Below are positions 1 through 37,374 of a stretch of 37,374 bases of DNA, piece after piece. Location: the NCBI GenBank assembly GCA_013140575.1, contig JABFSN010000057.1, positions 1 through 37,374 of the forward strand. Reading direction: 5' to 3'. Position 1 is the stretch's first letter. Every line of letters begins with the position of its first letter. Origin of the DNA: Phycisphaerales bacterium. GTDB lineage: Bacteria; Planctomycetota; Phycisphaerae; UBA1845. A program made the translations under genes and the position numbers. The notes under the pieces are model-generated. The model saw only the letters and a program-made list of their open reading frames with translations, did not search any database and was not told the DNA's origin.

Positions 1-75
1 CCCCCACCCCCCCGGCCCGGGGTTCCCGCTGCACGCCCCGTCGGTGAACAGCACGACCTCCGTTCCTTCGGTCAT
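1..75 (-). CDS. rnhA: Ribonuclease HI, N-terminal fragment (cut by window edge)
   Basis: Translating the minus strand from the ATG at 75 gives 25 codons beginning [20 protein letters not shown] and continuing PGGWG to the window edge. This is the first beta strand and the [16 protein letters not shown] signature of type 1 RNase H. The Asp of FTDG is the first metal-binding catalytic residue of the family, which cleaves the RNA strand of RNA:DNA hybrids in the cytoplasm. The start lies 17 nt after the FRG gene's stop on the same strand, and an AAGGGA-like ribosome site sits in that gap, so the two may be co-transcribed. Only the N terminus is visible, so the remaining catalytic residues cannot be checked. 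Confidence 0.88.
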
Positions 76-92
76 GAGCCCAATCCCTTGGA

Positions 93-968
93 TCAGCGCC
101 AGCGGGGGTCACCGGTGATTTCACCAAGCGTCTCCGGTTTCACTATTTCCCGAAGGTTCGCATACATTGCGGCGCCGAACTCGTCAGGGAACAACGTGCC
201 GTGGTGAATACCCAATTCGTCGTGCAGATCGTCAAACGCCTCTCTGTTCGGCGCAGCGATGAGTATTGCGACAAGCCGATCGAGGCACTTTCGGGCTCTC
301 AGGAGTTGAATCAAATCACGATGCTCGAAATCCATGATCCGAGTGAATCGCGCCTTCTGCGCCCTTTGTCTCGCCGAATCCACCCATCGGTCGACGACCA
401 ACAAGTCCGCCGCAGGCAAATCGTTTGTGTTAAGCCGCCAAACGACGACCCATCTCCGTTCAGTCCGTCGCCTGTTTTCTTCGTCTTCAGACAGGCTCTT
501 GTCGCAAGTCCACTGTGCCGAATCAACCAATGCAAAGTACGCCGCAACGTACGGGCATTCAGTCCAATCGAGGATTGGAGCGATCAAGCCGTAGTGCCGT
601 CCCAGCGTCCCCCAGTCGTCGTCGGTGTTCGGCAAGGCGATCGAATCACCCGTCACGGCGCTATACCTCAACTTAAAGTGGTGCCAGTACCGGTCTCGGT
701 TCATCTGGTAGCCACCATCCGCGAATCCGTCTGTAATCTTCCCGCCATGTCGTACAAACTCCCAGATGTGTCGTGCGTCACGGTCCCATGCCGACACAAG
801 CCCCCATCCCGGGTCTCGTTGACCACGAAACAGCATTCCGGAGCAGCACGACGTCGGACGCTGGAACTGGTCCCATGTATTGCAAGTAATTAATCTCACA
901 TCGGGATGTAGCCAATCAACTGTCCCCAGGACTGCGGGGTTGGCAGGTTGTGCGGGATACGAGGTCAT
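93..968 (-). CDS. FRG domain-containing protein
   Basis: A 291-residue protein is read from the ATG at 968. The open frame continues upstream to 1079, but that part is low-complexity and overlaps the YgiT-type gene, so the internal start is preferred; no strong ribosome site marks it. The family signature is clear: F-R-G-Q-R-D-P-G-W about 50 residues in, then [14 protein letters not shown] followed by Y-V-A-A-Y-F-A-L, the conserved core of the FRG domain (named for its Phe-Arg-Gly motif). The biochemical role of FRG proteins is not settled; they are frequent in accessory and defence-associated gene clusters. The position beside toxin-antitoxin-like genes fits that pattern. There is no signal peptide or membrane segment, so it should be cytoplasmic. 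The family call is firm, the function unknown. Confidence 0.8.
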
Positions 969-1018
969 TTCAGTTTTGGGCGCGAGCGGGAACCGACCCA
1001 AATCATCGCCACCGCCAT

Positions 1019-1177
1019 CTACCGCTCGAGGATACGCATCGCCGCCGGATCGAAGTACCACTCTCCGCAATTCGGGCAAACATCGGCTTCAACCTGAACC
1101 ATGGGGCCGCTGGTCGATTTCGCCTCCACGAATTCACGGTGGACGCGTCTTGAACCGCACATGGCGCACTTTCGCAG
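1019..1177 (-). CDS. YgiT-type zinc-finger protein (putative antitoxin), start unresolved
   Basis: The readable core is K-C-A-M-C-G, about 25 residues, then V-C-P-N-C-G-E-W-Y-F-D and a short helix ending M-R-I-L-E-R. This is the paired CxxC zinc finger of YgiT/MqsA-type antitoxins without the C-terminal helix-turn-helix of full MqsA. Such short proteins commonly partner DUF4258-type toxins. The gene follows the toxin gene directly (toxin stop at 1188). There is no in-frame ATG, GTG or TTG between the toxin stop and the first cysteine. The nearest possibilities are a CTG at 1177, used here, or an ATG at 1312 that lies deep inside the toxin gene and would add a low-complexity leader. Translation may depend on coupling to the toxin, or the start may have decayed. 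The zinc finger is clear; the exact extent is not. Confidence 0.6.
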   Translation of the reverse strand: MRKCAMCGSRRVHREFVEAKSTSGPMVQVEADVCPNCGEWYFDPAAMRILER

Positions 1178-1187
1178 GCGAGGAACG

Positions 1188-1505
1188 TCAGGAGTCGATG
1201 GTGTTGATTTTCGCCGAGATGAAAATGTAGTAGTACTCGCGATTGCCTTCCGTGACGATCTTGCCTTTCGTGTAGATGAGCGTGCCTTCGAAGCTGAAGC
1301 TCTTGATGACATACAGTTTCTCCCGCAAGCCGCCCCGCAACCGACTTCGTGAATTCAATACCTTGAAGATCCGCTGCGCGTTGACAATGGCCTCGTATAC
1401 GTCGGAGGCCTTGATGCCCTCCAGTCGCATTTCATCCCGGGCCTTGTACGTAAATCGCACGCTTCCGCACAAGACCAGGCGCTTTATTCGATCGAGCGTC
1501 TCCAT
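1188..1505 (-). CDS. DUF4258-type small protein, putative toxin of a toxin-antitoxin pair
   Basis: A 105-residue basic protein. Its N-terminal part has R-F-T-Y-K-A-R-D-E-M followed by E-G-I and D-V-Y-E-A-I, the pattern of DUF4258 proteins (a helix with an H/Y-x-x-x-x-x-M element, then E-A-I/L). Its C-terminal part has K-L-Y-V-I-K-S-F, T-L-I-Y-T-K-G-K-I and a tyrosine-rich strand, as in small RelE/MqsR-like beta-sheet folds. DUF4258 genes are usually followed by a YgiT-type zinc-finger gene, as here. The ATG at 1505 lies 3 nt after the stop of the HicB-like gene, so the two are almost certainly co-translated. The likely role is a growth-inhibiting RNA-targeting toxin, but that is inferred from family and context; no catalytic residues can be assigned with confidence. 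Confidence 0.68.
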   Translation of the reverse strand: METLDRIKRLVLCGSVRFTYKARDEMRLEGIKASDVYEAIVNAQRIFKVLNSRSRLRGGLREKLYVIKSFSFEGTLIYTKGKIVTEGNREYYYIFISAKINTIDS

Positions 1506-1508
1506 CCA

Positions 1509-1703
1509 TTAATGGCCCACGATGAGACGCACGTCAATCGCTTCGCCACCGGACAACTCATCTTCAAAATGCAGTCTCGAAGCCTCCTCGATATTGGCGT
1601 ACAGTTCGTCCAACGACTCGCCCTGCGTGTGGATGCCGTGGTCGATGCCCGTGGCGCACCACGCGCCGTCTTCATCCTGAAACGCACGGATTTGCACCAG
1701 CAC
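1509..1703 (-). CDS. HicB-like antitoxin
   Basis: A 64-residue acidic protein starting at the ATG at 1703. It shows the partial RNase-H-like fold typical of HicB N-terminal domains: a strand with V-Q-I-R-A-F-Q-D-E-D-G-A-W-C-A, then G-I-H-T-Q-G-E-S-L-D-E-L-Y-A-N-I-E-E-A, which is the signature helix of HicB and related antitoxins. It lacks a C-terminal DNA-binding helix-turn-helix. HicB normally neutralises HicA, but no hicA lies beside it. The next gene, 3 nt downstream, encodes a DUF4258-type protein instead. It may be the antitoxin of that gene, or a leftover from an older hicAB pair; a possible hicA remnant lies near 18200. The family is fairly secure, the partner is not. Confidence 0.68.
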   Translation of the reverse strand: MLVQIRAFQDEDGAWCATGIDHGIHTQGESLDELYANIEEASRLHFEDELSGGEAIDVRLIVGH

Positions 1704-1759
1704 GGACTAACTCCCTACGACCGCGCTCTACGAGAACGGATCGATGCCGACATCCTCGT

Positions 1760-3247
1760 CTATCTCTTCCCCAGATTCACCCACACCGTCTTAACCTCAC
1801 TATACGCACTCAACGCGTCTTTCCCGTTCTCGCGGCCCTGGCCCGAGAACTTGTATCCGCCGAACGGCGCCGCCGGATCAAATGTATTATAACAGTTCAC
1901 CCACACCGTGCCCGCACGCACCCCGTCGGCCACCGCGAACGCCTTAGTGATGTCCCGCGTCCACACCGCCGCCGCCAGGCCGTAAATGGTCGTGTTGGCT
2001 TGCTTGACCACGTCGTGCAAATCCTTGAATTTCAACACCGCGGCCACGGGTCCGAAAATCTCCTCTTGGGCGATGCGCATGTCGTTCCGCACGCCGGTGA
2101 AAATGGTCGGCTTGATGAACCACCCCTTGTCGCCGAACCGCTCGCCGCCGGTCACGCAGGTGGCCTTGTCCTCGTTCTTGCCGATGTCGATGTACTTCAA
2201 CACCTTGTCGAATTGCTCCTTCGACACCTGCGCCCCCTGGTGCGTCTTCACGTCGTACGGATCGCCCAGCCGCCGCTTCTCCGCGGCGACCTTGAACTTG
2301 CCCACAAACTCATCGTGCACCGACTCCTCCACGAACACCCGGCTCCCCGCGCAGCACACCTCCCCCTGATTGAAAAAGATGCCCGCCATCGACCCCCTCA
2401 CCGCAAGGTCCATGTCCGCGTCCGCGAAAATCACCGACGGGCTTTTGCCGCCCAATTCGAACGTCAGCCGTTTCAACGTGTCGGCCGCGTTCCGCATGAT
2501 GATCTGCGCCGTCTTGTACTCGCCGGTGAACGCAATCTTGTCGACGCCGGGGTGCTTCACCAGCGCATCACCGGCCGTCTCGCCGAACCCGTTGACGATG
2601 TTGATCACCCCCGGTGGAAAACCGGCCTCCATGGCCAACTCGCCCAGCCGCAACGCGGTCAGCGGGGTCTGCTCGGCCGGTTTCAATATGACCGTGTTCC
2701 CGCACGCCAGCGCCGGACCCCACTTCCACGCGGCCATCAGCATCGGAAAATTCCACGGAATGATCTGCCCGCACACCCCCACCGGCTCGCGTTTGGTGTA
2801 GCAGAAAAAATCGCCCATCGACCGATCGACCGGAATCGTGTCCCCGGTGATCTTGTCCGCCCAGCCGCCGAAATAGCGGAACGTCTCCACCACCAGCGGA
2901 ATGTCGGCCCCCTTCACCTCGCCGATCGGCTTGCCGTTATTCAATACCTCCAGGGACGCCAATTCGTCGGCGTTCCGTTCCACCAGTTCGGCCAGCTTGA
3001 ACAGCAGCTTGCCGCGGTCGCGGGCGCTCATCTTCGACCACGGACCGCACTCCAGCGCCGCCCGCGCCGCCTTGACGGCCGCGTCCACGTCGGTCTTGTC
3101 GCTCGACGCCACCTTCGCGACGACTTCGCCGGTGGCCGGTCCGAATGTATCGAACGTGGCCCGGCTGCCGGCGTCGCTCCACTTGCCGTCGATCAGATTC
3201 TGGGTCAGCCGGACTTTCGGGGGACTGCTCATTGTCGCCGTGGTCAT
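1760..3247 (-). CDS. Aldehyde dehydrogenase, NAD(P)-dependent (ALDH superfamily)
   Basis: A 495-residue protein of normal ALDH length. The start is placed at the ATG at 3247 because a near-perfect AAGGAGG (3254-3260) precedes it by six bases; an upstream in-frame start at 3277 lacks this. The expected catalytic set is present: Asn166 in PWNFP, Lys189 in LKPAEQ, Glu264 in FELGGKSP and the nucleophilic Cys298 in FFNQGEVCCAGSR. The enzyme oxidises an aldehyde to its acid using NAD+ or NADP+ in the cytoplasm. Sequence style is closest to the ALDH1/2 and betaine-aldehyde group, but the substrate cannot be told. One oddity is that the nucleotide-loop motif, usually FTGS-x-x-x-G, reads FTGEYKTAQ (residues 240-248). 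It lies 109 nt after the efflux pump gene on the same strand; a weak hairpin in the gap may separate them. Confidence 0.92.
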   Translation of the reverse strand: MTTATMSSPPKVRLTQNLIDGKWSDAGSRATFDTFGPATGEVVAKVASSDKTDVDAAVKAARAALECGPWSKMSARDRGKLLFKLAELVERNADELASLEVLNNGKPIGEVKGADIPLVVETFRYFGGWADKITGDTIPVDRSMGDFFCYTKREPVGVCGQIIPWNFPMLMAAWKWGPALACGNTVILKPAEQTPLTALRLGELAMEAGFPPGVINIVNGFGETAGDALVKHPGVDKIAFTGEYKTAQIIMRNAADTLKRLTFELGGKSPSVIFADADMDLAVRGSMAGIFFNQGEVCCAGSRVFVEESVHDEFVGKFKVAAEKRRLGDPYDVKTHQGAQVSKEQFDKVLKYIDIGKNEDKATCVTGGERFGDKGWFIKPTIFTGVRNDMRIAQEEIFGPVAAVLKFKDLHDVVKQANTTIYGLAAAVWTRDITKAFAVADGVRAGTVWVNCYNTFDPAAPFGGYKFSGQGRENGKDALSAYSEVKTVWVNLGKR

Positions 3248-3253
3248 GCTCCA

Positions 3254-3260
3254 CCTCCTT
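3254..3260 (-). promoter_or_regulatory. Ribosome binding site deciding the aldehyde dehydrogenase start
   Basis: AAGGAGG on the minus strand, six bases before the ATG at 3247. It is the strongest Shine-Dalgarno match in this part of the window and argues against the longer reading frame from 3277. Confidence 0.75.
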
Positions 3261-3356
3261 TGGGGGTGATGGGTCAAATTAAGAATCGTCGAACTGCGGC
3301 CCTTCCGCGGTTTGTATCATCGATTCCCGGCGCGGACTTGTCAAGCCGCAGCGCCG

Positions 3357-6300
3357 TCACGTCGCAGTCATCATGAAGTGTCCCTTGCGAACGCCCATCC
3401 GCCACAGTCCCTCCTTCATCGCGCAATACGACACCGGCAGGACGAACAGCGACAACAGTTCAATGGTCAGCCCCCCGATGGACGGCAACGCGATCGGAAT
3501 CATCACGTCGGCGCCGCGCCCGTCGCTGGTCAACACCGGCATCAGCGCCAGCACCGTCGTCGCCGACGTCATCAGGCACGGGCGGACGCGTTGCACGCCC
3601 GCGCGGACGATGTGGTCGCGAATGTCGGCGATGCCACCGACCGGCACCCGTTCAAACTCCTGCCCCAGATAGGTGGCCAGCACCACCCCGTCGTCCGTCG
3701 TCACGCTGAACAACGCGATAAAGCCGACCCACACCGCGGCCGACAGGTTATAGGTGTGGAAGTGCAGCAATTCGCGCACGTTCGTGCCGAATACGTCGAA
3801 ATTCAGGAACCACGGCTCCGCGATCAGCCACAGACCGATGAACCCGCCCGCCCACGCCACGGGAATGCCGCTGAAGACGATCAACGAAATGGGAACGGAT
3901 CGGAACTGGAAATACAGCAGCAGGAACAGCAGAAACAGACTGACCGGTAGTATAATCGACAGACGCTTCTGGAACCGCACCTGATTCTCATAATTCCCCG
4001 CGAACGTATAATGCACGCCCGGCGGCAATGTAAACTCGCCGGACGCGATCTTCGCCCGTAACAGGGCGTCGGCGCTCTCGACAACATTCACTTCTGCAAA
4101 ACCCGGCTCCTTGTCGAACAAAACGTACGACACCAAGAAATTGTTCTCGCTCTTGATGTCTTCCGGGCCCCGCGTATAGCGAATCTCGGCCAGTTGGCTC
4201 AACGGAATCTGTTCGCCGTTCATGCCCGGCACGGCGATGCGTTCCATCGACTCCACGGTGTCGCGCAGCTCGCGAAGGTAACGCACGCGGACGGGGTAGC
4301 GCTCCCGGCCCTCGACCGTCGTCGTGGCCCGGATGCCGCCCAGCGCGATTTCGATCACGTCCTGCACGTCGCGGATGTTGACCCCGTAACGGGCGATCCG
4401 TTCGCGATCGATCTCGATCTCCCAATACGGTTTGCCGATGACGCGGTCGGGAATGATCGCATCGGCCGCGACGCCGGGGACGGTTTTCAACAACTCCGCG
4501 ATCCGATAGCCGACCGCCTCTATCTCTTCCAGCGTCCGGCCGAACACCTTGACGCCCATCGGGGCCCGCATGCCCGACTGAAGCATGACCAGTCGCGCGG
4601 AAATGGGTTGCAACAGCGGCGCCCCGGTCACCCCCGGGAACTCGGCCGCCTTCTGCACCTCCCGCCAGATGTCCAGCGGCGACTTAATGTGCTCCCGCCA
4701 TTGCCGAATCGGATGCCCATCCGCGTCCAGCACCAGTTCCTGCGTGGCGGGGTCGCGCCGGTATTCGGTCTTGTAGGAAATGACCGTCTCCACCATGGCC
4801 AGCGGCGCGGGGTCGATGGCCGTCTCGGCACGCCCAATCTTTCCCACCACGCTTTCCACCTCGGGAATCGCGCGAATGGCCCGGTCCTGCGCCGCCAGCG
4901 CCCCGATGGCACTGCTGATGCCGGCATGTGGCATTAACGTGGGCATGTACAGGAACGACCCCTCGTCCAGCGGCGGCATGAACTCCCGTCCCAACCCCGG
5001 AAACTCATGCACCCCCGCCGTCCAAACCTTCTGATAGATGCCCGGTTCGGCACCGGCTTCCGGCCGGGGACGCGGCAGCCAGTTGAACGTACGGTCGAAT
5101 CCCAGCCAGACGGTGACTCCCAGCACTATCACGCCCGTCGGAATGCTCAAGAACAGCAACTTGTGCGCCAGGAACGCCCGCAGAATCGTCGGGTAGAAGT
5201 CGATGAACACCACCCGGACCAGCGCCCACCCCACGTTGATCCCCAGCACCACGATCATATTCCGCATCATGCCCGCGCCGGGGCCCAGCGGCATCCAGTG
5301 CCCGGTCAGCAACCACACGACCGCCGCCATCACCGCGACGCTTCCGCCGATCGTCAGCCAACGCATCGCCCCACGCGGGATCTTCGGCTCCAGAAGCGAA
5401 TAGACGCCGTACGCCGCGGCCGCCGTCCCCGCCCAGTGCCAGCCAATGGCAGCCGCCACGGCGCCGCCGAGGACGAACCCGCCCGGCACCACATATCGCC
5501 GTAGTCCCGCCAGCCGTCCGATCTGCGTGAACACGATCACGGATAATGTGGGTAACACGAGAATCGCCGCGAACAGGGAACCCAGGAGCGCAAACGTCTT
5601 CGTATACGCCAGCGGCCGGAACAACTTGCCTTCCGGCCCCTCCAGCGCGAAAACCGGCAGGAACGCGATCACCGTCATCAGGATGGCCGTAGTCACGGCC
5701 GATCCGATCTCCCGGGCGGCTTCGTACACGATCTCCAACATCGGCTTCCGCCCGCCGGCGGCGCGCTCAGTCTCCAGATGCCGCACGATGTTCTCGGTCA
5801 GGATGATGCCCATATCCACCATCGTGCCGATGGCGATGGCGATGCCGCCCAGGCTCATCAAATTCGAATCCACACCCGTCAGCTTCATCAAAATGAAACA
5901 CACCAGCACCGCCAACGGCATGGTCAGACTGATGATGACGCAGCTTCGCAAATGTCGCAGAAACATCAGCACCACGAACGTGGTAACCAGAATCTGCTCC
6001 CACAATGCGTCCTGCAGGGTTTCGAGCGTCTCGTGGATCAGAATCGTCCGGTCGTAAAACGGCACAATTTCGACCTGCGACGCAGTGCCGTCGGACAGCA
6101 CCTTGCGCGGCAGTCCCGGCCCGATCTCCGCGATCCGCGCCTTGACCCGTTCGATGACTTCCAGCGGATTCGCGCCGTAGCGGACCAGCACCACCCCGCC
6201 GACGGCCTCCACGCCGTCCTTGTCCAGCACCCCGCGGCGCAACGCCGGGCCGACGTGTACCTGGGCCACGTGTTTCACGTGAACCGGCACGTTGTCTTCC

Positions 6301-7115
6301 ACGCGCAAGACGATGTTTTCGAGGTCCTCGATCTTGGTGACGAACCCCTTGCCGCGGACCATGTACTCGACGCCGTTCCATTCGATGGTCTCGGCCCCCA
6401 CGTCGATGTTGGCCCGCTCGACGGCCATGAACACGTCCTGCAGCTTCACCTCGAACGCCCGCATGGCGTCGGGATCGACGTCGATCTGGTACTCGCGGAC
6501 GAATCCGCCCACGCTCGCCACCTGACTGACGCCGTCCACCGCCTGCAACGCGTAGCGCACGTACCAATCCTGAAGGCCGCGCAATTCGGTCGGATCGAAC
6601 CCACCGGCCGACCCCTCCAGCGTGTACCAGAACACCTGCCCCAGCGCCGTGGCATCCGGCCCCAGCGTCGCCGTCACGCCCGCCGGAAGCATCGTCTGCG
6701 CGATGTTCAATTTTTCGAGCAGCCGCGATCGGCACCAATAGAAATCGTGCCGCTCGTCAAAAATGACAAAAATCTGGGAAAACCCGAAATTCGAACTCGC
6801 CCGGATGGTCTTGAATCCCGGCGTTCCCTGCAGCAGCGTCGTCAGCGGATAGGTGACCTGGTCCTCCACGTCGCGCGGCGACCGCCCCGGCCACTCCGTG
6901 AAGATCACCTGCTGGTTCTCGCCGATGTCGGGAATGGCGTCCACGGGAATCGGATCGCGCGGGATCACCGCGTCGTCCGTGTCGAACGGCATCACCCGGT
7001 AGCCCCAGCCAATCACGAACGCGATCAGCAGAAAGACGACCAGTTGATTTTCAAGGCAGAACCGGATCACCCGATCGACAGGCCCCGCGGCTGATCTAGT
7101 GTCTCCCAATGTCAC
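3357..7115 (-). CDS. CusA/CzcA-family heavy-metal efflux RND transporter, inner-membrane pump
   Basis: A 1252-residue RND pump that uses the proton gradient to export metal ions through a periplasmic adaptor and outer-membrane duct. It starts with a transmembrane helix at about 25-44 and P-V-D-A-I-P-D. The fourth helix carries the HME-RND motif V-D-M-G-I-I-L-T-E-N (Asp434). Met724 (FLYMPT), Met774 (APLAMVET) and Met844 (RLVMLQSG) fall where E. coli CusA has its three-methionine Cu+/Ag+ site, aligned from memory; this favours copper or silver over zinc. The GTG at 7115 with GGAG upstream is preferred to a TTG at 7127. The protein is about 200 residues longer than CusA. Much of the excess is a segment at roughly 536-670, between the first and second halves, with several additional hydrophobic stretches. 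The adaptor and outer-membrane genes lie upstream on the same strand. Confidence 0.93.
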   Translation of the reverse strand: MTLGDTRSAAGPVDRVIRFCLENQLVVFLLIAFVIGWGYRVMPFDTDDAVIPRDPIPVDAIPDIGENQQVIFTEWPGRSPRDVEDQVTYPLTTLLQGTPGFKTIRASSNFGFSQIFVIFDERHDFYWCRSRLLEKLNIAQTMLPAGVTATLGPDATALGQVFWYTLEGSAGGFDPTELRGLQDWYVRYALQAVDGVSQVASVGGFVREYQIDVDPDAMRAFEVKLQDVFMAVERANIDVGAETIEWNGVEYMVRGKGFVTKIEDLENIVLRVEDNVPVHVKHVAQVHVGPALRRGVLDKDGVEAVGGVVLVRYGANPLEVIERVKARIAEIGPGLPRKVLSDGTASQVEIVPFYDRTILIHETLETLQDALWEQILVTTFVVLMFLRHLRSCVIISLTMPLAVLVCFILMKLTGVDSNLMSLGGIAIAIGTMVDMGIILTENIVRHLETERAAGGRKPMLEIVYEAAREIGSAVTTAILMTVIAFLPVFALEGPEGKLFRPLAYTKTFALLGSLFAAILVLPTLSVIVFTQIGRLAGLRRYVVPGGFVLGGAVAAAIGWHWAGTAAAAYGVYSLLEPKIPRGAMRWLTIGGSVAVMAAVVWLLTGHWMPLGPGAGMMRNMIVVLGINVGWALVRVVFIDFYPTILRAFLAHKLLFLSIPTGVIVLGVTVWLGFDRTFNWLPRPRPEAGAEPGIYQKVWTAGVHEFPGLGREFMPPLDEGSFLYMPTLMPHAGISSAIGALAAQDRAIRAIPEVESVVGKIGRAETAIDPAPLAMVETVISYKTEYRRDPATQELVLDADGHPIRQWREHIKSPLDIWREVQKAAEFPGVTGAPLLQPISARLVMLQSGMRAPMGVKVFGRTLEEIEAVGYRIAELLKTVPGVAADAIIPDRVIGKPYWEIEIDRERIARYGVNIRDVQDVIEIALGGIRATTTVEGRERYPVRVRYLRELRDTVESMERIAVPGMNGEQIPLSQLAEIRYTRGPEDIKSENNFLVSYVLFDKEPGFAEVNVVESADALLRAKIASGEFTLPPGVHYTFAGNYENQVRFQKRLSIILPVSLFLLFLLLYFQFRSVPISLIVFSGIPVAWAGGFIGLWLIAEPWFLNFDVFGTNVRELLHFHTYNLSAAVWVGFIALFSVTTDDGVVLATYLGQEFERVPVGGIADIRDHIVRAGVQRVRPCLMTSATTVLALMPVLTSDGRGADVMIPIALPSIGGLTIELLSLFVLPVSYCAMKEGLWRMGVRKGHFMMTAT

Positions 7116-7140
7116 CGCACGCTCCAACCCGCAAATCCCA

Positions 7141-7227
7141 AGCCCCGGCAGGGGCGCGCGTCGCTAGCCCACGGCGGAAGCCGTGGGATTTGCCCACCCG
7201 TGAATCCCCAGCCCCGGGAGGGGCGGC
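7141..7227. repeat. Intergenic palindromic repeat, copy 1 (pump/adaptor junction)
   Basis: An 87-bp element of three inverted repeats: AGCCCC-GGCA-GGGGCG, then a central AGCCCACGGC-GGAA-GCCGTGGG hairpin, then AGCCCC-GGGA-GGGGCGGC. The outer units match those of copies 2 and 3, while the central hairpin differs in sequence and keeps only its position. It almost fills the gap between the adaptor and the pump genes. Transcribed, it would form three stable stem-loops. Confidence 0.75.
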
Positions 7228-7245
7228 CGAAACGCCCCCACCGCC

Positions 7246-9498
7246 TCATTTCGCTCCCTCCGCGATCGTCTCCTTCAGCGACCCGCAGCGGAACATGACC
7301 GCTCCGAAATACGGATTCTCCACGCCCTGTTTGTCCTGCATCCACCGTGCCCCGCGGTTGTCAAACGCCATCGGACAGTGGTAGACCAACACAGGCGAGG
7401 GCCCGCCGGGACCGATCCGCTCGGCCACCGTAATCAGCGAATTCGAGACGCCTTCGAACGCGGCCCGCGCTGCGTCGATCGCCGCCGCATCAACAATGGC
7501 GGCCGCGCTCTTGCGCAGGTTCGGCGCCACGGCCGTCCATTCCCCGCGGACCGTGTCCGGCAACGTCGCCGCGACGAACCCACCCACCAACCGATCAAGA
7601 TCAGCGGCCGCCGCCTTCGCGGGGTTCAGTTGATCGTGACTGAGCGCGCGTTGCACGTCGAAATACGCGTGAAAAATCGCCGTGATCGCCGCGGCCACCT
7701 CGGCCGGCAGCTCGACCGGCGGTCGCACTTGTGCGGGCGCGGCGGGGTCCGGCGGCAACGCGGTTGAAATGCGACCGCCCGGCGAACCTTCCGTTTCACG
7801 GTTCATCATGCTTGGTTTGGCCAGGATTTGGGCGGCGCTGTCCAGATACAGATTGCCCTGCGTGACCACCAGTTCGCCCTCCTTCAGTCCCTCCCGAACC
7901 AGATACGAATTCGCAGCCCGCGGCCCCAGCACCACCTCCCGCCCCTCGTATCGCCCGGCCCGCTCCCGATCCGCGACGTACACGACAGCCCGCGCCCCCG
8001 TGATCATCGGCGCCGTCGCGGGAATAACCAGCGGCGGTGTGGCATCCGTTGGCGACGCCGACGCATATCCCAGCGATTCCGCCGGCACCAGCGGCATCCC
8101 GCACTGCGTACACATGTCCGGGCCGTCGGCCACCACTTCGGGGTGCATCGGACAGATCCAACTGCCGGCCAACAGCGGATACAGAATCTTGCCGTCGGCC
8201 GTCAGCTGCGACCGCACCTCGGCCCGCACGAACATCGCCGGCTTCAGCCGCCCGTCGAGATTCGGCACGTTCACCCGCACCTTGGCCGTCCGCGTTCGCG
8301 GATTCAACACCGGGTCGATGAACGCGATCGTGCCGCGGAATGCGTCGCCCGCGTAGGCCTCGGTGGTGAACTCCACGTCCTGCCCGTAGCGCAGCCACGC
8401 CAGGTCCATTTCGTACGCATCGAGCTTGATCCAGACGTGGCTCAAGTCCGCGATGGTGTAGATTTCAGTTCCTTCCTCCACGTACGCCCCCTCGACGAGG
8501 CGCTTGTCCGTCACGATGCCGCCGATGGGCGCGTAAATCGTCAAATGGTCCGACGGCATCGCCCGTTGCTCGGTCTCCCGCACCTGCTCCTCGGTCAACC
8601 CCCACAACCGCAGCTTCTGCCGCGCCGCCTCCAACGTCTCCAGCCGCACCCGCTGCACATCCGCCGACGCGTCGTCGGCCGACTCCTGCAACGCCCGCGC
8701 GGACTGGATCAACTCCTGTTGCGCCGCCAGCAATTCCGGGCTGTACAACGAAACCAGATGATCGCCCTTGCGAACCGGCACGCCGGTATAGTCGACGTAC
8801 AGCCGGTCGAGCCGCCCCGGAACGCGCGACGTGATGGAGCGCTGACGCGTCTCGTCGTATTCGACCTTGCCCACCATGCGCACCTCGGCCGCCACGAATC
8901 GTCGCTCGACCGGCGACGTCTCCAGTCGCGCCAGCCGTATGGCCGTCTCCGACAACGTGATTTCGTTCAACGCATGTTCCGGCAACGCCTTGTCTTGGGC
9001 ACTGTCGCCGCCGTGCTCCTCGACCGCGACCATCTCCATCCCGCACACCGGGCACTTCCCCGCCCGGTCCATCGGCGGAACGCACATCATCGCGCACGCG
9101 TATTTGACCTTCTTCTGTGACGCGGCGCCCGACCCGTCCACCGACGCATGCGCGGCGTCCACCGACGAATCCGCTCCGCCGCTCGCCGGAACCAGTTCCA
9201 TTCCACAGATGGGACATTTCCCGGGCGTCGATAGCCGTATCTGCGGATGCATCGCACAGGTCCAGACAGCCGTCGCTTCGCCCGCACGCGTCCCATCACC
9301 GGTCACGACCCGCGTCGGACTCGTCGAACCGCCGAACCGCCCCCCCAACCAGAACGCCGCTCCCAACGCGACAACAGTCAGCGCCCCCTTGAATAGGCGA
9401 GAAACCTCCGCCTTAATCCCCGCCGACCGGCCACCCGCCGGACGACTCAAGGAATCGGTCGAGTTCGTTGGTTGTCCCGACGGGAGTTCAGTCTTCAT
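7246..9498 (-). CDS. CusB-like efflux RND periplasmic adaptor with three metal-binding modules
   Basis: A 750-residue membrane-fusion protein bridging the inner-membrane pump and the outer-membrane channel. After one N-terminal membrane helix (about 37-54) come two heavy-metal-binding modules: W-T-C-A-M-H-P with C-P-I-C-G-M (about 80-104) and C-A-M-M with C-P-V-C-G-M (about 133-157). The HlyD-type core follows, with a lipoyl/hairpin segment around 230-340 and a beta-barrel to about 440. A third module (W-I-C-P-M-H-P, C-T-Q-C-G-M, 447-471) sits inside the adaptor, before the membrane-proximal domain. The C terminus (about 600-745) resembles DUF3347, with Y-H-C-P-M-A-F, N-P-Y-F-G and M-F-R-C-G. 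The ATG at 9498 is chosen because the longer frame from 9576 has no sensible N terminus; its ribosome site is weak. The many Cys, Met and His residues fit Cu+/Ag+ handling. Confidence 0.9.
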   Translation of the reverse strand: MKTELPSGQPTNSTDSLSRPAGGRSAGIKAEVSRLFKGALTVVALGAAFWLGGRFGGSTSPTRVVTGDGTRAGEATAVWTCAMHPQIRLSTPGKCPICGMELVPASGGADSSVDAAHASVDGSGAASQKKVKYACAMMCVPPMDRAGKCPVCGMEMVAVEEHGGDSAQDKALPEHALNEITLSETAIRLARLETSPVERRFVAAEVRMVGKVEYDETRQRSITSRVPGRLDRLYVDYTGVPVRKGDHLVSLYSPELLAAQQELIQSARALQESADDASADVQRVRLETLEAARQKLRLWGLTEEQVRETEQRAMPSDHLTIYAPIGGIVTDKRLVEGAYVEEGTEIYTIADLSHVWIKLDAYEMDLAWLRYGQDVEFTTEAYAGDAFRGTIAFIDPVLNPRTRTAKVRVNVPNLDGRLKPAMFVRAEVRSQLTADGKILYPLLAGSWICPMHPEVVADGPDMCTQCGMPLVPAESLGYASASPTDATPPLVIPATAPMITGARAVVYVADRERAGRYEGREVVLGPRAANSYLVREGLKEGELVVTQGNLYLDSAAQILAKPSMMNRETEGSPGGRISTALPPDPAAPAQVRPPVELPAEVAAAITAIFHAYFDVQRALSHDQLNPAKAAAADLDRLVGGFVAATLPDTVRGEWTAVAPNLRKSAAAIVDAAAIDAARAAFEGVSNSLITVAERIGPGGPSPVLVYHCPMAFDNRGARWMQDKQGVENPYFGAVMFRCGSLKETIAEGAK

Positions 9499-9581
9499 GG
9501 TCTTTGCCACTTCGTTCTGCGTCACGCCGCGACCTATCCGAACCCGCAGCGCAAACGCCGGGCCAACAAACGTCACGACCC

Positions 9582-9668
9582 AGCCCCAGCGGGGCGACGG
9601 TCAATAGCCGGGGGCGCAAGCCCCCGGAACGATTGGCCGATTCGGCCTCAGCCCCAGCGGGGCGGCAG
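9582..9668. repeat. Intergenic palindromic repeat, copy 2 (adaptor/outer-membrane junction)
   Basis: An 87-bp element with the same three-part plan: AGCCCC-A-GC-GGGGCGACGG, a central AGCCGGGGGCG-CAAG-CCCCCGG hairpin, a small TTGGCCGATTCGGCC inverted repeat, and AGCCCCAGCGGGGCGGCAG. The central hairpin is nearly identical to that of copy 3. It lies between the start of the adaptor gene and the stop of the outer-membrane gene. Confidence 0.82.
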
Positions 9669-9705
9669 ATCCCGGTACCGTCGCGGCGCCGGAATCATCG
9701 TCGCG

Positions 9706-11223
9706 TTACTCCCCCGCAACACGCGACGCCGCGGGCACAATACCGTCTCCGCCCCCAACGACCGGCGTCAGCCGACCGCCCACTTCCCGCTCCAACTCCG
9801 CCCGCTGCACCAGCGCGTCGCGCACAAACGCCAGCGCATTCAACCGTGTCATGATCACGTCCTCCTGTACCTGCAGGAAAATCGTGACCTCCTCCCGCCC
9901 CGCCCGGTACGACTCCCGCACCACCTCCAGGTTCCGTTCGACTTCCGGCAGAATCGCCTCCCGGAAGAACTGCACCTGTTCGCACGACTGTTGATACATG
10001 ATCGCGGTCCCGCGTACGTTCGCCGCGATCTCCTGCCGCCGGGCTTCCAACTCCGCCCGCTGCCGCCGGTATTCATGCAACGATTTGGCCACCTGCGCCT
10101 GGTTCCAATCAAAAATGGGCAATTCAAAATCGATCATCGGGCCCACGGTCCATTCAATGTCCCGCGATTCCGGCTCGAACGCCGAAGCCCGCCCCAATTC
10201 CGGCACGTCACCGCGCAGCCCCTCCACCAGCGCATTCCCCGCCCGCCCGGCAATCGTCGGATTCTGCGACCGCGGCGCCGGCGACCGTTCAAACGTCAAC
10301 CCGACGGCCACCTCCGGCCAACCCTCGCGGCGCATCAATTCGATCCGCCGTTCCGCGCCCGCCAACGCCCATCCCGCGGCCTGCAAATCGAGACGCCCCG
10401 CTTCGGCCACCGACAGCATCGCTTCCTCCGACGGCGGCCGTTCAAAAATCTCGTCGATTTCATGGACCGGCGTCACGCTCCACGCGTCATTCGCCGTCGC
10501 GAAGCCCATCAGCATTAACAGTCGCCGCTTCAGCCCGCGGTACTCCGCCTCCATGCCCATCAGTTCGGATTGCAGCCGCAGAAACCGTATACGCGCCACA
10601 TTCACCTCGACCAGCGTGGCCTTGCCCGACGCCTGCTGCGTCTGAATCTGACGCCGCGCTTGCTCGACGATTTCCATGTTCGCCTGAATCAACTCGATCG
10701 CCCGTTGCCCATAGCGAATCCCCGTGTAGACCCGTTTCACCTCCCCCGCCGTTTCCACCGCCCGGTCCGCGACCCGCAGAATCGCCTCTTGCAACGCGGC
10801 CGCCGCCGCCTTCTCGCGCGACGGTATCAGCCACAATTCCTGCAACGCCTGAATCGGAAACCCCGCGCTCCGCAACATCGCCCGCCCCCCGCCGTCGGGC
10901 AGCATGGCCATCAGGTTGAATCGCGGATTCTGCAGCAGACCCGCCTGCACCAGGTCGGCGTCGGCCTGACCGATCATCTCCAGATCGGCCCGCAATGCGC
11001 GGTTGTTGCGCAACGCCAGCGTGACGGCCTCCTCCACGCCCAGAACGCTGCTCCCATCCCACGCCGGCGGCGCCTCGTCCCACGGCGCCAACCACGCCGG
11101 TCGCTCGCCGGTCTGCTTCTCGACCGCGTCCATGGCTTCCCCGACCCGCACCGTCGGTTGCAGCGTCGCGCATCCCCCGACCACGACGACCAACGCCCCT
11201 GGAATAAAACGCGATGAAATCAT
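9706..11223 (-). CDS. Outer-membrane efflux lipoprotein, TolC/CusC family
   Basis: A 505-residue protein of the outer-membrane factor family, the exit duct of the tripartite metal pump. From the ATG at 11223 it begins MISSRFIPGALVVVVGGCAT, a lipoprotein signal peptide with lipobox V-G-G-C, so the mature protein should start with a lipid-modified Cys about 18 residues in, as in CusC. The body has the two long alpha-helical repeats of the family, for example V-T-L-A-L-R-N-N-R-A-L at the start of the first and E-V-A-V-G-L-T-F-E-R at the start of the second. An upstream ATG at 11253 is possible, and neither start has a strong ribosome site. The gene order (outer-membrane factor, adaptor, pump) is typical of czc/cus operons. 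Confidence 0.9.
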   Translation of the reverse strand: MISSRFIPGALVVVVGGCATLQPTVRVGEAMDAVEKQTGERPAWLAPWDEAPPAWDGSSVLGVEEAVTLALRNNRALRADLEMIGQADADLVQAGLLQNPRFNLMAMLPDGGGRAMLRSAGFPIQALQELWLIPSREKAAAAALQEAILRVADRAVETAGEVKRVYTGIRYGQRAIELIQANMEIVEQARRQIQTQQASGKATLVEVNVARIRFLRLQSELMGMEAEYRGLKRRLLMLMGFATANDAWSVTPVHEIDEIFERPPSEEAMLSVAEAGRLDLQAAGWALAGAERRIELMRREGWPEVAVGLTFERSPAPRSQNPTIAGRAGNALVEGLRGDVPELGRASAFEPESRDIEWTVGPMIDFELPIFDWNQAQVAKSLHEYRRQRAELEARRQEIAANVRGTAIMYQQSCEQVQFFREAILPEVERNLEVVRESYRAGREEVTIFLQVQEDVIMTRLNALAFVRDALVQRAELEREVGGRLTPVVGGGDGIVPAASRVAGE

Positions 11224-11304
11224 CCGGAGTTTTGCCGCTTCTCGATCCGCCATTCTTCCCACTCGCGTTGGTCGCGCGTAATCGGCACGCCTCGAGTTTC
11301 CGTT

Positions 11305-11390
11305 AGCCCCGAAGGGGCGACAGTAAGTAGCCGGGGGCGTCAGCCCCCGGATCCGTCAACCCGAACGAAATAGCCCCGTAGGGGCGGCAG
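11305..11390. repeat. Intergenic palindromic repeat, copy 3 (leader of the outer-membrane efflux gene)
   Basis: An 86-bp element: AGCCCCGAAGGGGCGACAG, a central AGCCGGGGGCGTCAGCCCCC hairpin, and AGCCCCGTAGGGGCGGCAG. It matches copy 2 closely and lies between the small membrane protein gene and the outer-membrane gene. The stretch 11391-11504 after it holds only a short CTGAA/TTCAG inverted repeat. Confidence 0.82.
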
Positions 11391-11504
11391 ATTCGTGCGC
11401 GACCCCGCATTCTGAACACGTGAATTCAGGCGCGCGACGGCCCGCAATCACCTTGTCTGCCTCGCGTGTTCGCTCCGCGCTCAGCGCGCTCATGCTCGTT
11501 GCGA

Positions 11505-11906
11505 TCATTCACCACGGTACGGTGCTTGCCCTTTGGAATCGGTTTGCGGACGCCGGAACGAACAAACCAGCGCCGTCACGCAGACGCCCCACAGCAGAAG
11601 CTTGACCGCAACGACGATTCCATTGTTGGGCTCCATCTCCTCGCCCCGTAGCGTTCCTTCGATCTGATCAAGGACGCTGTTGCTCATCATGAAGGTGACG
11701 CACCCCCATGCGAGCACCAGCCACAACGATGCGGAGCGCCCGCCGCGCGCCGAAACAGCCCCGGCGATGATCAACAGCAACCCCCCGACGTAGTCCTCGA
11801 ACATGGTCGTGAAATCCACGAACCAACAACCGATGCCTCGACGGCACGTCTCCAGAACCGGAAGCAGAATCCCAACGACGAATGCGGCGCGCCCCTCGAA
11901 TCTCAT
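11505..11906 (-). CDS. Small integral membrane protein of the metal-efflux cluster
   Basis: A 133-residue protein with four likely membrane segments: about 8-22 (AAFVVGILLPVLETC), 39-53 (YVGGLLLIIAGAVSA), 59-74 (ASLWLVLAWGCVTFMM) and 95-116 (GIVVAVKLLLWGVCVTALVC). I do not recognise a named family. The ATG at 11906 has GAGG a few bases upstream and lies 35 nt after the stop of the YHS-like gene on the same strand, so the two are likely co-transcribed. Short loops and a polar tail suggest an accessory rather than a transporter. Its place between a metal-binding secreted protein and an efflux lipoprotein suggests a role in envelope metal handling, but that is context only. Confidence 0.65.
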   Translation of the reverse strand: MRFEGRAAFVVGILLPVLETCRRGIGCWFVDFTTMFEDYVGGLLLIIAGAVSARGGRSASLWLVLAWGCVTFMMSNSVLDQIEGTLRGEEMEPNNGIVVAVKLLLWGVCVTALVCSFRRPQTDSKGQAPYRGE

Positions 11907-11941
11907 TGTTCCGCCTCACCGTGCCGTGTCAGCCCCCGCGA

Positions 11942-12631
11942 CTAGTGATGGTCGTCGTGGTCGGGTTCCGGTTGCTCCCCGGAAGGCGCCTTCACCAGTT
12001 CCTTGGGATCAAGCGTATAGCCTTGCGCCGCGAGATTGGCCAGGTACTTGGACGGTTCGGCAATCAACTTCTTCTCACAAGGCTGGCAACAGAAGTATAT
12101 CTTCCCACCGCTGGCGGTGGCGGTGAACGACTTCGGATCGATGGTATCTCCCGAAATCGGGCATTTGGTCTGGTAGGTAAACGCATCGGCCAACGCCGAC
12201 GCGTATTTCGCCGGGTCGGCTTGGTATTGGCTCATGCACTCCGCCGACGAAAACAGCACAGTCACGCCACCCTGGTCCATCCCAATCTTCGGATCCACTG
12301 TCTTCCGACACACCGCGCACGAAACCTGCACCATCGACCGTCCCGCAAGCGCCTTGCGCTGCTCGCCCACCTTCGCCGCATACTTGGCTGTATCGGCCTT
12401 GTACTTGGGGACGCAGTTCTTACAACAGAAAAACACCGGTCCGTCCGGTGTCGAATGCCGCACGGCCAGGTTGATGGGCTCGTCGCCCGTCACCGGACAA
12501 TTGGGCAGCGCGGCCGCCGGCGCCGCGTGGTCGGGCTTGTGCCCGCCTTGTTCGTGCTGCGCCAAAAGGCGTCCGCACCCAACGACGACAAACGCGGAAA
12601 CGAGTATCCGACTCTTCGGTGATCGACTCAT
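11942..12631 (-). CDS. Secreted protein with three YHS-like metal-binding modules
   Basis: A 229-residue exported protein. The ATG at 12631 is fixed by AGGGAGGA (12638-12645) just upstream; the longer frame from 12796 is rejected. It opens with a signal peptide containing V-S-A-F-V-V-V-G-C-G, possibly a lipobox. Three successive modules follow, each of the form C-P/A-x-x-G or C-x-x-C near the start and an aromatic-Cys pair about 25-30 residues later: CPVTGDEP with FFCCKNC, CAVCRKTV with LFSSAEC, and CPISGDTI with YFCCQPC. This is the pattern of YHS/TRASH-like domains, which bind metals such as copper through Cys residues. The tail is His/Asp-rich (D-H-D-D-H-H). It is the first gene of the minus-strand efflux series and probably buffers or delivers metal in the periplasm. 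Confidence 0.8.
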   Translation of the reverse strand: MSRSPKSRILVSAFVVVGCGRLLAQHEQGGHKPDHAAPAAALPNCPVTGDEPINLAVRHSTPDGPVFFCCKNCVPKYKADTAKYAAKVGEQRKALAGRSMVQVSCAVCRKTVDPKIGMDQGGVTVLFSSAECMSQYQADPAKYASALADAFTYQTKCPISGDTIDPKSFTATASGGKIYFCCQPCEKKLIAEPSKYLANLAAQGYTLDPKELVKAPSGEQPEPDHDDHH

Positions 12632-12916
12632 CCTGGTCCTCCCTATGCGCGATCCTCCAACTTGGTCGGGTCCACGATGGACCGACGCGATAACCTCAAC
12701 CGGTTCTTCCAGTTCGATGCACGACGTCGCGACTTTCTTCGCCAAGCCCTTTCCCCACGCCCGATTTTCGCGGGATCCCTTACCGTTGACCGCCACGGGT
12801 CACCGTCGCCTGGCGTGGATTCGACTCCTTCGCTTAATCGTCAATCGTCTGTAGAATCTCGTGTGGGCCGCGGCACCCGTTCGGCCGATGCGGTATTTGG
12901 ACAAGGCTCGCCAACC
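12632..12916. other. Divergent intergenic region between the YHS-like gene and the ECF sigma gene
   Basis: About 285 bp that should hold the promoters of both the minus-strand efflux series and the plus-strand sigma/anti-sigma genes. The YHS gene's ribosome site is at its left edge. I see no convincing paired -35/-10 boxes or clear operator palindrome. In-frame GTG codons at 12815 and 12863 mean the sigma gene could begin inside it. Confidence 0.5.
12638..12645 (-). promoter_or_regulatory. Ribosome binding site deciding the YHS-protein start
   Basis: AGGGAGGA on the minus strand, six bases before the ATG at 12631. It supports the start that gives a proper signal peptide. Confidence 0.7.
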
Positions 12917-13552
12917 GTGGATGATCGCCGGCTAGTCGAACGCTGCCGCACGGGCGATCGCAACGCCCAGCGGGAGCTGTTTGAACAAACTTCCCCACGC
13001 GTTTACCGGCTCCTGTTCCGCATCACCGGAAATGCGGACGACGCCTCCGACTTGACCCAGGACACATTCGTCAAGGGACTGACCCGCATCGGCGAATTCG
13101 ACGGCCGCTCATCCCTCATCACATGGCTGCACCGCATCGCGGTCAACGAGGCCCTTCAGTTTCAACGCCGGGGCAAGGTTCTGCGGCGGAAGTTAAACGA
13201 CCTCGCGGCCGCTCAAACCGAGGGATACGAGGACGCCGCCCGCCTGACGCGATTCATGGATGTCGAGGAGGCGCTCCTCGCCCTTCCCACCGCCGAACGG
13301 ACCATGCTTCTGCTTCGTTATCAGGAGGGCTACGACTATCGCACCATCGGCGAATTGACCGGATTGCCGCAGGGCACCGTCGCGTCGCGGCTCAATCGCG
13401 CACGCGAACAACTACGCGACGCCCTGCAAAAAGCCTACGGCACAATGGAAGAAAAACCCGCTCCCACGCATCCAACAATCGAAGGGAAAGTTCGTACCGA
13501 TGGCGATGAAGTGGCGGCCTTGATCAACATTCCCGACACGGAACGACCATGA
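12917..13552 (+). CDS. ECF-type RNA polymerase sigma factor (RpoE-like)
   Basis: A group 4 sigma factor of about 211 residues. Region 2 is visible as L-V-E-R-C-R-T-G-D-R-N-A-Q, D-A-S-D-L-T-Q-D-T-F-V-K and W-L-H-R-I-A-V-N-E-A. Region 4 is L-L-L-R-Y-Q-E-G-Y-D-Y-R-T-I-G-E-L-T-G-L-P-Q-G-T-V-A-S-R-L-N-R-A-R, the -35-reading helix-turn-helix. The GTG at 12917 places region 2 about ten residues from the N terminus, as usual. The frame stays open to 12662 with arginine-rich, family-unlike sequence, and its ribosome site is weak, so the start is not certain. The stop overlaps the anti-sigma start (ATGA), a classic coupled pair. Divergent orientation to the metal-efflux genes suggests they are its targets. 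Confidence 0.9.
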   Translation: MDDRRLVERCRTGDRNAQRELFEQTSPRVYRLLFRITGNADDASDLTQDTFVKGLTRIGEFDGRSSLITWLHRIAVNEALQFQRRGKVLRRKLNDLAAAQTEGYEDAARLTRFMDVEEALLALPTAERTMLLLRYQEGYDYRTIGELTGLPQGTVASRLNRAREQLRDALQKAYGTMEEKPAPTHPTIEGKVRTDGDEVAALINIPDTERP

Positions 13553-14433
13553 GCGCGTGCAACGAAATCCTGAATCGGCTGGGCGAGTTCATCGACGGCG
13601 AGCTTCCGCCGACGGTTCGTGCGGAATTCCAGGATCACCTGAACCACTGCGCCGATTGCCGCAACGAGTTTCACCATCTGGTCGGTTTGACCGGTTCCCT
13701 GGCGGCAATCGATCAGCCTCCCGTTCCCGACGGACTTTGGAATACCATCGAACACCGCTTGGACGGTCTGCGCCAAGAACCGGGTATCGTGCGGTCCAGC
13801 CGACGTTGGACCCCCACCGCCCGCCTCGCCACGGCCGCCGCCATTATCCTCGCCGCAGGTCTGACCCTGGTGGGTGTTCTCTCCATCGACCGCTCCGCCC
13901 AGGCCGCCGACATCAATTTCGCCGTGCTCCTCGACGGACTGCCCTTCAGCGTCGACCACGCCTTCGCGAAATTCCTCTCCCACAACCACGGCCGACAAAC
14001 CACCGTCGCCGAGGCCCGTCGCATCGGCAAGAACTTGAGCTTCAACACCCCGCAACAGCTTCCCGGCGGCTTCGTCCTGCGCGAGGTCTACGCCCTGCGC
14101 GTGGGCGACAACCCCGGCGTGGCCGCCCGTTACGAGCGCAACGGCGAATTCCTCGCCGCGATTTTCCATAAACCGGTTCGGGCCGAAGAGTTCGGCTCGC
14201 ACAGAGACTACCCCTGCGTCGTCGGCAAGCACCGCGGGCACATGGTCGCCGTCGGTCAATGGAAACTCGTGCATTTCACCGACCCCACCACCTGCCACTG
14301 CCTCCTGAGCCGCCTCGACGAAACCACCGAGCTTCCCCCCATCATGGCCGCCGTCGCCCCCCGCCTTCGTGAATCCTCCACCGCGACCGACCGAATCGAA
14401 CCGCGCCCCGATCACCCGCCCGGGGGGAATTAA
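13549..14433 (+). CDS. Zinc-finger anti-sigma factor with large periplasmic domain
   Basis: A 294-residue membrane protein. The N terminus has the anti-sigma zinc-binding set Cys4, His30, Cys34 and Cys37 (H-x3-C-x2-C), which folds around the partner sigma factor in the cytoplasm. One membrane helix lies at about 92-113 (LATAAAIILAAGLTLVGVLS). The rest, about 180 residues, is periplasmic and contains several His and Cys residues (H-R-D-Y-P-C, G-K-H-R-G-H-M, T-T-C-H-C) that could sense metal or redox state. That sensing role is inference. The start overlaps the sigma stop by four bases. It most likely sequesters the upstream sigma factor until an envelope signal releases it. Confidence 0.87.
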   Translation: MSACNEILNRLGEFIDGELPPTVRAEFQDHLNHCADCRNEFHHLVGLTGSLAAIDQPPVPDGLWNTIEHRLDGLRQEPGIVRSSRRWTPTARLATAAAIILAAGLTLVGVLSIDRSAQAADINFAVLLDGLPFSVDHAFAKFLSHNHGRQTTVAEARRIGKNLSFNTPQQLPGGFVLREVYALRVGDNPGVAARYERNGEFLAAIFHKPVRAEEFGSHRDYPCVVGKHRGHMVAVGQWKLVHFTDPTTCHCLLSRLDETTELPPIMAAVAPRLRESSTATDRIEPRPDHPPGGN

Positions 14434-14559
14434 CATGCCCCCGCTCGCCACTGCCGACGATTCGGATCGATTGGTACGCCGTTTGCCGGTGATTCTTTCG
14501 TCAATCTCCCCCGAATGGGTCCGGGGTGAATGAACATACTGCTTTGAAGGAGCAACTCA

Positions 14560-15261
14560 ATGTCTCGACATGCACTACTCGCGATTTCGCTCGTTCCGTC
14601 GATTCTATTGGCCACAGGGTGTGGAAACTTCGGTTTGCCGATTCTGGGAGGCCAACTGGCCCCGCTGGTGGACGCCAAGGCTGAACAGGTGGCCGAGCAG
14701 ATCGGCGGCCCCGGCGGATTCGGCGGGATGCTGATGAACGGCTACGTCGGCCACGCCGGGCCGATGATCCGATTCAACGACGCCAACGACCTGGCCGATC
14801 CCGACGGCACCATGACCATCCTGCTTCAGAACGACGCCGAGCAGGGCTGCACCATGCACCTCGCGTTCCTAGCCGGCAACCTGGGGCTCGACGAGCTGTT
14901 CGAAGACGTCGAGGTGCCGGCCGGCGGCGAAACGACCATCGAAATCCCCTGCGCCGAACTGGTGGGCATGGGGTCGCTGGACACGCCGGGTGCCATCGGA
15001 TGTCACCTGTTCGACGACCAGGCCGTTGACAACGTCATGGCCGTGCCCGCGTTCCTCGGGCTGGACTACAACTGCGAAGACACGGTCCGGTTCACGCTGA
15101 CCCACGACGTCAACGACCTCGACGCCGACGGCGACATCGAGGAGCTCGTGGTGCAGAGCGACGCCATGCTCCAACACCTGTTGGACGGCGGGCCCATGGG
15201 CCACGGCCACGGCGGCATGGGCATGGGCATGGGCATGATGGGCTCGCACATGAGACCGTAG
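14560..15261 (+). CDS. Lipoprotein with Met/His-rich C-terminal tail
   Basis: A 233-residue protein with a lipoprotein signal (MSRHALLAISLVPSILLATGCG, shown in part: lipobox A-T-G-C) and a GAAGGAG ribosome site eight bases before the ATG. I do not recognise the central domain. It holds four Cys residues spread at roughly 85-175 that could form disulfides, and an acidic calcium-like stretch D-V-N-D-L-D-A-D-G-D-I-E-E. The tail is a striking G-P-M-G-H-G-H-G-G-M-G-M-G-M-G-M-M-G-S-H-M run, a typical Cu+/Cu2+-binding composition. It follows the anti-sigma gene by 126 nt on the same strand and is followed by the Met-rich microprotein. A periplasmic copper-binding lipoprotein controlled by the upstream sigma factor is the most likely reading. 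Confidence 0.72.
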   Translation: MSRHALLAISLVPSILLATGCGNFGLPILGGQLAPLVDAKAEQVAEQIGGPGGFGGMLMNGYVGHAGPMIRFNDANDLADPDGTMTILLQNDAEQGCTMHLAFLAGNLGLDELFEDVEVPAGGETTIEIPCAELVGMGSLDTPGAIGCHLFDDQAVDNVMAVPAFLGLDYNCEDTVRFTLTHDVNDLDADGDIEELVVQSDAMLQHLLDGGPMGHGHGGMGMGMGMMGSHMRP

Positions 15262-15292
15262 CGGCGACTGATGCCCGCGGCGAACTTTCGGT

Positions 15293-15317
15293 AGGGTGGG
15301 CACCGCCCTCCGTTTTC
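15293..15317 (+). terminator. Terminator-like hairpin after the Met/His lipoprotein
   Basis: GGGTGGGC-ACC-GCCCTCC followed by GTTTTCG, about 30 bases after the lipoprotein stop. The stem has one mismatch and the T tract is short, so it may be only partial. Confidence 0.4.
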
Positions 15318-15438
15318 GACCCGCGGCCCTGAAAAGCGAGCGTGACCAAGCCGGGAGCGAGAACGACGCGGCAGTAGGTAGCGAGCGGATGACATTCCGA
15401 CGGCGGCGACTTGCCGACCGGCGGAGACCGGCGATTTC

Positions 15439-15444
15439 AAGGAG
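15439..15444 (+). promoter_or_regulatory. Ribosome binding site of the Met-rich microprotein
   Basis: AAGGAG seven bases before the ATG at 15452. It supports translation of the 29-codon frame as a separate gene instead of a longer frame from 15296. Confidence 0.65.
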
Positions 15445-15451
15445 AAATGCA

Positions 15452-15541
15452 ATGGGGATGATGGGTGGTTGGATGATGGCCTTCTTTGCCATGTGGATGA
15501 TGTTCTTCGGCAACTTCTGGACGATTCCAGTCGCCGTATGA
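15452..15541 (+). CDS. Met-rich single-span membrane microprotein (29 aa)
   Basis: A 29-codon frame with a good ribosome site (AAGGAG, seven-base spacing). The product begins MGMMGGWMMAFFAMWMMFFG and continues N-F-W-T-I-P-V-A-V. Eight of 29 residues are Met and most of the rest are Phe, Trp, Gly and Ala, so it should form one membrane helix lined with methionine thioethers. It lies about 190 nt after the Met/His-rich lipoprotein in a copper-type cluster. Met pairs in membranes are typical Cu+ ligands. I know no named family for it. A chance frame is possible, but the ribosome site, hydrophobicity and composition argue for a real small gene. Confidence 0.6.
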   Translation: MGMMGGWMMAFFAMWMMFFGNFWTIPVAV

Positions 15542-15730
15542 ATCATTAGTCCCGAAAGTCCCGATTCTGCCGCGCGTCCATCCGAATGGACTCCGCAGGG
15601 TGAACGCCGGCGAGCCGCGATTGCGAACGCATCGGGATACGGCGCGGGTTAGAAAACGGTGCACGATGGTGTCAGAGCGGATTCCCCGACCGGGGTTTCA
15701 TGACCCCCGGCACAAGACCGCGGGCATTAA

Positions 15731-15749
15731 ACCACGCCGGCGGCGTGGT
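15731..15749. terminator. Perfect hairpin between convergent genes
   Basis: ACCACGCC-GGC-GGCGTGGT, an eight-base perfect stem touching the stop of the minus-strand coiled-coil gene. On the minus strand it is followed by TTTAAT, so it probably ends that transcript. A second, bulged hairpin (CCGGGGT/ACCCCCGG) lies at 15690-15710 and could serve the plus strand. Confidence 0.5.
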
Positions 15750-16654
15750 CATTTCGGTGGTTGATTGTTCGAGGCTTTGATTCGCCGGTCGAGCGTCTCA
15801 AGTTTCTCTTCGAGAACGTTGAGGGCTTCGCGGACGAGGTTTTCCACGGGGACGGTGGCCGAGTAGTCAGCGGAGGCGGCCCAGCCCTGCGTGGTCTGGT
15901 CGGACTGGGCGGCGAGCTCGACGCCGAGGCGGGCGATTTGATCGTCGATGTACGAGTCGTCGCGGGCCTCTATTTCCAACATGCGGCGGACGAGTTGATC
16001 GAGACCCTCCTGGACGCGGGCGACGTGCGGCCGCGTGGTCTGCGATTGAACGGCGTTGAACGCCGACGCGAGGATCGCGGGCCCGTGGATCGTTTTCCGG
16101 CGCACCCGATTGAACGACTTGCGGGCCGAGTCGATGCGTTGCAACGCGGTCTTGGCGGCGTCTACGGCGGCCTGCACGCGGCGGCGATTGTCCTGGGGCG
16201 ATGCGTCCGACGCCGGCGCGGTTGGCGACGCCAATGCCTGCGCGGTGGAGGCGGCCAACGGCGCGTCGGGTGGCGCCGTCGTAAGTTCAGGCGGCGGTGC
16301 GACGCTTGCGAAGGCCTTCAGCCGGTGTTCGATTTCGTCAAGCTGTTTCGAGACGCCGTCGAAGGTCCTGGCAATGTCGCGGTGTTCTTTTTCATGGTCC
16401 CATCGTTGCGATTTCAATTGCTCGATGCGTTCGTGCTTGGACCCGGTCAGTGATTGCAAAATGCCGGCCAGCGAGGTTCCTTCCAGACGGCGCAACTGCC
16501 GGTCGATGTCGTCCATCGCGTTTTCGAGAAACTGGGCGCGCTCCGCGTCGGTCTTGACCGACTCCTGCAATTGCGTTTGCCGGGTCAACAGGGCAGCGCG
16601 GTCATCGCGCGGCGCGGCGGGTTGCGAAAGACCCCGGTACGACGGCTGAATCAT
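15749..16654 (-). CDS. Coiled-coil protein of unknown function
   Basis: A 301-residue protein from the ATG at 16654, chosen for the ACGGAG site seven bases upstream; the frame open to 16873 gives an arginine-rich, non-protein-like extension. Two heptad-rich helical regions (about 25-130 and 160-300) are separated by a Pro/Ala/Thr linker (about 133-160). There is no signal peptide or membrane segment, and high Glu, Lys, Arg and Gln content suggests a soluble elongated dimer. No catalytic motif is visible and I do not recognise the family. It stands alone, convergent with the microprotein gene and divergent from the FAH-family gene. Confidence 0.7.
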   Translation of the reverse strand: MIQPSYRGLSQPAAPRDDRAALLTRQTQLQESVKTDAERAQFLENAMDDIDRQLRRLEGTSLAGILQSLTGSKHERIEQLKSQRWDHEKEHRDIARTFDGVSKQLDEIEHRLKAFASVAPPPELTTAPPDAPLAASTAQALASPTAPASDASPQDNRRRVQAAVDAAKTALQRIDSARKSFNRVRRKTIHGPAILASAFNAVQSQTTRPHVARVQEGLDQLVRRMLEIEARDDSYIDDQIARLGVELAAQSDQTTQGWAASADYSATVPVENLVREALNVLEEKLETLDRRIKASNNQPPK

Positions 16655-17109
16655 GGCGGTTCTCCGTTGGTGCGAACGTACGGGTTCTGCATCGTCGCGG
16701 GGAGGAGCCGGCTTTACCAAGGCAGCCCGTACGACCGAACGTAGAAAGCGAATCGCGGACGCATCGCCGATCCCTGCCCGGTTATCGGAAGTCATCCGCG
16801 GATACGCGTGGAATGCAGAGGACGCGCCGGGGTGGATTCCGGCGGAATGGAGTGCGAGACCGGATTCTCGCACGGGCGGTTTCGGGGCAGGTCGCTCTCA
16901 TATTCGTCGCGTGCTGTGTACGAGCAAGGGTCCTCGCCCGAACAGGACTCGATTCCTCCACTGCCAAAGCAGCGTGCCACCCAGCGCGGCGGGCACCCGA
17001 TCGTTACGATGGTTGCGGAACCGGCGGCCAATTGGCGGATGGGCAATCCCTGGATTATCATGGGCACGACGGATCCGACGGGTTTGAGTATTGAAGGGAG
17101 GCCGGTGGG
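16655..17109. other. Divergent intergenic region, 455 bp
   Basis: Between the coiled-coil gene and the FAH-family gene. Short open frames on both strands here are arginine-rich and lack ribosome sites or family motifs, so I call none of them a gene. The only signal I can point to is AAGGGAGG at about 17093-17100, serving the FAH gene. Promoters for both genes should lie here but none is clear. Confidence 0.5.
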
Positions 17110-18003
17110 GTGAAGTTTTGTGCGGTGGAGTTAACGGGTCGCGGGCCGTGTTTGTGCGTGGTTCGCGGCGGGACGCTGTTTCCGCTGGATGCGCCGGTCA
17201 GTCTGCGCGGGGCGCTCGAGCGCTACGGCCCCGACGGTCTGAAATCGCTGGGCGATAAGACGAAGGGCGGCGGCGTGGCTGTCGGCGACGTTCTACGCTG
17301 GCTGCCGCCGGTCAGCGATCCGCGCACGTTCCGCGATTTCTACGCGTTCGAGCAACACGTCAAGACCTGCCGCGAGAAGCGCGGGCAACCCATGCTGCAG
17401 GAATGGTACGAAATCGCGATTTTCTATTTTTCCAACCCGTGTTCGTTGAAGGGGCACATGGAGCCGGTGAAGAAACCGGCCGACACCAGCGAACTGGATT
17501 ACGAACTGGAGATCGGCTGCATCATCGGCCAAGCGGTGACCGACGTGTCCGGCGCGGCGGCCGAGGCGGCGATATTCGGATACCTGATCGTCAACGACCT
17601 GTCCGCCCGCGATCTGCAACGTCACGAAATGAAGTGCATGTTGGGACCGGCCAAGGGCAAGGATTTCGCGACGGCCATCGGACCCTACGTGGTCACGCCG
17701 GACGAATTGGCCGACGTTAAGGTCGGCCCGGGTCGGTACAACCTGAACATGCTGGCCCGCAAGAACGGCAGGGAGCTTTCCCGCGGGAACATGCAGGGGT
17801 TGACGCACGATTTCACCAGGATGATCGAACGGGCGTCGCGCGAGGTGACGCTCCATCCCGGCGATCTCATCGGCAGCGGCACCGTGGGCACGGGCTGCAT
17901 ACTCGAATTGGGACCGGAAACGACCGGCGGATGGCTGAAACCGGGCGACACCATCGAGCTGGAGATCGACCGGCTGGGCGTGCTGACCACGCCGATTCGC
18001 TGA
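17110..18003 (+). CDS. Fumarylacetoacetate hydrolase family protein
   Basis: A 297-residue cytoplasmic enzyme of the FAH superfamily, which hydrolyses or decarboxylates C-C bonds of diketo and oxo acids with a divalent metal. The GTG at 17110 is preceded by AAGGGAGG. The family core runs from D-P-R-T-F-R-D-F-Y-A-F-E-Q-H-V through L-D-Y-E-L-E-I-G-C-I-I-G (metal-binding Glu residues), then I-F-G-Y-L-I-V-N-D-L-S-A-R-D-L-Q, G-P-A-K-G-K-D-F-A-T-A-I-G-P and H-P-G-D-L-I-G-S-G-T-V-G-T-G-C. The DLSARDLQ and KGKDF motifs are typical of 2-keto-acid hydrolase/isomerase and 5-carboxymethyl-2-hydroxymuconate-like members. The exact substrate cannot be told. It appears to be a single-gene unit. Confidence 0.92.
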   Translation: MKFCAVELTGRGPCLCVVRGGTLFPLDAPVSLRGALERYGPDGLKSLGDKTKGGGVAVGDVLRWLPPVSDPRTFRDFYAFEQHVKTCREKRGQPMLQEWYEIAIFYFSNPCSLKGHMEPVKKPADTSELDYELEIGCIIGQAVTDVSGAAAEAAIFGYLIVNDLSARDLQRHEMKCMLGPAKGKDFATAIGPYVVTPDELADVKVGPGRYNLNMLARKNGRELSRGNMQGLTHDFTRMIERASREVTLHPGDLIGSGTVGTGCILELGPETTGGWLKPGDTIELEIDRLGVLTTPIR

Positions 18004-18321
18004 TTGAACGCGGGGGATCGAACCAATTCGTCGAAACTACGGCCCACGGGAATTTGGAAATCGTTGTAACGTACGCCGCGGCGTCCCTACGGCCCGTAAC
18101 GCGCCGGCGTTCGTTGAACGTCAAGAAACGTCCAAGTCACGGCAGATCTGACGCACCAGGATATCGCTGTGCTGGTTGTGCCGGGGAATTGCCGCCGGCC
18201 GGCCGTTGGCCGGATTGCGCCCGCCACTCGGATGCGGGCGTGACGCGCGTCGGAGCGAGAGGTCGGCAACTCGTTTCAACGCCTGCGGTCCGGGTTGAGT
18301 GCCGGGTCGGGGTGTGGGTTC
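18004..18321. other. Convergent intergenic region, 318 bp, with a hicA-like remnant
   Basis: Between the FAH gene and the kinase gene. It contains the possible hicA remnant described separately and a perfect CCGGCC-GTT-GGCCGG hairpin at 18199-18213, which lies inside that remnant. No clear T-tract terminator is seen for either flanking gene. Confidence 0.5.
18121..18282 (-). pseudogene. Possible HicA-toxin C-terminal remnant
   Basis: A minus-strand frame of 53 codons ends at the TGA at 18121. Its last part reads R-P-H-P-S-G-G-R, about eight residues, A-A-I-P-R-H-N-Q-H-S-D-I-L-V-R-Q-I-C-R-D-L-D-V-S. This resembles the end of HicA-like mRNA interferases: H-P-x-G-R, then V/I-P-x-H, then a helix ending in a short I-x-x-D/Q-L segment. 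The catalytic G-S-H motif is not seen upstream, where the frame degenerates to arginine-rich sequence. It could be a truncated toxin gene, a tiny TTG-started gene (18279), or chance similarity. Confidence 0.35.
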
Positions 18322-21270
18322 TCAGCCGGCGTGAAGGGCGTCCAACTGTGTCCGGTATTCGGCGGCGAGTTCGGCGTGCCCGGAGCGTTCATAGAGGGTG
18401 ACGAAACGCTCGAGGGTCTGGCGGATGAGTTTGTGGCCGCCGTCCAGCCGGCGTTGGAAGACTGCGAGTGAATCGGAAAGCAGAGATTCGGCGTCGGAGA
18501 AACGCCGCAGGCCGATGAGGGGTTCGGCGAGGGCGCAGCGGGCCTCGGCCACCAGCCAATGATCGTCGGAGAAGGCGGAGAGTCGCGACTGGAGCGCGGC
18601 GTCGAGTTCGGCGCGGGCCTGCGCGTGCAGGCCTTGGCGGGCGAACAGGACGCCCAGGACCATTTGGGATTCGGCGATGTCGGGGTGTCCGGCGGGGAGG
18701 CTGGCGCGGCGAATGTCGAGGGCGCGGCGGATGAGCGGCTCGGCGGCGGGCAGGTCGCCCTTGAGCAGATGGAGCCGTGCGAGGTTGTTCAAGACGTTGC
18801 CGGAATTGAGGTGCCGCGGGCCGAAGTACCGTTCGGTCATTTCGAGAGAGCGCTCGAAGAGGGAAACGGCTTCGTCGAATTGCTCCCGGTCGCGGAGAAC
18901 GACGGCCAGGCTGTTTAACGGGCCGGCAACGAAGGGATGGTTGTCGCCCAGGAGGGAGCGGGTCTTGTCGAGGATTTCACGGAAGCTGGTTTCGGCGGCT
19001 TCGTAATCGCCCCTGGCCCAGCGCATTCCGGCGACGCCGCTTAAACCGTCGACGACGCGCATGCAATCGATGAGGAAGTAATCGCGCTTGATGTCGAGGG
19101 ACTCGTGGAACAGGGCTTCGGCTTCGTCGATGTAACCGAGATCAAAGCGACGATGGGCGATGTTGTACAATTCCACGGCGACGACGGGATGACGATCGCC
19201 CAGGTGGCGTCGGCTGATGTCCAGGGCTTCGCGAAAGATCGTCTCGGCGGCGGCGTATTCCCCGCGGGCGCTCATGGTCCAGCCGAGGAGATCGAGGGTG
19301 CGAATGACCTCGAGCGGCCGCTCGGGCTGATGGGGACGGAGAATGCCGAGGGCCTGTCGGGCGAGGACGGCGGCGGATTCGAAATCGCCGGAGAAATACT
19401 CGGCTTCGGCCAGTTGGAGCAGCGACGCGGCCACGGCGGGATGGCGGTCACCAAGCAGCGAACGAAGTTTGATCAGCGCCGTCCGCGTCAAGGCGGCCGC
19501 GCCGTCGGTGTCGCCCTGTCCGCGGAGGGCGCCGGCCAGGTCGACCTCGGCGGTGGCCACGTCGACATGGTCTTCGCCGTGAAGCCCGCGGCGAATGTCG
19601 AGCGCCCGGCGAAAGTGATCGGTCGCAAGATCGAATTGATAGGTGGCGACACCCAGCCGGCCGAGAGCCCGATGGGCGTCGGCGGCGGCGGGATGGGCGT
19701 CGCCCCAGAGTTGCAGACGTGTTCTCATCGCGGCGTTCAGTTGCTCTTCCGCCTCGGCGAACAAACCCAGCGTCATGTAGGTTTCCCCGAGCGTGCTGCG
19801 CAACTCGGCTTGAATCTCGGGGTAAAGCGTCAGGTCGGATTCGACGCGGAGCACGGCTTCGTCGAGCATCTGGCGAACCGTCACATTGCCGCGCAACGTC
19901 GCGTAGGGTTCCATCGACGAGAACATCGAACGCAGATAATGCGTGACCCGTTTCGCTTTTTCGGCTTCCCGGAGGTGGTGGTCGGCCTGCACGCGAGCAT
20001 CGTCGCGGGCGGACTGCATGTCGACGAGATGGGCGCCGGCGAGCCGTTCGGCGCCGCGAGCGCGGGCGTAGAGGGCGCCCATGGCGCCGGCGAATCCCAG
20101 CACGAGCAGGAAGATCGACGCGACCAGCGCAAAGACCATGCGATGGCGGGAAACGAGCTTGCGGAGATGGTACGCGGCGCTGGGCGGGCGGGCCTGAATG
20201 GGTTGATTGACCAGGAAACGATCGACGTCTTCCGCAAGGGCCAGGGCGCTTTGATAGCGGCGGTCGGGCTCGCGTTCGAGCGATTTGAGGATGATGGTTT
20301 CGACGTCGGATGCGATCGCGGGCACGAGCTCGCGCGGGCGGCGCGGTGACTGCGTGCATATGGCGTCGGCGAGCTGCTGCCAGGTGCGCGATTCGGGTTC
20401 GTGAGGCAGTCGGTTGGTGGTTAACTGGTAGATGAGGACGCCGAGGGCGAACACATCGCTGCGGACGTCGACGTCGTCGAAGCGACCGCGGACTTGCTCC
20501 GGGCTCATGTAGGGCAGCGTGCCTTCGAATTTTCCGTTTCGGGAATGAGCGCTGGCGGCGGCGCCATCGCCGTCGCAAATTCGCGCGAGACCGAAGTCGA
20601 GGATTTTGGGGTGTCCGTCGGGTGCGATGAGGATGTTGGCGGGTTTGATGTCCAGGTGAATCACCCCGCGCTGGTGGGCGTAGTGAATCGCCGCGCACAG
20701 ACCGTGGAAGAGGACGAGCCTGGGCCGTTCACCGAGCTTCTGCACGCGGACGTATTCCAGGAGCGGAAGACCCCGGACGAACTCCATGGCGAAGAAGTGC
20801 TCGCCGTCTTCGGTGATTCCCGAATGATGAATGGCGGCGATGGCCGGGTGTTGCAGGCGGGCGAGGGCGCGGGCTTCGCGCTGGAAGGATTTGAGTTCGG
20901 AAGGGTCGGCGCCATCGGCTCCGCGAATTATTTTCAGGGCAACGATACGCCGGGGATGGAGTTGCTCGGCCTCGAAGACCACGCCCATTCCGCCGCGTCC
21001 GATGCGGCGGATGATGCGAAAACCGGCGATGGAACGGGGCGGTCGTTCGCGGACGCCGTCGTCGTCGGCGCCGCGGGCGTAGAGCGTCTTGAGCGGGGCG
21101 AGCATGCGCAGGTTTTCGCCGATCTGGGTGAGGCTGTCGCGGCATCGCGGGCAGCCGGACAGGTGGGCCTCGATGGAACGTCGCGCCGGCTCCTCGACGG
21201 CGTCGTCGAGAAATCGTTCGAGCGTCATCAGATCGGCGCAGGCCGACGCATCAGCGCGCGGCGAATACAC
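18322..21270 (-). CDS. Ser/Thr protein kinase with anti-sigma zinc finger and TPR array
   Basis: A 982-residue membrane kinase. The GTG at 21270 is preferred: it has GGAG seven bases upstream, overlaps the sigma stop by 20 nt, and includes Cys11. With His36, Cys40 and Cys43 (H-x3-C-x2-C) this forms an anti-sigma-type zinc finger; starting at the ATG at 21228 would lose Cys11. The kinase domain follows: glycine loop I-G-R-G-G-M-G (about 89-96), Lys113 in VALK, catalytic loop H-L-D-I-K-P-A-N (205-212), DFG (225-227) and S-P-E (256-258). The usual HRD is HLD, so it is a non-RD kinase, but Asp207, Lys209 and Asn212 remain. One membrane helix is at about 377-401. The rest is about ten tetratricopeptide repeats. 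It probably binds or phosphorylates the co-encoded sigma factor. Confidence 0.93.
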   Translation of the reverse strand: MYSPRADASACADLMTLERFLDDAVEEPARRSIEAHLSGCPRCRDSLTQIGENLRMLAPLKTLYARGADDDGVRERPPRSIAGFRIIRRIGRGGMGVVFEAEQLHPRRIVALKIIRGADGADPSELKSFQREARALARLQHPAIAAIHHSGITEDGEHFFAMEFVRGLPLLEYVRVQKLGERPRLVLFHGLCAAIHYAHQRGVIHLDIKPANILIAPDGHPKILDFGLARICDGDGAAASAHSRNGKFEGTLPYMSPEQVRGRFDDVDVRSDVFALGVLIYQLTTNRLPHEPESRTWQQLADAICTQSPRRPRELVPAIASDVETIILKSLEREPDRRYQSALALAEDVDRFLVNQPIQARPPSAAYHLRKLVSRHRMVFALVASIFLLVLGFAGAMGALYARARGAERLAGAHLVDMQSARDDARVQADHHLREAEKAKRVTHYLRSMFSSMEPYATLRGNVTVRQMLDEAVLRVESDLTLYPEIQAELRSTLGETYMTLGLFAEAEEQLNAAMRTRLQLWGDAHPAAADAHRALGRLGVATYQFDLATDHFRRALDIRRGLHGEDHVDVATAEVDLAGALRGQGDTDGAAALTRTALIKLRSLLGDRHPAVAASLLQLAEAEYFSGDFESAAVLARQALGILRPHQPERPLEVIRTLDLLGWTMSARGEYAAAETIFREALDISRRHLGDRHPVVAVELYNIAHRRFDLGYIDEAEALFHESLDIKRDYFLIDCMRVVDGLSGVAGMRWARGDYEAAETSFREILDKTRSLLGDNHPFVAGPLNSLAVVLRDREQFDEAVSLFERSLEMTERYFGPRHLNSGNVLNNLARLHLLKGDLPAAEPLIRRALDIRRASLPAGHPDIAESQMVLGVLFARQGLHAQARAELDAALQSRLSAFSDDHWLVAEARCALAEPLIGLRRFSDAESLLSDSLAVFQRRLDGGHKLIRQTLERFVTLYERSGHAELAAEYRTQLDALHAG

Positions 21271-21862
21271 ATTTGTACTCCAGACGACCGGCTTCGCGAA
21301 CGCGGCGCAGTACGCGGTGTTTGGCGTTGTAGACGGCCTTGACGGAAATGCCCAGTTCGGCCGCGACGTCGGCGGCGGCGCATCCGTCGCGGACGACGCG
21401 TTCAAACGCGCGGAACGCGACCGGCTCGGTCTCGCGGCGGATGCGTTCGAAACACTGGCGGAGCAACGTCAGCTTCCATTCGCGTTCCCAATCGTCGGCG
21501 GCTCGTCTGTCCGGGACCAGCGACTCGGCCGCGGCGTCGGCCGACCATTGGGGTTCGCGTCGGGCGATTTTCCGGCGGGCGTGCAGGACCTCGTGGAAGG
21601 CGATTCCGAAGAGCCATTTGCTCAATCGACCTTTTGATCGCTCGTACTGCCCCCCGCGAAATTTGGTGGCGAAGCGCAGCAGCGTCTCCTGGGCGACGTC
21701 GTCGGCGTCGGATCGGGCCAAGCCCATACGGCAGGCGAAGAGCACGATGGGGCGGCGCATGACCGCGGCGAAGTGGTCCCACGTTTGCCGGTTGCCGAAA
21801 TCGTGCAGCCGATCGAGAACCGTCGACGTGGTCACCCAATCGGTCGCATTGGTCGCGTTCAT
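21251..21862 (-). CDS. ECF-type sigma factor linked to a Ser/Thr kinase
   Basis: A 203-residue sigma-70 family protein of the ECF type common in Planctomycetota. Region 2 shows R-P-I-V-L-F-A-C-R-M-G-L-A-R-S-D-A-D-D-V-A-Q-E-T-L-L-R-F and L-S-K-W-L-F-G-I-A-F-H-E-V. Region 4 shows V-V-R-D-G-C-A-A-A-D-V-A-A-E-L-G-I-S-V-K-A-V-Y-N-A-K-H-R-V-L-R-R. The ATG at 21862 has GGAGG eight bases upstream and is preferred to one at 21895. Its last 20 nt overlap the kinase gene, so the two are translationally coupled. Its targets are unknown. The giant secreted-protein gene starts divergently about 370 bp away and is a candidate. Confidence 0.9.
   Translation of the reverse strand: MNATNATDWVTTSTVLDRLHDFGNRQTWDHFAAVMRRPIVLFACRMGLARSDADDVAQETLLRFATKFRGGQYERSKGRLSKWLFGIAFHEVLHARRKIARREPQWSADAAAESLVPDRRAADDWEREWKLTLLRQCFERIRRETEPVAFRAFERVVRDGCAAADVAAELGISVKAVYNAKHRVLRRVREAGRLEYKCVFAAR
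21278..21281 (-). promoter_or_regulatory. Ribosome binding site inside the sigma gene, for the kinase
   Basis: GGAG seven bases before the GTG at 21270, within the last codons of the sigma gene. It supports the overlapping kinase start that preserves the full zinc finger. Confidence 0.5.
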
Positions 21863-22235
21863 CGGACTCGCCTCCGGCAGCCTGGCGTTCGACACGCCCC
21901 GGAATTCTAACCGATCGCCGGGCGCATCCGCAATTTTTCTTGAGAAATTCCGCGGTCACCGCGCCGACTATCCATAGCCGGAGTTCTTCCTTCCGAAGGG
22001 CGCCTCCGCGAGGGCGCACGCCGCGAACATGCGGCGGGCGACGGAACTGAAGCGAGCTTGGAAATTTGATTACGCCGACGGTGCGCGCCGGGCGACGATC
22101 ATTGATCCGCTCGTCGATCCGCGCGGACAAGTCCAAGTTGGGATGGCGAACATGCAGCGTTTCGACGGTAACTCCGTTCCTCGTTCCTCGGTCACGGGCG
22201 GCCCACCGCCGTTTCCTTCTCGCCGATCCCAGGGG
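21863..22235. other. Divergent intergenic region before the first giant secreted-protein gene
   Basis: About 370 bp. The reading frame of the giant protein is open from 22029, so part of this stretch could be coding if an earlier ATG (22029, 22143 or 22152) is used. That sequence is arginine-rich and does not look like a signal peptide. I see no clear promoter, terminator or repeat. Confidence 0.4.
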
Positions 22236-25200
22236 ATGGCGAGGGGGTCTTGCCGACCATGCAAGTGCATCCGACGTGTAGTTCTGTTGGCGGCCCTTGT
22301 TTCAGGTGGTGAAAAAACCCGGGGTGCGGTCGCCGACGAGCCCGTTGCCGCGGTATCGGAAATCAGCTTGCGCGACCAGTTGGGTCGCTCCGTGACGGAC
22401 GCGGGATTTCAACCGGCGGCCGATTTGAACGGCGACGGGGTGATCAACATCCTCGACGTGTCCCGGTTTCGGCGGGCGGAAACACAGGGGGCGGCGCCGG
22501 GGCCGTTTGTCGCGGGAGGCGCGGAAGCGATCGTCGCCGAACCGGCGGCGAGCTTCGCGGCGGCCGGCGACACGGTGTCCCTGCTCTTCCGCCTGGCGAA
22601 CAACACGACGCCGCTGCTGGGCTACTCGCTGGACGTCCGGGTCGCGCCGACAGCGGGGGCGGCAGGCGCCATTGCGGCGGATGTCGTGGCCACGAATTTC
22701 TACGACGTTCGCAACGTCATCACCCAGGCGCCGGGTCCGGTGCAACGCGATCCCTTTTTCAGCGTCATTCAGTCGAGCGCGTCGGGCGGCGTGTTCGTGA
22801 ACACCATCACCAACGACAACTCCACGGTGACGGCCATCGACCTCGTCAACGATGCGTTCGCGCAGGTAATCCTGGACGTGTCGGCCGACGCGTGCGGGAC
22901 GTTCGTCGTCCAATTGGGACCGGCCACGGCCATCGCGGACGGTTCGGCAACGGCAATTCCGTATACCTACTCGGCGGCGACGATCACGGTGGAATGCGGA
23001 CGATGCTGTTTCAACATCGGGCTTTCCCAACTCGGTTGCATCGACGGAGTCACCCCGGGGCAATGCGGCGATCAAGCGGGCATCACTTGGTTCACGGCCG
23101 GCGAATCGTGTGCGGGCGCGCTCGACTGCGACGGCAATAACCTACCGGACGACTGCGAGTCCTATGAAGACTGCAACGGCAACGGCGTACACGATGCGTG
23201 CGACATCGCCGACCAGAACTCGGCGGACTGCAACGGCAATGGAGTGCCCGATGAGTGTGACATCGCGTTCGGCGGAGTCGCGGACTGCAACGGCAACGGC
23301 GTTCCGGACTCGTGCGTTGGGGTGGCCGCGCGGACATACGACATCGCGTTGGCCGACCTGCTGAACGTCCCGACCGCCTGCGGCAATGGATCGGTATACA
23401 ACGCCTGTTCGCTGAACCCGGGGTTTGTGTGGATGGACACCGGATCGGGATCGGTGATCAGTGTTCAAGTGTCGTTCAACGTCGGGGTGGAGTGCCTGGG
23501 GATCGGAACGCCGCACCCGACGAGCCTGAACGGGATTTCGGGACCGGGCTACGCCGTTCCGATGGTGTTCTGCGGCTGCGATCCGACGTCGGGGTATGTC
23601 ACCACGCTGGTGCCCGATCCGACGACCTACCGGGTCGGCGAGCTGAACACCTTTCTGATCACGGGTGCGTCGGCATGTCTGGGATTCACGCCGCAGGCGG
23701 CCTGGAGCGGCGCGTACGCCCGGGTGACGGTGACTTACGGACAGGAGGCCGACTGCAACGCGAATGCGATTCCCGACGACTGCGAAATCGCGGCCGGGAA
23801 TGGTACGGACTGTAACGACAACGACGTCCTGGATGCGTGCGACATTACCGGGGGCACGAGCATCGACTGCAACGCCAACGGAATTCCCGATGAGTGCTTC
23901 TCGGGCGGGTCGATCGTCACAAACATCCCGCTCGGTCAGCTTATCAACATGGGAACCACGTGCGGAGGCGGGTGGTACGGGTGCACGGCGTCATCGCCTC
24001 CGGGGTTTACGTGGACCGATACGGACACCCGGCCGGCGACAAACGTGCGGGTGGAATTGAACGTGGGCGTGGAGTGCCTGTCCACCGGTGCATTGCACGG
24101 CACGATGCTGAACGGCGCGGTCGGACCGACGTTTGCGGCGGTGAGTTATTGCTCGTGCGTGGCCACGCCCGGCCGGCTGGTGGTTTTGGATGTGAATCCG
24201 TCGAGCTATAACGAGGGGGGTTCGAACACCCTTGTCATCAATACGACCGCGTGCGTGGGATTGGTGCCGCAGACGGCGTGGGGCTCGGGTGTCTTTGCGC
24301 GAGTGATCGTCGAGCGGGCGTTCGAGGCGGACTGCAACGGCAATGAGACTCCCGACGACTGCGACATTGCCGGCGGACAGAGCGAAGACTGCGATGCGGA
24401 CGGCATTCCCGACGAATGCGAACCTCCGCCGGGAGACTGCAACGCCAACGGTGTCCCGGATAATTGCACCGGAACCACTTCCATCACCTACGATATCACC
24501 TCGAGCAGTTTCACGACAACCCCGGACAACTGCGGCAGCGGCCCGTTCTCCTGCAACCCGACTTTCGGTTTTCACTGGCCCGACATCGGGGCGGGCAACG
24601 TGACGGGCATTGATCTGGAATTCAATCAGGGCGTCGATTGCGCGGCCGTGGGCACGGTGCATGCGACGTCGCTGAACGGCGTTCCGAACGTGCCCTACGC
24701 CACCCCCACGACGCATTGCAGTTGCACGTACACGCCGGGAACCGCGGTAAACCTCAATCTCGCCCGGAATTCATACCTGGTCGGCGCGACGAATACGTTT
24801 TTGGTGACCGGCGACTTGGACTGTCTTGGGTTCGTGGCGAATCCGGCGTGGGGGTCCGCGGTCTATGGGCGCGTCACGGTGAGTTACGCCGGTGAGTTGG
24901 ATTGCGACGCGAGCGGGTCGCCGGACGACTGCGATGTGGCGAGCGGCGCGGCCATCGATTGCAATGACAACGACGTTCCCGATTCGTGCGATGTCGGAGA
25001 GGGGTTTAGCGAGGACTGCAACGCCAACGTCGTTCCGGATGAATGCGAGCTTGGGGCAGCCAAGGGCGCTATTCTGCCGGCGTTGAATCGCGGATGGTGG
25101 AGCAGCACCGGACTGCACACCGCGTCCAACAACAACACACTGACCGGCGACTTCTCGACGGGGCTGCGCTATTCCTCGTATTTCACCTTCGACGTCTCGG

Positions 25201-27320
25201 ACGTTCAATCGGTCGTGGGCAACCCCACGCTGCGCCTCGAGCTGGAGCGGTACTCAAGCCCGCATGCAACCGAGACGTTCGCGGTTCGGGACGTTTCGAC
25301 CAAGGCAGCGCCGCTGGAGGCGGATGGGCCCAACACGGCCATCTACCAGGATCTCGACACGGGTGACGTCTATGGCACGGTGACGGTGAAATCCACGGAC
25401 ATTGGGAGCGTTCTGGTGATACCGTTGAACGCGGCTGCACGGGAGGATGTGGAGAGCGCCGACGACTATTTTTCCGTCGGTCTGCAATTGACTTCGGGCG
25501 ACGTCACGGGAACGTCGGAATGGGTGCGGTTTAGCGCAGCGGGCGAGTATCGAATTCACGAGCTGGTCGTGGTGACCGCGAACGATTGCAATGCGAACGA
25601 GATCCTGGACGAGTGCGATATTGACGAGGGCGCCAGCGAAGACTGCAACACCAATGCCGTTCCGGACGAGTGCGACCTCGACGGCGGCTCGAGCGAGGAC
25701 TGCAACGGCAATGACATTCCCGACGAGTGCGAAACCGGACAGACCGTTGTCTACAACATCTCGGCGTCAAGTCTCCTCAATGTGCCGTCTAATTGCGGCT
25801 CCGGACCCTACGGGTGCGTCGGTCAACCGGGTTTTCGATGGACCGACACTGGTTCCGGCCCCGTTGCCAATGTCCAAATCCAGTTCAATCTGGGCATGAA
25901 CTGTTACAGCACCGGGGTGCCGATCGGCCTGAGGTTGAATGGAACCCAATTCGGAAGTCACGTGAGCACGCAGTATTGCAACTGTAGTGCGACGACCGGC
26001 GTACCTGTAACCGTGACCGCGCCGCCTTCGACATACCTGGTGGGCGGGTCGAACACCTTCGCGTTCAAAACCGTTACCAGTTGCATTGGGTTTACGCCGC
26101 AGGCGTCCTGGGGCGGCGGCGTCTACGCCCGCGTCAGCGTGACCTACGGCACGGTGAGCGACGTCAACAGCAACGGTGTGGCGGACGCCTGCGAAAAGGT
26201 GCTTTACGTTAATCGCACTGCGACGGGCGGCGGCACCGGCAACGACTGGGCGAATGCGTTTACAACGGTCAGCAGCGCGATCGCCGCCTGCGTTCCCGGG
26301 AATCAAATCTGGGTGGCACAGGGCGCTTACCGAACCGGCGTCGGCTATACGATGCGTGACGCATGCTCGATGTACGGCGGTTTCCTGGGAACCGAAACAT
26401 CGCTGGCGCAGCGAAATCCGGTGCTCTACGAGACCATCCTCAGCGGCGATGCGTCGACCAATGACCCGGTCATTACCGACAATGCGAACCATGTGCTATC
26501 GATCAACTCCGACGTCGATCCGCCCACGGTTTTGGACGGATTCACCATCGCCGCGGGTTACGCCGACGGCGCCAGTTCCTTCGACAAGTCCGGGGCCGGC
26601 GTGATCATCCTGGGCGGCGACGCGGACCTGCGGCGACTGGTGTTCCGCGACAACGCGGCGCTCACCAGCGGCGGGGCGCTGTACCTCTCCGACGGTGATA
26701 CGGTGACGCTCGATCGCTGCGTGTTCCGAAACAACCGCGCCGTGGTCAGCGGCGGGGCCGTGTATCTGACCGGATCCGACTCGACCTTCGTCAATTGCCT
26801 GTTCCATAACAACACGGCGACGGGCGTGCCACCGCAAGGGGCGGGCGGCGCTTTTCACATTGTGGTGAGCAATCCCCGACTCATCAACTGCACCATGACG
26901 CTGAACACTGCCGCCAGCAGCGGCGGCGGAATCATCAACGACTTCATCGCCGGCGGGAGCAGCCCGGTGCTGACCAATTGCATACTGTGGAACAACAGCG
27001 ATTCGGGCGGCGCGGACGAGTCCGGTCAGATGCACACGGCCGCCGGAACTCCGGTGGTCACGTATAGCGACTGGCAGGGGCATGCCGGCGGCGCCGGCAA
27101 CCTCAACGTCAATCCCAATTTCGGCGCTGTCTATCAACCGCTGTCTCCGTCGCCGGTGATCGACGCCGGCAATAACGCCGTGCCCGGGCTGCCCGCGTGG
27201 GATCTGCTGGGCAGCACGCGCATCCGAAACGGAACCGTCGACATGGGCGCATACGAATACCAATCGGGCGCTGCGACGGGTCAGCTTGAGGGGTCGGCCG
27301 GGCGTCGGGGCGGAAGATAG
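22236..27320 (+). CDS. Giant secreted protein: calcium-loop repeats, fourfold Cys module and C-terminal beta-helix
   Basis: About 1694 residues, start placed at the ATG at 22236 because R-R-V-V-L-L-A-A-L-V-S-G-G then gives a signal peptide; the ribosome site is poor. The order is as follows. A single dockerin-like loop (A-D-L-N-G-D-G-V-I-N-I-L-D-V) comes first, then a cohesin-like beta domain (nt ~22530-23000). Blocks of D-C-N-G-N-G-V-P-D-E-C-D-I calcium loops, similar to thrombospondin type 3 repeats, follow. Four copies of a ~135-residue Cys-containing module (nt ~23333, 23914, 24482 and 25745 onward) are separated by those blocks. A different beta domain (nt ~25070-25560) is next, and a C-terminal right-handed beta-helix of the choice-of-anchor Q type (nt ~26200-27270) ends in V-D-M-G-A-Y-E-Y. 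No enzyme motif or cell-wall anchor is visible. It is likely an extracellular structural or adhesive protein stabilised by calcium. Confidence 0.85.
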   Translation: MARGSCRPCKCIRRVVLLAALVSGGEKTRGAVADEPVAAVSEISLRDQLGRSVTDAGFQPAADLNGDGVINILDVSRFRRAETQGAAPGPFVAGGAEAIVAEPAASFAAAGDTVSLLFRLANNTTPLLGYSLDVRVAPTAGAAGAIAADVVATNFYDVRNVITQAPGPVQRDPFFSVIQSSASGGVFVNTITNDNSTVTAIDLVNDAFAQVILDVSADACGTFVVQLGPATAIADGSATAIPYTYSAATITVECGRCCFNIGLSQLGCIDGVTPGQCGDQAGITWFTAGESCAGALDCDGNNLPDDCESYEDCNGNGVHDACDIADQNSADCNGNGVPDECDIAFGGVADCNGNGVPDSCVGVAARTYDIALADLLNVPTACGNGSVYNACSLNPGFVWMDTGSGSVISVQVSFNVGVECLGIGTPHPTSLNGISGPGYAVPMVFCGCDPTSGYVTTLVPDPTTYRVGELNTFLITGASACLGFTPQAAWSGAYARVTVTYGQEADCNANAIPDDCEIAAGNGTDCNDNDVLDACDITGGTSIDCNANGIPDECFSGGSIVTNIPLGQLINMGTTCGGGWYGCTASSPPGFTWTDTDTRPATNVRVELNVGVECLSTGALHGTMLNGAVGPTFAAVSYCSCVATPGRLVVLDVNPSSYNEGGSNTLVINTTACVGLVPQTAWGSGVFARVIVERAFEADCNGNETPDDCDIAGGQSEDCDADGIPDECEPPPGDCNANGVPDNCTGTTSITYDITSSSFTTTPDNCGSGPFSCNPTFGFHWPDIGAGNVTGIDLEFNQGVDCAAVGTVHATSLNGVPNVPYATPTTHCSCTYTPGTAVNLNLARNSYLVGATNTFLVTGDLDCLGFVANPAWGSAVYGRVTVSYAGELDCDASGSPDDCDVASGAAIDCNDNDVPDSCDVGEGFSEDCNANVVPDECELGAAKGAILPALNRGWWSSTGLHTASNNNTLTGDFSTGLRYSSYFTFDVSDVQSVVGNPTLRLELERYSSPHATETFAVRDVSTKAAPLEADGPNTAIYQDLDTGDVYGTVTVKSTDIGSVLVIPLNAAAREDVESADDYFSVGLQLTSGDVTGTSEWVRFSAAGEYRIHELVVVTANDCNANEILDECDIDEGASEDCNTNAVPDECDLDGGSSEDCNGNDIPDECETGQTVVYNISASSLLNVPSNCGSGPYGCVGQPGFRWTDTGSGPVANVQIQFNLGMNCYSTGVPIGLRLNGTQFGSHVSTQYCNCSATTGVPVTVTAPPSTYLVGGSNTFAFKTVTSCIGFTPQASWGGGVYARVSVTYGTVSDVNSNGVADACEKVLYVNRTATGGGTGNDWANAFTTVSSAIAACVPGNQIWVAQGAYRTGVGYTMRDACSMYGGFLGTETSLAQRNPVLYETILSGDASTNDPVITDNANHVLSINSDVDPPTVLDGFTIAAGYADGASSFDKSGAGVIILGGDADLRRLVFRDNAALTSGGALYLSDGDTVTLDRCVFRNNRAVVSGGAVYLTGSDSTFVNCLFHNNTATGVPPQGAGGAFHIVVSNPRLINCTMTLNTAASSGGGIINDFIAGGSSPVLTNCILWNNSDSGGADESGQMHTAAGTPVVTYSDWQGHAGGAGNLNVNPNFGAVYQPLSPSPVIDAGNNAVPGLPAWDLLGSTRIRNGTVDMGAYEYQSGAATGQLEGSAGRRGGR
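23122..26190 (+). repeat. Coding repeats: calcium loops alternating with a fourfold module
   Basis: D-C-N-x-N-x-x-P-D-E/D-C-D/E loops occur in clusters at about 23122-23315, 23749-23898, 24331-24470, 24897-25050 and 25586-25733, with a last loop near 26158. Between them lies a module with the shared features C-G-x-G near its start, G-F-x-W-x-D-x-G, E/N-C-x-x-x-G-x-x-H/I and a closing A-W-G/S-x-x-V/A-Y-A/G-R-V-x-V-x-Y, present four times. The copies differ by many substitutions, so they are old duplications. Confidence 0.8.
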
Positions 27321-27370
27321 GTTGGGCGCAGGTGAACAGGCAAACGCGCACGAGAGGTGCTTGACGTTTC

Positions 27371-27377
27371 GGGAGGT
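27371..27377 (+). promoter_or_regulatory. Ribosome binding site deciding the start of the 2959-aa protein
   Basis: GGGAGGT six bases before the ATG at 27384. It favours this ATG over the GTG at 27357 and gives a clean signal peptide. Confidence 0.75.
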
Positions 27378-27383
27378 CGATTC

Positions 27384-30300
27384 ATGCCATGGAGCCATCG
27401 CAACCGGAGTCGATTGTTGTGCGCGGTTTGCCTGCTGCTTGCGTCCGGCACTGAAGCGCAGGTCGATCTGTCGGAAGCACGGGAATTGGCCAATGACATT
27501 CTCGCCGCGCGGGCGATCTCCGGACCGACCACGCAGGGCGGCGGCGGCGTGCTGTACGTGGACGGGGCATCGACCGGGCCGGTGCATGACGGGTCGACCT
27601 GGTGCAAGGCGTTTGTATATTTGCAGGACGCATTGACGACGGCCGCGGGATCGGGCGGCGCGATTTCCGAAATCCGCGTGGCGGCGGGAACCCACAAACC
27701 CGACCGCGGCGCGGGACAGACGCCGCTGAACAAGAACGCCACGTTCAATCTCTTCTCCGGCATCTCACTGAAGGGCGGGTATGCGGGGTGTTCGGCCGCC
27801 AATCCCGACGCCCGAGATTTTCAAACGTACCAGACGATTCTGTCCGGCGACCTGGCGGGCAATGACGGACCGGGATTCGTCAACTACGGCGACAACAGTT
27901 GTCACATTGTCAGGGCTTGGACCGTCCTGAACGTGGCACTGGAGGGATTCACAATTCAGAGCGCCGAAGGCGCACTCTGCGGCGCGGGCGGCGGGATTCT
28001 GAACGCGGGCAGTGGCCTCATCGTCCGGTCGTGCGTCTTCCGCGACAACCGGGCGCAGGCCGGGAGCGCCGTCTACAATCTGGCGACGAACGCCGGCTTC
28101 GTCGACTGCCAATTCGTTCGGAATCGCTCGACTGCCGGCAACGGTGGCGCGATCATCTCGCAGTTTAGTGCTGCGCGGTATACCAATTGCCTGTTTCTCG
28201 ACAACGAGACACTCTCGGGTCGGGGCGGCGCCATCTACAGCGAGATGGCACTCCTATCTCTTGGCCCCCCTAAACTCGTAAACTGTCGATTCATCGGCAA
28301 CTCCGCCCCGTTGAGCGGCGGTGCCATCCACAATCGATCCGCCGCGCCGATTTTGGTGAATTGCCTGTTCAGCGGAAACGTCACCCCCGGCGACGGCGGC
28401 GCCCTGGCAAATGTGGAGGGCGGCGATCCCGCGGACGCCGTGTTGGTCAACTGCACGTTTGGCGGAAATTCAGCCGGCGGCAGTGGCGGCGGTATTTTCA
28501 ACGACGGCGCGGTCTTGTCGATCACGCACGGTATATTCTGGAACAACACCGACGCCGGCGGTTCGGACGAGTCGGCGCAATTGCACAACGTCAGTGACCT
28601 GCCAATCGTAGACTACACCTGCGTGCAGGGATGGGTGGGCACGCTCGGTGGAATCGACAATTTCGGCGCCAACCCGCTGTTTGCGAACCCGGCCGGTGTC
28701 GACGCAGTCGTCGGCACGGACGACGACGACCTGCGGCTCCTCTCCAATTCGCCGTGCATCGACGTCGGCAACAACGCCCGCATCGGTCTCGACGTGACCG
28801 ACCTGGACGCGGACGGCAACATCGCCGAAGGCGTGCCGTTCGACCCGGAGGGTTCACCGCGCATCCTTGACGGCGACGGCAACGAGGAACTGGCCGGCAT
28901 TCCCGCGACCATCGACCTGGGCGCTTACGAAGCCGGCGAGACGCCGGGACCGAACCCGCCGCGCATCACGGCCATCCATCCCGCGGCAGGTCAATGGATC
29001 ACGGACAACGTCGGGCTGCCGACGTTTGCGATGACGTTCGACCACAACGTCTCCGTCCCCGCGGGGGCCGTCTCCGCGCGCGGCGCCGTCGCCGGTCCGA
29101 TCACCGGTTTCACCACGAGTTACGACGCCAACACCCGCACGCTCGCAGTGGCGTTCGACTCCGCGATCCGCGACGATCGCGTGACCATCGTGCTCGACTT
29201 CACGACCGCCGATTCACTCGGTCGCGCGCTCGACGGCGAAATCGACAACCCCTCGGCCGCGGGTCTTCCTTCCGGCGACGGCGTGGCCGGTGGTCAGGCG
29301 GTGTTTCGCGTCAATGTTCTGCAAGGGGACGCCAATCACGACGGCATTGTGGACGTTTTTGACCGCGCCATCATTCGCGTCGCATTGGGAAGCGCAATTG
29401 GCGGCGCCACGTACAATGCGCTGGCCGACTTAAACAGCGACGGCAATGTCAACGCGCTGGACGTGGGCATCTATTCGCTGGCCGAAGGCAACACGTTGCC
29501 GCCGGGCGACGGAACGACGCCCTATGTCACCTCCATCACGCCGGATCCGTTGTCCGGTCTGTCCGCCGATCTCGACGCGGTGACCGTTCATTTCAGCGAA
29601 CCGCTCGTCGTCGGAATCGGTCAACGCACGTGCTATCTAATCGACGCAAGCGGCGCCATTCACGTTCCCGCGACCGTGGATCTCGCCGCCGATGGACGGA
29701 GCGCCACGTATCGATACACGCCAGCGCTGCCGTTCTGCGGCGACTATTCCGTGCGCGTCAGCAACGCACCGGGCGACGCCACGGACACGCTGCTGTTCAC
29801 GCCGTCCGCGGCCGCGGTTCTATCGGGCTTGTCGGCCCCGCCCCCCGCGCCCGTGCTGGATGATCCGGCGCCCCTGCTCACCGACGACACCACCATCACC
29901 GTCAATGGGTCGGCACAGTCCGGTGCCACCATCGCCGTCAGCGGGCACGGCGGCGTGTGCGGCGTCATCGGTCAAACCGCCTGCGAAATCTCCGCCGGAC
30001 CAGACGGCACGTTTTCCATCGACCTGACCTTGGCCGTGAATCATGTCAACCACATATTCTTCTCGGCGATTTCCGCCTGTAACGGCCTCGCCGGCGCCCC
30101 CGTGACGAAAATCATCACCCACGACACGGAAGACCCATTCGTCTACATCGACTTCCCGCTCAACGGAGACGAAATCACCACCGCCACCACCGACGTCGCC
30201 GGCCGCGTGGCCGACTCCATGTCCGGCTCCATGGGTCTGGCGGTCTCCGTGAACGGAATCTCCGCGGCCGTTGACGATGGTATCGGCACCAACGGCACGT

Positions 30301-33300
30301 TTTTCCGCCCCACCGTTCCGCTCGTCGTCGGCGCCAACCTGATCACCGTTGTCGCCACGGACGCGCTGGGCAATTCCGCGCAGCATCAGGTCACCGTCAA
30401 CCGCGTAATGGTGGATCCCGACGATCCGGTCATCACCCGCGACACCGTCAATTCGGGCAATGGACAGTCGGCGCCCGTCCACGCCCTTGTCGCCAATCCG
30501 ATTCGCGTGCTGGTCATGGACGGCGACGGCACTCCCTTCGAAAACAAGGTGGTGACGTTCAATGTGACGCGCAGCGACGGCCTGTTGAACGCAACTCCGC
30601 CGATGACCGCCAACGACGGAACTCGAATGTTGCAGGTCCACACCGACGCGGCCGGCCGGGCGAGTGCCTACTGGCGTCTCGGAACCGATGCGGGTTCCGG
30701 GAACAACCGCGTCGAGGTGGTTTCCAACGGAGCCGCGGGCACCGTGGTGTTCTGCGCTTCGGCCACGCCCGGACCGGTGAACCAGATCAACATCGGATCA
30801 GGAAACAACCAGCGTGCGGAGGTGGGGGCCGACGCGCCGTTGCCGTTGCGCGTATGGGTCAGCGACGGCTGCAACGGCATCGCCGGTCAACCGGTCAAGT
30901 TTCAGGTCATTCGCGGCGACGGGCGGGTTAACGCACAGAACACCGTTGTCGTTTCCACGGGTCAGACCGGTCATGTGGAGGTCAACCTCACGCTCGGGTT
31001 CGCGCCCGGCAACAACACCATCGAGGCGTCCTTGGTGGAACCGCCGGGAACCCTGCCCGTGAAACAGCCGGCGCGGTTTCAGGCGTTCGGCCTCGCCCGC
31101 GACCAGGCCACCACGACGTTTGCCGGCGTTGTCTTCAGCAACGGCGGCCAACCGATCCAGAATGCGCAGTGCATCCTGACCGTTACCGGCCAGTTCTACG
31201 CACCAATTCTGACCGACGCCGACGGCCGGTTTCAATTCGACAACATCGTCCATTACGGGGCCGCATTCCTCTACATCAACGGCGCCAGCGCCACGCACGT
31301 GGGCGGTGTTGAATGCACGACGCCCGAAGGCATTGTCGCGCCCTGTACGTTTCCGTTCTTAACGTACGACACCATCGTTGTGCCCAACGCCGCCAATTCG
31401 CTTTCCACGCCGGTCATGCTGCCCCCGCTCGATCCGCGGAGCCGGGTGCCATATGACGGCACGACCGACGTGGTATTGCAGGTCATGACCGAAGACCCCG
31501 ACAACCCCGGGCAGTCCATAGTGGCCATTGAAGGACTGAAGATGCTGGTCAAGGCCGGTTCCGTGACCCTGCGCGACGGGGTCATTCCGACGCCGGCTTC
31601 GCCCGCCTATCTGTCGCTGAATCAGGTTCACGAAGACGACATCCCCATGCCCATCCCAGACGGGGCGTCGCCGCCGTTCGCCTGGACGGTGCAGCCGGCC
31701 GGCGCCCGATTCAATCCGCCGATTGAGATCACCTATCCGAACATGACCGGCCTGGCGCCGGGAAGCATCGCCTATTTCCTGAGCTTCAACCACGACACGG
31801 CGAGGTTCGAAATCGTGGCTTCGGCGCATGTGACCGAAGATGGATCGTCCATCGTGTCCGACCCCGGCGACGGGTTGGCGCTCGCGGGCTGGGGATGCAA
31901 CTGCCCGCCCTATTCGGTCACCGGCGATTGCTGCAGTGGTGGTTGCGATGACGATTGTTGTGATGGCACGTGCTGCGGTTGTTCGTGCTGCCCGGAAAAG
32001 TGTTGCAACGGCCAATGCTGCCACGACTGCTGCGGCGGAGAATGCTGCGACGGGGAATGCTGCGAGGGCGTCTGCTGCGGCCCCGGCGAAATCTGCTGCG
32101 ACGGTGAGTGCTTCAAGGGCGAACTGTGCAACGGCGAATGTTGCGAAGGCGAATGTTGCGACGGCGTCTGCTGTTCGGAGGGCGACACGTGTTGCGACGG
32201 ACAGTGCTGCGCCGGTCCCTGCTGCCCCGAAACCGGTGAATGCTGCCCCTCGACCGACAAGAGCTGCTGCGACGGCGAGTGCTGCGGCGGTCCATGCTGC
32301 GACGCAACCGGTGAGTGCTGCCCCGCGTCGGACAAGAGCTGTTGCAATAACGAATGCTGCGCGGGCTTGTGCTGCAACGACGTCTGCTGCGAAGCCGGCG
32401 ACGAAAGCTGCTGCAACGACAGTTGTTGCGAAGGTCCGTGCTGCCAGAACAACTGCTGTTCCTCAGGCGAGTCCTGCTGTGGCCCGTTCTGTTGCGCGCC
32501 GGGTAAATCCTGCTGCAACTCCGAAACCGGTCTGTGCTGCGACCCCGGCACGATGTGCTGCGACGGCGAGGACTGCTGTGAACCCGATGAAGAGTGCTGC
32601 AACGGCATCTGTTGTCCGCCCGATCAGATGTGCTGCAACGGCATGTGCCGCCCGGTCAGTTGCTCGTTCAGCGTCGATCCCGGCCACGGTTGTCCCGGAA
32701 ACACCATTCAGTTGGAATTGACCGGCACGTGCCGTCCGCCGTGCTGGAGCATGTCCCCGGCGCCGGAGGTGCAGCCGCAGCACGCCACCATCAGTGTCCT
32801 TGGCTCGATTCCGTGCGACAACGAGCCGCACGCCATCTACGTCTCCGTCGCCATTCACGACGACGCCCCGCTCGGCCCCATCAGCTTCACCCTCGTGGCC
32901 ACCGCGCCCAACGGAACGAAATGCCAGTCGTCGGGCACCGTCATCGTGGAAAACATCAATCTCGCATTCGACGGGCTGCCGGAAGAGACCGAGGAAGACC
33001 CCGGCGGCGTCTTGTGCGTTAATAACGACGACGACGACTTCGACGGCAAGGCCGACAAGCTCCATCCGGAACAGGTCGAGGGCGAGGACGATCTCAAGAC
33101 GCTCTATTTGTCACTTAACGGCCTGCCCGGCGGCGGCACGGCCACCCTGACCGGCGGCGGATCCCGCGTTCGAGTCTACGAAGGGCCCGAGAAGGTGGAT
33201 CTCGTCACGATTCCAGCCAGTTTCCCCAGCAGCGAGCTTCCCAAGACCCTGTGGGTCGAAGGCGTACAGGCCAGTTCCGCCGCCCGCGATGTCACGTTTG

Positions 33301-36263
33301 AACTTCGTTACACTCCACCGGGCGGACAGCTCTGCAAAGACAAGGTCAAGATCTCCGTCGGCGAAGTTGAATTTACGGATACGAACGCACCGGAGTACAC
33401 GGGCAGCCGTTACGAACTAATGGACCTGATTAAACTCTACGATCGCGCGCCACGCGTGGACATCACCACCGGTTCCGTGCCGTCGTCCGGCGGGGCCGGC
33501 GTCGCACCCATTAACGGCACGATCGAGAATCCCATCGCGCCTGTGGCCCAATCCGACGTGACCGTCAACGGCGAAGTTGTCACCACGCTAAGCGTGACTC
33601 AGTGGGGTCCCAACAACATGGGACCCTTCGAGCAGATTTTCGGCAAGAACATGTCCCTCACGGACTATGACCAGCTCTTCAAAGTTGACGTGAAGGACGT
33701 GCAGGGAACCCACGGCTGGGACAAGCTTGTGGCGATCGCAGAGTATCAGACCTCGGACGCGCCTCCGGCGACTCCTCCCAACCCATACAACTACTCCGGC
33801 GCATTCACCGGACGTGCTTCGCGCCCCGAGGACTTGACGCCCACCCCGACCGGCGAGAATTTCAGTTTCCGAATCTCCGTGGTGGACCCGCTGCAGGAGG
33901 CGGACATGATCACGGTCAGCCTCAGCACCGGCGTGGACGCAACGTCCATCAAGTTGAATCGCGAAGGCTCTACCATCCGCTTCTCCAACGGCCCGTTGTA
34001 CCTGGTCACCGAATCGCTGGTGATGCCGCCGGGAACGCCTCAGGACATCATCGACACCCGCGCCAAAGGCCGCCTGGGTCGGTCCCTGCTCGCCGAGTAC
34101 ACCTTGTACTCTGGGCCCCCGTGTGAGGATCATGCTCTTTCCGTGGGGGGACAATTCGTGGACTTCGTGCCGCCCGCCGGAGAGACGCCGAGCGACGTAA
34201 TCACCGCCGGCCTGCCCAGGGACGTTGGCTTCGGTAAGACCATTCGCGCCGTCGTCGGTGCGCCCGGCGACATCCCCGGACTTCCGACGGAAAACGGCAT
34301 CCCCTATCTCTCCGGATTCGTCGGCGGACGCGATTACCGCGACTTCTTCATCAACTTTGACACGAGCGCCGTTCGGTTTTACCGGGTCGATCAGAATCCG
34401 GGCACACCCGGCTATGACCTTTACAAATCGTCCGCTACGAAACCGTTGTTTCCCCTGGCGTCCGACAAGGCCGGCGCCCCCGATCCCGATCCCGCGGGCG
34501 CCACGCTTGTGGAAGTCGAGCCGGGCGGATTCCTGCACCTCGACGTCGGTGTCGCCGGGGTGGATGTTGAAACCATCAGACCCGTCCGTGGAGCAATCAT
34601 CGTCAACGTCCTGGTGGACGGGCTCGGTGCGGGGTTCCCGCAGGCGGGCTTCGCTCCCGCGGCGCCCCCGAACTTCCAGACTCTGCTTTCGTCCCTTCCG
34701 AATTTCAAGCGGTTGGTGGGCAACGGCTCGCGCGACATTTCTCATTACAACGGGCGGACCACGTTCCCGTCCATAACATTTTCCGCGTGGTCCTCCTGGG
34801 CGACCGGGAAGGACCCGAACGTACACGGCGTCACGGGCAGCAATTTCTTTGTTCGGAATCTGGCGGCCGACCCGTTCTGGATGGGGTCCGCGGAAATGGA
34901 CTGGCCCATCGAACACGTCAGTTTTCACGGACCGTTTGACCCGGTTCAGGACCTGGACGCATCGAGCGTATGGCACGAAATAGGTACGCTAAACTCGTCC
35001 ATCCGTCCCGGCGTGCCCACGCTCTATGAAGCCATGAACGACCATGGACTCCTCTCCGCCGTGGTTTACCATTTCGTCTATCGCGGCGCGACCAACCGGA
35101 GACATCCGTCGGAATTCGACGGCGCGCTGTTTCACCACGGCGGCACGGGCAAGGCCGATGATTTGTCGGGTACACGCACCAGTCTCCTCGAATTGATGGA
35201 TCCCGATCCCGCCATGAGCCTCGCGCATATTCGGACGCCGCAGGTGCTGACGGTCTATTTCCCGGGACTGGACAACAACGTTCACAACAATCCCAGCTAT
35301 CTGACCGTCGGGGCGGACCATCTGCGATTCAACGATCGGATGCTCGGCAGCCTGGTTCGCATTCTCGACCAATGGAACCTGCTCGAGGGCGCCCGCTTCA
35401 CGATCACCGGCGATCACGGCTTGACCGAGGTGGTCAAGGACGACGCTCATTCGATAGTCATCGAAACTTCCTTCGACGAAGAATTGGAGGATGTCTTCGA
35501 CTCAATGAGCTGGGACGTCCTGGATTTGGCCGCGTACAGTGGAAAGGGCGATTACAACGCCGTCGCCGCGCTCAACGGAGGCATCGCCCATATTTACCTG
35601 CGCAACCGCCACAACGGAAACACCAGTTGGGCGATTCCGCCGGACTATGCGTTGGATGTGATTCCGCTGGCGCAGCGATTCTACGATATGAGCGTCGGTC
35701 TCGACGTGGACGGCAACAAGGAGGACGAAATTCTGGGGGCCCTCGAACTCGTCCTGATGCGCGACGCCACCGGACCGGAAGGATTCGCTGCGCCCTACAA
35801 GATCGGATTCCGCTACGCGGGCACGGAGGGAAGCTTCGTTCCGATCTCGGTCCCCGGCGGCGTCGGATTCGACTGCAACGGTGCCGGAATGCCGCTGGTG
35901 CCTCCGGCGTACGTGGATTTCGTCGCCAACATCGACCGCCTGCGGGACATCCGATCCGGCGACATTATCCTTCTGTCCAACATCAGCAAGCGACATCGAA
36001 ACTGCGTGAATCCGGCCATCACCGGGCAGCCCTACGACGGCGGACACTATTTTGGCGATCCGCTGGATTCGTGGCACGGTAGCGCCTACGACACCGACAT
36101 GACCATCCCCATCATCTTCTCGTTCCCCGGTGGAGAGGGACAGGAACTCGACGATTTCTTCAATACCGTGAATGCCAGTGTACCGTCGCAGCCCGGACCG
36201 GCTCGGATCACGGACATTGTCCCCACCCTGTACAAACTTCTGACCGGAGAAAACATGCCATGA
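27384..36263 (+). CDS. Giant secreted multidomain protein: beta-helix, dockerin, Ig-like, Cys-Cys-rich region and phosphodiesterase domain
   Basis: About 2959 residues with a signal peptide (L-L-C-A-V-C-L-L-L-A-S-G-T-E-A). The domain order is: right-handed beta-helix of the choice-of-anchor Q type (about 55-518); SbsA-like Ig domain (525-615); a two-loop dockerin (648-702, G-D-A-N-H-D-G and D-L-N-S-D-G-N); several Ig-like domains including two invasin-type (to about 1235); a carboxypeptidase-regulatory-like domain (about 1245-1340); a 245-residue stretch with 39 Cys-Cys pairs (1516-1760); further beta domains; and a C-terminal alkaline-phosphatase-fold domain of the type I phosphodiesterase/nucleotide pyrophosphatase kind (about 2400-2950). 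Its catalytic set is visible: Asp2412, the Thr2460 nucleophile in TTFPS, Asp2630 and His2634 (GLDNNVH), Asp2677-His2678 (GDHG) and His2898. It likely acts outside the cell as a surface or matrix protein with hydrolase activity. Confidence 0.88.
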   Translation: MPWSHRNRSRLLCAVCLLLASGTEAQVDLSEARELANDILAARAISGPTTQGGGGVLYVDGASTGPVHDGSTWCKAFVYLQDALTTAAGSGGAISEIRVAAGTHKPDRGAGQTPLNKNATFNLFSGISLKGGYAGCSAANPDARDFQTYQTILSGDLAGNDGPGFVNYGDNSCHIVRAWTVLNVALEGFTIQSAEGALCGAGGGILNAGSGLIVRSCVFRDNRAQAGSAVYNLATNAGFVDCQFVRNRSTAGNGGAIISQFSAARYTNCLFLDNETLSGRGGAIYSEMALLSLGPPKLVNCRFIGNSAPLSGGAIHNRSAAPILVNCLFSGNVTPGDGGALANVEGGDPADAVLVNCTFGGNSAGGSGGGIFNDGAVLSITHGIFWNNTDAGGSDESAQLHNVSDLPIVDYTCVQGWVGTLGGIDNFGANPLFANPAGVDAVVGTDDDDLRLLSNSPCIDVGNNARIGLDVTDLDADGNIAEGVPFDPEGSPRILDGDGNEELAGIPATIDLGAYEAGETPGPNPPRITAIHPAAGQWITDNVGLPTFAMTFDHNVSVPAGAVSARGAVAGPITGFTTSYDANTRTLAVAFDSAIRDDRVTIVLDFTTADSLGRALDGEIDNPSAAGLPSGDGVAGGQAVFRVNVLQGDANHDGIVDVFDRAIIRVALGSAIGGATYNALADLNSDGNVNALDVGIYSLAEGNTLPPGDGTTPYVTSITPDPLSGLSADLDAVTVHFSEPLVVGIGQRTCYLIDASGAIHVPATVDLAADGRSATYRYTPALPFCGDYSVRVSNAPGDATDTLLFTPSAAAVLSGLSAPPPAPVLDDPAPLLTDDTTITVNGSAQSGATIAVSGHGGVCGVIGQTACEISAGPDGTFSIDLTLAVNHVNHIFFSAISACNGLAGAPVTKIITHDTEDPFVYIDFPLNGDEITTATTDVAGRVADSMSGSMGLAVSVNGISAAVDDGIGTNGTFFRPTVPLVVGANLITVVATDALGNSAQHQVTVNRVMVDPDDPVITRDTVNSGNGQSAPVHALVANPIRVLVMDGDGTPFENKVVTFNVTRSDGLLNATPPMTANDGTRMLQVHTDAAGRASAYWRLGTDAGSGNNRVEVVSNGAAGTVVFCASATPGPVNQINIGSGNNQRAEVGADAPLPLRVWVSDGCNGIAGQPVKFQVIRGDGRVNAQNTVVVSTGQTGHVEVNLTLGFAPGNNTIEASLVEPPGTLPVKQPARFQAFGLARDQATTTFAGVVFSNGGQPIQNAQCILTVTGQFYAPILTDADGRFQFDNIVHYGAAFLYINGASATHVGGVECTTPEGIVAPCTFPFLTYDTIVVPNAANSLSTPVMLPPLDPRSRVPYDGTTDVVLQVMTEDPDNPGQSIVAIEGLKMLVKAGSVTLRDGVIPTPASPAYLSLNQVHEDDIPMPIPDGASPPFAWTVQPAGARFNPPIEITYPNMTGLAPGSIAYFLSFNHDTARFEIVASAHVTEDGSSIVSDPGDGLALAGWGCNCPPYSVTGDCCSGGCDDDCCDGTCCGCSCCPEKCCNGQCCHDCCGGECCDGECCEGVCCGPGEICCDGECFKGELCNGECCEGECCDGVCCSEGDTCCDGQCCAGPCCPETGECCPSTDKSCCDGECCGGPCCDATGECCPASDKSCCNNECCAGLCCNDVCCEAGDESCCNDSCCEGPCCQNNCCSSGESCCGPFCCAPGKSCCNSETGLCCDPGTMCCDGEDCCEPDEECCNGICCPPDQMCCNGMCRPVSCSFSVDPGHGCPGNTIQLELTGTCRPPCWSMSPAPEVQPQHATISVLGSIPCDNEPHAIYVSVAIHDDAPLGPISFTLVATAPNGTKCQSSGTVIVENINLAFDGLPEETEEDPGGVLCVNNDDDDFDGKADKLHPEQVEGEDDLKTLYLSLNGLPGGGTATLTGGGSRVRVYEGPEKVDLVTIPASFPSSELPKTLWVEGVQASSAARDVTFELRYTPPGGQLCKDKVKISVGEVEFTDTNAPEYTGSRYELMDLIKLYDRAPRVDITTGSVPSSGGAGVAPINGTIENPIAPVAQSDVTVNGEVVTTLSVTQWGPNNMGPFEQIFGKNMSLTDYDQLFKVDVKDVQGTHGWDKLVAIAEYQTSDAPPATPPNPYNYSGAFTGRASRPEDLTPTPTGENFSFRISVVDPLQEADMITVSLSTGVDATSIKLNREGSTIRFSNGPLYLVTESLVMPPGTPQDIIDTRAKGRLGRSLLAEYTLYSGPPCEDHALSVGGQFVDFVPPAGETPSDVITAGLPRDVGFGKTIRAVVGAPGDIPGLPTENGIPYLSGFVGGRDYRDFFINFDTSAVRFYRVDQNPGTPGYDLYKSSATKPLFPLASDKAGAPDPDPAGATLVEVEPGGFLHLDVGVAGVDVETIRPVRGAIIVNVLVDGLGAGFPQAGFAPAAPPNFQTLLSSLPNFKRLVGNGSRDISHYNGRTTFPSITFSAWSSWATGKDPNVHGVTGSNFFVRNLAADPFWMGSAEMDWPIEHVSFHGPFDPVQDLDASSVWHEIGTLNSSIRPGVPTLYEAMNDHGLLSAVVYHFVYRGATNRRHPSEFDGALFHHGGTGKADDLSGTRTSLLELMDPDPAMSLAHIRTPQVLTVYFPGLDNNVHNNPSYLTVGADHLRFNDRMLGSLVRILDQWNLLEGARFTITGDHGLTEVVKDDAHSIVIETSFDEELEDVFDSMSWDVLDLAAYSGKGDYNAVAALNGGIAHIYLRNRHNGNTSWAIPPDYALDVIPLAQRFYDMSVGLDVDGNKEDEILGALELVLMRDATGPEGFAAPYKIGFRYAGTEGSFVPISVPGGVGFDCNGAGMPLVPPAYVDFVANIDRLRDIRSGDIILLSNISKRHRNCVNPAITGQPYDGGHYFGDPLDSWHGSAYDTDMTIPIIFSFPGGEGQELDDFFNTVNASVPSQPGPARITDIVPTLYKLLTGENMP
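31929..32665 (+). repeat. Cys-Cys-rich coding repeat (39 CC pairs in 245 residues)
   Basis: The translated segment is a run of C-C pairs spaced two to eight residues apart, with frequent G-E-C-C, C-C-D-G, C-C-N-G, K-S-C-C and G-P-C-C. At DNA level it is a degenerate TGCTGC-based tandem repeat. The spacing recalls granulin-like cysteine knots, but no full granulin consensus is met. Confidence 0.85.
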
Positions 36264-37186
36264 ACGCCGCCCATTCCGATGCCGCCCGGTCCGGGGTCCC
36301 GTTGAGGAACCGCTGTCGATTCCCCCGGCCCATCCCGTTCGCCGCGCGCCGCGACGTGCGTCCGGTCCCCCTTTGCGCGTTGTTCGGCGCCGTGCTGCAC
36401 ATCGCAGCGCCGAATGCATTGTGCCAGCGAGCCGATGCCGTGCCGGCGCGCGATGCGTCGTCGTTTCGCGAAGCGGAGACCCCCGGCTGGGAGGCGGACG
36501 CCGGCTTCATGCGCAACGGCGGCTACTGCGGTCCGCCGGTTCAAGCGCAGCGGTTCAAGTACCGGCCGGAAGATGCGTCGCGCGGCGAGGCCATCGTCGA
36601 CGTGGTTCAACATGCCGCCGATTACACGTTTGCCGTTCACGACTTTTTCGGCACATTTGACGCCTTTCTCCGCGACGACGATCCGGCCGATTCCACGTTC
36701 CGGTTCGTACGTTGGTCGCGCATCGGGGGGACGGCCGTCGTCTGTGACGCGCGCCGCCCTGACGGCGATCGCCTTCGCGGGCTGATCGGCTGGTTCCGCG
36801 AGGCGCCCGGGGGCGTGGTGACGGTCTTGATCGGATACGAGGATCTGGACGGCCCCCCGGCGATGCTGGTGGATGATTACCTGAAGCTTCATCCGAGTAC
36901 GGTGGTCGCGGATACGGCGTCGTCCACCGCCTTTTTTGACCGCTGGCGTACGGACGACGTTTCCAAGTGGATCGCCGTCCTCGAAGCCCGCGGCGACGAG
37001 GACGGGACCCTTCGACGGGCCGCGGCGCGCCTTCGTCGGTACGACGGGACCGCGTTCGGCATGGCCGATTGCGTGAACTGGCGGAACGACTCAGATCGCC
37101 GGTCGCGCGGATTGGCGTCCGCGACCTCGTCGATGCGGGCCTGGCTCCGTCAGCAGCGCGACGCGCGGGGGGTCGAGCGGCGATGA
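36260..37186 (+). CDS. Hypothetical exported protein coupled to the giant phosphodiesterase protein
   Basis: A 308-residue protein whose ATG overlaps the preceding stop (ATGA), so it is translated together with the giant protein. A hydrophobic stretch at about 36-50 (V-P-L-C-A-L-F-G-A-V-L-H-I-A-A) after a long basic leader could be a signal peptide ending near L-C-Q. The mature part has motifs I cannot assign to a family: N-G-G-Y-C-G-P-P-V-Q-A-Q-R-F-K-Y-R-P-E-D, H-A-A-D-Y-T-F-A-V-H-D-F-F-G-T-F and G-T-A-F-G-M-A-D-C-V-N-W. Coupling suggests it works with or matures the giant protein. There is no catalytic signature; function unknown. Confidence 0.68.
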   Translation: MNAAHSDAARSGVPLRNRCRFPRPIPFAARRDVRPVPLCALFGAVLHIAAPNALCQRADAVPARDASSFREAETPGWEADAGFMRNGGYCGPPVQAQRFKYRPEDASRGEAIVDVVQHAADYTFAVHDFFGTFDAFLRDDDPADSTFRFVRWSRIGGTAVVCDARRPDGDRLRGLIGWFREAPGGVVTVLIGYEDLDGPPAMLVDDYLKLHPSTVVADTASSTAFFDRWRTDDVSKWIAVLEARGDEDGTLRRAAARLRRYDGTAFGMADCVNWRNDSDRRSRGLASATSSMRAWLRQQRDARGVERR

Positions 37187-37267
37187 CGTCCGTAGTGGGT
37201 GGAATGGCGTATGCCCCGTTCCGGGGGATTCACGGGAATGACCGATCGTCGGCGAGGGATGCAACCG

Positions 37268-37374
37268 ATGCAAAAAAAATCGCGGACCGCGTTTAATTTT
37301 GGAACGCGCCTCAAATCCAGCCTTGCAACACTACTGGGATGTTGCGCGGTTGGTTTCGCCCAAGGCCCCTGTCC
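37268..37374 (+). CDS. Exported protein, N-terminal fragment (cut by window edge)
   Basis: The ATG at 37268 opens a frame that runs to the window edge without a stop: MQKKSRTAFNFGTRLKSSLA followed by T-L-L-G-C-C-A-V-G-F-A-Q-G-P-C. This is a typical signal peptide with a basic start, a hydrophobic core and an A-x-A-like end near F-A-Q. A GAGGGA site lies about eight bases upstream. Only 35 codons are visible, so the product is unknown. Given its neighbours, another large secreted protein is plausible. Confidence 0.55.
   Translation, partial: MQKKSRTAFNFGTRLKSSLATLLGCCAVGFAQGPC

Follow-up and report, generated by a model that had tools for sequence, protein, structure and literature searches.

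Whether a reading frame of only 90 bp is a gene, and what so small a product would do beside metal-efflux genes, are the questions raised by a locus in a 37,374-nt stretch of DNA from a Phycisphaerales bacterium (GenBank assembly GCA_013140575.1, contig JABFSN010000057.1), hereafter called the window. The frame translates as MGMMGGWMMAFFAMWMMFFGNFWTIPVAV with the stop codon TGA, and its composition includes 8 Met, 3 Trp, 5 Phe and 3 Ala and no charged residue. A preliminary description of the locus had given the Met and Trp counts exactly, while its seven Phe/Ala-type residues are eight by our count; the AAGGAG motif that it considered well spaced is indeed found at a suitable position (Table 1).

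Table 1. Features of the window around the microprotein gene
Feature	Position	Strand	Description
CusA/CzcA-family RND pump	3357..7127	-	TIGR00914 above cut-off; Cus three-methionine site kept
CusB-like adaptor, three HMBD stretches	7246..9576	-	PF16576, PF19335; TIGR01730 above cut-off
CusC-like outer membrane factor	9706..11262	-	PF02321
YHS-domain protein	11942..12796	-	PF04945 above cut-off; divergent from ECF gene
ECF sigma factor	12662..13552, start codon uncertain	+	PF04542, PF08281, TIGR02937
Anti-sigma factor	13549..14433	+	zf-HC2 (PF13490), hydrophobic helix at about residues 91-111, RseB/MucB-like C-terminal domain
233-aa lipoprotein	14560..15261	+	Lipobox ATGC; predicted beta-sandwich; low-confidence His/Met-rich tail
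Shine-Dalgarno AAGGAG	15439..15444	+	7 nt ahead of microprotein ATG
Microprotein gene	15452..15541, TGA included	+	29 aa, Met-rich; predicted membrane location

Copies of the microprotein in related genomes

Searching the 114 genomes of the order with the 29-residue protein alone revealed three further loci in two genomes of the window's family, namely two in G090 (1.1e-6 and 8.8e-6) and one in G058 (2.3e-4), with G068 as a weak fourth match (E 0.18). A profile (A1) of these five sequences, the window included, recovered the same five loci from 397 genomes of the class and gave no other match below 0.005. An ORF scan within 1.5 kb around homologs of both upstream neighbours, covering 60 loci (the best 30 of each neighbour search), yielded eight more candidates, all of which are SD-preceded and hydrophobic and carry FGG or LGG. 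The resulting 13-sequence profile (A2), which contains the copies that it retrieves, found 13 loci in 10 of the 114 genomes of the order (E 1.8e-10 to 1.2e-5), the next best match being at 0.02.

In a leave-group-out HMM test on 670,965 bases of loci (21,143 frames), G068a (2.2e-7), G074 (9.3e-6), G068b (8.7e-5), G063 (4.1e-4) and G095a (4.6e-5) each ranked first, G095b second and G096 fifth. When the window's own group was left out, G090b ranked first, the window 7, G058 9 and G090a 17. The copies of G067 (rank 18) and G091 (rank 12) were not recovered by sequence alone in this test and are counted as members for their position, SD and FGG core. A shortened fourteenth copy, MMSGWGWMMGFIAMLTT (L203:14859-14912), is present in G091 as well; it has an SD of its own, lies about 5 kb downstream of the first copy behind an HD-domain-type gene and was missed by the profile.

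No genome beyond the window's family had a match at E 1e-3 in overlapping class and phylum samples of 397, 392 and 347 genomes. A codon scan for the core WMMFFG (ATNTGGATGATGTTYTTYGG), which detects only relatives carrying that core, found 32 stretches among the contigs of 84,980 species. Four of these are known members; the other 28, judged by eye, contain no family sequence around the core. A shorter core motif retrieved 27 viral stretches and no members. Weak profile matches in L023, L025, L030, L032, L048, L177 and L180 lack the family pattern, and the remaining weak matches were discarded for their E-values of 0.002 or weaker and for their frame lengths. No match to the microprotein was found in Pfam or NCBIfam, nor did A2 match any PDB chain at E <= 10. 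Likewise, neither a Met-rich small membrane or copper-efflux microprotein family nor any small membrane accessory to a heavy-metal RND system was found in the titles and abstract openings of the open-access papers searched. Set against Pfam, NCBIfam, PDB sequences and this literature, the microprotein is a new family. The small gene suspected in the preliminary description is conserved and absent from Pfam and NCBIfam, but a full copy occurs in only 10 of the 114 genomes of the order.

Evidence for coding

The frame in the window remains open upstream to a GTG at 15296 (81 codons), and its nearest in-frame stop lies 61 codons up. In the other 12 copies the nearest upstream in-frame stop is 3 to 56 codons away (4 in G090a and 3 in G068b, the latter counted from the codon after its GTG), which supports the SD-preceded start.

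Purifying selection on the frame is seen among the four closest copies (pN/pS 0.00-0.14). Compared over the first 20 codons, the window differs from G090a, G058 and G090b with pN/pS of 0.11, 0.12 and 0.14, and those three differ from each other with 0.00-0.09 (G090a and G090b belong to the same genome). The synonymous excess reaches binomial P values of 0.006, 0.005 and 0.03 in the window's three pairs (non-independent comparisons) and of 0.005-0.03 over the four closest-copy pairs tested. Pairs with G068a give 0.42-0.58, and the pooled value of the window cluster is 0.28. In the second cluster, G095/G096, pooled pN/pS is 0.38 (P 0.09 and 0.11 for two pairs) and one antisense frame is lower (0.29); these data are only compatible with coding. 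The two signs that the preliminary description had named for checking the gene, synonymous-biased change and an undisrupted frame in relatives, are both present: the bias among the closest copies, and the intact frame in all 13 full copies, with the shortened copy of G091 as the fourteenth.

It is very improbable that the frame is no gene at all, being either a chance ORF or a conserved DNA or RNA element. Many Met and Trp codons leave only about 7.5 synonymous sites of 60 and make the selection test small, but the closest copies are biased towards synonymous change, while the other frames of the window cluster give 0.79 to 6 where scorable. Moreover, the stop codons differ among copies (TGA, TAA and TAG are all used), all 13 starts are preceded by an SD-like GGAG, and ORFs of comparable class (SD, 20-40 aa, at least five Met and at most one charged residue) number one in the window and none in 100 windows simulated with a first-order Markov model. 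Judged from these sequence comparisons, the ORF is almost certainly a real gene, conserved in some uncultured Planctomycetota. The case shows how far codon change and context can argue for a tiny gene in uncultured lineages.

A probable metal-stress module around the microprotein

All 13 full copies sit behind same-strand genes of one envelope metal-stress module, although eight of them were first recognised near lipoprotein or anti-sigma genes, so that their neighbourhood was preset by the search. The module genes are an ECF sigma factor, an anti-sigma factor, a lipoprotein with a His/Met-rich tail and a CxxC lipoprotein, or else CusCBA together with HMBD and YHS-like proteins. The most common upstream neighbour is the His/Met-tailed lipoprotein (10 of 13 loci), which directly precedes the microprotein in seven loci (gaps of 29-190 nt) and is separated from it by a CxxC lipoprotein in three; the gap of 29 nt in both loci of G095 and in G096 is operon-like. 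In G068a, the microprotein follows an anti-sigma factor and a CxxC lipoprotein, and the full copy of G091 lies directly behind an anti-sigma gene. The copy in G090a follows CusCBA, an HMBD lipoprotein (PF19335, 1.3e-13) and a YHS-like protein whose PF04945 match (1.8e-4) is below the cut-off. The window and the stretches of G063, G067 and G095 contain ECF and anti-sigma genes, again on the same strand. RND-system genes were found within the examined stretch at 8 of 13 loci; the five stretches without one measure 19.7, 18.9, 14.2, 10.3 and 5.4 kb, and three of them come from contigs only 5-16 kb long. The link to a heavy-metal efflux locus that had been proposed at the outset agrees with both counts, and the microprotein very probably belongs to a metal-stress or efflux module.

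Homologs of the lipoprotein are present in 25 of the 114 genomes of the order, nine of which are among the 10 with the microprotein; the other 16 gave no microprotein. Its profile found nothing in the other 386 genomes of the phylum at E <= 1e-6. A pattern scan of the contig collection with the 233-aa lipoprotein had returned 220 matches and no relatives; the relatives then came from whole-genome searches. The lipobox G-C is invariant in 16 sequences (alignment A3), and most of 19 aligned lipoproteins end in a tail like GGPxGHxHG..MMGxHM, which has low confidence in the structural model. The model as a whole, built on a thin alignment of 16 sequences, has a mean pLDDT of 80.5 and no informative match in the PDB (best E 3.9e-4, TMq 0.30). 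G095 has a frame of 433 aa (L199:3468-4766) in which two copies of the lipoprotein are joined head to tail. The CxxC lipoproteins, of 62-73 aa with a His-rich end (L200:9625, L196:9571, L202:10350 on the minus strand, L208:10358, L018:8467 and L019:17123 on the minus strand), stand behind the 233-aa lipoprotein or the anti-sigma factor and, in L018, just ahead of the lipoprotein. The two tested had no Pfam match, and the window itself gave no such lipoprotein in a pattern scan.

No sigma-70-like promoter was detected in 14430-15760 and no terminator-like site between the lipoprotein and microprotein genes of the window; inspection by eye for ECF promoters gave no result.

Candidate metal-binding features of the pump and the anti-sigma factor

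In the window's pump, M728, M778 and M848 align with the Met site of E. coli CusA in its PDB sequence, the substrate site formed by residues 573, 623 and 672. The same triad is present in the pumps beside the copies of the window, G090 (C103), G058, G068 (C92) and G074 and absent from the pump adjoining the copy in G063. The pump of G067 is cut short by the end of its stretch, and the stretch of G091 contains only adaptor and outer-membrane genes. All 10 genomes with the microprotein, and likewise all 10 hand-picked genomes without it, have pumps of this class; genome-level presence of a pump is therefore uninformative about a pump-related role.

The anti-sigma factor, with homologs in 56 of the 114 genomes of the order, carries nine His/Cys residues (H207, H218, C223, H228, H231, H242, C249, H250 and C251), each of them conserved in 31-33 of the 33 rows aligned (the window counting twice); six of the nine remain in a distant homolog, L214. 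In a model based on an alignment of only eight sequences, the C-terminal domain is the part predicted with confidence, and eight of the nine best PDB matches are RseB or MucB, at weak levels (best E 5.5e-3, TM of about 0.26 of the whole query). As in RseA/RseB envelope sensing, the protein combines a zinc finger and a hydrophobic helix with a domain resembling RseB/MucB; unlike in that system, the sensor domain is fused into the same protein and bears nine conserved His/Cys, and the fold match is weak. The window's protein is accordingly a candidate metal-sensing anti-sigma factor. A metal-responsive envelope system is likely because the Cus Met site, the His/Cys-bearing anti-sigma factor and the metal-tailed lipoprotein occur together, and the Cus site suggests that the metal is copper or silver. 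With its fused RseB-like, His/Cys-rich anti-sigma factor, the locus is a candidate metal-sensing operon.

Anatomy and proposed role of the microprotein

Members of the family are 26-32 residues long. The best-kept columns are F19 (12/13), G20 (13/13) and G21 (11/13, with N in the window), followed by Ala or Gly at column 10 (12/13), G6 (11/13), M9 (10/13), Pro at 25 or 26 (10/13), M16 (9/13), W15 (8/13) and F22 (8/13). By hydropathy, most members fit a single membrane helix, with the window copy as a marginal case: the Kyte-Doolittle maximum over 19 residues is 1.38-2.29 among the 13 members (1.48 in the window), and an approximate Hessa-type sum is negative in 12 of 13 (+0.32 in the window). 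The location in the membrane and the orientation are predictions from sequence.

On balance, an accessory membrane subunit of the metal module appears to be the somewhat better-than-even reading of these features. Loading of the His/Cys sites of the anti-sigma factor with Cu(I)/Ag(I), or with a soft metal of another kind, would free the ECF sigma factor, upon which the string of ECF, anti-sigma and lipoprotein genes would be transcribed with the microprotein at its end. The microprotein would insert into the inner membrane as one helix ending in a flexible F-G-G tail, usually then Pro. It would pack against some larger membrane protein of the module, for which the RND pump is the likeliest choice, much as AcrZ packs against AcrB, while a Met face (columns 9, 12 and 16) may lend the Met-rich members an affinity for soft metals. 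A pump-binding regulator and a Cu+ ligand were the two candidate roles of the preliminary description. The pump is the obvious partner to propose, yet it is absent from five stretches, and the proposal that it is the specific partner is tentative and less probable than not. Should the family prove to be an RND subunit, metal pumps would be tuned by small proteins just as drug pumps are. Rather unlikely is the strongest version, by which the family of about 29 residues would be a dedicated subunit of an ECF-controlled Cu/Ag module for envelope defence in Planctomycetota, a metal counterpart of AcrZ whose Met face would both dock and bind Cu(I)/Ag(I).

It is similarly doubtful that the microprotein is essentially a membrane ligand of Cu(I)/Ag(I), its Met helix binding soft metal at the inner membrane and either buffering it or passing it on, whether to the pump or the His/Met-tailed lipoproteins. 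Met makes up 8 of 29 residues in the window and reaches 10-11 in G090a (counted over 31 residues from the first ATG; the alignment uses 29), G090b, G058 and G091, the frequent Met columns 9 and 16 are two helix turns apart, and neighbouring proteins are rich in metal ligands. On the other hand, Met falls to 4-5 in G063, G095 and G096, and conserved Met ligand positions were not found, the start Met being the only invariant one and the best columns reaching 10/13 and 9/13. A ligand role would thus suit the copies richest in Met but not those with four. Since Met varies from 4 to 11 per copy while F-G-G is best kept, a role as structural membrane partner is preferred to that of a pure Cu(I) ligand; the conserved part is the helix-FGG core, as would suit packing against a partner.

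A signalling peptide that acts in the membrane on the anti-sigma factor or its RseB-like domain and tunes release of the ECF sigma factor is improbable. It would suit the position directly behind the anti-sigma gene in G091, the single small lipoprotein between them in G068a, and the four stretches that share same-strand ECF and anti-sigma genes, but G090, with two copies, has no such anti-sigma factor at E <= 1e-10, and no microprotein turned up in 47 of the 56 genomes that have the anti-sigma factor. A hydrophobic type I toxin-like or membrane-stress peptide, which is generally of similar size and hydrophobicity, is a very remote reading in view of the uncharged window copy and the same-strand position behind metal genes in all 13 full copies.

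Comparison with known small proteins

The accessory subunit proposed here resembles E. coli AcrZ (49 aa, binding AcrB) in being a small membrane protein with a putative link to an RND pump. Differences include the length of only 26-32 residues, the Met richness and the setting in a metal RND locus with an ECF sigma factor, and pump binding is putative. Homology to AcrZ, which is presumably among the PDB chains searched, was not found with A2 at E <= 10 or through Pfam and NCBIfam. In AcrZ a bend is needed for AcrB binding, and Gly can substitute for Pro there, according to PMC7267776; the microprotein has G-G after the helix and, in 10 of 13 copies, Pro further on.

CusF is the soluble, folded, periplasmic metal chaperone of the Cus system. 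Like it, the microprotein would function beside a Cus-type pump and share soft-metal chemistry, its role being putative, whereas its structure is one hydrophobic stretch with no Pfam or NCBIfam match. CusF is described as nonessential in PMC8277102, with Cu+ going from CusF via CusB to CusA. The microprotein also shares its size class and predicted single helix with one further group, although no family or PDB match links it to these proteins: MgtS, CydX and similar single-helix membrane proteins of 30-40 aa.

Other frames near the locus and its relatives

A 2968-aa ORF with long CC-rich repeats such as CCDGECCGGPCC occupies 27357-36263 of the window. A small protein of unassigned kind and a methyltransferase-like protein are encoded as a recurrent pair near the microprotein and Cus genes in three genomes (L016:9928-11090, L018:10866-11980 and L200:7491-8730; the Pfam scan covered the L200 pair only). 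In G109, which belongs to another family of the order, an SD-preceded 47-aa ORF with 16 Met (L145:3333-3476), starting with MFGDMFMGMMGGMMA, lies behind an anti-sigma gene and a lipoprotein-like gene and is possibly a distant or parallel Met-rich microprotein.
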